Below are positions 1 to 64,000 of a stretch of 64,000 bases of DNA, one piece after another; the stretch's first letter is position 1, and every line of letters starts with the position of its first letter. The notes below the pieces were generated by a model. It made no database searches, was not told the origin of the DNA, and was given only the letters and a program-made list of their open reading frames with translations. The stretch lies in NCBI RefSeq assembly GCF_010731875.1, contig NZ_AP022595.1, positions 2,790,001 through 2,854,000 on the forward strand. Direction: 5' to 3'. The position numbers and the translations under genes are program-made. This DNA comes from Mycolicibacterium sarraceniae. GTDB taxonomy: Bacteria; Actinomycetota; Actinomycetes; Mycobacteriales; Mycobacteriaceae.

Positions 1-499
1 GGCCGAGCACGTAATCGGTTGTCACGCCGTACTTTACGCAGCACAACCCGCCGGCGTTGGTGGCGATATTGCCGCCGATACTGCAAATCTCGAACGACGA
101 CGGATCGGGCGGGTACCACAGCCCGTACTCCGCGACGGCCTTCTTCACCTCGGCATTGAGCAGCCCTGGTTGCACGACGGCGGTGCGGGTCACCGGGTCG
201 ACGGTGATATCGCGCATCTTCTCCGTCGACAGCACGATCCCACCGTTGACGGCCGTCGCCCCGCCGGACAAGCCGGTGCCCGCCCCGCGCGGCACCACCG
301 CGATGCGGTTCTCCGACGCCCAACGCAACACCGTCTGCACCTCTTCGGTGCGGCTGGGCCGGACCACCGCCAACGGCGTGCCGGCCGCGGGATCAGCGGC
401 CCGGTCCTGGCGGTAGGAGGCCACGATGTCCGGGTCGGTGACGACGACCCCGTCGGGCAGTTCGGCGGCCAGGCCGGCCACAGCGCTCATCGCCGCCAT
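1..499 (-). CDS. FAD-linked oxidase, GlcD-like (N-terminal part, cut by window start)
   Basis: Only the first ~166 codons are inside the window; the 3' end lies before position 1. The visible protein has the N-terminal half of a PCMH-type FAD-binding domain: VVPRGAGTGLSGGA (the FAD pyrophosphate loop) followed by CSIGGNIATNAGG, both typical of glycolate/D-lactate dehydrogenase GlcD relatives. Such enzymes oxidise 2-hydroxy acids using FAD. The ATG at 499 (MAAMSAV) was chosen; a second in-frame ATG lies at 490. It sits just downstream of the Tap-like efflux gene on the same strand with a 9-bp gap, matching Rv1257c next to Rv1258c. The exact substrate cannot be told from this fragment. Confidence 0.85.
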   Translation of the reverse strand, partial: MAAMSAVAGLAAELPDGVVVTDPDIVASYRQDRAADPAAGTPLAVVRPSRTEEVQTVLRWASENRIAVVPRGAGTGLSGGATAVNGGIVLSTEKMRDITVDPVTRTAVVQPGLLNAEVKKAVAEYGLWYPPDPSSFEICSIGGNIATNAGGLCCVKYGVTTDYVLG

Positions 500-508
500 G
501 GTGCCATC

Positions 509-1750
509 CTAAGCGTGGGTCGGCTGCGACTCGGGCTCATCGTCGAGTTCCCGCAGCGCGGGCAGCCACGGGCACAACACGCCGATCACCAGGATCGGCA
601 CCGCCAGCACCAGGAATGTCACCTTCAGACCGAAGGTGTCGACGAGCGGGCCGGCCAATGTGAACCCGATAGGGCCGGCGGCGTAGGTCATCGAGGTCAT
701 CACCCCGACCACTCGGCCGCGCAGGTGCTCGGGGGTGCGGTACTGCATGACCGAGTTGTAGATCGGCCCGATCGGTCCGTAGACCAGGCCGACCACAGCG
801 GCGAACGACAGGATCACCGGCAATGGGGGCAGGAACGCGATGACGGCCACCGCGATGCCGAACGTCAGCACCGCTGTCAGCACGGTCCGGCGCTTGCTGG
901 AGATCTTCGACAGCACCGTCCAGCTCAGCGCCCCGATCAGCCCGCCGATGGACAGGGCCATCAGCACCCAGCCCAGCTGGGCCGGCTCATTGCGGTCGGT
1001 GAAGTACTTGGGGAACAGCACGCTTTCCATCGGCAGGTACAGCCCGGTGACGGCCAGGTCGATCAGGCCGAGCGTGCGCAGCACCCGGCTGCGCCAGACG
1101 AACTTCAACCCCTCCAGGACGCCGGAAACCACACTGTCCGGGAGCTTTTCGCGTGCGGGACGGCCGGTGCCCTCGAGTCGCAGCAATCCCATCGTCAGGA
1201 TCGCCAACCCGAACAGTGCGCAGGTGACCCACATGGTGTTGACCCCGCCGAGCGTGGCGATGAGCAGACCGCCGATGCCCGGCCCGGTGATGTAGGCCAG
1301 GTTGAACACCGCCTCGTAGACGCTGTTGGTGTGGTCGCGGGTCCACCCCGCCTTTTCGGCGGCCTCGGGCAGCATCGATTGTCGCGCGGTCATACCGGCC
1401 GGATCGAAGAACGCGCCCAGGGCGGCCAGCGCCGCCAGCACCAGGGTGTTCAGCACGTCGGTGCCGAAGGCGATGGCCAGCAGCGGGATCGCTGCGACGG
1501 CGATGGCCGAGAGCGCATCGGAGAGCATCGCCACCAGCCGCCGGCCGATGAAGTCGACGGCGGTGCCGGCGATGAGGGTGGCGAACAGCAGGGGCAGCGT
1601 CGCCGCGCCGGCGACGATCGAGGCGTCCACCGCGCTTCCGGTGCGCTGCAGCACTAGCCACGGGAACGCGACCATGGAGATTCCGTTCGCGCCCGCGGCC
1701 AGGAAGGCCGAGGACAGGATCAGCAGCGCGGGGAGGCGCGTGTTGGTCAC
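509..1750 (-). CDS. tap: MFS multidrug efflux transporter, Tap family
   Basis: A 413-aa major facilitator protein with about 12 hydrophobic segments and the loop-2 signature [11 protein letters not shown] (motif A) near residue 70. Length and neighbours match mycobacterial Tap (Rv1258c), an inner-membrane drug/proton antiporter linked to low-level aminoglycoside and tetracycline resistance. I chose the GTG at 1750 ([10 protein letters not shown]), which puts the first membrane helix close to the N-terminus. The reading frame is open upstream to 1822, but that extension is hydrophilic and would overlap the divergent uracil glycosylase start at 1805. The substrate range in this species is not visible from sequence. 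Confidence 0.85.
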
Positions 1751-1804
1751 TGGGTAGAGCCTAGTTTTCTCGCGGACGGCCGCGTGCGGGGGCACTGTGG
1801 ACCG

Positions 1805-2632
1805 GTGACCCTCCACGCCCATCCGCGCACCGGGGTGCCGTTCGAATCACCGGTACCTCCTGGGACGGGCTGGCCGGGCGATCCCGCGACGGCGCGGACG
1901 CCGGTGGCAGTCGACGCCGCTCAGGTGGCCACACTCGCCGCGGCGGCCGGCGATCTGGCCGATCTCGATGCCCTGGTCAGCGTCTGCCGGGCCTGCCCAC
2001 GGTTGGTTGCGTGGCGCGAGGAGGTGGCGATCGCCAAGCGGCGCTCGTTCGCGGACCAGCCGTACTGGGGCAGGCCGATCACCGGGTGGGGCGCGGCGCG
2101 GCCGAAGATTCTGGTGCTGGGACTGGCGCCGGCCGCCCAGGGCGGCAACCGCACGGGCCGGGTGTTCACCGGCGACCGCTCCGGGGACCAGCTGTTCGCG
2201 GCGCTGCACCGGGCCGGGCTGGTGAACCAAGCGACGAGCGTCGATGCCGCGGATGGCTTGAGCACCAAGGATATTCGCATCGCCGCAGCGGTCCGGTGCG
2301 CCCCGCCAGCCAACAAGCCGAATCCCGACGAGCGGTCGACGTGCGAGCCATGGCTCAGCGCCGAATGGGCCATGATCGCCCCGTCGGTGCGGGTGATCGT
2401 CACCCTGGGTGGGTTCGGCTGGGAGGCCGCGTTGCGGCTGCTCGCCGATGACCTACTGGGTCCGGGGAAACCGAAATTCGGCCATGGGGCGGTCGTCGAG
2501 CTGACGGCGGGCCGGGTGCTGTTGGGCTGCTATCACCCCAGCCAGCAGAACATGTTCACCGGGCGGCTCACCCCGGCCATGCTCGACGATATCTTCACCG
2601 ACGCCGCCAAGCGGGCCGGCCTGCGGAGGTGA
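1805..2632 (+). CDS. udgB: Family 5 uracil-DNA glycosylase UdgB
   Basis: A 275-aa protein that removes uracil and related deaminated bases from DNA in base excision repair. Four cysteines fit the 4Fe-4S ligands of the family: Cys61 and Cys64 (CRAC) plus Cys165 and Cys180. The uracil-pocket motif [14 protein letters not shown] lies at 106-119 and the C-terminal motif [15 protein letters not shown] at 242-256. The GTG at 1805 was chosen; the frame stays open to an ATG at 1784, but 1805 leaves a clean 54-bp divergent spacer with tap. Synteny matches Rv1259. The next gene begins close by, so the two may be co-transcribed. Confidence 0.93.
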
Positions 2633-2670
2633 GGGGAAACAACCACGGCGCTCGTATCGTTGAAGTTGCT

Positions 2671-3702
2671 ATGCGGCTTTCTGTCCTTGACCTTGTTCCG
2701 GTGCGTACCGACCAGACCACCGGCGACGCGCTGGCGGCCACCGTGCGGCTGGCGCAGACCGCCGACCGGCTGGGATTCACCCGCTACTGGGTGGCCGAGC
2801 ATCACAACATGCCGGCGGTCGCGGCTACCAGCCCGCCGGTGATCCTCGCTTACCTTGCTGCCCAGACCACACAGCTGCGACTGGGTTCGGGTGGGGTGAT
2901 GCTGCCCAACCATGCGCCGTTGGCCGTCGCCGAACAGTTCGCGCTGCTGGAGGCTGCGGCTCCGGGCCGCATCGATCTGGGGATCGGCCGCGCGCCGGGT
3001 TCGGACCCGGTGACGTCGATCATGCTGCGTGGCACCCGTGACGATTCCGACATCGAGAACTTTCCGCAGTACCTCGACGATGTCGCGGCGTTGATGAGCG
3101 CGCGCGGCGTGCGCATCCCGATCCGCAACCAGGACTACATCCTCAAGGCCACACCGGCCGCGGTGGAGGAGCCACGGCTGTGGCTGTTGGGCTCGTCGAT
3201 GTATTCAGCGCATCTGGCCGCCGCCAAGGGATTGCCGTACGTATTCGCCCATCACTTCGCCGGACAGGGCACTGTCCAAGCGCTGGCGACCTACCGCTCG
3301 GAGTTCCGGCCGAGCGCCGTGGCCGCCGAGCCGGTGACGTTCATGACCGTGAACGCGGCGGTGGCGCCCACGCGTGCCGAGGCCGAGGCGCTGCTGCTGC
3401 CAAATCTGCAGATGATGGCGCGGCTGCGAACCGGTCAGCCGCTGGGCCCGCTGGATCTCGTGGAAGACGCGGCGGCGCTGACGATGCAACCGCAGGCCGA
3501 GGCGATCATCGCGTCGGGACGCGCCAAGGCCGTCGTCGGCTCGCCGTCGGAGGCGGCCGATCAGGTCCGCGCGGTGGCTTCAGAGTTCGACGTCGACGAG
3601 GTGATGGTCAATCCGGTCGCCTCGGCGTACCGCGGCACCGACCCGCGTACAGCACCCGCGCGTGAGGTCACGCTGGAGCTGCTGGCCAAGGAATTGTTCT
3701 AG
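2671..3702 (+). CDS. LLM-class flavin-dependent monooxygenase (luciferase-like)
   Basis: A 343-aa TIM-barrel protein of the bacterial luciferase superfamily. The N-terminus LSVLDLVPVR and the motifs RYWVAEHHNMP (~46-56) and RLGSGGVMLPNH are typical of the YhbW/MsnO8-like branch that uses FMN or F420 with alkanal-type or unknown substrates. The ATG at 2671 (MRLSVLDLVP) is preferred over an in-frame ATG at 2629 because family members begin right at this beta strand; the earlier start would overlap the udgB stop. The position after udgB is consistent with a short operon. The true substrate is unknown. Confidence 0.85.
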   Translation: MRLSVLDLVPVRTDQTTGDALAATVRLAQTADRLGFTRYWVAEHHNMPAVAATSPPVILAYLAAQTTQLRLGSGGVMLPNHAPLAVAEQFALLEAAAPGRIDLGIGRAPGSDPVTSIMLRGTRDDSDIENFPQYLDDVAALMSARGVRIPIRNQDYILKATPAAVEEPRLWLLGSSMYSAHLAAAKGLPYVFAHHFAGQGTVQALATYRSEFRPSAVAAEPVTFMTVNAAVAPTRAEAEALLLPNLQMMARLRTGQPLGPLDLVEDAAALTMQPQAEAIIASGRAKAVVGSPSEAADQVRAVASEFDVDEVMVNPVASAYRGTDPRTAPAREVTLELLAKELF

Positions 3703-3718
3703 GCCAAGGGTTTTCGGC

Positions 3719-4156
3719 TCAAGGCGTCAGGCGAACCACCGGTATCGGCCGGGTGGTGCCCTTCTGATAATTGCCGTACCGGCCGCCGTTGTTCGAATCG
3801 CAGATCTGCCACAACCGCGCGTAGTCCGGGTCCCCGGGCAGCAGAATGTGTGTGGTCACCGCCAAACGTCTTCTGCCGAGGTTGATTTCGACTTTCGGCT
3901 GGGCTCGCAGGTTGTGGTACCAGGCCGGGTTACGGTCCGCGCCGTTGTTGGACGCAACCACCAGATAGTCGGCGCCGTCCCGATAGTACGCCAGCAGAAT
4001 CGACCGGGGCGCACCTGTTTTCGCGCCAACGGTGTGCAACATCAACGAGGGCGGGACGCCGGGCATCCGGTGCCCGATCCACCCGTTGGTGCGCCGGTAG
4101 ATCGCGTCGTGCACCTTCACGAACGTCATCAGCGCGCTGTCGGCTAGCGAGGTCAT
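3719..4156 (-). CDS. Deazaflavin (F420)-dependent nitroreductase, Ddn family
   Basis: A 145-aa split beta-barrel protein. The sequence TVGAKTGAPRSILLAYY followed by a ...NPAWYHNLRAQPKVEI block is the hallmark of the Ddn/FDOR-A group, which binds coenzyme F420 and reduces quinones or nitroaromatics, often at the membrane face. The start at 4156 (MTSLADSALM) is used; upstream codons open to 4207 overlap the HIT gene. The stop of the HIT gene (4167) is 10 bp upstream, so the two form an operon like Rv1262c-Rv1261c. Mycobacteria make F420, which fits. The physiological substrate is not known. Confidence 0.88.
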   Translation of the reverse strand: MTSLADSALMTFVKVHDAIYRRTNGWIGHRMPGVPPSLMLHTVGAKTGAPRSILLAYYRDGADYLVVASNNGADRNPAWYHNLRAQPKVEINLGRRRLAVTTHILLPGDPDYARLWQICDSNNGGRYGNYQKGTTRPIPVVRLTP

Positions 4157-4166
4157 TTCACCACTC

Positions 4167-4598
4167 TCACGAGGTTGTATCCAGTGCGGCCAGGGCATCG
4201 CGCACAATCCGCCCGGTGGCCTCCCGGTCGGGATCGCGGCGCAGCAGCATGCCTTTGGCCACGGACAGTTTGTCGCCGTCGCGCCGCGGGATCACGTGCA
4301 GGTGGATGTGGAACACCGTTTGCATGGCCGACTTGCCGTCGTTGATCGCGATGTTGTTCCCTGTGGCGCCGAGTTCCGACGCTCGAGTTGCCTGGGCGAT
4401 CTGTTGTCCCACGGCGAGCATCGAGGCCAGCGTTTCCGCGGGTGTGTCGGTCAGGTCGACGCTGTGCCGTTTGGGCAAAACCAGGGTGTGGCCGCGGGTG
4501 AACGGCCGGATATCGAGGATGCCCAGGACGTCGTCGTCCTCGTAGACGCGGATGGCCGGCGCCGTACCGGCGACTATCTCGCAGAACACGCATGCCAT
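4167..4598 (-). CDS. HIT family nucleotide hydrolase/transferase
   Basis: A 143-aa histidine-triad protein. The catalytic HxHxH lies at His97-His99-His101 (FHIHLHVIP), with the N-terminal CVFCEI of the HINT/Fhit-like group and the NDGKSAMQTVFH block before the triad. Family members hydrolyse nucleoside phosphoramidates or dinucleoside polyphosphates in the cytosol. Start ATG at 4598. It is the first gene of a two-gene unit with the Ddn-like protein and diverges from the amidase gene with a 36-bp gap, the same arrangement as Rv1262c/Rv1263. Confidence 0.92.
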   Translation of the reverse strand: MACVFCEIVAGTAPAIRVYEDDDVLGILDIRPFTRGHTLVLPKRHSVDLTDTPAETLASMLAVGQQIAQATRASELGATGNNIAINDGKSAMQTVFHIHLHVIPRRDGDKLSVAKGMLLRRDPDREATGRIVRDALAALDTTS

Positions 4599-4634
4599 CT
4601 CGTCACCGTAGCGGTCGGCGCTAGGCTCGCGCAG

Positions 4635-6026
4635 ATGGACTCCACCGACCTTGCCTTCGCTGGTGCCGCAGAGCAGGCCCGGATGCTCGTCAAGGGCACC
4701 CTCACCGCCCCGGCGGTGTTGGAGCTCTATCTCGAGCGGATCGCGCGCGTGGACCGGGAGTTGCGTGCATATCGGGTGGTGTTCGCCGAACGCGCGCGCC
4801 GGGAGGCCGCGACCGCTCAGGAACTGTTGGACGCCGGCGAACGCAAACCCCTACTGGGCGTGCCGATCGCTATCAAGGACGATGTCGACGTCGCCGGCGA
4901 ATTCACCTGCTACGGCAGCAGTGCGTACGGCATTGCGCCGACGGCCGATGCGGAGGTCGTGCGCCGGCTGCGTGACGCCGGCGCGGTGATCCTGGGCAAG
5001 ACCGCGGTTCCGGAGATGATGCTGTGGCCGTTCACCGAGACGGTGGCCTTCGGCGCCACACACAACCCGTGGGATCTGGCGCGCACTCCCGGCGGCAGCA
5101 GCGGCGGCAGCGGTGCCGCGGTGGCTGCGGGCCTGGCGCCGATGGCGCTCGGCTCGGATGGTGCTGGATCCATTCGCATCCCGGCCACCTGGTGTGGTCT
5201 CTTCGGTCTCAAGCCGCAGCGCGACCGGGTGCCGATGGCGCCGCACGACGACGCCTGGAACGGGCTGTCCGTCAACGGCCCGATGACGCGCACGGTGGAG
5301 GACGCCGCACTGTTCCTGGATGCGACGTCTGCGCTGCCGGTACCGTCGGGCGGGTTCGTCGCGGCCGCGAGCCGGGAGCCGGGACGACTGCGAATTGCGT
5401 TGAGTACCAAGATCCCTCCGACGGTCTTTGGCCGTATCGGCCCGGCGCAGCAGAGGGCACTCGACGGGGTCGAGTCGCTGTTGCGGGATCTGGGCCACGA
5501 GGTGTTCTGGCGGGATCCGGACTATCCGGCGTGGGCGGTCTATGGTCACTTGCTGCCGCGGATGTGGCACGGCGCTTACCGGGATGTCGCTGCGCTGCCG
5601 CACCGCGAACGGCTCGAGGCGAGGACGAAGGGCATCGCCCGGCTCGGGAAGTTGATTCCGGACGCGCGCATCGCCCGCGTGCGGGCCGCTGAGCCTGCAC
5701 TGGCTGCCCGCGTACAGTCGATCTTCGACCACGTCGACGTGCTCATCACACCCGGTACTGCGTTGGGGCCGTCCAGGATTGGCCAATATCAGCACCGGGG
5801 CGGCGTCTCGACGCTGGCGAGGGTCGCCTCGCGGGTGCCGTTCCAAGGCATCTTCAACGCGACCGGCCAACCGGCTGCCGTCGTCCCGTGGGGCCTGGAC
5901 GACGACGGGGTGCCGGTGTCGGTGCAACTGGTTGGCCGGCCTTCGGATGAGGCGACGCTGCTGTCGTTGAGTCACCAGATCGAGACCGCACGTCCGTGGG
6001 CGCATCGCCGGCCACCGGTGTCATAG
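4635..6026 (+). CDS. amiB2: Amidase, amidase-signature family (AmiB2-like)
   Basis: A 463-aa amidase-signature hydrolase. The Ser-cisSer-Lys triad region is visible: the catalytic Lys in VPIAIKDDVD (~80), then the Gly/Ser-rich TPGGSSGGSGAAVAAGLAP with the nucleophile in GGDGAGS-like GSDGAGSIRIPA. These enzymes hydrolyse carboxamides to acids and ammonia. The start at 4635 (MDSTDLAFAG) gives the usual N-terminal helix; a longer open frame upstream runs antisense to the HIT gene and is rejected. Synteny with Rv1263 supports the name. Substrate unknown. Confidence 0.9.
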   Translation: MDSTDLAFAGAAEQARMLVKGTLTAPAVLELYLERIARVDRELRAYRVVFAERARREAATAQELLDAGERKPLLGVPIAIKDDVDVAGEFTCYGSSAYGIAPTADAEVVRRLRDAGAVILGKTAVPEMMLWPFTETVAFGATHNPWDLARTPGGSSGGSGAAVAAGLAPMALGSDGAGSIRIPATWCGLFGLKPQRDRVPMAPHDDAWNGLSVNGPMTRTVEDAALFLDATSALPVPSGGFVAAASREPGRLRIALSTKIPPTVFGRIGPAQQRALDGVESLLRDLGHEVFWRDPDYPAWAVYGHLLPRMWHGAYRDVAALPHRERLEARTKGIARLGKLIPDARIARVRAAEPALAARVQSIFDHVDVLITPGTALGPSRIGQYQHRGGVSTLARVASRVPFQGIFNATGQPAAVVPWGLDDDGVPVSVQLVGRPSDEATLLSLSHQIETARPWAHRRPPVS

Positions 6027-6044
6027 CCGCACAACGCCTTTCGC

Positions 6045-6425
6045 TCATGCCGCGAGTTTGTCGGCGTAGCGCATGGTCTGAGCGGGACTGGTCGACGGGT
6101 GTTCGGCGAAGAGGGTCGCGAAGTCATTGGCCACCATGCTGTCTCGTTCGACGGCCGAATCGAGGCTGCCCGGTCGACGGCACTGCTTGAGCACATCCCA
6201 CACGGCAATGCCGCTCCCGCACAGCGACGGGGATCGCTGCGCATATGGATCGTTGGCGTCGAAGTCGAACAGCTCAGAAGCCAAGTGCCAGAAGACATCT
6301 CGCGGGTTGCTGTAATATTCTCCGGTGGCCAGTGACATAACGCTGGGCATCTTGCCGAGGATCGGCGTGCCGGGGCGGTCGCCGATTATCGGCGAAAATC
6401 CCTGTAGTAGTGGCAACTGGCTCAT
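6045..6425 (-). pseudogene. Truncated DNA-deoxyinosine (hypoxanthine) glycosylase
   Basis: The 126 codons begin like the small DNA-deoxyinosine glycosylases of the UDG fold: GFSPIIG, ILGKMPSVMSLATGEYY, NPRDVFWHL, GIAVWDVLKQCRRPGSLDSA and NDFATLF. Homology stops abruptly after FAEHPS, and the last ~17 residues are unrelated. Full-length members run ~160-170 residues and need a C-terminal NGxKA strand/helix block that is missing here because the frame ends next to amiB2. I read it as a 3'-deleted gene. A shortened but functional protein is unlikely. Confidence 0.6.
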
Positions 6426-6469
6426 CAGGGGAGGTCAAGAAGCTTGTGTGCGTTGTGCACGTGGATTGG

Positions 6470-6826
6470 TCACTCTCCTCGGTTAGCAGGCGGGATCCCG
6501 TCGCTGACCGCCGGCAGCGCTGCAAGGTCTTCGGCTAGTAGTACTAGGACGATCCCCGCGCGAAAGTCGATGGAGCCCCCGGCCAGTGCGAACGTCGCAG
6601 CGCCGACACCGGTTACGGCGATGTTGCCCGCTCCGGCCGTTCCGTGCAGCGACGGTCGGGACAGGGTGGCCACTTTCTCCAAGGCTGGGACGTAGAAGAC
6701 ACCGCTTCCTCCGCCTAGCAGGCCGCCGATTACTCCACCGGTGCATCCGATCCCGAGTTCGGTCCTGGTCTTGGGGGTCGCAGCAGAACCCGTCGTGTTC
6801 TTCTTTCCCAATGATCGGGTGCTCAC
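6470..6826 (-). pseudogene. Truncated TauE/SafE-family sulfite exporter fragment
   Basis: A 118-codon frame from a GTG at 6826. Residues ~26-95 match the first half of TauE/SafE transporters: GCTGGVIGGLLGGGSGVFYVP, SRPSLHGTAGAGN, then a second hydrophobic helix ending in GSIDFRAGIVLVLL. The normal protein has ~250-300 residues and 7-8 helices; here it ends after about three. It lies directly upstream of the broken glycosylase on the same strand, so one deletion-prone patch removed the 3' ends of both genes. The other half is not nearby. Confidence 0.55.
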
Positions 6827-6840
6827 GCGAGCCAAAGTTG

Positions 6841-6870
6841 CACATGTCAGAGAAGTAAATGTCTGATGTG
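6841..6870. repeat. Imperfect inverted repeat in the cyclase upstream region
   Basis: CACATgtCAGA and TCTGATGTG face each other across a 10-base A-rich spacer. The repeat lies about 70 bp before the GTG of the adenylate cyclase gene and just upstream of the TauE remnant. It could be an operator or a short hairpin; it does not match a CRP-type TGTGA-N6-TCACA site. Confidence 0.35.
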
Positions 6871-6938
6871 ACGAGACCATGTGCAAGCTGCCGGCGTCGA
6901 TGACCGCACCCGCGGTGCACGCCGTATACGTTGGGTCG

Positions 6939-8060
6939 GTGAGCGAAGCCGTCGACCCTGAGACCTCCGGGCTGCTCGACGGGCTGACCGGTGATGCTCG
7001 CGCCGAGCGGGCCGAATTGATCGTCTGGTTACTGGACCAGGGCATCACCGCCGAGGAGATCCGGGCATCGTTTGCGCCCATGCTGCTACCGGCTCGCCGG
7101 ATCATCGGTGACGACGGCACGTACCTGTCCGCCCGCCAGATCAGCGAGCGGACGGGCCTGGACATCGACCAGTTGACGAGGTTTCAGCGGGCTAGCGGAC
7201 TTCCCTACGTCGAAGACCCGGACGCCCAGGTATTCATGCGGCCTGACGGGGACACCGCGGTCCACATCAAGCGCTTCCTCGATCTGGGCATCGATCCCGA
7301 CCAGATGCTCACCGTCGTTCGGGTTCTGGCGGAAGGACTTTCGCACGCCGCGGAAGTGATGCGCTACGCCGCGCTGAGTGCGACGCTGCACCCGGGCAGC
7401 TCCGAGCTCGAGATGGCCAAAGGTGTGCAGGAATTCGTCCGTAGCGCCGGGCCGCTGCTCGGCCCAATGATCCAAGACATGCTGATGCTGCAGCTGCGGC
7501 ACGCGATGGAGACCGAAGCGGTCAACTCCAACGAGCGCGCTGCCGGGGCGCCGCTGCCCGGCGCGCGATCGGTGGCGATTGCCTTTGCCGACCTCGTAGG
7601 GTTCACCCGGCTGGGTGAGGAAGTTCCCCCGGAGCAACTCGAGCAGCTGGCCAACCGGCTGGCCGAAGCGGCGCGCGATCTAGCCGTCCCACCCGTGCGA
7701 TTCATCAAGACGATCGGCGATGCGGTGATGTTGGTGTCGACGGATACCGCGGCGCTGCTGGACGCGATGCTCACCCTCGTCGCGGTTATCGATTCCGACG
7801 AGGCACTACCGGAGTTGCGGGCGGGGCTGTCCTACGGTCCGGCGGTGAGTCGCGCCGGTGACTGGTTCGGCAGCCCGGTCAACCTGGCGAGCCGGGTCAC
7901 GTCCGTCGCCCGTCCAGGCTCGGTGTTGCTCTCGGAATCCGCCCGCGAGCAGATCGGGATCGACGAGCACTTCAGGTGGTCCTTCGCCAAGGCGCGCCGC
8001 CTGAAGGGCATCACCGGCGAAGTCAGGTTGTTCCGCGCCCGTCGCGCCGGGACTGAGTGA
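6939..8060 (+). CDS. Class III adenylate cyclase, Rv1264-like, with autoinhibitory N-domain
   Basis: A 373-aa cytosolic cyclase making cAMP from ATP. Residues 1-~205 are the helical regulatory domain that makes Rv1264 pH-responsive; the catalytic domain follows. All expected catalytic positions are present: metal-binding Asp218 (FADLVGFT) and Asp261, adenine-selecting Lys257 (FIKTIGDA) and Asp308, and transition-state Asn315 and Arg319 ([12 protein letters not shown]). The GTG at 6939 ([10 protein letters not shown]) aligns with the known family start better than the in-frame ATG at 6879. Synteny after amiB2 is conserved. It is expected to be active as a homodimer. Confidence 0.92.
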
Positions 8061-8124
8061 GCGTCAGTCGTTCGCCCTCAGCGAATAGCTGGCTCGTATT
8101 CTGTAAGAGAGTAATCATGTAAGC

Positions 8125-8700
8125 ATGAACCATAATCACCCGCACCGTCGGCCCGGCCGCCCCGGTGGCTGGCAGCAGGCCGATCAACCCGACGCCACCG
8201 ACGCCGGCGAATGGTTCGCCGGACGGCTTCCCGACGGCTGGTTCACCGCAGACCCGACCGTGATCGTCGACCGCGAGGAGATCACCGTCGTCGGGCGACT
8301 GCCCGAATCCAGCGATAAGCCCGACAGCGAGGCGCGAGCCTCCGGTCGGGCGTCTCGGTTCCGCGAGGACACTCGTGCCGAGCGGATGCGCATCGCTGAC
8401 GAGGGCCAGGACAGGTATGGCCGCAAGGTCTCCTGGGGCGTCGAAGTCGGGGCGGTCGGCGACGACGGATTTGAGCGGATCCTGTTCACCCACATCGCCG
8501 TTCCGGTCATGACGCGACTCAAGCAGCCCGAGCGTCAGGTGCTCGACACCCTGGTCGACGCCGGGGTCGCCCGGTCGCGCTCTGATGCGCTCGCGTGGTG
8601 CGTACGTCTGGTCGGTGAGCATGCCGACGAGTGGCTGGCCAAGCTGCGTTCGGCGATGTCCGAGGTCGACGACCTACGCGCCGAAGGTCCCGGGGTGTAG
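8125..8700 (+). CDS. Conserved actinobacterial hypothetical protein
   Basis: A 191-aa soluble protein with no signal peptide or membrane segment. The first 35 residues are low complexity (His/Arg/Pro/Gly-rich), followed by a compact block EWFAGRLPDGWF...VTVVGRLPE-like and a C-terminal helical part with RSRSDALAWCVRLVGEHADEWLAKL. That C-terminal block resembles small actinobacterial proteins of unknown function that carry a ribbon-helix-like RSDALAWCV segment, so nucleic-acid binding is possible but unproven. The start codon ATG lies in a short CATG-TAAG-CATG palindrome (8117-8128). It replaces the Rv1265-Rv1271 block of M. tuberculosis at this point. Confidence 0.7.
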   Translation: MNHNHPHRRPGRPGGWQQADQPDATDAGEWFAGRLPDGWFTADPTVIVDREEITVVGRLPESSDKPDSEARASGRASRFREDTRAERMRIADEGQDRYGRKVSWGVEVGAVGDDGFERILFTHIAVPVMTRLKQPERQVLDTLVDAGVARSRSDALAWCVRLVGEHADEWLAKLRSAMSEVDDLRAEGPGV

Positions 8701-8732
8701 GTCACCTCGCCATCGGCCACAAGACGCGAACG

Positions 8733-10187
8733 TCATTGGCGCGCTTCGCTTTCGGTGTCCAGGGCGCGGATGGCCAGCCACGCGGTCGCGCGGTCGTCGG
8801 GGTTCGCCATCGACATTGCGGTGAGCGCTTCGACCCGCTGGATTCGGCTGGTCAGCGTCTGGCGGTGAATTCCCAACCGGGTCGCGGCCGCACCCCACAC
8901 GCCATGTTCGGCCAAGTAGATTTCGAGCGTCCGGATCAATGTGCCGTGCCGGCCGTCCTCATCTCGAAGCGGATCGAGCACCGCTGCGATACGCGCTATG
9001 GGGCCGTCGCCCAGATTTTCTAGGACGTAGCTCACTGTTGCCAGCGAGCGGTACCAGACGACCGGCCGGGCATCCACCACCGCCACTTCCAGCGCTTGGG
9101 TGGCTTCTGCTGCCGAGCGCGCCAGCATCTGCGCCTTGGCGGGGGAGCCCAGGCCCAGCCGAAGTGGTGTGCGGGCATCGGTGCTGAGCCCTTCCACTAT
9201 CGCCGCCAGCTCAGCGGCGCTTTCGTCGCGAATAAACCCGAGCACCTTGCCCCCTTGCTCGGCAACGACATGAGTGGCCCCGAGATCGTCCAGCCAGCGG
9301 ATCGCGAGCCGTTCTGGGTCAATGGCTCTCGATCGCGAGGCCACCGCGAATGCGGTCAGCGATCGTTCGTGCACGCCCCACCGCCGCAATAGCGCCGACG
9401 CGTCCGAGCCACCCCGCAGCAATGTCGCCAGCATCACCTCTCGGCCTAGCCGCTCGGTAGCCGGGTTGTCTGCGGTGCGGAGCAGAAGATCCAACAGTGC
9501 GGCCGCCTGCGATGCGAGATCGCGACTGCGGCTGGTCGGTCCGCGGGCGCCGATGACCAGGTGGGCACTGATGTCCTCGCCTTGCCCGACCGGGTGGACC
9601 TGTAATCCCGTGTGCCTGACTCGCACCTGACGGTGGAACGCCACGGCAACGGCGTCCCGCACATGCAGACTTCCCGCCCCCGCGGTCGTGATGACCTCAC
9701 CGCGCGCGTCGAGTAAGACTGCCCAGCCGTCGATTCGATGAGCCATCTCGGCGACGACCGCCACCACGCCTCCGCGCCGGGCAACCTGTGTGAGGACTTT
9801 GGTACCCGTTGTGACACGGCGGTCTTCGGCTGCTTGATCGGCGGCGATCAGGGCGGCCACGGTTGGGTAGATGACTTCGGCCGGGGTATCGGGCACAAAG
9901 ATCGCGCTGATCTGCGCCTTCGCCAGCCGCGCCGCAAGGTCGGACTGAGAATCCCCGCCGGCCACAACGGCGACGCAGGTGGCCAGTGGCGCTGACCGTT
10001 CTTCGTTGTCCAGAGCCGAGGCAAACTCCCCAGGAGCGCCGATCACCAGGCTGGCGAAACCGGGCGAACTGCCGACCACCAGCCGGTCGAGAGTGATTGC
10101 TTCCCCGACGGAGACGCCGGCATCGACCGTGCCCGCCGCAAGTTCAGAGCCGAGGAAGGCTGCCACGGCGCGCACGTCGTAGGCCAT
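8733..10187 (-). CDS. PucR-family transcriptional regulator
   Basis: A 484-aa regulator with an N-terminal sensory half (residues ~1-280) and a C-terminal PucR helix-turn-helix, visible as EIYLAEHGVWGAAATRLGIHRQTLTSRIQRVEALT. PucR-type proteins activate or repress catabolic genes for purines, amino acids or amines. The ATG at 10187 (MAYDVRAVAAF) is chosen; the frame is open to 10229, but that extension falls in the promoter spacer. It is divergent from the zinc alcohol dehydrogenase with a 125-bp spacer, so it probably controls the dehydrogenase-permease pair. The inducer is unknown. Confidence 0.88.
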   Translation of the reverse strand: MAYDVRAVAAFLGSELAAGTVDAGVSVGEAITLDRLVVGSSPGFASLVIGAPGEFASALDNEERSAPLATCVAVVAGGDSQSDLAARLAKAQISAIFVPDTPAEVIYPTVAALIAADQAAEDRRVTTGTKVLTQVARRGGVVAVVAEMAHRIDGWAVLLDARGEVITTAGAGSLHVRDAVAVAFHRQVRVRHTGLQVHPVGQGEDISAHLVIGARGPTSRSRDLASQAAALLDLLLRTADNPATERLGREVMLATLLRGGSDASALLRRWGVHERSLTAFAVASRSRAIDPERLAIRWLDDLGATHVVAEQGGKVLGFIRDESAAELAAIVEGLSTDARTPLRLGLGSPAKAQMLARSAAEATQALEVAVVDARPVVWYRSLATVSYVLENLGDGPIARIAAVLDPLRDEDGRHGTLIRTLEIYLAEHGVWGAAATRLGIHRQTLTSRIQRVEALTAMSMANPDDRATAWLAIRALDTESEARQ

Positions 10188-10312
10188 TGGGGGAGTGTAC
10201 AGAATGATGAAATCGCCGAGCAGATCCACAAATTTTCACAGTGACGGGACGGTCGCCGGTTCCCTAACATTCGGTGCGTTCGCTGCACGTCGATACGCCG
10301 ACAAGGAAATTC

Positions 10313-11410
10313 GTGAAAGCAATCGTCTTTCGAGACCAGCACAGCCCCATCGAGCACACCGATGTCGACCTCGCCGCACCGAACGCGGGCGAAGTTCGAG
10401 TGCGGATCGCTGCCGCCGGCGTCTGCCACTCGGACCTGCACGTCAAGCGGGGTGACTGGGATGCGCCGGCACCACTGGTGATGGGCCATGAAGGGTCAGG
10501 GGTGGTTGTCGAACTCGGCGAAGGCGTGACCTCGCTGGCTGTCGGCGACCACGTGGTGCTGGCCTGGGTGCCGCCGTGTGGTCAATGCCGTTATTGCCGA
10601 TCCGGGCACGAGGCGCGCTGCCAGAAAGTGGCGACCATCGTGGGCCCGAAGGGCGTCCTGTTCGACGGCACATCGCGGCTGTCCCGCAATGGCACCCCGC
10701 TGCACCACTATCTGGGAGTCTCGTCCTTTGCCGAGGAGGTCGTGGTCCCGGCATCCGGCGCGGTCAAGGTCCGCGACGATGCGCCGTTGGATGTCATCGC
10801 TGTGGTCGGTTGCGCGGTCGCAACCGGAGTTGGTGCGGTTCTTAATACCGCCGCGGTGGAACCGGGGGCGACGGTCGCGGTGATCGGTTGTGGCGGAGTA
10901 GGACTCAACGTCGCCCAGGGAGCCAGACTGGCCGGCGCCGAGCGCATCATCGCGATCGATGTGCTGGCCGACAAGACCCGGCTCGCAATGCAATTCGGTG
11001 CTACCGACCGCATCGACGCGTCTCTCGGCGACCCCGTAGAGCAACTCTTCGCCCTCGTCCCCGACGGGGTCGACTACGCCTTTGACGCGTTCGGTCATAC
11101 GAGCACCACCGAACAGGCCATCCAGATGCTCGGCCTGGGCGGAGCCGCGGTGATCGTGGGTCTGCCGCCGACCGGGGCCAAAGCGGCGTTCGAACCTCTG
11201 GTGCTAGCCGAGGCCGACCAGCGGATTCTCGGGTCCAACTATGGGTCGGTACGTCCCTCGATCGACATCCCGGCGCTGGTCGACCGGTACATGGACGGCC
11301 AGCTCAAACTAGACCCGCTGATCTGGGCCCGGCGCCCATTGGCGGAAGCGGCCGCCGCCTTCGACGACCTGGAGTCCGGCGAAGCACTTCGCACCTTGCT
11401 CATCCCCTAA
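10313..11410 (+). CDS. Zinc-dependent NAD(P) alcohol dehydrogenase
   Basis: A 365-aa medium-chain dehydrogenase. Catalytic zinc ligands appear in GVCHSDLH (Cys ~38) and MGHEGSG (His, Glu); the structural zinc lobe has four Cys in CGQCRYCRSGHEARC; the Rossmann loop is VIGCGGVGLNVA. It belongs to the class III / aryl-alcohol-like branch that oxidises alcohols to aldehydes. The GTG at 10313 follows an AAGGA ribosome site by 5 bases; an upstream ATG at 10274 lacks one. The APC permease follows 38 bp later, so the pair may import and oxidise one amine or amino alcohol. The substrate is inferred only. Confidence 0.88.
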   Translation: MKAIVFRDQHSPIEHTDVDLAAPNAGEVRVRIAAAGVCHSDLHVKRGDWDAPAPLVMGHEGSGVVVELGEGVTSLAVGDHVVLAWVPPCGQCRYCRSGHEARCQKVATIVGPKGVLFDGTSRLSRNGTPLHHYLGVSSFAEEVVVPASGAVKVRDDAPLDVIAVVGCAVATGVGAVLNTAAVEPGATVAVIGCGGVGLNVAQGARLAGAERIIAIDVLADKTRLAMQFGATDRIDASLGDPVEQLFALVPDGVDYAFDAFGHTSTTEQAIQMLGLGGAAVIVGLPPTGAKAAFEPLVLAEADQRILGSNYGSVRPSIDIPALVDRYMDGQLKLDPLIWARRPLAEAAAAFDDLESGEALRTLLIP

Positions 11411-11448
11411 CTCACCCCCGGTCACCGAAAACTGCTGGAGCGTCCATC

Positions 11449-12879
11449 ATGTCGAACACCACCGGCGCGGCAACGCCTACCGATGCGGGACTCCGCCACG
11501 GCGTCATGTCGGGTCCCGAACTCGCCGCCCAGGCCATCGCCAACATCGCACCCAGCGCGGTGATCGCCTTCACCGCCGCTGCGATCTACGTCAGCGCAGG
11601 TAACGGCACCGTGCTGTCCTTCGCGCTTGCCACCGTGGTGATTTTGGCGGTCGGGTACTGCGTGGTGGTATTCGCGCGGCGCAATGCGTCGGCCGGCTCT
11701 CTCTACACGTACGTCGCCAAGGGCCTCGGACCGTTCGGCGCTTACCTGGCCGGGGTGACCTTGCTGATCGGCTGTTGGGGGATCGCGGCGGGTTCACTCG
11801 GCGGTGCGGTCTCCTACGCCAGCGACTTCCTGGTGCTGCTGGGCTTGCCGGTAAACGGCGTCGGCTGGCAAGTCGCGCTGGCGATCGTTCTGGGCGGACT
11901 AGCGACGCTGTTCACGATTCGGGGAATCAGGTTGTCCGCGCGGGTGTCGCTGGTGCTCGAGCTCATCTCGGTCACCATCATCACGATCCTGCTTGTCCTG
12001 GCTCTGGTGTGGGCGGGGCCGGCCGGCTGGGACCCGTCGCAGTTCTCCCTTACCGGCGTCCCGATGCAGGGAGTCGCCGCGGGCATGGTCCTGGGCATCT
12101 TGGGCTTCGTCGGGTTCTCGTCCGCCGACGCGCTGGGCCGCGAAGCGCGCAATCCCTACACCGCGATCCCCCGAGCCATCATCTGGAGCGCGGTCGTGGT
12201 CGGCGTGTTGTATGTCTTCGCCGCCTACACACAGATCGCACTGCTGCACGAGGGCCTGGCAAGCAGTCCAAGTCCGCTGCAGGACATCGCCACAATGATC
12301 GGCATGCCGTCCTGGTTCACGCCGGTTCTGACCTTCGGCGTGGGCGCATCGTTCTTCGCGGTCGTGGTGGCACCGTTGAACGTCGTTGGCCGGATCGTCT
12401 ACGTGATGGGCAAGGAGGGTGTTGTCGCCGAGCGGTTTGGCCGCACGCACGAGGGGCATCTCACCCCCCACCGAGTCCTGCTCATCGCCGGGCCGGCCGC
12501 CGTCGTGCTGGACATTGTGCTGCTGTGCCTCGGTGTCCATCCGATGGACATCGTCGTGTGGGTCGACACGTACGGGACCTACGGTTACATGGTTGCCTAT
12601 GCATTGGTTGCCATTGCGTGCGTGGCCTACACCAAGCGCGCCGGCATGCCGAACCGGCTGGTGTGGACCGCGGCCATTGTCGCGGTGGTGGCGATGGCAT
12701 ACACCTTTTTTGCCAATGTCTACCCGGTGCCCGCGTTCCCGTTGAACGTCATTCCTTATCTCTTCCTCGCCACGGTGGCGGTCGCGCTGGCGTGGTTCTT
12801 CCGGGTCAAGCGGGTCAGGCCGGAGGTCATCGACCGTATCGGCCACACCGAGACCGACATCCTCGAAGGTGTCGGCTGA
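11449..12879 (+). CDS. APC-family amino acid/polyamine permease
   Basis: A 476-aa integral membrane protein with about 12 hydrophobic segments. The N-terminal LAAQAIANIAPSAVIAF and GSLYTYVAKGLGPFGAYLAG blocks are typical of the amino acid-polyamine-organocation superfamily. The FSSADALGREARNPYTAIPRAI loop matches the conserved 'E-A-xNPxxxIPRAI' segment of that family. It would import a cationic or neutral amine/amino acid across the inner membrane by a secondary gradient. It is the second gene of the PucR-divergent unit. The substrate cannot be read from sequence. Confidence 0.9.
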   Translation: MSNTTGAATPTDAGLRHGVMSGPELAAQAIANIAPSAVIAFTAAAIYVSAGNGTVLSFALATVVILAVGYCVVVFARRNASAGSLYTYVAKGLGPFGAYLAGVTLLIGCWGIAAGSLGGAVSYASDFLVLLGLPVNGVGWQVALAIVLGGLATLFTIRGIRLSARVSLVLELISVTIITILLVLALVWAGPAGWDPSQFSLTGVPMQGVAAGMVLGILGFVGFSSADALGREARNPYTAIPRAIIWSAVVVGVLYVFAAYTQIALLHEGLASSPSPLQDIATMIGMPSWFTPVLTFGVGASFFAVVVAPLNVVGRIVYVMGKEGVVAERFGRTHEGHLTPHRVLLIAGPAAVVLDIVLLCLGVHPMDIVVWVDTYGTYGYMVAYALVAIACVAYTKRAGMPNRLVWTAAIVAVVAMAYTFFANVYPVPAFPLNVIPYLFLATVAVALAWFFRVKRVRPEVIDRIGHTETDILEGVG

Positions 12880-12893
12880 TCCTGCCCGCATCG

Positions 12894-14801
12894 TCAGGCG
12901 ATCGTCATCCTGTAGTAGGCGCCCCGTCGGGCCAGTAGCTCGGCATGGTTGCCCGCCTCGATGATCCGCCCGGCCTCCATCACCAGGATGTTGTCAGCAT
13001 CGCGGATGGTCGAGAGCCGGTGCGCGATGATGAAACTGGTTCGCTCCCGGCACAATTCGGTCATCGCATGCTGAATCAGGAGTTCCGTTCGGGTGTCCAC
13101 CGAACTGGTGGCCTCGTCGAGGATCAGCAACTGGGGGCGGGCCAGGAACGCCCGGGCGATGGTGATCAGCTGCTTTTCGCCGGCGCTGATATTGCCGCCG
13201 TCATCGCTGACCCGGGTCTGGTAGCCGTTGGGCAGGGTGTGCACGAACCGGTCCACGTAGGCCGCCCGCGCGGCTTCGATCACCTCGTCCTCGGCCGCCC
13301 CGGGCTTGCCGTAGGCGATGTTCTCGGCGATGGTGCCGCCGAACAGCCAGGTGTCCTGCAACACCATCCCGATTCGGGAGCGCAGTGTTTCCCGGCTCAC
13401 ACCGGTGATGTCGGCGGCGTCGAGCAGGATCCGTCCGGCGTCGACGTCGTAGAACCGCATCAGCAGATTGACCAGGGTGGTCTTGCCGGCGCCGGTGGGT
13501 CCGACAATAGCCACCGTGCTGCCCGGTTCGGCGACCAACGACAGGTCCTCGATCACCGGAGTCCCGGGGACATAGCTGAACCAGACGTTCTGGAACTCGA
13601 CGCGGCCACGCGCGTTGTCCGGCAACGTCGTTGGCACGTCCGGTGATTCCTCCGGCTCATCGAGGAAATCGAAGACCCGCTCGGCGCTGGCCACCCCAGA
13701 CTGCAAGGTGTTGTACATGCCGGCGACCTGGGTCAGTGGCTGGTTGAACTGGCGAACGTATTGGATGAAGGCCTGGATGCTGCCCAAGGTGATCTGGCCG
13801 GTCGCGACCTGATAGCCGCCGACCACCGCTACCGCGACGTAGCTGAGGTTCCCGATGAACGCCGTCGCCGGTGCGACGAGTCCGGAGAAGAACTGCGCGC
13901 CGAAACTCGCGTGGTAGACGTCGTCGTTGGCGTCGCGGAACTTCTCCTGGGCGGCGGCGCGGTGCCCGAATGTCTTGACGACGGTGAATCCGCTGTAGGT
14001 CTCTTCGATGTGCGCGTTGAGCCGACCGGTGTTGGTCCACTGGGCGATGAACATCCGCTGCGAGCGGCGCGCGATCACCCGGGTCACCCACAGCGACAAC
14101 GGAACTGTCACGACGGTGATCAACGCCAGTAGTGGGGAGATGCTGAGCATCATCGCCAGCACCGCGACCACGGTCAGTACTGAGGTCAGCAGCTGACTGA
14201 TGGTCATCGACACCGACGACTGGATATTGTCGACATCGTTGGTGACCCGGCTCAACAACTCACCGCGCTGTCGGGAGTCGAAGTAGGACAGTGGCAACCG
14301 GTGGACCTTGTCCTCGACTTCGGCGCGCAGCGCCGTGATGGTGCGCTGCACGATCACGTTGAGTATCCGGGCCTGCGCCCAGATCAGCAGCGCAGCAACG
14401 ACATACAGTGCCAATGCCAGCAGTAGGGTGTGGGCAACCGCGGTGAAGTCGACACCGCGACCGGGCACCACGTTGGTTCCGGACAACAAGTCGGCGAAGG
14501 TGTTGTCGCCGCGGGCCCGAGCAGCGGAGACCGCCTGGTCCTTGGTGATACCAGCCGGCAGTTGGCGGCCGATGACACCGTTGAACAGCAGGTCGGTGGC
14601 ATGCCCGAGGATGCGCGGGCCGATGACACCGACCGCGATTCCACCGATCGACAACGCGATCACCGCCGCGGTCGGCCACCGCTGCGGGGCCAGCCGCCGG
14701 ATCAACCGGAGCGCCGATCCGGTGAAGTCGCGCGAACGGGCTTGCCGCGGATCCTGAGTCAATGTGCGCAGGCCGCCGCCGCGCATGCCGGGTCCGGTCA
14801 T
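12894..14801 (-). CDS. ABC exporter half-transporter with canonical ATPase site (Rv1272c-like)
   Basis: A 635-aa fused membrane-ATPase half-transporter. Six hydrophobic segments occupy ~40-350, with a hydrophilic insert after the second helix region. The ATPase domain has Walker [11 protein letters not shown], signature SAGEKQL and Walker [13 protein letters not shown] with an intact catalytic Glu. Its ATG (14801) overlaps the TGA of the upstream half-transporter in an ATGA junction, indicating translational coupling and a heterodimer. Homologues Rv1272c/Rv1273c are annotated as drug or lipid exporters. An upstream open extension to 14864 lies inside the partner gene and is rejected. Confidence 0.92.
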
Positions 14802-16552
14802 CGCTCGCCCCCGACACCAGTGCCCACCGACTGAGAGTCGGCGAACTCCGCGTACGTCGCGCACCCGGTCAACAGCTCCTCGTGGGTACCGGACCCGACG
14901 ACCCGGCCACCCTCGATGACGACGATGTTGTCGGCCTGAGCGACCGTCGAAATGCGCTGGGAGACAATGATCACCGTGGCGTCGGCGGACACCTCGCGCA
15001 GGGTTGCGCGGACTCGGGCGTCGGTGTGGACGTCCAGGGCGGAGAAGGCATCGTCGAACAGATAGATCGCGGGCCGCCGGATCACCGCGCGCGCGATCGC
15101 CAGCCGTTGACGCTGACCGCCGGAGAAGTTGATGCCGCCCTGGGCAACCCGCATGCTCAAGCCATCGGGATGGGCGCGCACGAAGTCATCGGCGGCCGCC
15201 ACTCGCAGCGCCGACCACATGTCGTCCTCGGTTACCACCTGTCCTGGAGCCGCGCCGAGCGCTAGGTTGTCGGCGACCGTGCCAGAGAACAGGTAGCCCC
15301 GCTGCGGCACCAAACCCAGTGTCGACCAGAGAACTTCGGTGTCGTAGTCCCGCACGTCGATGCCGTCGACACGTACTGCGCCGTCGGTGACGTCGTAGAG
15401 CCGGCAGATCAGCGCGATCAGCGTCGACTTGCCGGAGCCCGTGCTGCCGACCACCGCCGTCGTCGTCCCCGGCCGCGCGGTCAGCGAAACATCCTCCAGG
15501 ACAGGGCGCTCCGCACCTGGGTAGCGGAAGGTCGCACGGTCGAGGGTGATCGCACCGCGGACGCCTCCGTCGGGGTGCTGCGGCGACGCGGGACTGCTGA
15601 CCGCGGTTTGTGTGCCCAGCACCTCGGTGATCCGTTCGGCGCACACTGAGGCGCGCGGCAGCATCACCAGGATCAGGGTGGCCATCAACACAGCCATCAG
15701 GATCTGCATGAAGTAGGACAGGAAGGCGATCAGCGAGCCGACCTGCATGTGTCCGCTGTCGATGCGCAGGCCGCCGAACCAGATCAGGGCGACGCTGGAG
15801 ATGTTGATGGTCAAGGTGGTGACCGGCAACATCAGTGCCTGCCAGCGGCCGGCAGCCAAAGCGGTGTTGGATACCGCCGCATTGGCGACGGCGAACCTCT
15901 CGCGTTCGAAGGGTTCGCGGGCGAAGGCCCGGATCACCCGGATGCCGGAGAGCTGTTCGCGCATTACCCGATTGATGCCGTCGATCAGCCGTTGCATGCT
16001 GCGGAAGATCGGCAGCATGCGCGAGACGATCCAGTAATTGGATAACGCCAGCACCGGAACGCTCACCACCAGCAGCCAGGACAACCCGGCGTCCTGGTGA
16101 ATCGCCATAATGATGCCGCCGACGCACATGATCGGCGCGGTCACCAGGATGGTGGTCGTCATCTGGATCAGCACCTGAATCTGCTGGACGTCGTTGGTGG
16201 TGCGGGTCAGCAGTGACGGTGCCCCGAACCGCGCGGTCTCCTGCTCGGAGAACGTGGTGACGTGGTGGAACATCGCCGAGCGCAGGTCGCGACCGAAACC
16301 CATACCGGTGCGCGAGCCGAAGTAGACCGCGCCGATCGCACACACCACCTGAAGGCCGGTCACCGCCAGCATCACCAGGCCCAACTCCGCGATCAGCCCG
16401 GTATCGCCCTTGGCCACGCCGTCGTCGATGATCGCGGCGTTGACCGTGGGCAGATAGAGCGATGCCAGCGTGCTGATGGTCTGCAGCCCCATCACCGCGG
16501 CGACCAGCCACCGGTACGGCCGGACATACCGTCTCAGCAGCGCCAGGAGCAT
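14798..16552 (-). CDS. ABC exporter half-transporter with degenerate ATPase site (Rv1273c-like)
   Basis: A 584-aa half-transporter: six membrane helices, then an ATPase domain with Walker [11 protein letters not shown], signature FSGGQRQRL and Walker [13 protein letters not shown]. The residue after the Walker B Asp, normally the catalytic Glu, is Asp here. This is the usual sign of a degenerate site in heterodimeric exporters, where only the partner's site hydrolyses ATP well. The ATG at 16552 ([15 protein letters not shown]) starts at the elbow helix; the open frame to 16612 is hydrophilic and rejected. The downstream half overlaps by 4 bp. Confidence 0.92.
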
Positions 16553-16718
16553 TTCGCTACTGTCGCACACGCCCCAACCGACGGTTGGGGGCGTCGTGTC
16601 GGGCCCTGTCAACTCCCGCGGCGTGAAATCGGGTCAAAGCGGCAGGTCAACCGGCATGTCGGTGGTTGTGGTAGGGGGTGGCCGCTACAGTGCATGCTGT
16701 GACACGCAGCAGGTGCGC

Positions 16719-17285
16719 ATGACAGCGACGCGCAAACTCGCGGTGGCCGCGGGGGCAGTAGCCATTGTGGCCGCCATCCCGGCTCTCGGCGCATGCTCGG
16801 ATTCGGGCAGCGGCCCGAGCCAGACCCAGGCCTCGCAGGCTCCCGGGCCGCAGGCGGGTAACGCCAAGCACGGCCCGATGTTCCCCGAATGCGGGGGCAT
16901 CAGCGACCAGACGATGGCCGAGCAGACCCGGGTGACGGGTCTGGTGAACACGGCGAAGAACTCCATCGGCTGCCAGTGGCTGGCCGGCGGCGGCATTCTG
17001 GGACCGCACTTCTCCTTCACCTGGTACCGGGGTAGCCCGATCGGGCGGGAACGCAAGACCGAGGAGCTATCGCGCACCAGCGTCGCGGACATCAATATCG
17101 AGGGCCACACTGGTTTCATCGCGGTTGGCACCGATCCGACTCTGGGAGACAACCTGTGCGAGGTCGGAATCCAATTCAACGACGACTTCATCGAATGGTC
17201 GGTCAGCTTCGCCGAGAAGCCGTTCCCGCCGGCCTGCGATGTGGCCAAGGAATTGACCCGGCAATCGATCGTGAACTCCAAATGA
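16719..17285 (+). CDS. lprB: DUF3558 lipoprotein LprB
   Basis: A 188-aa exported lipoprotein. The signal peptide has a basic start (MTATRK), a hydrophobic core and the lipobox ALGAC, with Cys27 as the predicted acylated residue. The mature part opens with a Ser/Gly/Pro/Gln-rich linker and then a DUF3558 domain containing a paired Cys pattern (FPECGG ... IGCQW ... NLCEVG ... PACDVA). The start at 16719 is the first Met before the signal peptide; the open frame further upstream is not coding in style. It overlaps lprC by 4 bp (ATGA). Function is unknown; the neighbours match Rv1274-Rv1275. Confidence 0.9.
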   Translation: MTATRKLAVAAGAVAIVAAIPALGACSDSGSGPSQTQASQAPGPQAGNAKHGPMFPECGGISDQTMAEQTRVTGLVNTAKNSIGCQWLAGGGILGPHFSFTWYRGSPIGRERKTEELSRTSVADINIEGHTGFIAVGTDPTLGDNLCEVGIQFNDDFIEWSVSFAEKPFPPACDVAKELTRQSIVNSK

Positions 17286-17830
17286 GTGCGCGCCGCGTCG
17301 TCGCCGTCGTAGTTGTGGCGCTCTCCGCGCTGGTGCTGGTCAGTGGCTGCGCCAAGACGGTGGCCGGAACCGCGGCGAAGTCTGGTTCGGGCACCACGCC
17401 GCGCAATGACAACTCTGCGCAGCAGTACCCGAACCTGCTCAAGGAATGTGACGTCCTCACCACCGACATCCTGGCCAAGACGGTGGGTGCCGATCCGCTT
17501 GACATCCAGAGCACGTTCGTCGGCGCGGTCTGCCGCTGGCAGGCCGCCAACCCCGCCGGTCTGGTGGACATCACCCGGTTCTGGTTCGAGCAGGGCAGCC
17601 TCGACAACGAGCGGGCTGTCGGCCAGTTCCTCAAGTACCAGCTCGAGAACCGGTCGATCGCCGGTGTGCCGTCGATCGTGATGCGCACCAACGATCCCAA
17701 CGGTGGCTGCGGAGTCGCCAGCGACGCCGGTGGCGTCGTCGGCTGGTGGGTCAACCCGCAGGCACCCGGGATTGACGCGTGCGGTCAGGCCATCAAATTG
17801 ATGGAGCTGACACTGGCGACGAACTCCTAG
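17282..17830 (+). CDS. lprC: DUF3558 lipoprotein LprC
   Basis: A 182-aa lipoprotein paralogous to lprB. The signal peptide ends in the lipobox LVSGC, and the mature protein has the DUF3558 Cys pairs (LKECDV, AVCRWQ, GGCGVAS, IDACGQ). The ATG at 17282 overlaps the lprB stop in an ATGA junction, so both are co-translated. The pair is conserved next to the ABC exporter and sixA in mycobacteria. A role at the outer face of the membrane is expected from the lipid anchor, but no activity is known. Confidence 0.9.
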   Translation: MSARRVVAVVVVALSALVLVSGCAKTVAGTAAKSGSGTTPRNDNSAQQYPNLLKECDVLTTDILAKTVGADPLDIQSTFVGAVCRWQAANPAGLVDITRFWFEQGSLDNERAVGQFLKYQLENRSIAGVPSIVMRTNDPNGGCGVASDAGGVVGWWVNPQAPGIDACGQAIKLMELTLATNS

Positions 17831-17849
17831 GCCCACCGAGTCGGAACTC

Positions 17850-17879
17850 AGAGCGAAGATTCTTCAGAAAACTCGCTCT
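17850..17879. terminator. Nested hairpin between convergent lprC and sixA
   Basis: AGAGCGA and TCGCTCT form a 7-bp outer stem, and TTCT/AGAA a 4-bp inner stem. The hairpin lies in the 69-bp gap between the lprC stop and the sixA stop, so it could end transcription from both sides. There is no U-tract, which is common for mycobacterial terminators. Confidence 0.45.
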
Positions 17880-17899
17880 CACGTCTGAATCGATGCGCC

Positions 17900-18406
17900 C
17901 TAGCGAGGCACGTGGAACGCGGTCAGCCCGGCGCTCCTGAGCCGTAGGCCGGCCCAGTTGCCCGGCACCCGCAACACCGCGATGGCCGATGTCGGGTACT
18001 TGATCGCGATGCGTTCGGCGGCGCCGGAGTCCGACTGGTCCGGGTCGGCCAGGCCTAGCGCCACATGGCTCATCGTGGGTTCGTGGCCGACGACCATCAC
18101 GGTGCCGAACTCGTCGGCGACCTGGTTGATCTCGTCGATCATCGTCCCCGCGGTGGCGCCGTAGAGCCGATCGGAGTACGTCACCGGGGCGGTGACTTCG
18201 GTGCGGTCCAGCGTCAGGCGGGTTCTGGTCGCTGAGGAGCACAGCACCAGGTCGATGGCGGGCACGTTGGCTCGCAGCCAAGCGCCGGCCAGGCCGGCTT
18301 CCCTAATACCGCGAGCGGCCAGCGGCCGGTCGTGGTCGCCCACCCCAGTGGGGTAGTCGGACTTGGCGTGGCGCATCAGGATCAGGGTGCGTTGTGGCGC
18401 AGTCAC
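17900..18406 (-). CDS. sixA: SixA-type phosphohistidine phosphatase
   Basis: A 168-aa histidine-phosphatase-superfamily protein. The catalytic RHG-type motif appears as LMRHAKSDY near the N-terminus, with a second conserved block CSSATRTRLT and the acid/His block VVGHEPTMSH. SixA proteins dephosphorylate phosphohistidine, for example on histidine kinases or phosphotransfer proteins. The GTG at 18406 (VTAPQRTLILMRH) puts the catalytic His at the usual distance from the start; the open frame to 18490 is rejected. It matches Rv1276c, and the neighbouring sbcD is divergent. Confidence 0.9.
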   Translation of the reverse strand: MTAPQRTLILMRHAKSDYPTGVGDHDRPLAARGIREAGLAGAWLRANVPAIDLVLCSSATRTRLTLDRTEVTAPVTYSDRLYGATAGTMIDEINQVADEFGTVMVVGHEPTMSHVALGLADPDQSDSGAAERIAIKYPTSAIAVLRVPGNWAGLRLRSAGLTAFHVPR

Positions 18407-18523
18407 GCGAGTAAGGCTAAACGTCGGGGCATACATGCCGGTCGAGGTCCGCGGACTTGTCGGCGAGGAGCCATACACTCGCGGCAGCACTCACCGATGA
18501 GACAGGGAAGGGGCCCGGAAGAC

Positions 18524-19675
18524 ATGCGCTTCGTCCACACCGCCGACTGGCAGCTCGGCATGACGCGGCACTTCCTGGAAGGGGAAGCCCAGCCTCGTTA
18601 CTCGGCGGCCCGACGCGATGCGGTGGCGGGCCTCGGTGTGCTCGCCGAGCAGGTCTCGGCGGATTTCGTCGTGGTGGCCGGCGATGTCTTCGAGCACAAC
18701 CAGCTCGCCCCGAAGGTGATCAGCCAGTCGCTGGAAGCCATGCGCAACATCAGCGTTCCGGTGTACCTGTTGCCGGGCAACCACGATCCGCTGGACGCGT
18801 CGTCGGTGTACACCAGCGCGCTGTTCAAGGCCGAATGTCCGGACAACGTGATCGTGCTGGATCGCGACGGGGTATGGGAGGTGCGCCCCGGCGTGCAGCT
18901 TGTCGTCGCCCCATGGCGCACCAAGGTGCCGACCACCGATCTGGCCGCCGCGGTGCTGGCCGATCTCCCCGCCGACGGCACCACCCGCGTCCTGGTCGCC
19001 CACGGCGGCGTCGACGTGCTCGACCCGGATCCCGGCAAGCCGTCGCTGATCCGGATGGCCGCTCTGGCCGACGCCCTCGACCGTGGGTCTGTCCACTATG
19101 TCGCGTTGGGGGACAAGCACTCTCGGACCACCGTTGGTGACAGCGGGCGGGTCTGGTACTCGGGTTCACCCGAGGTGACCAACTTCGACGACGTCGAGGC
19201 CGATCCGGGCCATGTCTTGGTGGTCGATGTCGACGAAGCCGATCCGGCCCATCCGGTGACGGTCGAGGCTCGCCACATTGGCCGGTGGCGGTTCGTCACA
19301 CTGCACCGCCAGGTCGATGACAGCCGCGATATCGCCGATCTCGACCTCAATCTCGACCTGCTGCCCGACAAGGAACGCACGGTTGTGCGGCTCGGGCTGA
19401 CCGGTTCGCTCACCGTGACCGATCGGGCCGCGCTGGATGCCTGCCTGGACAAGTACGCGCGGCTGTTCGCCTGGCTGGGCGCCTGGGAGCGGCACACCAG
19501 TATCGCGGTGATGCCCGCCGACGGTGAGTTCGACGATCTAGGAATCGGTGGGTTCGCCGCGGCCGCGGTCGACGAATTGGTCGCCGCCGCCCGCTCCGGC
19601 GATGGTGTCGCCGCCCAGGACGCCCAGAGTGCGCTGGGGCTGTTGTTGCGGCTGGCCGGGGGGAGTGCGGCATGA
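18524..19675 (+). CDS. sbcD: Exonuclease subunit SbcD (Mre11-like)
   Basis: A 383-aa calcineurin-like metallophosphoesterase. The five metal-binding motifs can be followed: FVHTADWQLG (D, H), VVAGDVFEHN, LPGNHDPLD, LVAHGG and ALGDKHSR. SbcD is the nuclease subunit of the SbcCD complex, which opens hairpins and protein-blocked DNA ends. The ATG at 18524 begins right at the first motif. The sbcC start overlaps its stop by 4 bp (ATGA), so the two subunits are made together. Synteny is with Rv1277-Rv1278. Confidence 0.92.
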   Translation: MRFVHTADWQLGMTRHFLEGEAQPRYSAARRDAVAGLGVLAEQVSADFVVVAGDVFEHNQLAPKVISQSLEAMRNISVPVYLLPGNHDPLDASSVYTSALFKAECPDNVIVLDRDGVWEVRPGVQLVVAPWRTKVPTTDLAAAVLADLPADGTTRVLVAHGGVDVLDPDPGKPSLIRMAALADALDRGSVHYVALGDKHSRTTVGDSGRVWYSGSPEVTNFDDVEADPGHVLVVDVDEADPAHPVTVEARHIGRWRFVTLHRQVDDSRDIADLDLNLDLLPDKERTVVRLGLTGSLTVTDRAALDACLDKYARLFAWLGAWERHTSIAVMPADGEFDDLGIGGFAAAAVDELVAAARSGDGVAAQDAQSALGLLLRLAGGSAA

Positions 19676-22293
19676 AACTGCATCGGCTGGTCTTGACCAA
19701 CTACCGCGGAATCACGCACCGCGACATCGAGTTTCCCGACCATGGCGTGGTTGTGGTGTGCGGCGCCAACGAAGTTGGCAAGACGTCGATGATCGAGGCG
19801 CTCGATCTGCTGTTGGAATCCAAGGATCGTTCGACGAAGAAGGACGTCAAGCAGGTCAAGCCGACACACGCCGATGTCGGCTCGGAGGTCACGGCCGAGA
19901 TCAGCACGGGTCCATACCGTTTCGTGTATCGGAAGCGGTTTCACAAGAAGTGTGAGACCGAACTGACCATCCTGTCGCCGCGCCGAGAGCAACTGACCGG
20001 CGACGAGGCTCACGATCGCGTGCTGGCCATGCTCGGTGAGACGGTCGACACCGGGCTGTGGCATGCGCAGCGGGTACTGCAGTCCAGCTCGACCGCGGCG
20101 GTAGACCTGTCCGAATGCGATGCGCTTTCGCGCGCGCTGGATTTGGCGGCAGGTGACGATGCGACGATGTCGGGCACTGAACCGCTGCTGATCGAACGGA
20201 TCGACACCGAATACGGCCGGTACTTCACGGCGACGGGCCGGCCGACGGGCGAGTGGGCGGCAGCGATAGCCCAATTGCGCTCCGCCGACGAGGATGTGGC
20301 CCGGTGTGCGGCCGCGGTCGCCGAGGTCGACGAGCGGGTGCGCAGGCACGCCGCGCTGGCCGAGCAGCAGGCCGGGCTGGCTGATCACAGGCAGGGCATC
20401 GGACAGCGCTTGGCCGCCGCCCAGGCGGCGGCCAGCGCGCTGGCCGTGCTCGCCGACGAGCTCCGGCAGGCCGAGCTCGTCGCGACGGCGGCACAGGGCA
20501 CCTGCGCCGCGTCGAGCGGGGCGCAGGCCGAACGTGTGCGACTGCGCGACGATGTGGCCGCACGCACCGTGGCGCTCACCGACGTGCGCTCGCAGCTGGC
20601 CGCGGCCATCGAGGCCGAACACACTGCCCGCGAGGTCGTCGAAATAGCCTGTGCGGCAGCGGCGGAATCGGCCGTCGCCCTGACTGCGGCCCAGCAAGCC
20701 GTCGACGAAACTCGCCGGGTAGTGGACGCGCTGGCCGAAAATGAGCAGGCGCAGCGTCTCACCGCCCGCCTGGACCGCATCGAGGCGGCTGAGCAACAGC
20801 TGACCGAGCTGAATCGCGAGCTTTCGCAGATCACCCTCACCGGTGACGTGATGGCCGATATCGAGTCCGCTGCAGCCTTGGTCGACCGTATCGAAGCTCA
20901 GCTGGCGCTGACCGCCGCCACGGTGGAGTTCACCGCGGTGGTCGATGTCACGTTGACCGTCGGTGAGCAGACCATCACGCTGCCAGCTGGCGAGCGCTGG
21001 ACGCCGGTCAGCTCGTCGCCGACCACCGTGGAGCTACCCGGGGTGGTCAGTGTGCGGATCGACCCGGGCGTCACCACATCCGGTGCTCAGGCTAAACTCG
21101 TTGCAGCACAACGAATCCTGGCCGATTACCTGCGCCAAGGCGGGGCGGCCGATCTCGATGGCGCGCGGGTGATCGAGCACCGTCGCCGGGACCTGACCAG
21201 CAACCGCGACCAGTTGGCCGCGACTCTGGCCGGGCTGTGCGAAGACGAAGGGGTCGGCGCGATGCGCGCCCGCCTGGCAGCCCTGCGGGAGGGTATCTCG
21301 CCTGCGCTGCTCGCCGCGGGCGTAGATGCCGGAGCCGCGCGGGCCGCGTTCGTCGCTGCCATCGAGGGGCGTGAAAACGCGCGCGCCCAAGCCGATCTGC
21401 ATCAGCGCGCAGTGGCAGGTACAAACGTCCAACTGACGGAGAAGAGCACCGTGGCAACGGTTCTGCGGTCCAAGCTCGCCGACGCCAGCGCTGAGCTCGA
21501 CGCCGCAACGGGGCGCCTCACGGTTCAGCGGGTGCTGGCTGGTGACGAGCAGATCGCCGAGCAGGCCGCCGCCGACATCGAAGTGCAGCGGCGTGCCGCG
21601 AGCAGGGTGGCCGAGCTGGCCCGGCGGTATGCGGCGGCGGATCCCGCTGCGGTGCAAGCGGAATTGGCTTCCGCCAACGCCGCGGCCGCTGATCTGGACC
21701 GTCAGCAGACCGGTATCGGGCAAGCGCTCAACGACATCACCGTCGAGCTGGGGGTGATGGGTAATGAGGGACGCAAGGGCAGTCTCGATCTGGCCCAGAT
21801 CGCGCGGGAGCATGCCTTCGCCGAGCATTCGCGGGTGTCGCGGCGCGCCAGGGCCGCCGAGTTGTTGAGGTCGGTCATGGCCCGGCACCGCGACACCACC
21901 AGAGCCCGCTATGTCGCGCCGTTCCGCACCGAGATCGAGCGGCTTGGCCGACCGGTGTTCGGGCCCACCTTCGAAGTCGAGATCGACAGTGATCTACGAA
22001 TCTGCAACCGCACGTTGGACGGTCGCACGGTTCCTTACGACTCACTGTCGGGCGGCGCGAAGGAACAGCTGGGCATTCTGGCCCGGCTGGCTGGTGCGGC
22101 ACTGGTCGCCACGCAGGACGCGGTGCCGGTGGTCATCGACGACGCGTTGGGATTCACCGATCCCGAGCGGCTGACCAAGATGGGCGTGGTGTTCGACACG
22201 GTGGGCGATCACGGCCAGGTCATCGTGCTCACCTGCACACCGGCCCGCTACCTCGGTGTGCAGGACGCGCACGTGATCGAACTGAGCGCCTGA
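19672..22293 (+). CDS. sbcC: SbcC/Rad50-like ATPase subunit
   Basis: An 873-aa SMC-like ATPase. N-terminal Walker A GANEVGKTSM lies at ~33; a long, Ala/Glu/Gln-rich coiled-coil middle covers ~200-700; the C-terminal signature SLSGGAKEQL and Walker B PVVIDDALGF follow at ~785-825. There is no obvious CxxC zinc hook at the coil apex, unlike Rad50 and E. coli SbcC; the middle instead carries a beta-rich insert (~425-460). It would pair with the SbcD nuclease. The length is close to Rv1278. Confidence 0.9.
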   Translation: MKLHRLVLTNYRGITHRDIEFPDHGVVVVCGANEVGKTSMIEALDLLLESKDRSTKKDVKQVKPTHADVGSEVTAEISTGPYRFVYRKRFHKKCETELTILSPRREQLTGDEAHDRVLAMLGETVDTGLWHAQRVLQSSSTAAVDLSECDALSRALDLAAGDDATMSGTEPLLIERIDTEYGRYFTATGRPTGEWAAAIAQLRSADEDVARCAAAVAEVDERVRRHAALAEQQAGLADHRQGIGQRLAAAQAAASALAVLADELRQAELVATAAQGTCAASSGAQAERVRLRDDVAARTVALTDVRSQLAAAIEAEHTAREVVEIACAAAAESAVALTAAQQAVDETRRVVDALAENEQAQRLTARLDRIEAAEQQLTELNRELSQITLTGDVMADIESAAALVDRIEAQLALTAATVEFTAVVDVTLTVGEQTITLPAGERWTPVSSSPTTVELPGVVSVRIDPGVTTSGAQAKLVAAQRILADYLRQGGAADLDGARVIEHRRRDLTSNRDQLAATLAGLCEDEGVGAMRARLAALREGISPALLAAGVDAGAARAAFVAAIEGRENARAQADLHQRAVAGTNVQLTEKSTVATVLRSKLADASAELDAATGRLTVQRVLAGDEQIAEQAAADIEVQRRAASRVAELARRYAAADPAAVQAELASANAAAADLDRQQTGIGQALNDITVELGVMGNEGRKGSLDLAQIAREHAFAEHSRVSRRARAAELLRSVMARHRDTTRARYVAPFRTEIERLGRPVFGPTFEVEIDSDLRICNRTLDGRTVPYDSLSGGAKEQLGILARLAGAALVATQDAVPVVIDDALGFTDPERLTKMGVVFDTVGDHGQVIVLTCTPARYLGVQDAHVIELSA

Positions 22294-22299
22294 GCCGCG

Positions 22300-23452
22300 T
22301 CAATCGGCGAACGCCAGTACTTCGTCAAAGCTGGCCACCAGGCAGTCATACAACGCCTCGTAGTCAGGGATTGCACCGATGTGCCAACGTGGCATCACGT
22401 TGAGCACGCTGGCGTGTAGGGCGACGACTCTTCCTTGCGTACCCGGTCGGTGCATTCGTGGATACTGCTTATCCGCCGTGCCGGATTGGTTATCCCGGCC
22501 GGCACGTCGAAACGCATGAGGGTGATGCGGTTCCCGCCTATCCCGTCGTCGTCAGTGCGCAGGCTGATCGGCATCGTCAGGTGCAGGTCGAAGCCTCCGA
22601 CCCCGTGCTTGTCGTGATAACGGCGCAGGCCGCCGGCAACTCCCGCGACGAATGCGTCGTTGGGTGCAGCGCCACTTCGGTGCGCGGCTTCGCGGCGGCG
22701 TGGCATCGGCACGTCGAGCACGCCCAGCCGACGCACCAGAGTCCGCCCTTTCATCAGCGGCGACCCGGTCCTGGTCACCGGGCGAATCGTCCGGTATATC
22801 GACGCGGCCAATGCGCCGGCCGCCCCCGCGGTCCGCAGTGGCTGCCGAATTGTGTTGAACGACAGCTTCGGAGCGTTCATCACCGAGTCGGCGACGGCAT
22901 TGCCGACCCAGCCAAGGTCGGAGCGTAGGGAGTCGCGGTAACCCGCCAACAGTCTGGGCGCGAGCGGGGTCAATTCGGCAGGGACCGGCTCGGCGTCCCG
23001 AGGCTTTTCGGTCAGGTCGGATCGGTCAGGTCGAACAACGTCATCGCGATCTGAACTCCGCCGATGCCGTCAGTCATCGACCAGCTGCACGCCGTCGCGG
23101 TCGGCGGTGGCGGTGGCGGTGAGGTAGTCGGCGAACAGGGTCCCGGTGCTGTAGAACTTCTCCCCGGTCGGCCGGAGACCACCGGGAACGGCAGCGACCG
23201 GGTGTTGAACACCAGGCTGTCGACGGCATCAATAACGGATGAAAGTAATTGACGTACAACTAAATTCGGGCCATTCAATGCGGCGGGCAGACGCAGCGTG
23301 CCGAAGCCGGTTTGCTTGAGGGCATTGAACTGGTCAAAGGGGCTCTTGTCGTTGAGATCTCGATCTTTGGCACCGAATTTGATCTGGGCCAACAGCTCGG
23401 CGACTTCGGGGGTGCCGGGCAGGATTCGGTTGACAGGCTCCACCAGGGCCAT
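22300..23452 (-). pseudogene. Broken WS/DGAT (wax ester synthase/diacylglycerol acyltransferase) gene
   Basis: Pieces of one acyltransferase are spread over more than one frame. The 5' part (from 23452) has the N-terminal condensation fold, and around 23,070 the frame shifts as it approaches SMTDGIGG, a degraded HHxxxDG-type active site. The middle (22,973-22,395) reads NDAFVAGVAGGLRRYH and LHLTMPISLRTDD, typical of WS/DGAT. The last ~25 codons (AIPDYEALYDCLVASFDEVLAFAD) match the usual C-terminus but in another frame, with an internal deletion of several dozen residues before them. It is non-functional unless sequencing errors explain the shifts. Confidence 0.75.
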
Positions 23453-23580
23453 TGCCCCGTTCTACGCCTGCGACGCTGCGACGGGCACTGCTCTGGCTCA
23501 CCGGGAACCTAAGAGAGGAGACGGCGCATTCCATTCCCGCTGCCGGCGAGGCACAATCAAGCCATGGTGGGCCAGCGGCG

Positions 23581-24858
23581 ATGACGTTGAACGAGAAGCG
23601 CCGCCGCGCCCACGGCAAACTCGCAGCACTGCCTGGTGTGCGGCCGGTCCGACGCCCGGTCACGCCGGGTGGACCGGACGAATTCGACCTCTACTACGTG
23701 CGTAGCGGCCGCAAGACCAGGCATCCGCTGGTCATCATCCCCGGCGGCCCCGGGGCCGCGTCGATCGCGCTCTACCGGGGCCTTCGCCGTCGCGCAGCCG
23801 CGGTGGGCCTCGACGTGATCATGATCGAGCACCGGGGCATCGGAATGTCGCGGCAGGACGACGCCGGCGCCGATCTGCTGCCCGAGGCGCTGACCATCGA
23901 ACAGGTCGTCGACGACGTCGCCGCTGTGCTCGACGACGCCCAGGTGGACAGCGCGATCATCTACGGGACGTCCTACGGCACCTACATCGCCGCGGGGGTT
24001 GGCGTGCGCCATCCCACCCGGGTGTTCGCCATGGTCCTGGATTCCCCGCTGCTGGATCATGACGACATCGACGTGGTGCGCCGCAACATCCGCAGCGTGC
24101 TGTGGCACGGGCAGCGGGACACCGAGGAGGTGGCCGACAAGGTCCGGCGGCTGGTCGACGAGGGTGTGATGACCCCGGCCGCCGCGCAGCTCGCCGCGAC
24201 CGTCTACGGGTTCGGCGGAGCCCGGATGCTGGACCGTCAGCTCGAACTGCTGATCGGCGGGCGTCCGCTGGTGTGGAGGACGATGGGCAGGCTCGGCGAG
24301 TTGATGGTCGGCCGAAAGGCGCCGTATCGCAATGAGACCGACCTGGTCGAGCGGATCGCGTTCCGTGAGCTCAACTACGCCGCGGAGCCGGACGGGTTGC
24401 CGCTCGATCCGGCGGTCGCCATGCGCGATCTCGCAGTCGGAGAGGCAGCCCGGTTCGAGGCCGAACCGTTCGACCTGGTCGCCGAGATGCCGAAATTCAG
24501 CTGGCCCACCGTGGTGATCTCAGGTGGCCGGGATCTGATCACGCCGCCCGCGGTCGCCGAGCGGCTCGCCGGGCTCATTCCCGGATCGGTGCTGGTGCGA
24601 CTAGCGACCAGCGGGCACAGCGTGCTCGACACCAGGGAGCGGGCGGCGTTGCGCATCGCCGAGGCGATCTCCGTCGGCCGGATCGATACCTTGGCGCCGC
24701 AGGAGGCGACATTGGATGCGTTGCCCAGCGGCCCGGCGGTGCGGCTGATGGTGTCGGCGATGTCAGTGGCGTCGCGCGTCGAAGCCGCCTTGCCCGCGGT
24801 GCTCCCACGGGTGGTGGCGCGGACGGTACCCGATTTCGCGAAGCCGGCTACTTCGTGA
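23581..24858 (+). CDS. Alpha/beta-hydrolase (proline iminopeptidase/TAP-like)
   Basis: A 425-aa serine hydrolase. The oxyanion loop GGPGAAS (~62), the nucleophile elbow GTSYG (~130), the acid in SGGRDL (~320) and the His in TSGHSV (~345) make a full catalytic set. The order and the helical cap region resemble proline iminopeptidase and tripeptidyl-aminopeptidase relatives. There is no signal peptide, so it should be cytosolic. The ATG at 23581 is used. It converges on oppA, and the two coding ends overlap by 11 bp. Beside a peptide importer a peptidase role is attractive, but this is inference. Confidence 0.85.
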   Translation: MTLNEKRRRAHGKLAALPGVRPVRRPVTPGGPDEFDLYYVRSGRKTRHPLVIIPGGPGAASIALYRGLRRRAAAVGLDVIMIEHRGIGMSRQDDAGADLLPEALTIEQVVDDVAAVLDDAQVDSAIIYGTSYGTYIAAGVGVRHPTRVFAMVLDSPLLDHDDIDVVRRNIRSVLWHGQRDTEEVADKVRRLVDEGVMTPAAAQLAATVYGFGGARMLDRQLELLIGGRPLVWRTMGRLGELMVGRKAPYRNETDLVERIAFRELNYAAEPDGLPLDPAVAMRDLAVGEAARFEAEPFDLVAEMPKFSWPTVVISGGRDLITPPAVAERLAGLIPGSVLVRLATSGHSVLDTRERAALRIAEAISVGRIDTLAPQEATLDALPSGPAVRLMVSAMSVASRVEAALPAVLPRVVARTVPDFAKPATS

Positions 24859-26533
24859 ATCCGATTGCGCTGTAGTTCAAATTGCCCAGCCCAGCCGGGC
24901 CGTAGTTGGCCAGATTGCTGCGTACCGCAACGTTGCCGGCCGACTGGAACAGCGGCAGGCTGAACACCTCGCCGAAGATCAGCTTGTCCACTTCGTTGGC
25001 CAGGTCACGCGCCTTGTCCGCATCGAGTTCGTTGAGCACCTGTTCGACCTTGGCGTCGATATCGGGGCTGCTGATCTTGCCGAAGTTACTCTCGGCCCCG
25101 GTGGTGTAGATCTGGTTGAGGCAGCATAAGGAGAAAGCGTCACCACCCCAAGTGAATTGGGCGATGTCGAAGTCACCCGGGATGATGTAGTTGGTGAAGA
25201 AGCCGTTGCCGGGCTTGGCGTCGACCTGCAGGTTCACCCCGATCTGGGCCAGGCTGTTCTGCGCGACAAGCGCGACCTGCCGGGTGGTCTGCGCGTCGTA
25301 GAGGACGTCGCGGATGACCAGCTGCTTGCCGTCCTTTTCCCGGAACTGGCCGTTGAGTTTCCAGCCCAGCGCGTCGAGCTCCTGTTTGGCCTTCTCAGGG
25401 TCATAGGCCACCACCTGGCTGTTGTCCTGGTAACCCTTCTGGCCCGCGACGTAGACATGGTTGTTCAATGGCACCGGCTTGTCGACCAAACCACGTTGTG
25501 TCACATCGGCAATCGCCTGCCGATCAATACCTTTCGCGACGGCTAGCCGCAGCGCCTTGTCCGACAGAATCGAACCCGGCGCGCCGTTGAAGGTGAAGTG
25601 ATACCAGCTCAGGCCGGGCGCGCGCCGGATCGAGATGCCCTGGGTGCGGCGGGCGATGGTGAGTTCGTCCAGCGAGGCCAGACCGGTGGCGTCGATCGTG
25701 TTGTTCTGCAGCGCAGGGATTCTCGCCGCATCATCGAGCACCAGGAAGGTGATCGAATCCAGCAAGGGCGGGGTGCCCCACCACTTCGGGTTGCGGGTCA
25801 GCACGATGCGCTGGGCGGTGCGGTCCAGCGCCGAGACCACGAACGGACCCGCGGACGGCCCGGGTCCGTTGAGCTGACCCTTGTTGAACGCATCCGGGGT
25901 GGCGGTCACGGCCTTCGGGAACAGCATGTTGTTGCCCGCGAACATGCCGCGCCATTCGGAGTAGTGCTTGGCGAAGGTGATGACGGCCTGGCGGTCGTCG
26001 ACGCCCCGCGTGACAGAAGCGACCCTGTCGCTGCCTTCAGGCGCGGCGATCGCGTAGGCCTTGTCCTTACCGCTGCGCGCATTCACTTGGGAGGCGAGGT
26101 CCTCCCAGGTGATCGGCGTGCCGTCGGACCAGACGGCCTTCGGATTGATCGTGTAGGTGACGACCTGGGGGTCGGTGCTGGTCAGCTCGACATTGGTGAA
26201 GTAGTCGGTGTTGACCTTCATTGAGCCGTCAGGAGCGATGACAAAGGCGCGCGGCATGGTCGGCCACAGGACGGCGTAGGTGTCGCCGTCGTTGCCGTCG
26301 ATATTGAGGGTGTTGAAGTTCGACGGGAACGACGTCAGCGCCAACCGCAGATTGCCGCCGTTACGCAGCGTGGCCGGGTCCTGCGGGTTGATATCGCTGG
26401 TCGCGCCGAGTTCGGCGTTGCCGCCGGCCGACGGGACGTCCCGCTTGCTGCTCGAGCAGCCCGCCACCACCAGACTTGCCACGACTGCCAGCACTGCCAT
26501 TCGGCCGGCGTGCCGGCGGATCGATCGAGTCAC
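24848..26533 (-). CDS. oppA: Oligopeptide-binding lipoprotein OppA
   Basis: A 561-aa extracytoplasmic solute-binding protein (SBP family 5). The signal peptide ends in the lipobox VVAGC (~25). The mature protein has the family block AVWSDGTPITWEDLASQV and ends in FGEVFSLPLFQS, the usual SBP_5 tail. It captures peptides or peptide-like ligands outside the membrane for OppBCD. It is the last gene of oppB-C-D-A, 9 bp after oppD. In M. tuberculosis the equivalent Rv1280c lies in the same order. Confidence 0.92.
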   Translation of the reverse strand: MTRSIRRHAGRMAVLAVVASLVVAGCSSSKRDVPSAGGNAELGATSDINPQDPATLRNGGNLRLALTSFPSNFNTLNIDGNDGDTYAVLWPTMPRAFVIAPDGSMKVNTDYFTNVELTSTDPQVVTYTINPKAVWSDGTPITWEDLASQVNARSGKDKAYAIAAPEGSDRVASVTRGVDDRQAVITFAKHYSEWRGMFAGNNMLFPKAVTATPDAFNKGQLNGPGPSAGPFVVSALDRTAQRIVLTRNPKWWGTPPLLDSITFLVLDDAARIPALQNNTIDATGLASLDELTIARRTQGISIRRAPGLSWYHFTFNGAPGSILSDKALRLAVAKGIDRQAIADVTQRGLVDKPVPLNNHVYVAGQKGYQDNSQVVAYDPEKAKQELDALGWKLNGQFREKDGKQLVIRDVLYDAQTTRQVALVAQNSLAQIGVNLQVDAKPGNGFFTNYIIPGDFDIAQFTWGGDAFSLCCLNQIYTTGAESNFGKISSPDIDAKVEQVLNELDADKARDLANEVDKLIFGEVFSLPLFQSAGNVAVRSNLANYGPAGLGNLNYSAIGFTK

Positions 26534-26542
26534 GCCCTGATG

Positions 26543-28384
26543 CTAGCGGCGAGTGGGATCCGGCTGCGGGATAGCGGCCAGCAGCTTCTGCGTGTACTCG
26601 TGTTGCGGGTGGGCGAAAATGTCGTCGGCGTCGCCGTACTCGACCATCGCGCCCCGGTGCATCACGACGACGCGGTGCGCGAGGTGCTTGACCACCGACA
26701 GGTCGTGCGAGACGAACAGATAGGACAGGTCGAATTCGCGCTGCAGGTCCAGCAGCAGGTTGATGATGCCGGCCTGGATGGACACGTCGAGCGCCGACAC
26801 CGGTTCATCGAGGGCAAGGATCTTGGGCTGCAACGCCAATGCGCGGGCGATGCCGATGCGTTGCTTTTGGCCGCCAGAGAATTCCTGCGCGTAACGGCTG
26901 GCGTCCGCGCGCCGCAGGCCGACGATCTCCAAGAGCTCGACGATCCGGGCATCGATACTCGTCTTACTGAAACCGTTGGCCTGCAAGGGTTCCGCAAGTA
27001 GTTCGAAGACAGGCAGCCGGGGGTCCAGCGAGGCCACCGGATCCTGGAACACCACCTGCAGATCCCGGCGCAGTTCACGCCGGCGCGCCGGGGTGAGGGT
27101 GGCCACGTCCGTGCCGAGCACTTCGATAGAGCCGGATTGCGGTGCCGACAGCTCCAAGATCTCATGCAGGGTGGTCGATTTCCCGGACCCCGATTCACCG
27201 ACGATGCCCAGCGTCTCGCCGCGAGGCAGATCGAAGCTGAGGCCATCGACGGCGCGCACCTCGCCGATCTGGCGGCGGAACACCACACCCTTGGTCAGCC
27301 GGTACGTCCGGACCAGGTCCCGTACCTTGATCACGATGTCGGACTCATCGTCGCCCTCGACCGCCGCCGGCTGGGTGGACACGCCGTAGATCTCCGCGGC
27401 GGTCCGGCCCTTGACCTGCTCAGTGCGGATGCAGGCCGCCGAATGCTCGTGGCCGACCTCCAGCAGTCCCGGCTCGTCGGCCCGGCACTCGTCGATGACC
27501 AGCGGGCAGCGTGGTGCGAATGGGCAGCCCGGCCCCAGGTCCGGCAGCGCGGGCGGCGCGCCGGGAATGGGCACCAGCCGGGTGCCCTGCGGCGCATCGA
27601 GCCGCGGAACCGAGCCCAATAGTCCTGCGGTGTAGGGCATTCGGCGGTCGCGATACAGGTCGCTTACGCCGGCCACCTCGACCGCACGCCCGGCGTACAT
27701 CACCAGTGCGCGGTCGGCGAATTCGGCGACCACACCCAGGTCGTGGGTGATGATCAGCACGCCCGCATCGGTGACGTCACGCGCGGTCTTGAGGACCTCG
27801 AGGATCTGGGCCTGCACGGTCACATCGAGTGCGGTCGTCGGCTCATCGCAGATCAACAGGTCGGGATCGTTGGCGATCGCGATGGCGATCACCACTCGCT
27901 GCCGTTCCCCGCCGGACAGTTCGTGCGGGAAGGCCCGCGCCCGCCGCTCAGGCTGGGCGATGCCGACGAGCTCCAGCAGCTCGGTAGCTCGCTTACGCGC
28001 CGCCTGCTTGCCGACGCTGCGGTCGTGCACGGTGATGGCCTCGGCGATCTGATCGCCGACGGTGTAGACCGGTGTCAGAGCCGACATCGGGTCCTGGAAC
28101 ACGGTGCCGATGCGCAGGCCCCGGATCTTCGACATCTCGGCGTCGGGCAGCCCCAGTAGTTCCTGCCCGGCCAGTCGCACCGAGCCGGACACTGTGGCGT
28201 ATTCGGGCAACAGACCGATGACCGCCATCGCCGCCGCGGATTTCCCCGAACCGGATTCCCCGACCATCGCGACCACCTCGCGCGGCCGGATCTCGTAGCT
28301 CAGGCCGCGCACTGCGGTGAGATCGTCTCCGGCGCTGGGGAAGCTGACGGCGAGGTCGGTGACCTCCAGCAGGCGCTCGCTCAT
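26543..28384 (-). CDS. oppD: Oligopeptide ABC transporter ATPase OppD (fused double ATPase)
   Basis: A 613-aa protein with two ABC ATPase domains in one chain. Domain 1: Walker [11 protein letters not shown] (~41) and signature LSGGERQR (~157). A Cys-containing OppD/DppD tail follows ([14 protein letters not shown] ... SAAC), which may hold an Fe-S cluster as in some family members. Domain 2: Walker [11 protein letters not shown] (~402) and signature FSGGQKQR. It therefore replaces separate OppD and OppF subunits. Its ATG overlaps the oppC TGA by 4 bp (28381-28384). Confidence 0.93.
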
Positions 28385-29310
28385 GACTTGATCTTCTTCT
28401 TGCGGCCCCGGCGCAAATTGGCGCTACCGGGGTCGAGGGCGTCGCGAAGTCCGTCACCGGTGAGGTTGGCGCACACCAGGATCAGCACCAGCACGCCGGC
28501 CGGGAACAGGAACACCCACGGGAACGTCGTCGCCGACTTGGTGCCGTCGGCGATCAAGGTGCCCAGCGAGACGTCCGGGGGTTGAATACCGAAACCCAGG
28601 AAGCTTAAACCGGTTTCGGCCAGGATCGCGACGGCGACGTTCAGCGCGGCGTCGATGATCAGGATCGAGGCCACGTTGGGGATGATGTGACGGCTGATGA
28701 TCCGCGAGCTCGACACGCCCATATACCGTGCCGCCTTGACGAATTCGCGCTCGCGCAGGCTCATCGTCAGACCGCGCACCATCCGGGAGCTGACCATCCA
28801 GCTGAACCCGGCCAGCAGCACGATGAGCAGCGCGACGTTCGCAGAGCCTTTGGTGATCGGGGTCAGGATCGCGATCAGGATGAAGCTCGGCACCACCAGA
28901 AGCAGGTCCACCACCCACATCAGCGTCCGGTCGCGCCAGCCGCCGAAGTAGCCGGCGATCGAGCCGACGGTGGCAGCGATACCCGTCGAAATGACCGCTA
29001 CGCACACCCCGATGAGCATCGACTTCTGCATTCCGCGCAGAATCTGGGCCAGCAGGTCCTGGCCCAATGCGTTGGTGCCGAACCAATGATCGGTACTGGG
29101 CGGGTCCTGTAGCGCGTAGAAGTCGAGTTCGGTGTAGGACCAGGGCAGTAGCGGCGGCAGCGCGTAGCAGCCGATGAAGAGCAGTGCCAGCACGATCAGG
29201 GAGGCCATCGCCGCCCGGTTGCGCGCGAACCGGCGCAACACCAGGGCGCGCCGGGACGCGAACTCCTCGGGCTTGACCCCGGAGCGCGCGGAGGTGTCCG
29301 TTCCGGTCAT
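28381..29310 (-). CDS. oppC: Oligopeptide ABC transporter permease OppC
   Basis: A 309-aa permease with an N-terminal cytosolic tail, a first helix (~35-55), the [17 protein letters not shown] loop typical of OppC/DppC, and a BPD_transp_1 core of five helices including the ATPase-contact loop ([16 protein letters not shown]). The ATG at 29310 overlaps the oppB TGA (ATGA) and is preferred over open frame upstream that is antisense-like inside oppB. It forms the channel with OppB. Confidence 0.93.
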
Positions 29311-30284
29311 GTCACCCTCACCCGCGGATCCAGGATCGCGTAGATCACATCGGACAGCAGGCCGGCCAACAACACAACTGCGCCGGAGAACACCGTGATC
29401 GCCGCGACGATGTTGGTGTCTTGGGTGGCGATGCCCTGCACGACCCACTCACCCATACCGTGCCACCCGAAGATCTTCTCCACGAACACTGCCCCGGTGA
29501 CCAAACCCGCGACACCATAGGCAAATAGCGTCGCCATCGGGATTAGGGCGGTGCGCAGTCCGTGCTTGAACAGGGCTTGCCGCCGGGTCAGCCCCTTGGC
29601 CCGCGCGGTGCGGATGAAGTCCTGGCCGAGGACGTCGAGCATCGCATTGCGTTGGTAGCGGCTGTAACCCGCGATCGCACCGAGCGCCAGGGTGACGCTG
29701 GGCAGGATTAGGTGTTGCAGCCGGTCGATGAACTGATTCCACGGGCCGCCGATCGCGTCGGGCGAGGTTTCTCCGGTGTAGGAGAAAATCTGAAGCCCCA
29801 GAACCGAATTGACATTCAGCGCCGCCAGGATCATCAGGTTGGCGATCACGAACGTCGGCGTACTGATCACCAGTAGTGACAGCAGTGTGATCACCCGATC
29901 GGATAATCGGTATTGGCGGATCGCGCCCCATGCGCCGACCACCACCCCGATCACGGTGCCCAACACCGAGCCGATGATTAGCAGCCGGAGGCTGACGCCG
30001 ATGCGGCGCCACAGTTCGTCGGCCACGGGCTGGCCCGTGACCGTCGTGCCAAAATCACCGCGCACCGCACCGGCCACCCAGTGGGCATAGCGCAGCGGTA
30101 TCGGCTTGTCGAGATCGAGCTCGGCGGCCTTGGCGTCGATCACGGCTTGGGGCGGCCGCGGATTACGTTGCAACAGGCTGTTCAAGGGAGTGAACGTCAG
30201 CGAGGTCAAAGAGAACGTCAGGAACGACGCCAACGCCAGCAGCACCAGGTAGTTGAGCAGCCGACGCGCCAGGAATCGCGTCAT
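29307..30284 (-). CDS. oppB: Oligopeptide ABC transporter permease OppB
   Basis: A 325-aa permease: an N-terminal helix, the domain-specific loop with DLDKPIPLRYAHWVAGAVRGDFG, and the BPD core with the EAA-type loop QDFIRTARAKGLTRRQALFKHGLR. The ATG at 30284 (MTRFLARRLLNYL) was chosen; the frame is open to 30425 but that part is not hydrophobic and reaches the cysD promoter. It is the first gene of the oppBCDA operon, divergent from cysD with a 229-bp spacer. Confidence 0.92.
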   Translation of the reverse strand: MTRFLARRLLNYLVLLALASFLTFSLTSLTFTPLNSLLQRNPRPPQAVIDAKAAELDLDKPIPLRYAHWVAGAVRGDFGTTVTGQPVADELWRRIGVSLRLLIIGSVLGTVIGVVVGAWGAIRQYRLSDRVITLLSLLVISTPTFVIANLMILAALNVNSVLGLQIFSYTGETSPDAIGGPWNQFIDRLQHLILPSVTLALGAIAGYSRYQRNAMLDVLGQDFIRTARAKGLTRRQALFKHGLRTALIPMATLFAYGVAGLVTGAVFVEKIFGWHGMGEWVVQGIATQDTNIVAAITVFSGAVVLLAGLLSDVIYAILDPRVRVT

Positions 30285-30432
30285 CGGGCGCGCTCGGCCA
30301 CAGGGTGCATGCAGCACAGGGTAGGAGATGCCGGGGGTGAACGACCGCAAGACCCGGGCGTTTATCGCCGTGGCTCGTGGATAAGCAACCCGACGTGGAT
30401 GCCAGCATGGTCTCGGCTTCTGCACTTAACTC

Positions 30433-30461
30433 TTGACTTCATCCAGAGTGCTCGCTACATT
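30433..30461 (+). promoter_or_regulatory. Probable sigma-A-type promoter for cysD
   Basis: TTGACT at 30433-30438 and TACATT at 30456-30461 are separated by exactly 17 bases and lie about 50 bp before the cysD ATG. This is a good match to a housekeeping promoter. A GAGGA ribosome site follows a few bases before the start. Confidence 0.6.
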
Positions 30462-30513
30462 ACCGGCTAGCTTTGTAATTCTGGTCAATCCAACCAACTT
30501 TACGAGGAAACCA

Positions 30514-31443
30514 ATGGCAAGTCCGGTGGTCGAAAGCCCCGCGCCGGGGCAATACGAGCTGAGCCACTTACGGTCCCTTGAGGCCGAGGCAATCCACATC
30601 ATCCGCGAGGTCGCTGCCGAGTTCGAACGGCCGGTGCTGTTGTTCTCGGGCGGTAAGGACTCGATCGTGATGCTGCACCTGGCGATCAAGGCCTTCGCCC
30701 CCGGACGGCTGCCGTTCCCGGTGATGCACGTCGACACCGGGCACAACTTCGACGAGGTGATCTCCACCCGCGACGAACTGGTCGAGCGGTACGGGTTGCG
30801 ACTGGTGGTCGCGAGCGTGGAAGAGGACATCGACGCCGGCCGGGTGGTGGACAACGGCCCGTCGCGCAACCCACTGCAGACCGTGACGCTGTTGCGCGGA
30901 ATCCGCGAGAACAAGTTCGACGCCGCGTTCGGCGGGGCGCGGCGCGACGAGGAGAAGGCCCGCGCCAAAGAGCGGGTGTTCAGCTTCCGCGACGAGTTCG
31001 GCCAGTGGGACCCCAAGGCTCAGCGCCCCGAACTGTGGAACCTCTATAACGGACGCCACCGCAAGGGTGAGCACATCCGCGTATTCCCGTTGTCGAACTG
31101 GACCGAGTACGACATCTGGGCCTACATCGGGGCCGAGGAGATCACCCTGCCGGCGATCTACTACTCCCACACCCGCCCGGTCTTCCAGCGCGACGGAATG
31201 CTCTTGGCCGTCCACGAATTCATGCAACCGGGTGCCGAGGAGCCGGTGTTCGAGACCGCGGTGCGATTCCGTACCGTCGGCGATGTCACGTGCACCGGGT
31301 GCGTGGAGTCCACCGCTGTCACCGTCGATGAGGTGATCGCCGAGACCGCACTGTCGCGACTGACCGAACGTGGCGCCACCCGCGCCGACGACCGGATCTC
31401 TGAAGCTGGTATGGAAGACCGTAAACGGGAGGGCTACTTCTGA
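30514..31443 (+). CDS. cysD: Sulfate adenylyltransferase subunit 2, CysD
   Basis: A 309-aa ATP-pyrophosphatase (PAPS-reductase fold) with the P-loop-like motif LLFSGGKDSIV (~43-53) and the conserved RRDEEKARAKER block. CysD adenylates sulfate with ATP to give APS, driven by the GTPase CysN. The ATG at 30514 has a GAGGA site 5 bases upstream. The cysNC start overlaps its stop (TGATG), so the subunits are co-translated. In M. tuberculosis a carbonic anhydrase gene lies between opp and cysD; it is absent here. Confidence 0.97.
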   Translation: MASPVVESPAPGQYELSHLRSLEAEAIHIIREVAAEFERPVLLFSGGKDSIVMLHLAIKAFAPGRLPFPVMHVDTGHNFDEVISTRDELVERYGLRLVVASVEEDIDAGRVVDNGPSRNPLQTVTLLRGIRENKFDAAFGGARRDEEKARAKERVFSFRDEFGQWDPKAQRPELWNLYNGRHRKGEHIRVFPLSNWTEYDIWAYIGAEEITLPAIYYSHTRPVFQRDGMLLAVHEFMQPGAEEPVFETAVRFRTVGDVTCTGCVESTAVTVDEVIAETALSRLTERGATRADDRISEAGMEDRKREGYF

Positions 31444-33293
31444 TGGCGACACTATTGCGGATTGCCACCGCCGGATCGGTCGATGATGGTAAGTCGACAC
31501 TGATCGGCCGCCTGCTCTACGACTCCAAAGCCGTGATGGAAGACCAGCTTGCCGCCGTCGAGCGGACGTCGCGGGAACGCGGCAACGACTACACCGACCT
31601 TGCACTGGTGACCGACGGGCTGCGGTCCGAGCGCGAGCAAGGCATCACCATCGATGTCGCGTACCGCTACTTCGCTACGGCCAAGCGGAAATTCATCATC
31701 GCCGACACCCCGGGGCACATCCAGTACACCCGCAATATGGTCACCGGCGCGTCGACCGCACAGCTGGTCATCGTCCTGGTCGACGCGCGTCACGGCCTGC
31801 TCGAGCAGTCCCGCCGCCACGCGTTCCTGGCCTCACTGCTGGGCGTTCAGCACATCGTGCTGGCGGTCAACAAGATGGACCTCATCGATTGGGACCGTCA
31901 GCGTTTCGAGGCAATCCGCGATGAATTCCACGCCTTCGCCGCCCGACTCGACATTCACGACGTCACCACGATCCCGATGTCAGCGCTCAACGGCGACAAC
32001 GTGGTCACCAAGTCGGACAAGGCTCCCTGGTATGACGGCCCCTCGCTGCTGAGCCACCTCGAGGACGTCTACATCGCCGGCGACCGCAACCTGGTCGACG
32101 TGCGCTTCCCGGTGCAGTATGTGATCCGGCCGCAGACGAAAGAACACGCCGACCACCGCAGCTACGCGGGCACCGTCGCCAGCGGTGTGATGCGTCCCGG
32201 CGACGAAGTCGTGGTCCTGCCGAGCGGAAAGACCAGTCGTATCACCACGATCGACGGTCCCACCGGCCCGGTCACCGAAGCGTTCCCGCCGATGGCGGTA
32301 TCGATCAGCCTGGCCGACGATGTCGACATCTCTCGTGGTGACCTGTTGGCCCGGCCGCAGAACCAGCCGATGCCGACGCAGGAATTCGATGCCATGGTGT
32401 GCTGGATGGCCGACGACAACGCGCTGGAGCCCGGCCGCGACTACATCATCAAACACACCACCCGCACTACCCGGGCACGGGTCGGCGCACTGGACTATCG
32501 CCTGGACGTCAACACCCTGCACCGGGACAAGAGCGCAACGGCGTTGAAGCTCAACGAACTCGGCCGCGTGACCCTGCGCACCCAGGTGCCGCTGCTGCTC
32601 GACGAATACTCCCGCAATGCGGCCACCGGATCGTTCATCCTCATCGATCCCGACACCAATGTGACTGTCGCTGCGGGCATGGTTCGCGATACAGCTCCGA
32701 CCGCCGGCCGCGCCGCATCACCCAACACGGTGCGTCATCAGTCGCTGGTGACCGCTGGTGACCGGCTGACCAAGGGGCGCACCTTGTGGTTCACCGGCCT
32801 ATCCGGGTCCGGCAAGTCGTCAGTGGCCGTGCTGGTAGAGCAGAAACTGCTCGAACATGGTTCTCCCACTTACATTCTCGACGGTGACAACCTGCGTCAC
32901 GGACTCAATGCCGACCTCGGCTTCTCGATGGCAGACCGTGCCGAGAACCTGCGCCGGCTGGCCCACATCGCCACGCTGATGGCCGATGCCGGCCTGACGG
33001 TTCTGGTGCCGGTCATCAGTCCGCTGGAGGAGCATCGGGAGCTGGCCCGCAAGGTCCACACCGACCAGGATGTCGACTTCTTCGAGATCTTCGTCGACAC
33101 CCCGCTGGAGGATTGCGAACGTCGCGACCCGAAGGGGCTCTACAAGAAGGCTCGTGCGGGGGAGATCACCCACTTCACCGGAATCGACAGCCCCTACCAG
33201 CGCCCGAAGAACCCGGATCTGCGACTCACTCCCGATCGTGAGTGTGACGAGCTGGCTCAGCAGGTCGTCGATCTGTTGGAGGGGCAGCGGTGA
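31443..33293 (+). CDS. cysNC: Bifunctional sulfate adenylyltransferase subunit 1 / APS kinase, CysN-CysC
   Basis: A 616-aa fusion. Residues 1-~425 are the EF-Tu-like GTPase CysN: P-loop GSVDDGKST (~11-19), switch II ADTPGH and base motif NKMD. Residues ~440-616 are APS kinase CysC: P-loop GLSGSGKSS (~453) and the DNLRHGLN block. Together with CysD it converts sulfate to APS and then PAPS for sulfation and sulfate reduction. This fusion is the standard mycobacterial form (Rv1286). It overlaps both cysD and cysQ. Confidence 0.97.
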   Translation: MATLLRIATAGSVDDGKSTLIGRLLYDSKAVMEDQLAAVERTSRERGNDYTDLALVTDGLRSEREQGITIDVAYRYFATAKRKFIIADTPGHIQYTRNMVTGASTAQLVIVLVDARHGLLEQSRRHAFLASLLGVQHIVLAVNKMDLIDWDRQRFEAIRDEFHAFAARLDIHDVTTIPMSALNGDNVVTKSDKAPWYDGPSLLSHLEDVYIAGDRNLVDVRFPVQYVIRPQTKEHADHRSYAGTVASGVMRPGDEVVVLPSGKTSRITTIDGPTGPVTEAFPPMAVSISLADDVDISRGDLLARPQNQPMPTQEFDAMVCWMADDNALEPGRDYIIKHTTRTTRARVGALDYRLDVNTLHRDKSATALKLNELGRVTLRTQVPLLLDEYSRNAATGSFILIDPDTNVTVAAGMVRDTAPTAGRAASPNTVRHQSLVTAGDRLTKGRTLWFTGLSGSGKSSVAVLVEQKLLEHGSPTYILDGDNLRHGLNADLGFSMADRAENLRRLAHIATLMADAGLTVLVPVISPLEEHRELARKVHTDQDVDFFEIFVDTPLEDCERRDPKGLYKKARAGEITHFTGIDSPYQRPKNPDLRLTPDRECDELAQQVVDLLEGQR

Positions 33294-34024
33294 GCGATCA
33301 CGAACTCGCCGCCGATCTCGCCACCCAGGCGGGCACGCTGCTGCTGGACGTCCGCGCAGAGCTGGTCGACGCGTCCGGTGCGGAGCGAAAAGCGTCTGGC
33401 GACAAACGGTCTCACGAGTTCCTGATGGAGGCGCTGGCCGCGCAGCGGCCCGACGATGCGGTGCTCTCCGAGGAGGGTGCCGACGACCCGGTCCGGCTGC
33501 GCAGTAGCCGGGTATGGATTGTCGATCCGCTCGACGGCACCCGTGAGTTCTCCGAGCTCGACCGCGAGGACTGGGCCGTGCATGTGGCGTTGTGGCAGGA
33601 CGGCCAACTGAGCGCCGGCGCGGTCGCGCTGCCTGCCCAGAACGTCACCCTGGCCACGCCGTCGGTGCCGGCACCGCCGCCCGCACCGGCCGCCCCGCGC
33701 ATCGTCGTGTCACGGACTCGACCGCCCGCCGTCGCCCTCCAGGTTCGGGACGCCCTGGGCGGTGTGCTTGTCGAAATGGGCTCTGCCGGAGCGAAAGTCG
33801 CGGCAGTGGTCCAGGGCCTGGCGGATATCTACGTGCACGCCGGCGGACAGTATGAATGGGATTCGGCCGCCCCGGTGGCCGTCGCCCGTGCGGCGGGGCT
33901 GCACACGTCGCGCATCGACGGATCTCCTCTCCAATACAACCGGCCGGACCCGAAGCTTCCCGACGTGGTGGTGTGCCGGCCCGAATACGCCGAGGCGGTG
34001 CTGGCGGCAATTGCTGCCGGCTAG
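33290..34024 (+). CDS. cysQ: 3'-phosphoadenosine 5'-phosphosulfate phosphatase, CysQ
   Basis: A 244-aa member of the inositol-monophosphatase superfamily. Metal-binding motifs are present: SEEGADD (~64), DPLDGTREF (~83-91) and the C-terminal WDSAAPVAV (~194). CysQ removes the 3'-phosphate from PAPS or PAP, draining or recycling the sulfate-activation pool. The GTG at 33290 overlaps the cysNC stop in a GTGA junction. In M. tuberculosis cysQ (Rv2131c) is far from cysDNC, so the linkage here makes a tidy activation-plus-recycling operon. Confidence 0.9.
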   Translation: MSDHELAADLATQAGTLLLDVRAELVDASGAERKASGDKRSHEFLMEALAAQRPDDAVLSEEGADDPVRLRSSRVWIVDPLDGTREFSELDREDWAVHVALWQDGQLSAGAVALPAQNVTLATPSVPAPPPAPAAPRIVVSRTRPPAVALQVRDALGGVLVEMGSAGAKVAAVVQGLADIYVHAGGQYEWDSAAPVAVARAAGLHTSRIDGSPLQYNRPDPKLPDVVVCRPEYAEAVLAAIAAG

Positions 34025-34891
34025 CGGTTGATCCCCCTGGTAGGCCCCGATATCGGTGGGCCAACGGGTCGGGGGCTCACTGCCGTACAGCGTTCATCCT
34101 GATCGACGGTGAATTCACCGACGGCCGATAACACCTCGCCCTCGACTCCGCACTGTCGAAGGGGAAACCTGACCACGATGACTGAACTGACCACTCTGCG
34201 CGCGCTGGCGGGCCTCCCCTTGCAACCGCCGAGCCTGGCCGACTCGACACTCATCTTGGACCTGGAATCGCCAGGAAGTGAGTGACCGTGCGGCGAGGAA
34301 TTGGCGCGATACTAACGACAGGGTGGCGCTCGTCGGTGCCACTGTCGTGGTTGCCAACCCCGTTTCGACACCGCAGTCGGCAGATTGCATCCCTGCGCTG
34401 AAGCTCTCGGCAGGCAGCATCACCTCCAAAGCCGCCCTCGACCAGGCCCTTCTCGATGCGATTGCGCAAGGGCCCGCTCCGACGAGCCCACTGGCGCTGC
34501 CATCGACGATCGTCAATGCCATCCGCACCGAGGTCCGCACGCAGCTGACCGAATTGGTCGATCGTCCCCGGTGGGCAGTGCAGCCACCACTCGTTGCGGG
34601 TGTCGCTGGGCCACCGCCGCGGATCCGTGGTCGCGACCAAGGCGGCGGCGCCCGCCGACTCGACCCAACAGGCCGGCTCTGATGTGACGAAGCCGGCGAC
34701 AGTCAACGGTGCCAACGATCTGAGCGACGGCGACAAGGTCATCCTGCACAAGAAGGCGCCGCAGTCTCAGTTGCGGCGACGGGTCGAGGCATCGCTAAAC
34801 CAGGCGCGCACCTCCAAGGCGCCTCCGTCGCAGCGGTCGCATCGGCACTAGCTGGGGCCCGCGCCGGGCGGGCAATGGCAGAATTCACAGC
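34025..34891. other. Gene-poor, probably degenerate interval
   Basis: 867 bases without a convincing gene. On the + strand a 35-codon frame (34178-34285) reads MTELTTLRALAGLPLQ ... ADSTLILDL, which looks like the first strand of an isochorismatase-type hydrolase and stops at once. A GTG-started frame (34278-34682) reads VALVGATVVVANPV and TRTQLTELVD-like segments that I cannot assign. A third (34594-34851) ends in a Lys/Gln/Arg-rich tail (SDGDKVILHKK). The impression is of joined remnants of several genes. No repeat ends or tRNA scar were seen. Confidence 0.45.
34043..34062. terminator. Palindromic hairpin after cysQ
   Basis: GGCCC and GGGCC flank the perfect palindrome CGATATCG, 19 bases after the cysQ stop. 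It could form a stem and end the cys operon. There is no U-tract and the loop would be minimal, so this is tentative. Confidence 0.3.
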
Positions 34892-35365
34892 ATGCGGATG
34901 TCAGCCAAGGCCGAGTATGCCGTCCGCGCCATGACCCAGCTGGCGTCCGTCGACACCGGTGGGCTGGTCAAGACCGATGATCTGGCCAAGGCCCAGGGAA
35001 TCCCGGCCCAGTTCCTGGTCGACATTCTGTCTGACCTGCGCACCGATCGGCTGGTCCGTAGCCATCGCGGCCGCGACGGCGGATACGAACTGGGCCGTCC
35101 GGCCGCGGAGATCAGCATCGCCGATGTGCTGCGCTGTATCGACGGGCCGCTGGCCAGCGTGCGTGACATCGGCTTGGGGGACTTACCCTACAGTGGGCCG
35201 ACGGCGGCACTGACAGATGTGTGGCGGGCGCTGCGCGCCAGCATGCGCTCGGTACTCGAGGAGACCAGTCTGGCCGATGTGGCCTGCGGGCAACTGCCCG
35301 ACCATGTCGCCAGTCTTGCCCACGACTACCTGGGCCAGGAGGGCCGGCGCGGCCACAGCGGCTGA
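34892..35365 (+). CDS. Rrf2-family transcriptional regulator (Rv1287-like)
   Basis: A 157-aa winged-helix regulator. The N-terminal [14 protein letters not shown] helix, the recognition region [15 protein letters not shown] and the wing [13 protein letters not shown] are classic Rrf2. The three clustered cysteines that bind the Fe-S centre in IscR are absent; only Cys82 and Cys132 are present. That makes it closer in kind to CymR-type cysteine regulators. It follows the cys operon, as Rv1287 follows cysNC, and precedes a possible sulfite exporter, so control of sulfur metabolism is a reasonable inference. Confidence 0.88.
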
Positions 35366-35479
35366 CTTGCGTCGAGCCGGCCGTGCATTCCCTTACCACT
35401 CAAGCGCTTTCAGCTATCCCGGGTGATGAATGCCGGCCTCCACGATTGTGCTCGGCGGATGCCGTACCGTCTCTGGCCT

Positions 35480-36604
35480 ATGGCAACACCGCGTAGCCGG
35501 GTCGAAGTACTCGGCAGTATCGGACCCAACTGGTTCGCATCGGTGATGGGCACCGGGATCGTGGCGAACGCCGGCGCGACGCTGCCGGTTCACGTGTGGG
35601 GCCTGCGCGGCTTCGCCGAGGTGGTCTGGGTGATCGCGGCACTGCTGCTCGTAGTGCTGATCACGCTGGTGGGAGTGCACTGGTTGCGGTATCCGACGGT
35701 CGCGCGCACCCATGCCCGCAACCCCCAGATGGCGCACTTCTACGGTGCGGCGCCGATGGCTCTGATGACCGTTGGCGGTGGCGCGGTGCTGATCGGCGGC
35801 GACCTCATCGGCGAACACCTCGCCGTCGACCTGAGCTGGGTGCTGTGGACCGCAGGCACCATCGGGGGACTGTTCACCGCGGTGAGTATCCCGTTCTTGA
35901 TGTTCACCCAGCACAACGTCGAACCCGACGCCGCGTTTGGCGGCTGGCTGATGCCAATCGTCCCGCCGATGGTCTCGGCCGCCAATGGCGCGCTGCTCAT
36001 CTCGCACATGGAACCGGGCACCGGGCGCACTACCATGCTCTACGGCTGTTATGCGATGTTCGGGCTGTCGTTGGTGGCCGCGCTCATCATCATCACGCTG
36101 ATCTGGAGCAGGCTTGCGCTCTACGGAACATCGGGCACCGCCCGAGTTCCCACGCTGTGGATCGTTCTCGGCCCGATCGGCCAATCCATCACCGCCGCAG
36201 GACTTCTCGGCCTTAACGCGGCGGGGGCCGTCCCGCACGAACTGGCCGAGGACATGAACGCCTTCGCGGTCCTGTTCGGGGTGCCCATGTGGGGCTTCGC
36301 GGTGCTCTGGATCGCGCTGGCCACCTCGCTGACCGTGCGCACCCTGCGCCGCGGTATGCCGTTCGCGCTGACCTGGTGGAGCCTGACCTTCCCGGTCGGC
36401 ACGTTCGTCACCGGCACCACACAGCTGGCCGTGCACACCCAGCTGCCCGCGTTCAAAGTGGCCGCCGTGATCGCCTATGTCGGTCTGCTGAGCACCTGGC
36501 TACTGGTCGCGGTGCGCACCGCCCGGGGCAGCGTCACGGGCGATCTCCTGAACCCGCCGCCGGCGGCCGGGCCGATCAAGGCACACAAAGACCCTGCGCC
36601 CTGA
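35480..36604 (+). CDS. TDT-family membrane transporter (TehA/Ssu1-like)
   Basis: A 374-aa protein with about 10 hydrophobic helices and the family opening PNWFASVMGTGIVANA. The tellurite-resistance/dicarboxylate transporter family includes TehA anion channels, Mae1 malate transporters and the yeast sulfite exporter Ssu1. The ATG at 35480 (MATPRSRVEVLG) is used; in-frame ATGs at 35459 and 35423 are possible. Its position right after cysDNC-cysQ and an Rrf2 regulator suggests a sulfur oxyanion, for example sulfite efflux. That is context only. Confidence 0.82.
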   Translation: MATPRSRVEVLGSIGPNWFASVMGTGIVANAGATLPVHVWGLRGFAEVVWVIAALLLVVLITLVGVHWLRYPTVARTHARNPQMAHFYGAAPMALMTVGGGAVLIGGDLIGEHLAVDLSWVLWTAGTIGGLFTAVSIPFLMFTQHNVEPDAAFGGWLMPIVPPMVSAANGALLISHMEPGTGRTTMLYGCYAMFGLSLVAALIIITLIWSRLALYGTSGTARVPTLWIVLGPIGQSITAAGLLGLNAAGAVPHELAEDMNAFAVLFGVPMWGFAVLWIALATSLTVRTLRRGMPFALTWWSLTFPVGTFVTGTTQLAVHTQLPAFKVAAVIAYVGLLSTWLLVAVRTARGSVTGDLLNPPPAAGPIKAHKDPAP

Positions 36605-36639
36605 TCCTTTTTCACGCCCAAACCGACGGTTCGCCCCGA

Positions 36640-36820
36640 AAGTTCCAGCGCAACCGCCGCGCAAGAGGAACGCGAGCTGCTCACGGGTGGTGTCGTCGGC
36701 GTCGTCGGGCAACGCGGCGAAAACCGGCCAGCCGAACGCGTTGTCGTAGAACCGGCGCGAGGCGGTGATGTCGGTGACGGTCAACCGCAGGTGGTCAACC
36801 GCGGTGGTGGCAATCGGCAT
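36640..36820 (-). pseudogene. Truncated VOC (glyoxalase/bleomycin-resistance) protein
   Basis: From an ATG at 36820 the protein reads VDHLRLTVTDITASRRFYDNAFGWPVF, the first beta-alpha-beta-beta module of a VOC-fold protein, then loses similarity after FLLRGG. The frame continues to 36500 with Arg-rich junk that runs into the TDT gene. VOC enzymes need two modules; only one remains. I see nothing else in the spacer 36605-36888. Confidence 0.6.
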
Positions 36821-36888
36821 GGCCCATCCTGTCAGTAGCCGGGACTGGCCCGGGCGGCGCCCGCATCCGCCGTGCCAGAATCGCGGGC

Positions 36889-37785
36889 GTGCAGATTGGG
36901 ATGACCTTGCCGGTCATGGAACCGGACGTCAACGCAAAGATCCTCAAGCAATGGGCCCAGGCCATCGACGAGGGACCGTTCTCCTCGTTGTGCTGGGGTG
37001 AGCGGATCGCGTTCGGCAATCCGGACTCGCTGACCCTGCTGGGTGCGCTGACCGGCTGGACCGAGCGGGTCCCGCTGGTGGCCACCGTGATCGTTCCGCA
37101 GCTGCACAATTCGGTGATGCTTGCCAAGGCGCTGGCGACCGGAGACCTGCTCAGTGGCGGACGGCTCACCGTCGGCATCGGTGTTGGCGGTCGGCACGAG
37201 GATTACCGCGCGGCGGGTGCCGACCCGAAAACCCAGACCATGCGGCAGATGGCTGAGCGGGTGGCGGTCATGAAGCGGGTCTGGGCGGGGGAGAAGGTCA
37301 CCGAATCGGTGTTGCCGGTCGGGCCCGCACCCGCCCGGGACGGCGGCCCGCGACTGCTGGTCGGCACCACCGGCCCCAAGACTCTGCGCAGTGCGGCCCA
37401 GTGGGCCGACGGCATCACCGGCATCTCGCTGGACCTCGACCTGGACAAGCAGAACGAGCTGTTCGATGTCGCCCGCGCCGCGTGGGCGGAGGCGGGCAAG
37501 CCCAAACCCCATCTCGCGACGTCGTTTTGGTTCGCCATCGGTGACGGCGCGGCGCCGCGCGCGCGGGTCGCGCAGCACCTGTTGCACTACATGAACTGGA
37601 TTCCGCGCGAGTACGTCGAGGCGATGGCGCCGACCACCGGGTGGGCCGGTACCGACGAGGAACTCGTCGCGGTGCTGCGCGGGTTCGCCGCGATCGGCAC
37701 CAGCGAGCTGCACCTCATCCCGACCAGTACTGACATCGGCCAGCTGCGTCGCGTCGCGGATCTTGTTGGCGAGATTTCCGCCTAA
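36889..37785 (+). CDS. LLM-class F420/FMN-dependent oxidoreductase
   Basis: A 298-aa luciferase-like TIM barrel. The N-terminus [12 protein letters not shown], the block [34 protein letters not shown] region (~65-95) and [15 protein letters not shown] are typical of actinobacterial F420-dependent members of the family. GTG start at 36889; there is also an in-frame ATG four codons later. The substrate is unknown. It is transcribed towards the lactate monooxygenase gene 70 bp downstream. Confidence 0.85.
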
Positions 37786-37855
37786 GCGTGAGTTTCGGCG
37801 TAGAAATTCGAGTAGAAGTCGCCCTAGCGTCGATGTCGCGGGACAAGGGGGAGTC

Positions 37856-39025
37856 ATGACCCAGCCGTACGGCAACTACCAGCTCGAAATCTACTTGCAG
37901 GGCCTGACCGGCACACAGCCCAGTCTGCCGATGTCCTTCGCGGAGTTAGAAGCCCGTGCCGCTCAAGCTCTTTCACCGTCGATATGGTCGTACGTCGCCG
38001 GTGGCGCTGGCGATGAACGCACGCAGCGCGCCAATGTCACGGCCTTCGAGCAGTGGGGCCTGATACCCCGTATGCTCGTCGGCGCCACCGAACGGGATAC
38101 GAGCGTGGAACTGTGGGGCCGACGCTGGCCGGCGCCGGTATTCATGGCACCGATCGGGGTGATCGGGCTGTGCACCACTGACCAGCACGGTGATCTCGCT
38201 GCGGCGCGCGCCGCGGCCGCAACCGGGGTGCCGATGTGTGTCTCGACACTGACGATGGATCCGCTGGAGGAGGTGGCAGCCCAATTCGGGGACACCTTAG
38301 GTCTTTTCCAGCTGTACACCCCTGTTGATCGCGAGATGGCCGAGAGCTTCGTGCACCGCGCTGAAGCAGCGGGATACGCCGGCATCGTGGTGACATTGGA
38401 TACCTGGGTGCCAGGCTGGCGGCCGCGCGACCTGGCAACGGCCAACTTCCCGCAACTGCGCGGCAAGTGTTTGGCCAACTACATCAGCGACCCGGTGTTC
38501 CGTAGCAAGGTCGACGGGGATATCGACGCCGACCCTCGCAACGCGGTAATGGCGTGGGTCAGCAATTTCGGAAACTGCCTGAGCTGGAACGACCTGCCGT
38601 GGCTGCGGTCGTTGACGTCGCTGCCGTTGATCCTGAAGGGAATCTGCCATCCCGACGATGCCCGCCGTGCGATCGACGCCGGCGCCGACGGCATCTACTG
38701 CTCCAACCATGGTGGGCGCCAAGCCAATGGCGGGCTTCCCGCACTCGACTGCCTGCCCGATGTGGTGGATGCCGCCGGTGAAGTTCCCGTGCTGTTTGAC
38801 TCCGGTATCCGCTCGGGCGCCGATATCGTCAAGGCACTGGCCATGGGGGCTAGGGCGGTTGGCGTCGGGCGGCCTTACGCCTACGGCGCAGCCCTGGCCG
38901 GCACCGACGGGATTGTGCATGTGCTGCGTTCGCTGCTGGCCGAGGCCGACCTGATCATGGGGATCGACGGCTACCGTGCCCTGGCTGATCTGACTCGTGA
39001 TGCGCTGCGGGCTGTGCGACAGTAG
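37856..39025 (+). CDS. Lactate 2-monooxygenase (FMN alpha-hydroxyacid oxidase family)
   Basis: A 389-aa FMN enzyme that converts L-lactate and O2 to acetate, CO2 and water. It matches the classical M. smegmatis lactate monooxygenase in length and layout: the N-terminal [33 protein letters not shown]-type [16 protein letters not shown], and the active-site [13 protein letters not shown] with catalytic His285 and Arg288. The long loop between ~210 and 240 that separates lactate monooxygenase from simple lactate oxidases is present. The ATG at 37856 is preferred over 37763. The split-barrel flavoprotein gene starts 4 bp downstream. Confidence 0.9.
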
Positions 39026-39029
39026 AGCG

Positions 39030-39704
39030 ATGTCCCAACCATCCACCAGCGTCAACCGCCTGCCCGAGAAACAGAACACCTCGCGGCACAGGCTCGACGA
39101 GCTGCTCGACGCAACACCGCTGGCGACGATCGCGTTGATCCGCGACGGACACCCGGTGATCTTTCCGATCGGCTTCGCCCGGATCGACGACGAACTGGTC
39201 ATCCACGGATCGACGGGCTCGCCCTGGATGCGTCAACTGGCCGGTGGCGCGGCCGCCGCGGTCTCGGTGACCGCACTCGACGGAGTTCTGGTGGCGCGCA
39301 GCGGATTCGAGTCCTCCTTTCAGTTCCGCAGTGCGGTGCTGTTCGGGACGTTCGAGCCGATTCCCGATGCCGACAAGGTGTCCTACCTGGAGACACTGAC
39401 CGATACGTTCATCCCGGGCAGGGTGGCCGAACTTCGGGCCAATTCCCGCAAAGAGCTCGCCGCGACGATGGCGCTGCGGATGGCTATCACGGGCGATAAC
39501 TGGTCGCTCAAGATCGGTGACGGGTGGCCCGATGACGAGGATGACGATGTCGCCGCCGGGGCATGGGCCGGGGTGGTTCCGTTGACCACGGTCTACGGCG
39601 AGCCGCAGCGTGCACCGGACTGCGATCCCGCGACCCCGGTACCGCCGTCGGTCAGTGCGATGGTTGGTGAGCTGTCGAACCGCCGGGGGAGACAGCTTCG
39701 CTAG
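39030..39704 (+). CDS. Pyridoxamine 5'-phosphate oxidase-like split-barrel flavoprotein (NimA-like)
   Basis: A 224-aa protein with the FMN-binding split-barrel signature: LDATPLATIALIRDGHPVIFPIGFARIDDELVIHG and a TALDGVLVARSGFESSFQFRSAVLFG segment, as in the 5-nitroimidazole-resistance (NimA)-related group. It would bind FMN or a deazaflavin and reduce or sense a small molecule. The ATG at 39030 is 4 bases after the lactate monooxygenase stop, so both are in one operon. Specific function unknown. Confidence 0.85.
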   Translation: MSQPSTSVNRLPEKQNTSRHRLDELLDATPLATIALIRDGHPVIFPIGFARIDDELVIHGSTGSPWMRQLAGGAAAAVSVTALDGVLVARSGFESSFQFRSAVLFGTFEPIPDADKVSYLETLTDTFIPGRVAELRANSRKELAATMALRMAITGDNWSLKIGDGWPDDEDDDVAAGAWAGVVPLTTVYGEPQRAPDCDPATPVPPSVSAMVGELSNRRGRQLR

Positions 39705-39916
39705 CAAGCGTTTTGGGACGAAGGACGAAGCTGAACGCCAGCGCGATGACGCCGATGGCCACGCACCCGGTGCTTCGTCGGATGCCTGTAGCACACGCGA
39801 CATCAGTGGCGTGTGTGTCACAGCGCTGCAGATGATTCCGTAGACCACCATCAGATTCCGCGGCTGCCCGGCAAATTGCATGCCTCGTATGTGACCGCAC
39901 CGTCCGATGTGCGGTG

Positions 39917-40060
39917 TCACCGCCCCCACGGACCCAGCAGTGTGCGCCAAAAGTTCCGGAATGACTCGGGGAAGACGATGTCTTCGGTGTGGTGCTGCCG
40001 CGGTTCGATTTCCGGTTTCTTGGGGCGGCCCTGGTCATCGGTGTCGTCGCGCTCAACCAC
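39917..40060 (-). CDS. Small hypothetical protein (47 aa), coupled to the gene upstream
   Basis: A GTG at 40060 starts a 47-codon frame: VVERDDTDDQGRPKKPEIEP, then a region with HTEDIVFPES and an aromatic tail FRNFWRTLLGPWGR. It is acidic/charged at the front and amphipathic at the end. The start overlaps the last 8 bases of the upstream small secreted-protein gene, and a GGAGAAG ribosome site sits just before it. The tidy coupling and sensible composition support a real small gene. Function unknown. Confidence 0.55.
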   Translation of the reverse strand: MVERDDTDDQGRPKKPEIEPRQHHTEDIVFPESFRNFWRTLLGPWGR

Positions 40061-40325
40061 AGTCTTCTCCCTCGACTAGCGCCGGCCGGGCCCGAAAGGC
40101 CCTGGACCCAGCGGGCCCGACGCCGGCAGGGCCGATATAGCGGCACGGGTTGACGTACACGTTCACATCGTCGTAGTACTCGCACTGGTTGGTTTCCCAG
40201 TTGAAATACGTCCCGGCCCCGCAGCCATCATCGGCTGAACGTATTGGCGCCCGCGATATTCCGGTGAAGGGCAGCGATGTCACCGCCACGGCGCGGGCGG
40301 CGAGTCGCCCGCTTGGATTGCGCAT
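40053..40325 (-). CDS. Small Cys-containing exported protein (hypothetical)
   Basis: A 90-aa protein. The first ~30 residues are a weak, Ala/Arg-containing leader and look worn for a signal peptide. The mature part, DDGCGAGTYFNWETNQCEYY and VNVYVNPCRYIGPAG, has three Cys and a Gly/Pro/Ala tail ending in EGEDCG, the style of small secreted mycobacterial proteins. It overlaps the 47-aa gene that follows. If the leader has decayed the gene may no longer export its product. Family unknown to me. Confidence 0.6.
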   Translation of the reverse strand: MRNPSGRLAARAVAVTSLPFTGISRAPIRSADDGCGAGTYFNWETNQCEYYDDVNVYVNPCRYIGPAGVGPAGSRAFRARPALVEGEDCG

Positions 40326-40398
40326 GTGGCCCCCACTTTCGCCGACCGGTGTCTCACCGTATCGAACGACGAGGGTGGCGTCAGGAAAACCCGCGGGG

Positions 40399-40629
40399 CT
40401 AGGCCCGCAACCGGGTGCTCGGGTGCCCGGCGACCGCGGACAGCCATTCCGCGCTGATGCTCAGATCGTCGAGCTGGCGGTCGATCCCGTCGATGTGGTC
40501 GGACATATCGCGTAACTGCCTCGCCACCTCAGCCCGCTGCATCACAAGTCTCGCCCGCACGCGCTCGAGCATCGCCAACAAGGCCTGAGCCTCCGAGCGC
40601 GTCGGGGTATTTGCGGTGGTTGCCGTCAT
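40399..40629 (-). CDS. Small coiled-coil protein (hypothetical)
   Basis: A 76-aa protein from the ATG at 40629 (MTATTANTPTRSEAQ). It is almost wholly helical: ALLAMLERVRARLVMQ and QLRDMSDHIDGIDRQLDDL give a heptad-like pattern, so a short coiled coil is expected. There is no signal peptide or known domain. The longer open frame to 40734 reads as Arg/Pro-rich non-coding sequence over the amine-oxidase remnant and is rejected. Confidence 0.5.
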   Translation of the reverse strand: MTATTANTPTRSEAQALLAMLERVRARLVMQRAEVARQLRDMSDHIDGIDRQLDDLSISAEWLSAVAGHPSTRLRA

Positions 40630-40667
40630 CGGCGTCCAGGCTGTTGGCAGCAGGCGCCGCGAAACCC

Positions 40668-41394
40668 CTAGCCGAGGATCCGGTCGGCTTCCCGCTGACC
40701 GCTGAGATGAGCGCCGTGGACGGTGCCGAACCACTCGGGGTTGGTGGCTTCGCCCGCGAACAACAGACGTTCGCCGACCGGCTCGCCCAGCGCGTGCATA
40801 TCGTCAGGGCTGGACCCGACGGCGATGAAACTGTATGAGCCACGGGCGTATTGATCTGTGCCCCACCGGGTCACGATCGATCCGGTGGGGGTTGGCGCAT
40901 CGATGGCAGTAAGCAATTCGGTCACCGCGGACTGATCGGACAGCGATTCGCGCAACCACGGCCTGGCCGCCCCGTAGCCTCACGAGCAGCGGCTTACCGG
41001 CGAACACCAGCCCGTTGGCCAGATCGGTGACCGGTTGGTTGTTGCCGACCAGTCCGATCATCGGGGTGGACTCGGGCCAGAACGGCTTCTCGAAGGCGAC
41101 GACCACCTTGTTGAGCAGTCCGAATCCGAGCTTCTCGATGGCGTGGCACTTGGCCTCGAGAAGCGGTGGGTCGAAGGCGATGCTTCCGCCGATCCGGTCG
41201 CGAGCCTCGACAACGGTGACGCGCACACCGGCGTCGGCCAGTCGCCGGGCCGCCGCCAGGCCGGCGAAGCCAGCGCCGACGATCACGACGTGGTCGCCGC
41301 CCTTCTCATCCGCGCTGCCACATCCTGGGAGCAGAGGCACCGCTGCGAGCGCACCGAAACCCAGCATGAACCCGCGCCGCGCGACCGAACGCAT
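40668..41394 (-). pseudogene. Deleted and frameshifted flavin monoamine oxidase
   Basis: The 5' end (41394) codes for a twin-Arg-like leader (RSVARRGFMLGFGALAAVPLLPGC) and the FAD fold VVIVGAGFAGLAAARRLADAGVRVTVVEARDRIGG. It then jumps straight to the late substrate-domain segment GLLNKVVVAFEKPFWP. Around 40,955 the frame shifts, and the C-terminal GERLLFAGEATNPEWFGTVHGAHLSG continues to 40668. A whole enzyme has ~440 residues; only ~240 codons remain. Both the internal deletion and the frameshift make it non-functional. Confidence 0.8.
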
Positions 41395-41582
41395 AGCGGT
41401 GACGTTAGCGGAGTAAAACCGGCGGTCACGTCACATTCGCCGATGTCCCGCCACGGTTCGGCGCGTGAATCCCGCTGACTTTTGCTAAGCACTAACGGTG
41501 CAACCCACGTCGAGTGACTCCACGGTCGAACCGTCAGCCCGTAATCCCGTGCCTGCGGTCGTTGAGCGCCACACCCCTCGAC

Positions 41583-41780
41583 CAATCTCGCGGTGACGTG
41601 GTCGAGGAACGGCTCGAACGGATCCGGGCCCGACCGAGCCCGCACCCCCGGCGTGCCGCCGCCGGCCAGGTATTTGCGGACCGTCTTGCGGTCGAACCCG
41701 GTGTGTTTGGCGATCGCCGGGATCGTCCAACCACGTCTGCGCAGGGCGGTTAACTCCACATCGGTCTCTCCTGTGAGCAT
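41583..41780 (-). mobile_element. IS21-family transposase (IstA) N-terminal remnant
   Basis: From an ATG at 41780 the protein reads MLTGETDVELTALRRRGWTIPAIA, then TGFDRKTVRKYLAGG, the helix-turn-helix start of IstA transposases. Similarity ends after ~66 codons (DHVTARL), and the catalytic DDE core and the istB gene are absent. It is a 5' stub pointing away from the Pfa operon. With the adjacent repeat ends it marks an old insertion at the border of the lipid cluster. Confidence 0.7.
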
Positions 41781-41871
41781 GCGAAAGAGGGCCTCCTTCG
41801 CCAGCGCTGCAGGCGTTTGACACCACCAGCATCGAGGCAGGTCCGCCCATCTCGGCGGGGCCCCACAGGTA

Positions 41872-41911
41872 GGGAGTTTCGATGAACGAAAGTGGGGAAT
41901 TTCAGTGAGCG
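41872..41911. repeat. Two imperfect direct repeats, probable IS21 terminal repeats
   Basis: GGGAGTTTCGATGAACG (41872-41888) and GGGAATTTCAGTGAGCG (41895-41911) match at 13 of 17 positions. IS21-type elements carry several such short repeats at their ends, and these lie just upstream of the IstA remnant's start. They also run into the first possible start codon of the Pfa enoyl-reductase frame. Confidence 0.5.
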
Positions 41912-42048
41912 CGATCAAGTTCGGCAACGACGCTGACACGCGGCAACGTAGGATCCCCGCAGAGAGTTACCCGCGGGTAGGTCGCTGGCCGCGTCAACGT
42001 GTTCTAAAACCAGGATTTGTCGAGCGCGTAAAGCTAGAGTCGCTGCTC

Positions 42049-43659
42049 ATGCAGGCCACCTTGGCTAACGCTCATCCGACGAATGGCACCTCTGTAGCGC
42101 TGCTTGATCGACCCGACGTCGGCGACGCACTGGCAGCAATTCGGAGGCCGGTTGCCGTCGTGAACTCGGTCCAGGGGCCGCGCGCTGTACTCCTCGACGG
42201 CGGCGGGGAACTTACGCCCGAGGTCCTGAGCCAGGGCCTGCTTGCCGTCTTGCCGGCGATCTATCCCGAATGGCTCGGCGAGCGTAGTTTCACCGCGACC
42301 CACGGTGTGCGATTTCCCTATGTCGTCGGCGAGATGGCCCGCGGCATCGCGACGCCGCAGATGACCGTCGAGGGTGTGCGCGCCGGCGTGATGGCGTTCT
42401 ACGGCAGTGCCGGATTGGACCTCGCCACCGTCGAAGCGGGTGTGCTGGAGATTCAGGCCGCCCTGGGCCGGGACTCCGCCGGTTGGGGTGCCAACCTGAT
42501 CCACAACGTCCAGAGCGACGGCGTCGAATTGGCGACCGTCGATCTGTTCCATCGCCTCGGTGTCCGCTACGTGTCCGCGTCGGCGTTCATGCGTCTCACG
42601 CCCGCGGTTGTCCTCTACGCCGCAAAAGGTCTGCGTCGCGACGCGCACGGGCAGGTCGTTCGGGCCGGCCATATCTTCGCGAAGGTCTCCCGCGATGAGG
42701 TCGCCCGCCAGTTCCTCTCGCCCGCACCGGAAGCGATGCTGAGCACGCTGGTCGCCGAAGGCCGTCTCACCGCCGAGGAAGCCGCGCTCGCGAGCCGGAT
42801 CCCGATTGCGGAAGACATCACCGCCGAAGCGGATTCGGGCGGGCATACCGACAACCGCGCGCTGACCGTGCTGCTTCCGCGACTGATCAGCCTGCGCGAC
42901 GACATCGCCGCCGCCTACGGCTACTCAGTTCTGCCGCGCGTCGGAGCAGCCGGCGGGCTGGGTACCCCGGCCGCCGTCGCCGCCGCGTTCGCCGCAGGCG
43001 CGGCCTATGTGTTGACCGGTTCGGTCAACCAGTCGGCGGTGGAGAGTGGGTTGTCACCCGACGCGCGAACCCTGCTGGGGCTGGCGGAATCCACCGATGT
43101 GGCGATGGCGCCCGCCGCCGATATGTTCGAAATGGGCGTGACCGTGCAGGTTCTCAAGCGCGGCACGATGTTCGCCCAGCGCGGGCACCGCCTGGCTGAC
43201 TTCTATCGCCGCTACTCCTCTCTCGAGGAAGCCCCTGCGGAGGAGTTGGCGAGCCTCGAAAAGACGGTCCTCGGGCGCAGTGTCGCCGACATCTGGGCGG
43301 ATACCGAGGCGTTCTTCGCCAAGAGCGATCCACACCAGGTGGAGCGCGCTGCGGCGGACCCCAGACATCGCATGGCCCTGGTATTTCGCTGGTACCTGTT
43401 CACGGGTTCGCAGTGGGCGCGCGACGGTAACACTGAACGCCGCGCTGACTACCAGATCTGGTGTGGTCCAGCGATGGGAGCCTTCAACCAATGGGTGCGG
43501 GGAAGTTTCCTCGAGCCGGTGGAGGCGCGCACGGTTCGCCAGATCGCCCTCAATCTCCTTGAGGGCGCGGCAACTGTGACACGAGCCGGGCAGCTTCGCG
43601 CTTCGGGCGTCGCGATGCCGCCTTCCGCCTTTGATTTCCGTCCACGTCCCCTCGGATAA
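42049..43659 (+). CDS. PfaD-type trans-acting enoyl reductase
   Basis: A 536-aa FMN TIM-barrel protein of the 2-nitropropane-dioxygenase-like PfaD family, the trans enoyl reductase of polyunsaturated fatty acid synthases. Typical blocks are IATPQMTVEGVRAGVM, GWGANLIHNV, RYVSASAFMRLTPAVV, the ADSGGHTDNR motif and RVGAAGGLGTP with AYVLTGSVNQ. The length matches free-standing PfaD. I use the ATG at 42049; the frame is open back to a GTG at 41905, but that stretch lies in IS21 end sequence. It reduces selected enoyl-ACP intermediates, so it helps decide which double bonds survive. The next gene starts 8 bp downstream. Confidence 0.9.
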   Translation: MQATLANAHPTNGTSVALLDRPDVGDALAAIRRPVAVVNSVQGPRAVLLDGGGELTPEVLSQGLLAVLPAIYPEWLGERSFTATHGVRFPYVVGEMARGIATPQMTVEGVRAGVMAFYGSAGLDLATVEAGVLEIQAALGRDSAGWGANLIHNVQSDGVELATVDLFHRLGVRYVSASAFMRLTPAVVLYAAKGLRRDAHGQVVRAGHIFAKVSRDEVARQFLSPAPEAMLSTLVAEGRLTAEEAALASRIPIAEDITAEADSGGHTDNRALTVLLPRLISLRDDIAAAYGYSVLPRVGAAGGLGTPAAVAAAFAAGAAYVLTGSVNQSAVESGLSPDARTLLGLAESTDVAMAPAADMFEMGVTVQVLKRGTMFAQRGHRLADFYRRYSSLEEAPAEELASLEKTVLGRSVADIWADTEAFFAKSDPHQVERAAADPRHRMALVFRWYLFTGSQWARDGNTERRADYQIWCGPAMGAFNQWVRGSFLEPVEARTVRQIALNLLEGAATVTRAGQLRASGVAMPPSAFDFRPRPLG

Positions 43660-43667
43660 GGGTCACC

Positions 43668-46600
43668 TTGACTGACAACACGCACCAGCCCTCTGCCACT
43701 CCGATCGCGGTGGTCGCCATGTCGGCGATCTACCCGGGCGAGTCGGGGCTCACCGGCTTCTGGCGCACCATCACCGCGGGCCGCGACGCCATCAGCGAGG
43801 TACCGCCCTCGCACTGGTTGATCGAGGATTACTTCGACGCCGACCCGAAAGTGCCGGACAAGACCTACTGCAAGCGCGGCGGCTTCATCGACCCCGTGGA
43901 CTTCGATCCGGTGAAATTCGGCCTGCCCCCCAACGCATTACCGTCGACTGATACCGGGCAGATCCTCGCGCTGATCGCCGCCAGGCAGCTGCTCGACGAG
44001 GTGCAGCGCGAAGGTGTGGAGGTTGACCTGGACCGGGTCGACGTGGTGCTCGGGGTTGCCTCGACCACCGAGCTGGTGGTGCAGATGGGTTCGCGGATGC
44101 AGCGGCCGATTTGGCGTAAAGCACTGCTGGAGAACGGCTTACCCGAGGACGAGGCAGACGAGATCTGCCAGGACATCGCCGATCACTATGTGCCGTGGCA
44201 GGAGAGCACGTTCCCCGGTCTGCTCGGCAATGTCATCGCCGGTCGCGTGGCTAACCGTCTCAACCTCGGTGGCGCCAACTTCGTCACCGATGCCGCCTGC
44301 GCCAGTTCGCTTTCGGCGCTGCAGTCGGCGTTGCACCGGCTGTATCTGCACGAGTCGGATGTGGTGCTAACCGGTGGGGTCGACGCACTCAACGACGTGA
44401 TGATGTACATGTGCTTCTCCAAGACACCGGCATTCTCGGCGACCGGTGACTGCCGGCCGTTCTCCGCGGGTGCCGACGGCACGATCATCGGTGAGGGTGT
44501 CGGCATGGTGGCGCTCAAGCGCCTCGCCGATGCCGAGCGCGACGGGGACCAGATCCATGCGGTTATCTGCGGCCTGGGTTCCTCCTCCGACGGCCGCGCG
44601 TCCAGCGTCTACGCGCCGCGGTCCGAGGGGCAGGCCAAGGCACTCCGGCGCGCCTACGAGCGCGCCGGCTACGACCCGTCGACGGTCGAACTCGTCGAGG
44701 CGCACGGCACCGCGACCAAAGCCGGCGACGTCGCCGAATTCGCGGGGCTGAAGTCGGTATTCACCGACAGCTCGGCCCGAATCGCACTAGGGTCGGTGAA
44801 ATCCCAGATCGGCCATACCAAGGCAGCCGCCGGTGCCGCGGGGCTCATCAAAGCCGTTCTTGCGCTGCAGCATTCGACGCTCCCGGGCACTCTGAAGGTA
44901 GATCGCCCCAACCCTTCAATGGGGATCGAGGAGTCACCGTTCTACGTCAACGCGCAGACCCGGCCCTGGGTGCGTAAGAGCGACCAGCCCCGACGGGCAT
45001 CGGTCAGCTCCTTCGGTTTCGGCGGCAGTAACTTCCACGTGACACTGGAGGAATACCAGGGCGAGCATCGCGCCAAGCGGCTGCGGGCTCTGCCCAGTGA
45101 GCTTGTGGCGCTCAGCGCACCGTCGGAGGCCGAGCTGCAGAAGCGGGCCGCAGACATCGTGACGGCCGCCCGCTCCGGCGAGAGCCTTGCCCGTATTGCT
45201 TTCGAGGCCGCCGAGGAATTCGATGCGTCCCAGCCCGCACGAGCGGGGCTGGTTGCCACCGATGCCGAATCGCTTGGCGTCGTAGCTGAACGGCTGCGCA
45301 GCGCGCTGGCCGACGGTAAGGCCGCTGAGCTCAAGGACGCGAACATCGCCGTCGGTTTCGGACCGGCACGCGAAGGTAAGACGGCATTCCTGTTCCCGGG
45401 CCAGGGCAGCCAGTATGTCGGTATGGGGGCCGATCTTGCGCTGAGCTTCCCGGAAGCGCTCGCGGTGTGGGATGGGCTCGAAGGTGATCTGATCGAGTTG
45501 GCCGGTGTTGTCTTCCCGGAGCCCGCCTTCGAAGCGTCCGCGGCAGACGCGCAGAAAAAAGAGCTCACCGCGATGGCCAACGCGCAGCCGGCCATCGCCG
45601 TAACCAGCCTGGCTCAGCTTGCGCTGCTTGATGTCCTGGGTGTCGGTGCCACGGCGGCCGCCGGCCACAGCTTCGGTGAGGTCACCGCGCTGGCCGCGGC
45701 TGGCGTCCTGCCCACCGAGCGTCTCGTCGAGACTGCGCGGATGCGCGGCACGCTGATGAACGAAGCGGGCCAGGGCAAGGACGGCGCGATGCTGGCGGTC
45801 TCGGCGACCGCCGATGAGGTGCGCGCGTTGCTGGCCACCCAACCGGAATCGGGATCGCTGGTCATCGCCAACGACAATGCGCCCAAGCAGGTGGTGCTGG
45901 CCGGCTACGACTCCGATATCGGATGGGCACAGAACGCGGCAAAAGCGAAGGGCTGGACGGCGGTTCGGTTGCCGGTGGCCTCGGCATTCCACTCCGAGAT
46001 CGTGGCCGCGAGTTCGGCACCGTTGACGTCGTACCTGAAGACGCTGAAGATCGGGCAGCCGAATTTCCCGGTCTACGCGAACGCCACGGCGCAGCCGTAC
46101 GGTGAGGACGTTGCCGAACAACTCGGCAATCAGGTTGCGCAGATGGTGCGCTTCCGAGAAATGATCGAGACGATGTCGCGCGACGGGGTGACCCGCTTCG
46201 TGGAGGTTGGACCCGGACGGGTTCTGACCGGTCTTGTCGGGAAGATCCTCGGCTCGGCACCACACATCGCGGTGGCGCTGGACGACCCGAAGGCCGACGG
46301 GCTCCGCGGCTGGCATCGGGGACTGGCCGCGCTGGCCGCCGACGGTGTGGCACTCGACCTCGTCGCGCTATTTGATCACTACGCCGAGCCGGCGAAATTC
46401 GTTGTGCCGCCCAAGCATGCCGTCAAGGTCGGCGGAGCTAACCTTGGTAAGCCGTACCCGCCCGCGGACGGCAAGGTTTCGATCACGCCCAAGCGCACGC
46501 GGGTGAGCGCGCCGAGCGCACCGCTGGCAGTGGCATCTGCATCGGTAGCGAAACAAGCACCCGCGCCGGCGGTACAGCGGATGGAGACACCCGCGGGCTC

Positions 46601-49600
46601 CGCGCCCGCGCCGGTGGCCCAAGCCCAGCCGTCGGTGGTTCAGCAGCAGGTGCCGGTTCAGGCACAGGTTGCTGAAGCTATTGCGGTTCCGGTGTCGGGC
46701 GATGTGTGGAGCATCATCGACAGCATTCAGAAAGAGACCGCCGAGCAGCACCAGCGCTATATGGACGTGGTGACCCAGAGTCACCAGGCTTTCCTGGACA
46801 TGTCCACTCAGATGATGGCGCATATCGTGGGCGAGTCGGCAACCGTTGCGCAGGTGCCTCGAGCGCTGGCAGCCGTTGCGCCGCAACAGGTTGCCGCGCC
46901 CGCGGTAGCCGCCCCGGTCGTCGCACCCCCGGTGGCCGTCGCACGGGTTGCCGCACCCACCCCGGTTGCCGCACCCGCCCCGGTTGCCGCGCCCGTCGCG
47001 GTTGCCGCACCTGAGGCCGTGGCGCCCGCACCTGTTGCCGCTCCGGTGATTGCGCCGGCTGTGTCGGCTGGTGCTGTGGTGTTGGAGATTGTTTCGGAGA
47101 AGACGGGTTATCCGGTTGACATGCTCGGGTTGGGCATGGAGATGGAAGCCGAGTTGGGGATCGATTCGATCAAGCAGGTCGAGATTTTGGCGGCGTTGCA
47201 GGCGAAGTTCCCTGGCGCTCCGGAGATTCCGGCCTCTGAGCTGTCCGGGTTGCGGACGCTGCAGGATGTGGTGGATACGATCGCGGACTTTGCGCCTGCG
47301 GTATCTGCACCTGCGGCTGTCGGCGCGGTAGCGCCGGCTGTGTCGGCCGGTCCGTCGGCTGGTGCGGTTGTGCTGGAGATCGTGTCGGAGAAGACGGGTT
47401 ATCCGGTTGACATGCTCGGGTTGGGCATGGAGATGGAAGCCGAGCTGGGGATCGATTCGATCAAGCAGGTCGAGATTTTGGCGGCGTTGCAGGCGAAGTT
47501 CCCTGGTGCTCCGGAGATTCCGGCCTCTGAGCTGTCCGGGTTGCGGACGTTGCAGGATGTGGTGGATACGATCGCGGACTTTGCGCCTGCGGTAGCTTCT
47601 CCTGCCGCTCCGGTGATTGCGCCGGCTGTGTCGGCTGGTCCGTCGGCTGGTGCGGTTGTGCTGGAGATCGTGTCGGAGAAGACGGGTTATCCGGTTGACA
47701 TGCTCGGGTTGGGCATGGAGATGGAGGCCGAGCTGGGGATCGATTCGATCAAGCAGGTCGAGATTCTCGCAGCGCTGCAGGCCAAGTTCCCTGGTGCTCC
47801 GGAGATTCCGGCCTCCGAGTTGGCGAACCTGCGCACCCTGCAGGATGTCGTCGACACCGTCTCCGGATTCGCTGCACCTGCCGCTGCCACAGCACCTGCT
47901 GCGGTCGCGGAGCCATCGGTTTCGGCTGGTGCTGTGGTGTTGGAGATTGTGTCGGAGAAGACGGGTTATCCGGTTGACATGCTCGGGTTGGGCATGGAGA
48001 TGGAAGCCGAGCTGGGGATCGATTCGATCAAGCAGGTCGAGATTTTGGCGGCGTTGCAGGCGAAGTTCCCTGGCGCTCCGGAGATTCCGGCGTCGGAACT
48101 CGCGAACCTGCGCACTCTGCAGGATGTGGTCGATACGGTTTCCGGGTTCGCCGCCGACGGTCGCACCGAACAGGCTGCCGCAGTTCAGCATTCAGCGCCT
48201 GAGCCGGAGCTGGTCGCTCTGTCCTGCACCGAGGCGGAGTTTCGGGCTGCCCCGCCCAGCGGGCTGGCGATGGCAGGCCTGCGTGACGGCGTCGTTTTCA
48301 TCACCCGTGAAGACCCTGCCTTCGCCGATGCCCTCCAGCGCTCGCTGAGCTCCCGGGGGATCCAGACGCGGACGGTCGATGAGGCTCCCGCCGAAGCGGG
48401 TGCCGTCATCAGCCTGGCCGCGCTGGCCCCGGCGCGCACACCGGCAGACTGTGTCGCGGTCCATGTGAGTGCGTTTCACGCGGCCCGCAGCGTCGCTAAG
48501 AGCAGCGCGCCGACGCGGCTGTTCGTCACCGTCCAGTCGACCGGTGCCCGGTTCATCGCGGCGGACGTCCCGGTCGGTGTTGCGAGCCTGGTGAAGACCG
48601 CCGGCTGGGAATGGCCCAACGCTTCGGTACGGGCCGTCGATATGGAAACCCTCGACGCCGAACGGCTGACGGCCGAGCTGCTGGCAGGTGGCAGCGGTAT
48701 CGAGGTCGCCCTGCGTGCTGATGGCACCCGGCTGGTTGCCGTCGACGACATCGAATCCTTAGTCGGCGAAGGGGAGGCGATCAGTGTCACCCCGGGCGGC
48801 GTGGTCGTCGTCACCGGTGGTGCTCGTGGCGTCACGGCGGAGTCGGCCCTGGCGCTGGCCAAGCGTTATGGCCTGCGGCTGGCTCTCCTCGGACGCACGC
48901 CCCTGCGTGAGTTCACCGGCGACGAGCCGACGGGTACCACCGCAGCCGAGATCGCCACCGCGTTGGCAGCATCGGCACGGGCTCGTGGCGAGCAGCTCAG
49001 CCTCTCGCAGGCCCGGGCGCAAGCCGAAAGCCTGCTCGCCGAGCGGGAGGTTCGCGCCACCCTGTCGACCGCAGAGCGGCAAGGCACCCCGGCCCGCTAC
49101 TTCGCGGCCAGCATCACCGACGACGCCGCACTGCGCAGTGTGCTCGACGAGGTTCGGCAGAACTTCGGTCCGATCGTCGGCGTCGTCCACGGTGCCGGCG
49201 TACTGGCCGACAAGCGCCTCGAAGACCTCGACGACGATGGGTTCGTCAAGGTGTTCACCACCAAACTCGTTGGTGCAGAAGCATTGCTGGATGCAACGGC
49301 AACCGACGAACTGCGCTTCATCTCGCTGTTCTCCTCGATCGCGGCACGGGCCGGAAATCCCGGGCAGTCCGCGTACGCGTCGGCCAATGCGGCCCTGGAG
49401 GCCATCGCGGCCCGGGAAGCCGCTCGCCGTAACGGCGAGTGCGTGGTGCGTGCGTTTGGCTGGGGCCCCTGGGATGGCGGGATGGTCGACGCGACGTTGA
49501 AGAGCCGGTTCCTCGCCGGCGGTGTGGGTGTCATCCCGATCGCTGAGGGTGCCCAGTTCTTCGCCGACCATGCGTTGTGCCGGTCGTCGGCCACCGCGGT

Positions 49601-50417
49601 CGTGGTAGCCGCGCCGGCCGAGCCGCGGCTGCGCGCCACCCGCCTCGACTGGGATGTGTCGGCCGAAAACCTGCCGGTGCTCACCGACCATCAGGTCCGT
49701 GGCCAGGTGGTGGTGCCGGTGGTGATCGCGCTGGACGCGATACTGCGTGCGGCACGCGGTGTCGTTGCCGATGCGTGCCCGGTGGTCCGTGACTTCCAGG
49801 TGCTGTCGGGAGTCACGTTCACCGAAGGTGAACGGCAAGCTCTCACCATCGATTTCGAACCCGTCGGTTCGTCCTACACCGTCTCGATCACTGACGGTTC
49901 GGGTCGGGCGCGTTACCGCGCCACGGTGGACACCGCGGCCGTTGCGGCCCCGGAACTGTCGGTTCCGCAGGTGTCAGGATCGGCGTGGCCGCTCGGCGTC
50001 GACGAGGCATACGCCGGCCCGCTGTTCCACGGGCCGCAGTTTGCCGTCATCGAGGCGCTCGACACGTTCGGAACTGAAGGTGGCAGCGCCACGCTGAAAG
50101 GCTTGGGCGATCTCGGCTGGCCGCAGAACGGCTGGGCGATCGACGCTGCCGGCATCGATGGCGGCCTGCAGCTGGGCATCGTGTGGGCGAGCGCGCAGGG
50201 ACGTCCCCTGGTGCTGCCGATCCGGATCGGCCGGGTTGTGCTGCACCGGACGTTCGCTGACGCCAGTATCGCGCGTTGCCGGTTGGCCGCGCACCCGGTG
50301 AACGATAAGCGGGTCGATTTCGATATCGCGTACGAAACCTCCGACGGCGCACTCGTCGCGACCCTCGAGGGTGTGGAGTTCTACGCTGCGGGCGGCGCCG
50401 CGGACACGCCGGCGTGA
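43668..50417 (+). CDS. Pfa-type megasynthase: KS-AT-4xACP-KR-DH (PfaA-like)
   Basis: A 2249-aa iterative synthase. Order: KS ~10-455 with Cys211 (DAACASSL), His346 (EAHGTAT) and the GHTKAAAG His; AT ~570-860 with Ser668 (GHSFGE) and a SAFHS specificity segment that fits malonyl; an Ala/Pro linker with a helical HQAFLDMSTQ segment (~1040); four ACPs with phosphopantetheine Ser1167, Ser1264, Ser1360 and Ser1453 (each GIDSIKQVEI); KR ~1710-1985 (TGGARGVTAE, FSSIAARAG, SAYASANAA); and a C-terminal PKS-type DH ~2000-2245 with HxxxGxxxxP (DHQVRGQVVVP) and DGGLQ. The start is TTG (43668) after an AAGGG site. This is the PfaA/Pfa2 architecture. No release domain is present. Confidence 0.93.
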   Translation: MTDNTHQPSATPIAVVAMSAIYPGESGLTGFWRTITAGRDAISEVPPSHWLIEDYFDADPKVPDKTYCKRGGFIDPVDFDPVKFGLPPNALPSTDTGQILALIAARQLLDEVQREGVEVDLDRVDVVLGVASTTELVVQMGSRMQRPIWRKALLENGLPEDEADEICQDIADHYVPWQESTFPGLLGNVIAGRVANRLNLGGANFVTDAACASSLSALQSALHRLYLHESDVVLTGGVDALNDVMMYMCFSKTPAFSATGDCRPFSAGADGTIIGEGVGMVALKRLADAERDGDQIHAVICGLGSSSDGRASSVYAPRSEGQAKALRRAYERAGYDPSTVELVEAHGTATKAGDVAEFAGLKSVFTDSSARIALGSVKSQIGHTKAAAGAAGLIKAVLALQHSTLPGTLKVDRPNPSMGIEESPFYVNAQTRPWVRKSDQPRRASVSSFGFGGSNFHVTLEEYQGEHRAKRLRALPSELVALSAPSEAELQKRAADIVTAARSGESLARIAFEAAEEFDASQPARAGLVATDAESLGVVAERLRSALADGKAAELKDANIAVGFGPAREGKTAFLFPGQGSQYVGMGADLALSFPEALAVWDGLEGDLIELAGVVFPEPAFEASAADAQKKELTAMANAQPAIAVTSLAQLALLDVLGVGATAAAGHSFGEVTALAAAGVLPTERLVETARMRGTLMNEAGQGKDGAMLAVSATADEVRALLATQPESGSLVIANDNAPKQVVLAGYDSDIGWAQNAAKAKGWTAVRLPVASAFHSEIVAASSAPLTSYLKTLKIGQPNFPVYANATAQPYGEDVAEQLGNQVAQMVRFREMIETMSRDGVTRFVEVGPGRVLTGLVGKILGSAPHIAVALDDPKADGLRGWHRGLAALAADGVALDLVALFDHYAEPAKFVVPPKHAVKVGGANLGKPYPPADGKVSITPKRTRVSAPSAPLAVASASVAKQAPAPAVQRMETPAGSAPAPVAQAQPSVVQQQVPVQAQVAEAIAVPVSGDVWSIIDSIQKETAEQHQRYMDVVTQSHQAFLDMSTQMMAHIVGESATVAQVPRALAAVAPQQVAAPAVAAPVVAPPVAVARVAAPTPVAAPAPVAAPVAVAAPEAVAPAPVAAPVIAPAVSAGAVVLEIVSEKTGYPVDMLGLGMEMEAELGIDSIKQVEILAALQAKFPGAPEIPASELSGLRTLQDVVDTIADFAPAVSAPAAVGAVAPAVSAGPSAGAVVLEIVSEKTGYPVDMLGLGMEMEAELGIDSIKQVEILAALQAKFPGAPEIPASELSGLRTLQDVVDTIADFAPAVASPAAPVIAPAVSAGPSAGAVVLEIVSEKTGYPVDMLGLGMEMEAELGIDSIKQVEILAALQAKFPGAPEIPASELANLRTLQDVVDTVSGFAAPAAATAPAAVAEPSVSAGAVVLEIVSEKTGYPVDMLGLGMEMEAELGIDSIKQVEILAALQAKFPGAPEIPASELANLRTLQDVVDTVSGFAADGRTEQAAAVQHSAPEPELVALSCTEAEFRAAPPSGLAMAGLRDGVVFITREDPAFADALQRSLSSRGIQTRTVDEAPAEAGAVISLAALAPARTPADCVAVHVSAFHAARSVAKSSAPTRLFVTVQSTGARFIAADVPVGVASLVKTAGWEWPNASVRAVDMETLDAERLTAELLAGGSGIEVALRADGTRLVAVDDIESLVGEGEAISVTPGGVVVVTGGARGVTAESALALAKRYGLRLALLGRTPLREFTGDEPTGTTAAEIATALAASARARGEQLSLSQARAQAESLLAEREVRATLSTAERQGTPARYFAASITDDAALRSVLDEVRQNFGPIVGVVHGAGVLADKRLEDLDDDGFVKVFTTKLVGAEALLDATATDELRFISLFSSIAARAGNPGQSAYASANAALEAIAAREAARRNGECVVRAFGWGPWDGGMVDATLKSRFLAGGVGVIPIAEGAQFFADHALCRSSATAVVVAAPAEPRLRATRLDWDVSAENLPVLTDHQVRGQVVVPVVIALDAILRAARGVVADACPVVRDFQVLSGVTFTEGERQALTIDFEPVGSSYTVSITDGSGRARYRATVDTAAVAAPELSVPQVSGSAWPLGVDEAYAGPLFHGPQFAVIEALDTFGTEGGSATLKGLGDLGWPQNGWAIDAAGIDGGLQLGIVWASAQGRPLVLPIRIGRVVLHRTFADASIARCRLAAHPVNDKRVDFDIAYETSDGALVATLEGVEFYAAGGAADTPA
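47068..48153 (+). repeat. Four tandem ACP-coding repeats
   Basis: Four ~280-290-bp units lie in the Pfa2 gene, with phosphopantetheine serines 97, 96 and 93 codons apart. Long stretches of the units are identical at DNA level, including silent positions. Units 1-2 share the tail SGLRTLQDVVDTIADF, and units 3-4 share ANLRTLQDVVDTVSGF, so the array looks built by stepwise duplication or kept uniform by recombination. Confidence 0.95.
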
Positions 50418-53400
50418 GCGGGTTCGACCCGGTCGCGATCGTCGGACGCAGTTGTGTCCTGCCCGGTGCAACCACACCGGAGGAGCTGTTCGACGCCTCG
50501 CTGGGTGGCCGCTGCCTGCTGACGCCCACGCCACGCGATGGTTGGCGCGGTGTGGATCCCGGCCAGCTGCTGGCCAGCGACAAACCAGGTCTGCGGGTGT
50601 CGTCGGCGACCGGCGGCTATGTGGAGACTTCCTTCGACTTGACCCAATTCGCCTCGCGGATAACTGATTTCGACCGGCTCGATCCGATCGTGCCGTGGCT
50701 TGCTCAGTGTGCGCAGCAGGCACTGGGCGGGCCGCTCGCGGCACCGCGGACCGGTCTGATCGTGGGCAACCTGTCGTATCCGAGCACCATGGGCACCGCG
50801 TTCGTCGAGGCCGTCTGGACGGGCAACGGCAACGACGATCCACGCAACCGGTTCTCCTCCGGGCTGCCGGTGCACCTGGTCGCCGGTGCGATGGAGATGA
50901 ATGGCCCGGTGTATGCGCTCGACGCTGCCTGCGCGTCATCGCTCTACGCGATCAAACTGGCGTGCGACGCCCTGCACGACGGCGACGCCGACGTCATGCT
51001 CGCGGGCGGGGTCAACGGCTCGGACGACCTGTTCTTGCATCTTGGCTTCACCTCGCTGCAGGCGCTGAGCCCGTCGGGCCGGTCTCGTCCCTTCCACGCC
51101 GAGGCCGATGGTCTGGTTCCCGCACAGGGCGCAGCCCTGGTGGCTCTGAAGCGCCTCGACGACGCCGAGCGCGACGGCGACCACATCCTCGGCGTGATCA
51201 TGGGTGTTGGGCTCTCCAACGATGGCCGGCAGAGCGGCTTCTTGGCACCCGCGGTGGGTGGTCAGACCCGCGCTATGATCTCGGCGCTCGAGCAGGCGGG
51301 GCTGACCCCTGCCGATATCGACTACGTGGACTGCCACGCGACCGGCACACCGCTGGGTGACGCCACCGAGCTGCAGAGCATCGCGGCCGCCTACGGTGAC
51401 GTCCCGCTGAAGCTGGGCGCGCTGAAAGGCAATCTCGGTCACACCATCACGGTGTCCGGCGCGGCAAGCCTGGTGAATGTGTTGTCCGCCATGCAGGCGT
51501 CGACGTTTCCGCCGACGTTGTGCGAGAAGCCGACCGAGAAGCTGGCCGGCACACCGTTCACGTTGGTCACCACGCCCACGCCATGGGAAGGACCGGTCAA
51601 GCGCGCCGCAGTCAGCAACTTCGGGTTCGGCGGCAACAACGCGCACCTGATCGTCGAGAACTACCGGGGGCCACGCGGTTCGGTCGCGCGGCAGCGGCCG
51701 CCCACCGACGAGATCGTCATCTGCGGAATCGGTGTGGTCACTGGCGACGCACGCGGTGCCAACGCATTCCGTCGCCGTGTGCTGGGACCCGAGGCGCAGC
51801 CCACTCCGCTCGACGCCGTCGAGCTTGACCTTGCGGGCCTGGGGTTCCCGCCAAAGGAGCTCGCCGGCAGCCTGAGTCAGCAGACGGTGATGCTGGCCGC
51901 GGCGGGGCAGGCATTGCGCTATGTGACGCTGGACCCGGACCGTACCGGGGTGTTCGTCGGTATGGGCTGCGATGCCATGATCGGTCGCCAGCGGCTGCGG
52001 GTGCTGAACACCGACAATGACCAGTGGCTGGCGGCGAACAAAGAGGCCGCGCCGCAGCTGACCGCTGACGGTGTCATCGGAACCATGCCCAACATCCCCG
52101 CCAATCGCATCCACGCCCAGCGTGACTTTCGCGGGTTCGGCTTCACCGTCTCCACCGAAGAGCTGTCGGCGATCACCGCGCTGCAGATCGCTATTCGGGC
52201 GTTGCGGTACCGAGAACTCGACACCGTCGTCGCCGGTGGGGTCGATATGTGTTGCGAGCCAGCACATTCACGCGCGGCCGACGCACTGGACGCCGATACG
52301 AGCATCGCGCACGGTGACGCGGCCGTGGCGTTCGTCCTGAAGCGCCGCGCCGACGCGGAAGCCGCGGGCGACGAGATCGTCGCCGTCATCGATACCGACG
52401 ACGAGCCGATCGCGACCGATCCGAACTTCGCGGCGCAGCGGATCGGCCGCACCCACGCGGCCAGCGCTGCTGTGGAGATCGCCGCCCGCGCAGAGGCCGT
52501 GCGGGCGCGGGTGCGGGTGGATCGTGCCGGTGCGCAGCCGGCACCGGGCGGTACCACTGCGGCGGTGTGGGTGGAGGCGCTGGGTGGACGTGCCGATGGC
52601 ATCACGGTGTCCGCGGCCGGTGCGCCAAAGCCACTGGCGCTTGGCGTCGTTCCGGTCTCGGAGCGCTACGCCGGTTCAAGCAGGGCCGATCTGTTGAGCC
52701 GGCTGCACCGCGGCGAACCAGGTGGCAGCGGGCCGGTGCGGTGTTCGTTGGTGGGGGTCAGCCAGGCCGGAGTGGACACGCTTCGCCAACAGGCCGTGCA
52801 GCGGCTCGAACGTGGCGAGGCACCGGTCGTTCCGGGCATCGCGTTCGCCGAAGCCCCGACCACCGGCGAACTTGCCTTCACCTTCACGGGCGCAGCAGCG
52901 GCCTACCCGGGTGCCGGGCGTGAGCTGTTGTTCGCGTGGCCCGAGATCGGCGATGCACTCACCCAACGCTTCTCCGGCGTCGGCGATTTGGCCCGTGCTC
53001 TGCACGGCGACGGGATCACCACCCTGGACCCACGCACCCAGCTGACCGGTTGTGCTCTGGTCTGTCAGTCGCAGGCGGAGTTCTCCCGGACCGTTCTCGG
53101 CCTCAAACCTACTGCTGCGATTGGTCTTTCGTCAGGCGAGACCAACTCGCTGATGGCCTTTGGGGTCTGGAGCGACCTGGAACCGATGCTCGATGAGATC
53201 GAGGCGTCGGGCATGTACGGCGATGAGCTGACCGGCGAATGTCGGGTGGCGGCGGCCTACTGGGGGCTCGGTGACCAACCGGCCCCGTGGGAGTGCTGGC
53301 GTATCACCGCACCCCGGCCGCTCGTCGATGCGGCGCTGGCGCTCGAACCGCGCGCCTATATGACAATTGTTCAGGCGCCGGATGATTGCGTCATCGGCGG

Positions 53401-56400
53401 AGATCCCGCAGCGTGCCGACGGGTGATCGACGCCGTTCCCGGCGCGACTGCGATACCCCTTGGTCTGGACATGGTCATCCACTGCGAAGCGATGGCGCCG
53501 TTCGCCGACACCTGGCGCAACATTCACACGCGAGAGACGCACGAGGTGCCGGATATCCGGTTCTACACCAACGCTGTCAACCGCGCCTATGTGCCGACCC
53601 GGGAAGCCGCCGCCGAGGCGATCACCCGGCAGGCCCTCGAGCCGATCGACTTCCCCGCGACGGTTCTCCAAGCATGGGAAGACGGGGTCCGTATCTTCGT
53701 CGAGCACGGGCCGCGCGCCATCTTGACGCAAGCGGTGTCGAAAATCCTTGGTGATCGCCCACATCTGGCGGTTGCGCTGGATCCCCAGGAACGCCGTGGG
53801 CTGCGAGCGCTGGCCGAAAGTGTTGGCAAGCTCTGGGTTTACGGGCTACCGGTCGACGTCAGCGCATTCGACGCGCGCATTCAGCAATTGCGTGACCAAG
53901 GTCAGGCGGCACCCTCGGGGAACACTCGCAAGCTGACGCTGGCCGCTCATTGGCCCGATATCGTCCCGGCGCCTGAAGCGCCCAAGAATGTCTCGACGCC
54001 GCAAGCGTCCAGGATTGAGAGTGCACCGCCCATGCCCGAAGTGGACCACGGAAGTGTTCAAGTCATGCCGCCCGCGCCGGCCCAGCTCGCATCGCTGGTC
54101 ATCGCCCAGGAGGTAGTCGTCCAAGCGGCGCCGGAGACGACGACCGTGATCGCCAGGCCGGTCGCCCCCGCCGCCGCCGTGGTCAGCGATCAGACGGCCG
54201 CAGCGCTGAATCTGGTTGCCTCGGTCAGCAATGCGCATTCGGCGTTCCTGGACCGGCAGGCAGAAGCCCACCAGTCCTTCCTGAAGTCGCGCGGTGATCT
54301 CCTCGCGTTGGTGTCGGGACGACGGGGATCAGCGCCGGCGGTGGTCGCTAGTGCGCCAGCGGCGTATGCCCCAGCACCGATGCCCGTTGCGAGCGCCCCT
54401 GCGGCCGCACCGGTGGCGAGTGTGCCGACACCGGTGGCACCAGCACCGAGTGCGCCACCTCCTCCGCCGCCACCTCCTGCGCCGCCGGTGACGCCCGCGC
54501 TGAGCAGGCGTTCAGCGAAGACCGAAGAGCCGCTCTGGTCCCGTGCGCAGCTGGAAATCCTTGCCGGCGGCAAGGTTTCGGAGGTTATGGGGCCCAAGTT
54601 CGCCGAATACGACCAGTACGAGCGCCTGGTTCGGATGCCGGAGCCGCCGCTGCTGCTGGCCGATCGAGTCATGAGCATCGAGGGTGAACCCGGCACCATG
54701 GGCACCGGTCTCATCGTCACCGAGACCGACGTCGACCCGAATGCGTGGTACATCCACAACGGCCGGATGTCACCGGGTGTGGTGATCGAGAGCGGCCAGG
54801 CCGACCTGCTGCTGGCCTCGTGGCTGGGCGCGGATTTCAGTAACCGCAGCGAGCGCGTGTACCGCCTGCTCGGCTGTGATCTGACGTTCATGGGTGAGCT
54901 GCCCAAGGGCGGTGACACGCTGCACTATGAGATCCACATTGACGGTCACGCGAAAACCGGTGATACGCGGCTGTTCTTCTTCCATTACGACTGCTACATC
55001 GGCGACCGGCTGATGATCTCGGTGCGCAACGGGCAAGCCGGCTTCTTCTCCGATGCCGAGCTTGCCGAGTCGGACGGGGTCCTATGGGACGCCGCCGACG
55101 ATGCGCCGCGCGATGGTGCCATTCGTGACGAGCCGCCCGTCGTCACCCAGAAGCGTTCCTTCAGCCGGGATGATCTCGATGCGTTCACTGACGGCCACGC
55201 GTTCCGGTGCTTCGGTGCCGGTTTCGAGCGGGCGGCCGCCCATACCCGGACGCCGTCGCTGCCAACCGGCAAACTGCGGCTGATCGACGAGATCGCCGAA
55301 TTCGATCCGAACGGCGGACCCTGGGGCCGCGGCTATCTGCGCGCGACCGCCGCGGTGCCCAAGGACATGTGGTTCTACGACGGGCATTTCAAGAATGATC
55401 CCTGCATGCCCGGGACACTCATGGCGGATGCGGCTACCCAGGCCCTGTCCTTCGCGATGGCTGCCTACGGCTTCACCATCGAGCGTGACGGCTGGCGGTT
55501 TGAGCCCGTCCCGGATGACATGGCGCGGTTCGTGTGCCGCGGTCAGGTGACTCCCGACGCCGATCACATGCTCGACTACGAGGTGTTCATCGAGGAGATC
55601 ATCGACGGCCCGACGCCGATCGTCTTCGCGGCATTGCTGTGCCGCAGCGACGGTTTCAAGGTGTTCCACGCCCGGCGTTTCGGCATGCGTCTGGTGCCGG
55701 ACTGGCCGATGCCTCCCGGTGCGCCCGGTCCGGTGCAGATCCTGGCCGGAACCAAAGATGTTCGCGGCGATCAGGGCGCACTGCTGGCCTGCGGGCGTGG
55801 CATGCCGTCGGATGCGTTCGGAGCGCTGTACGCGCCGTTCGACGGAACGCGCCGCGCACCACGGCTACCCGATGAGCCCTACCACTTCATGTCGCGGGTG
55901 CTCAGCGTGTCCAGCCCGCCCGGGGTGCCGACCAAGGGCGGCACCGTCGTCGCGGAATACGACGTGCCGGCCGGCGAATGGTATTTCGGGGACGCCCACG
56001 TTGACGCGGTACCGATGCCGGTGCTGATCGAGATCCTGCTGCAGCCGTGCGGCTGGCTGTCCTCGTACAACGGCTTCGCCGCCAATCGTCCCGACGATGT
56101 GGTGTTCCGCAACCTCGACGGCGGTGAGGTCGTGCAGCGCCGTCCCGCTCGCGTCGGGACCCTGCGGGTGACCTCGACACTGGAACGCTTCGCCGACGGC
56201 GCCGGCTCGACGATCGTATTCTTCGACGTCATCTGCACTCAGGACGACGAGGTCGTCATGACGATGAAGACAGCGTTCGGATTCTTCAGCCCTGAGGCGC
56301 TGAAGAATCAGGTGGGCCTGCGGACGGACCCGGCTGCGCTGGAAGCACTTTCGGCAGCAGCCCCGGTCGCACTGTCCTACCGGGCTGAGGAACTCGACGG

Positions 56401-56860
56401 CGCTCCATGGCTGGACCAGGGCCGCCTCCAGGTTCTCGACCGGGTCAACTTTTGGCCGGGTGGGGGAGCAGCCGGCCTGGGCCGGCTGGTCGCCGAGTAC
56501 GACGTCACTCCCGAGGCGTGGTTCTTCAAGGCGCACTTCTTCCAGGATCCGGTACAGCCCGGTTCGCTCGGCCTGGAGGCCATGCAGCAGGCGGCCCGGG
56601 CGTTGGCCCGGCTGTCCGGTCATGCCCCCGCCGGTGACGGTTACGCATTCGAGCCCGTCGCCCTGGACCAGGTGTTCAGCTGGAAGTTCCGCGGTCAGGT
56701 GACGCCGACCAACAAGCGCACTCGATCCGAGATCGAAGTCCTGTCCGTGGAACGTGATGACAGCGGAGTGCTGGTTGTGTTTGACGGCCGGTTCTGGTGC
56801 GACGATCTGTGCATCTACGAGACGCGCGGGATGGGTGTGCGCGTCGTGGCGCGGTCATAA
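50414..56860 (+). CDS. Pfa-type megasynthase: KS-CLF-AT-multiple hotdog DH (PfaC-like)
   Basis: A 2148-aa partner synthase. Order: KS ~5-420 with Cys173 (DAACASSL), DCHATGT and GNLGHT; a chain-length factor ~440-720, a KS-like fold in which the active Cys is replaced (TVSTEELSA, apparently Glu); AT ~820-1110 with GLSSGE (Ser906), PfaB-like; a Pro/Ala linker with [11 protein letters not shown]; then four FabA-like hotdog units ~1380-2148. Units 2 and 4 keep [15 protein letters not shown] and [15 protein letters not shown]; unit 1 (NGRMSPG) lacks the His and unit 3 is altered ([10 protein letters not shown]). GTG start, overlapping the previous stop (GTGA). It resembles myxobacterial Pfa3 without its C-terminal acyltransferase. 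Confidence 0.92.
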
Positions 56861-56867
56861 TAGTGCG

Positions 56868-58735
<1,868 letters not shown>

Positions 58736-58745
58736 CAGGGGAGCG

Positions 58746-60182
58746 ATGACGGAGCTCGGCAAGACGCTGCGCGCGGTCAGCACGGCCATCCCGGGTCTGA
58801 CCATCTGGGATCTGCCGGTTCACGGCGACAACCGCGGCTGGTTCAAGGAGAACTGGCAGCGCGAAAAAATGGTGGCCGCCGGAATGCCCGATTTCGGGCC
58901 TGTTCAGAACAATGTGTCGTTCAACGAATCGGCAGGCACCACGCGCGGTATCCACGCCGAACCGTGGGACAAGTACATCTCGGTCGCCACCGGACGGATC
59001 TTCTGCGCGTGGGTCGACCTGCGCGATGGCCCGACGTTCGGGACGGTGGTTACTGCCGAGATAGACCCCTCGCGTGCGGTCTTCGTTCCGCAGGGTGTTG
59101 GCAACGGATTCCAGACGCTGGAGCCCAACACTGCCTACACCTATCTGGTCAACGATCACTACTCACCGGACGGCGTCTACACCTCGCTGAACCCGGGTGA
59201 CGCGACCATTGCGATCGACTGGCCCATCCCCCTGGAGCGAGCAGAATTGTCGGCCAAGGACCGGGCCCAGGGGCCGCTGTCCGAGGTCGTCCCCGTCCAG
59301 CCACGCAAGATCTTGGTTGTCGGTGCCAACGGGCAACTGGGCCGGGCGCTGCGCGAGTCCTACGCCGGCGTTTCGCATGTCGAGTTCGTCGACTTGCCTG
59401 AATTCGATCTCACTGCAGGCGATCTCGGTTCGGCGCGCCCGTGGCAGGAGTACAGCACGATCATCAACGCCGCGGCCTTCACCGCGGTGGACGTAGCCGA
59501 GACCGCCGAGGGGCGTGTTGCCGCGTGGGCCGCCAACGTCACCGGCGTCGCGAATCTGGCACGGGTCGCATCCGAGCACAGGCTGACTGTCGTGCACGTT
59601 TCGACTGACTATGTGTTCGACGGCACGTCAACGCGGCCCTACCGCGAGGACGATCCGATGGCCCCGCTCGGCGTGTACGGGCAGACGAAAGCTGCCGGCG
59701 ACCAGGTCATCGCTACGGTAGCACGGCACTACATCTTGCGTACCTCGTGGGTGATCGGCGAGGGCCGAAACTTCGTGCGCACCATGCTTTCTCTGGCCGA
59801 GAAGGGTGTCGATCCGGCGGTGGTCGACGACCAGATCGGCCGCCTGACGTTCACCACCGAGCTGGCCCGGGCGATCCGCCACCTGCTCTCCAGTCGTGCG
59901 CCGTACGGGACGTACAACGTGACGGGGGCAGGCCCGGATACCTCATGGGCCGATATTGCGCGACGCGCGTTCGAGCTGGCGGGCCACGATCCGCGCCGGG
60001 TGACTGGTGTATCGACCGAGCAGTACTTCGGCACGGCCACGAATCCGGTGTCGCCGCGGCCCCTCCGCGGTGTTCTGGACCTGGCGAAAATCGAGTCCAC
60101 CGGATTCGTGCCGGCCACCGCTGACGAGACGTTGGTGAATTACGTTGCGGCAGAAGTCCGCGAGGCGCGAGTGACCAGCTAG
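58746..60182 (+). CDS. rmlCD: Fused RmlC-RmlD: 4-keto-6-deoxyglucose 3,5-epimerase / 4-reductase
   Basis: A 478-aa two-domain enzyme. Residues ~1-185 are the cupin epimerase Rml[25 protein letters not shown] (catalytic His) and [10 protein letters not shown]. Residues ~190-478 are the reductase Rml[34 protein letters not shown] and the Tyr/Lys in YGQTKAAGD. Together they finish dTDP-L-rhamnose. M. tuberculosis has separate rmlC and rmlD; fusions are annotated in some other Actinobacteria such as corynebacteria. The ATG at 58746 follows AGGGGAG. The stop TAG overlaps the convergent mmpL stop. Confidence 0.95.
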
Positions 60183-63094
60183 CCCGACGACTTGGGGAGC
60201 GCGGCGGTGACCGCCTCCTCGCGCTCCTCCGGTGCCGACAGCAGGGCGCGCACCGCCGGACGGGGCCCGGAGTCGCGAAGCATGAAGCTGGCGGGACGCG
60301 GACGAACAACCTGCGGCCACCAGAACCACCGGCCGAGCAGCGCGGCGATCGACGGTGTCATGAACGATCGCACCACTAGGGTGTCGAACAGCAATCCCAG
60401 AGCGATGGTGGTGCCGACCTGGCCGATGATCTGCAGATCGCTGGCCACCATCGCCCCCATCGTGAAGGCGAACACCAAGCCCGCGTTGGTCACGACCTTG
60501 CCGGTGCCGCCCATCGCCCGGATTATGCCGGTCTTGATGCCAGCGCCAAGTTCCTCTTTCATTCGGGACACCAGCAGCAGGTTGTAGTCGGAGCCGACGG
60601 CCAAGAGCACGATCACCGACATGGGTAGCACCATCCAGTGCAGTTTGATGCCGAGGATGTATTGCCATATCAGCACCGATAGCCCGAATGACGCGCCCAG
60701 CGAGAGCGCGACCGTGCCAACGATGACCAGCGCGGCAATGAAGCTTCGCGTGAGTACGAGCATGATCACGAAGATCAGGCAGAGCGCACCGACGACCGCG
60801 ATCAAAAGGTCGTATTTGGAACCATCCTGAAAGTCCTTGTATGTCGATGCTGGACCGGCGATATAAATCTTGGCGCTGGACAGGGGAGTCGTTTTGAGCG
60901 CTTCGCTGGCCGCAAGCTTGATCTTGTCGATACGGGCGATGCCCTCAGGCGTTGAGGGATCACCCTTTTGGGAAATGATGAATCGGGCTGATTTGCCGTC
61001 GGGAGATAAGAAGGAACTCATCGCCTTCTGGAAGTCTGCGTTCTGAAACACCTCTGGCGGCAGATAGAACGAATCGTCATCCTTTGCTGAGTCGAATGCC
61101 TGTCCCATCGTGTTGGTGTTCTCGGTCGTGTCGTCCAAGACGCCAAAGCTGCCGGACATGGTGCTGACCATGGTTTGCATCATTGTCCGCATCTGTTCTT
61201 GGACCGCGATCAGTTTCGGCATCTGCTCGAGTATCTGCGGCATCAGGTCGTCCATACTTACCGCATCGGCCAAGAGCTCTTTCATTTTGTCGGAGAGCCC
61301 ATCGATGCCGTCGAGCGCGTCATACAGCGACCGAATCGACCAACACATCGGAATGTCGTAGCAGTGCGGCTCCCAGTGCAAATAATTACGAATGGGTCGG
61401 AAAAAATCATCGAACAGCGCGACGTAATCCCGCATATCGGAGACCAGGGCAGTCAGGTCTCTTGTCACGCCAATCGAATTATGGGTGATGGCATTGAGCT
61501 GTTTTTGATATTCGTACATATGCTTCATCAGGACGATTTGCCTGGACAGCATGTCCACCATCTTGCGCATATCATCGACGCGGCCCTTGATGAATTTCAT
61601 GCTGTCTTGCATGCCCGCGTTTTGCATACCAATGAGAAAAGGTATCGACGTATGTTCGATTGGCGTCCCCTCGGGCCGGGTTATGCCCTGTACCCGCGAA
61701 ACTCCATGAACCTTGAAAATCGCCTTGGCAAGTCTGTGCAATATAAGAAAGTCTGTCGGGTTTCGCATATCGTGATCAGTTTCGATCATCAGAATTTCGG
61801 GCAGCATTCGCGACTGGCTGAAGTGGCGATCCGCGGCCGCGTACCCCGCATTGGCCGGCACATCGCCCGCCACGTACGCACGATCGTTGTAGCTGGTGAC
61901 ATAGCCGGGCAGTGCGATCAGTCCGATCAGGGTTATTGCCAGCGCCGCGGTGAGTATCGGCACCGGCCAGCGGACGATCGCAGTGCCGATCCTTCGCCAC
62001 CTGCCAGCCTTGATCCGGTGCTTGGGGTCAGCGAAGCCGAAACGGCCGCCGACCACCAATACCGCCGGAATCAGCGTGAGCGCGACCACGACAGCGACGA
62101 GCAATCCGATGGCAGACGGCACGCCGATGGTCTGAAAGATGGGCAGCCGGGTCAGACGCAGGCACAACATGGCTCCGGCGATAGTCAAACCGGAGCCCAA
62201 CACCACCGGCGCCACACTGCGGAATGTTGTGTAGTAGGCCGTTTCCCTGTCTTCGCCGGCTTGTCGCGCCTCCTGGTAGCGCCCGAAGAAAAATATCCCG
62301 TAATCTGTTCCGGCAGCCATTGCGAGCGCCACCAGTAGGCTTATCGCAAACGTCGATAGTGAAATGATCTCACGATCAGCGAGAAACGCGACGATACCCC
62401 GCGCGATGAGTAATTCGATACCAACCGTGAGCAATAACATGAGCACGGTCATAATCGAACGATAGACAATGAGTAATACAATGAAAATGATGAGTCCGGC
62501 GAGGGCTGTCATCTTCAGGATGGACCTGTCACCGGCGAGTTGCATATCACTGGCAAGCGCCGCCGGCCCGGTGACATACGCTTTAACGCCGGGTGGGGGT
62601 GGCGTCTGTTCAACGATATGACGGATTGCGGCAATAGATTCGTGGCCCAGCGTGGTGCCCTGGTCGCCGGCCAAATTCAGTTGTGCGTATACGGCTTTTT
62701 GGTCAGGGCTTTGGGCGGCCCCCGCGGTGATTCGATCTCCCCACAGATCCTGAATGTGCTCGACGTGCGCCGGATCACTCCGCAAGTTGCGAATCACCGT
62801 GTCGTAGTACGTGCGGGCTTCGTCCCCGAGTGGCTGTTGCCCTTCCACTAAGAGCATCGCGAAGCTATCGGAGTTGGACTCTTGGAAATTCGCGCCAATA
62901 CGCTGCATGGCCTGCACTGCCGGGGCATCGCGGGGCGCCAATGGGACGGAATGGTCTCGGCCTACAGTCTCCAGCCACGGGACTTTGAACGTCACGAGCA
63001 ACGTCAAGGCGACCCAGCCAAGAATGATGAGCACAGATGACTTGCGAATCACCCGCGCGAAAGCGGCCTTGTCCTGCACTTGTGGATCCGCCAC
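60179..63094 (-). CDS. MmpL-family lipid/glycolipid exporter
   Basis: A 971-aa RND-type inner-membrane transporter. There is an N-terminal helix, a first periplasmic domain (~40-190), helices 2-6 with the [14 protein letters not shown] block, a large second periplasmic domain (~400-750), and helices 8-12 with [17 protein letters not shown], the MmpL proton-relay Asp-Tyr pairs. MmpL proteins move finished or nearly finished cell-envelope lipids to the periplasm. The GTG at 63094 abuts the stop of an upstream paralogue with no gap. Parts of the gene are visibly richer in A/T than neighbours. The lipid cargo is inferred to be the Pfa/rhamnose product. Confidence 0.92.
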
Positions 63095-64000
63095 CTACTG
63101 CTGCTGGCTCTGCAACAAGGCGCGCACCAGAGGGCGAGGTCCGGAGGACCGAAGCATTGTGCTGGCAGGGCGTGGTCGTACTCGCTGTGGCCACCAGAAC
63201 CAGCGCCCAAGAATGGCCGCGATCGACGGTGTCATAAAGGCGCGCACGACTAGTGTGTCGAACAGCAGGCCCAAACCGATCGTCGTGCCGACTTGGCCGA
63301 TGCTAACCAAATCGCTGACCACCATGGAAGCCATGGTGAATGCGAATACCAGGCCGGCGTTGGTGACAACTCGGCCGGTGCCGGCCATGGCGCGGATGAT
63401 GCCGGTGTTGATTCCGGCGCCCACTTCTTCCTTCATCCGAGAGACCAGCAGCAAGTTGTAGTCGGATCCCACCGCCAAAAGCAGGATCACTGCCATCACG
63501 AGGACGGACCAGTGCAGCTGGATGCCCAACAGGTATTGCCAGACAAGGACGGATAGCCCGAAAGATGCGCCGAGGGACAGCAAGACCGTTCCGACGATCA
63601 CCAGTGCGGCGATCAGGCTTCTCGTCATGATCAGCATGATGATGAAAATCAGGCAAATCGCCGCTACGACCGCGATCATGAGGTCGTAGCTGGAACCCTC
63701 AGTGGTGTCTTTCACCAGTGCCGCCGCACCGGTAACGAAGATTGCGGAGCCCTCCAGGGGCGTTCCCTTGAGCGCCTCCTCGGCAGCCGTCTTGATTTCG
63801 TCGACCCGCGCTACGCCTTCTTCTGATGAGGGGTCGCCTTTTTGCGAAATGAACATGCGGACGGCTTTCCCGTCCGGGGATATGAATGTCTTCATGAGCC
63901 GTTGGAAGTCGGCGTCTTTGAAAACTTCTGGTGGTGCGTAGAATGAATCGTCGTTTTGAGCGGCGTCAAACGCCTTTGCCATGGCGGTTGGATTAGCATT
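63095..64000 (-). CDS. MmpL-family exporter, C-terminal third (continues beyond the window)
   Basis: About 300 codons of a second MmpL, cut at 64000; its start lies outside. The visible part has the end of the second periplasmic domain ([21 protein letters not shown]) and helices 8-12, with [17 protein letters not shown] and the same tail as the next gene (GRWFWWPQ ... RPRPAS). It is a close tandem paralogue; the stop TAG is directly followed by the GTG of the downstream mmpL. Paired mmpL genes are known from the glycopeptidolipid locus (mmpL4a/mmpL4b), where both are needed. An mmpS partner would be expected upstream, outside the window. Confidence 0.9.

Follow-up and report, generated by a model that had tools for sequence, protein, structure and literature searches.

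The Pfa-type (polyunsaturated fatty acid synthase-like) gene sets of marine bacteria (pfaABCD) and terrestrial myxobacteria (pfa1-pfa2-pfa3) share a common logic, consisting of an enoyl reductase (ER), a KS-AT-ACPn-KR-DH protein and a KS-CLF-AT-DH protein. The NRPSs of classical mycobacterial glycopeptidolipids (GPLs), which build a tripeptide-amino alcohol, end in a terminal reductase. For the lipid portion, the published GPL locus table lists pks, fadD23 and papA3 (PMC1885439), and the term PUFA has no occurrence in the paper on the GL8P lipid of Mycobacterium abscessus (PMC11978893). In heterocyst glycolipids and in zeamine/fabclavine, other enzymes make the head group to which the Pfa-type chain is attached, and Pfa-PKS-NRPS hybrids have been published for three mycobacteria in a survey that required the genes to lie within 20 kb: the clade IV hybrids of M. 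fortunisiensis TNTM28 and Mycolicibacterium sp. CBMA 234, and the related M. simulans (PMC13291983). The hybrid section of that paper makes no mention of rml, MmpL/S or glycan genes for these strains. Among the matches listed from the open-licence literature, none describes a Pfa-fed mycobacterial GPL, and none pairs glycopeptidolipid with PfaA in mycobacteria.

Mycolicibacterium sarraceniae carries a gene set with the same logic as the myxobacterial and marine systems. In the window, the 64-kb stretch of its genome that was analysed, three genes follow one another on the + strand: pfaD, the enoyl reductase (41905 with a GTG start or 42049 with an ATG start, to 43659), pfaA (43668 to 50417, 2249 aa) and pfaBC (50414 to 56860, 2148 aa), with a 4-base overlap between the end of pfaA and the start of pfaBC. 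The sequence-only reading had described a complete Pfa-type set in the domain order KS-AT-4xACP-KR-DH and KS-CLF-AT-hotdog dehydratases, and this description is borne out. PfaD scores 607.8 bits against TIGR02814 (cut-off 449.25) and has PfaD 6lkc as its best PDB match (474.7 bits); its gene is the sole copy above the TIGR02814 cut-off in the genome. PfaA reaches 1428.6 bits against TIGR02813 (cut-off 1010.1), and its Pfam domains are KS, AT, four PP-binding domains, KR and PKS_DH_N. The active-site motifs are in place in its KS (DAACASS, EAHGTAT and KSQIGHT), AT (GHSFG), KR (SS..Y) and DH (LTDHQV), and its four ACP serines each lie in GIDSI, 93-97 aa apart. For PfaBC, Pfam gives a KS, a second ketoacyl-synt stretch corresponding to the CLF and three FabA-like stretches, which make up the tandem hotdog dehydratases; its AT is weak, at 23.2 bits against a Pfam cut-off of 32.7. 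Its KS motifs are DAACAS, HATGT and KGNLGHT, its AT carries GLSSG, and two hotdog motifs, of 11 and 10 residues, are present. Against the PfaB family TIGR02816, the fused PfaBC scores 48 bits, below the cut-off of 144.3.

As had also been proposed, the set differs from the terrestrial myxobacterial one in lacking the terminal AGPAT: the last FabA-like stretch of PfaBC extends to residue 2137 of 2148, and at E <= 0.001 the Pfam results for PfaD, PfaA and PfaBC include neither a PPTase or thioesterase nor a terminal AGPAT. Values of dN/dS lie between 0.08 and 0.18 for those 17 of 21 gene pairs (pfaD, pfaA and pfaBC against seven named relatives) that had a full or near-full frame on the fetched contig, the broken M. 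litorale pfaBC frame included. The pfaD-pfaA-pfaBC set is intact, and its 2249- and 2148-aa frames, its recurrence across genomes of the genus and its low dN/dS indicate much more than chance.

The KS domains also separate these genes from ordinary type I PKSs, as the sequence-only reading had expected. In a tree of KS domains alone, without the CLF, the PfaA KS falls in the PfaA clade (71 sequences, support 99) and the PfaBC KS in the PfaB-KS clade (93 sequences, support 100), both apart from the type I PKSs (12 sequences, support 100). This tree was made by a quick method with a midpoint root, left out sequences shorter than 370 aa and the loci L003 and L006, and took its references from fetched relatives rather than from the named Shulse-Allen types. 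The KS domains of M. simulans and of genome G049 share the clade of M. sarraceniae in this tree. The published hybrids belong to the same Pfa class, with PfaBC of TNTM28 at 70% and those of CBMA 234 and M. simulans at 69%.

Two parts of the initial picture had to be given up. First, the set is not exceptional: PfaD occurs in 72 of 396 genomes of the genus, and the mycobacterial Pfa hybrids mentioned above are already in print. Second, the view of a stand-alone PUFA synthase was dropped, as the genome beyond the window revealed an NRPS locus. The Pfa genes head a glycopeptidolipid-like locus of approximately 85 kb that extends past the window, so their product is likely the acyl tail of a glycolipopeptide rather than a free fatty acid of the EPA/DHA kind. 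The new point is this genomic context, and not Pfa in the genus itself, which is not rare. Its linkage to NRPS and glycosylation genes sets M. sarraceniae Pfa apart from the myxobacterial and marine PUFA synthases.

Downstream of pfaBC on the + strand, rmlA (glucose-1-phosphate thymidylyltransferase, PF00483, 248.7 bits) is encoded at 56868 to 57737 in an ORF of 56754-57737, its likely start lying 7 bases past pfaBC. It is followed by rmlB (dTDP-glucose 4,6-dehydratase, TIGR01181, 456.5 bits, cut-off 365.1) at 57737 to 58735, with 57737 as the likely start in an ORF of 57524-58735, and by a 494-aa rmlC-rmlD fusion (PF00908 and PF04321) at 58698 to 60182. A second rmlA copy above the TIGR01207 cut-off lies at genome position 2029871, and the fusion is the best RmlD-type match of the genome, yet below the TIGR01214 cut-off. 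Because this is the genome's one RmlB above the cut-off, the rml genes beside pfa probably contribute to the cell wall as well and reveal little about Pfa; the idea that they prove a dedicated glycolipid operon was rejected. On the - strand, an mmpL (60179 to 63094, PF03176, 739 bits) is followed by a second (63095 to 64000, continuing beyond the window edge to window-equivalent 65992). Of 18 loci with the M. sarraceniae class of PfaBC (class A), 15 have one or more mmpL genes after pfaBC or rml and 14 have two; the G151 locus has a single mmpL that is cut short.

Outside the window, at window-equivalent 65971-128772, lie mmpS, a PapA-like gene, glycosyltransferases, an MbtH-like gene, NRPS1, NRPS2, a PKS and a FAAL, and the locus further contains GT1, TylF-type O-methyltransferase, nucleotide-sugar dehydrogenase and AT3 genes. 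It thus holds the gene combination of the GPL locus (PMC1885439) and of M. abscessus GL8P (PMC11978893) as those sources present it: mmpS-mmpL-mmpL, rml, glycosyltransferases, O-methyltransferases, MbtH-like and NRPS genes. The components of the clade IV hybrids (PMC13291983) also recur, namely Pfa, a monomodular PKS, FAAL/CAL, NRPS and ICMT, the last as an ICMT-like stretch at 64%. Unlike in those hybrids, 45 kb with about 35 ORFs, the rml, MmpL/S and glycan genes among them, separate Pfa from NRPS1. The PKS at the far end is Mas-like (NF041183, 3670 bits, cut-off 2400), and the FAAL scores 916 against NF004509 (cut-off 775).

The NRPSs comprise 1+3 modules, NRPS1 being C-A-T-E and NRPS2 C-A-T-C-A-T-C-A-T-E-C-T. 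This architecture, and Pfa as the likely lipid supplier, distinguish the locus from those of GPL and GL8P; NRPS2 ends E-C-T, and neither a terminal reductase like that of the classical GPL NRPS nor a TE was reported for it. Read by eye, the A1 and A4 codes look like those for Thr, and no substrate could be assigned to A2 and A3. The first C domain of NRPS1 has starter domains as its best solved matches (RzmA-Cs at 136 bits, CDA C1 at 117, EntF at 103 and ObiF1 at 91; RzmA structure codes as given in PMC7804268), while an internal C domain of NRPS2, taken as a control, matches DhbF at 405 bits and RzmA-Cs at 49. By sequence, the NRPS1 domain is of the lipid-loading starter type, and a corresponding function is inferred. 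Pfa and an NRPS are coupled independently in two other species: directly after pfaBC, M. gastri has an NRPS of C-A-T-TE, and M. simulans has one of C-A-T-E-C-A together with a second ORF of A(part)-T-reductase. The first C domains of these two and of ten NRPS1 proteins form one clade (100/100).

Based on this direct adjacency, the starter-C clade and the alternation of Pfa with a PKS described below, Pfa probably supplies the N-acyl chain of a glycopeptidolipid-like lipopeptide, as an alternative to a PKS of about 3700 aa. The iterative Pfa synthase would build a long acyl chain on the ACPs of PfaA and hand it to the starter C domain of NRPS1 some 45 kb downstream. NRPS1 and NRPS2 would then N-acylate and extend a tetrapeptide with residues 1 and 4 epimerised. 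Glycosyltransferases, TylF-type O-methyltransferases and AT3 acyltransferases may decorate the lipopeptide, and MmpL/MmpS would export it as a glycopeptidolipid-like surface lipid with a Pfa-made tail. In contrast to heterocyst glycolipids and zeamine/fabclavine, the predicted head group is a glycosylated tetrapeptide. In a group of sister loci, the PKS upstream of NRPS1 would take the place of Pfa.

The alternation is seen at the start of the NRPS genes. The PKS sits 1.3-2.2 kb before NRPS1 in all five Pfa-less loci in which NRPS1 was read; these were chosen for strong NRPS2 matches and long contigs, and G060 was dropped because its NRPS1 was unread. Conversely, none of ten Pfa loci has a KS-bearing ORF between pfaBC and NRPS1. 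At 75% identity or more, the PKS occurs in 24 of 396 genomes, and the single class A case (G023) has it far from the Pfa genes. However, of the 75 genomes outside class A that match NRPS2 strongly, only 20 have this PKS at that identity; the other 55, G060 among them, lack both the PKS and class A Pfa. Strict exclusivity was therefore ruled out as a general rule, and Pfa as the N-acyl donor is held more cautiously, since the alternation covers only part of the Pfa-less NRPS2 genomes. That Pfa replaced the PKS across a class of mycobacterial glycopeptidolipid-like lipids, with a truly polyunsaturated and very long tail, is a tentative extension that is rather more doubtful than probable.

Across the genus, class A (C-terminal 784 aa of PfaBC, at least 74% identity) is present in 39 of 396 genomes; its named carriers include M. 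rhodesiae, M. sphagni, M. litorale and M. iranicum. NRPS1 is present in all ten class A loci read to at least 100 kb, as is NRPS2 sequence (tblastn). The terminal C-T of NRPS2 (E <= 2e-205) is found in 36 of the 39 class A genomes versus 75 of 357 others, counts that are non-independent through kinship. It lies on the pfaBC contig in 25 of the 36, at 25-104 kb (median 62), and on other contigs in 11. The three class A genomes without a strong match are G004 (none), G218 (9e-172) and G023 (2e-163).

The separation of Pfa from NRPS1 in M. sarraceniae counts against the N-acyl reading. So does the occurrence of the rml-mmpL-GT-NRPS core in loci that have no Pfa, which shows that most of the surrounding genes do not depend on it. 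Both facts would suit an independent Pfa product, such as a polyunsaturated or hydroxy fatty acid, free or in the membrane, whose proximity to the glycolipopeptide locus is incidental. Other Pfa classes (30 of 396 genomes) showed no condensation-domain ORF in ten loci read to 40 kb and in two read to 21 kb, class B and C sets included; in mycobacteria, Pfa can therefore work with no NRPS close by. The class C set adjoins a DAGK/PAP2 protein. The alphaproteobacterial loci L145 and L146 adjoin an apparent ABC-type transporter pair, with no locus-like NRPS ORF within the 26 kb fetched. Nevertheless, the adjacency in M. gastri and M. simulans, the starter-C clade and the alternation make an independent lipid unlikely. 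G004, the class A genome with no NRPS2 match, has broken Pfa genes. This argues only weakly in the same direction because G056, G322, G283 and G292, in which pfaA or pfaBC was likewise called as a split frame, all keep NRPS2. An AGPAT in class B and C PfaBC, suggested by an NHQVQ[VI]ES motif seen by eye, was set aside as lacking Pfam or PDB support.

It is still less probable that the PapA-like protein (window-equivalent 66905-68623) adds the Pfa chain as an extra ester on the glycan or peptide, with the N-acyl chain coming from, for example, the Mas-like PKS and FAAL. Its SHxxxDG motif is invariant in seven aligned sequences, and a fold search predicted the condensation/PapA5/WS-DGAT superfamily, but from a model of low confidence (pLDDT 64); a sequence search of its profile against the PDB gave no match. 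A Mas-like PKS is found at the NRPS end in eight class A loci and a FAAL in six, yet Pfa-less G260, too, has a PKS 68% like it close to that end. The PapA-like protein has homologues in 311 of 396 genomes (E <= 1e-40), Pfa-less loci included, which rules it out as a Pfa-specific partner, and the alternation is located at the NRPS start. Finally, although some relatives are broken (G004, in pfaD, pfaA, pfaBC and an mmpL; G009; and G240, with a truncated pfaBC), an integrase-like ORF lies in the locus and the sulfotransferase-like gene of relatives is absent from it, a silent or decaying cluster without product is very improbable in M. sarraceniae, where pfaD, pfaA, pfaBC, NRPS1, NRPS2, PKS and FAAL are all open, the Pfa active-site motifs are present and dN/dS is low.

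With Pfa as the probable N-acyl donor, an enzyme class of marine and soil bacteria is tied to the mycobacterial envelope, and an uncharacterised surface lipid is indicated in roughly one in ten of the Mycobacterium species sampled. The natural alternation of lipid donors, Pfa or the 3700-aa PKS, before the same kind of NRPS offers a testable case for the acyl-chain source of GPL-type lipids. Elsewhere in the M. sarraceniae genome, at 4288768-4295043, another PKS, 64% like that of the locus, lies close to a methylmalonyl-CoA mutase and a protein of the condensation type.

The window spans bases 2790001-2854000 of a genome of the genus Mycobacterium, a single contig of 4.83 Mb. Three closely packed + strand genes (window 41905-56860) make up the Pfa set, namely pfaD, pfaA and a pfaBC fusion, and rmlA starts about 7 bases 3' of pfaBC. 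PfaD and PfaA score above the cut-offs of their family models (607.8 vs. 449.25 and 1428.6 vs. 1010.1, respectively), while the fused PfaBC does not reach the PfaB model (48 vs. 144.3). Among solved structures, this PfaD is best matched by two PfaD entries, 6lkc and 4yx6. Family models, motifs and trees agree on a Pfa-type synthase, so the complete gene set claimed by the sequence-only reading is upheld. In the excerpted text of PMC3098273, type L has pfaD first and pfaBC fused, and mycobacteria are named twice, in the introduction and the references.

The KS tree was built by a quick method with a midpoint root from 176 KS domains; rows below 370 aa and two loci were excluded. Branches with support of 99-100 separated PfaA-KS (71), PfaB-KS (93) and PKS (12) domains from one another. 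The KS domains thus lie in Pfa clades. Placement among ordinary type I PKSs, which the earlier reading had named, for KS and CLF together, as counting against it, is not borne out for the KS domains. Because the named Shulse-Allen types were outside the alignment, the set is given no type letter. The KS domains of class A, the Pfa class of the window, form one clade adjoined by two alphaproteobacterial MAGs. Outside the mycobacteria, these MAGs (L145, L146) have the closest Pfa set in the tree; after it come an apparent ABC transporter pair and, at a greater distance, genes that, read by eye, look like rpsB, tsf and pyrH. In another genome of the genus, G031 (L093/L094), a PfaD-type gene (542.7 bits) adjoins a 4116-aa ORF, and two KS domains at this locus fall with the PKSs, unlike those of the other Pfa classes.

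Among 396 genomes of the genus, 72 possess PfaD at E <= 1e-60 (69 above the family cut-off) and 68 match the C-terminal 784 aa of PfaBC. When sorted by hand, these matches comprise class A in 39 genomes (74-100% identity to the window segment) and classes B and C in 30 (45-51%), with one genome possessing both. G240, whose pfaBC is cut short, and G314 encode PfaD without a C-terminal PfaBC match and are hence outside the 39. Among the best 80 of 318 matches, class A carriers include M. sphagni, M. rhodesiae, M. litorale, M. iranicum, M. parafortuitum, M. gastri, M. simulans, M. vinylchloridicum, M. pinniadriaticum and others. The class B/C PfaBCs (L062:5173-12570, L092:8326-15603 and other loci) have an extended C terminus, possibly AGPAT-like, that carries an NHQVQ[VI]ES motif; comparison with Pfam and PDB gave no AGPAT support. 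Class C adjoins a DAGK/PAP2 protein, and class B a pyruvate-carboxylase-type protein and an AMP-binding protein.

Positions beyond the window are genome positions minus 2790000. Between pfaBC and mmpS (65971-66591; homology to L066:3808-4416, PF05423) lie rmlA, rmlB, rmlC-D, which encodes an RmlC-RmlD fusion, and two mmpL genes; rmlB and rmlC-D together occupy window 57737-60182. A PapA-like protein (66905-68623) follows. Between it and NRPS1 (101516-106099) are several GT1 glycosyltransferases, an ABC pair, a TylF methyltransferase, GFO/IDH/MocA and GMC oxidoreductases, a nucleotide-sugar dehydrogenase, epimerases, an AT3 acyltransferase, an SGNH protein, methyltransferases and an MbtH-like frame. 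NRPS2 (106086-118607) is followed by a PF10118 protein, a Mas/Pks2-like PKS (120417-126755, -) and an FAAL (126544-128772). Of the 18 class A loci with at least 40 kb of sequence read, 16 have rmlA, rmlB and rmlCD at a minimum of 72%, located on either side of pfa, and 15 have mmpL, 14 of them as a pair; G023 and G240 lack both rml and mmpL, and G049 lacks mmpL. The window rmlB is the only RmlB-type gene of the genome above the cut-off, making it a probable cell-wall gene inside a secondary-metabolite locus. The G+C content is 0.58-0.59 across the mmpL genes (window 60000-64000) vs. 0.66 in the window. A flavin amine-oxidase remnant of 196 aa lies at window 40804-41394 (-), where four relatives encode a 440-472-aa protein. 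Among 13 class A loci covered to at least 60 kb, 11 contain a sulfotransferase-like gene (L103:16448-17467 and relatives), whose Pfam score just reaches the cut-off; it is missing from those of this genome and G049.

The Pfa set is linked to NRPS2 across the genus. At E <= 2e-205, 36 of the 39 class A genomes match the terminal C-T piece of NRPS2, vs. 75 of 357 others, the latter a hand count among the matches listed, down to E 8e-184 (Fisher p 5e-19, which ignores kinship). Both genes share a contig in 25 class A genomes, 25-104 kb apart (median 62), and are on separate contigs in 11; three have no strong NRPS2 match. All ten class A loci read to at least 100 kb contain NRPS1 and NRPS2 sequence.

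It is proposed that the Pfa set would feed an acyl chain to NRPS1, for which three observations argue. First, the C domain at the start of NRPS1 finds its top matches of solved structure in starter C domains, RzmA-Cs (7c1k, 135.9 bits) and CDA C1 (4jn3, 116.9), ahead of EntF (102.5) and ObiF1 (91.4); an internal NRPS2 C domain, as a control, gave 405 for 5u89 (DhbF) and 49 for RzmA-Cs. The codes 7C1H/K/P denote the RzmA starter domain in the excerpted PMC7804268. Second, an NRPS directly follows pfaBC in M. gastri (C-A-T-TE) and M. simulans (C-A-T-E-C-A plus an ORF with a partial A domain, a T and a reductase), and their first C domains cluster with the NRPS1 first C domains of ten genomes (100/100).

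Third, a PKS precedes NRPS1 by 1.3-2.2 kb, separated from it by one to three small ORFs, in five of five Pfa-less loci (G207, G231, G248, G260, G229; a sixth genome, G060, was excluded because its NRPS1 was unread), while no KS-bearing ORF separates pfaBC and NRPS1 in ten Pfa loci. We take this PKS to be Pks12-like from its ~3700-aa frames and many 66-71% matches genus-wide. The alternation is partial. At a minimum of 75% identity the PKS occurs in 24 of 396 genomes, only one of them class A (G023, M. simulans type, where it sits elsewhere), and in 14 it shares a contig with NRPS2, 10-22 kb apart as measured by hand; of the 75 Pfa-less NRPS2 genomes, just 20 possess it, G060 being among the other 55. 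The first C domains of four Pfa-less loci (G207, with a broken NRPS1, was omitted) form a clade apart from 12 Pfa-linked ones, a split that kinship alone could also explain.

Also counted against coupling are the 45-kb gap, the existence of Pfa-less loci, the window rmlB as the one genomic copy above the cut-off, the small samples and the absence of condensation-domain ORFs near class B/C Pfa sets in 10 loci read to 40 kb and two to 21 kb. In G004 (L221/L222), pfaD, pfaA, pfaBC and one mmpL are broken and a genome-wide search found no NRPS2 terminal C-T; this joint decay, a single case, would fit joint function. G009 has a broken locus copy with pfaBC and NRPS2 split, and split pfa frames also occur in G056, G322, G283 and G292, all retaining NRPS2. 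Supply of the NRPS of this GPL-like locus by the Pfa set would be a good mechanism.

Mycobacterial Pfa-PKS-NRPS hybrids have been published, and M. simulans is covered (PMC13291983); for M. gastri, a literature search gave one paper, on M. marinum. Those hybrids are defined by a 20-kb rule that the locus here would fail, and section 7 of PMC13291983 leaves rml, MmpL and glycosyltransferase genes unnamed for the mycobacterial clusters, whereas they are present here. Literature searches found no paper combining GPL with PfaA and, for a Mycobacterium nonribosomal lipopeptide with pfaD, PMC13291983 alone.

NRPS1 and NRPS2 have four A domains in all, and E domains follow the first and the fourth, so that a tetrapeptide with D configuration at residues 1 and 4 may be expected. 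The codes of A1 and A4, the two that could be assigned, look Thr-like when read by eye at the anchor positions. No TE or reductase was found at the NRPS2 end (E-C-T). Given the PKS-type DH of PfaA, the FabA-type motifs of PfaBC and the ER, double bonds could arise in the predicted chain.
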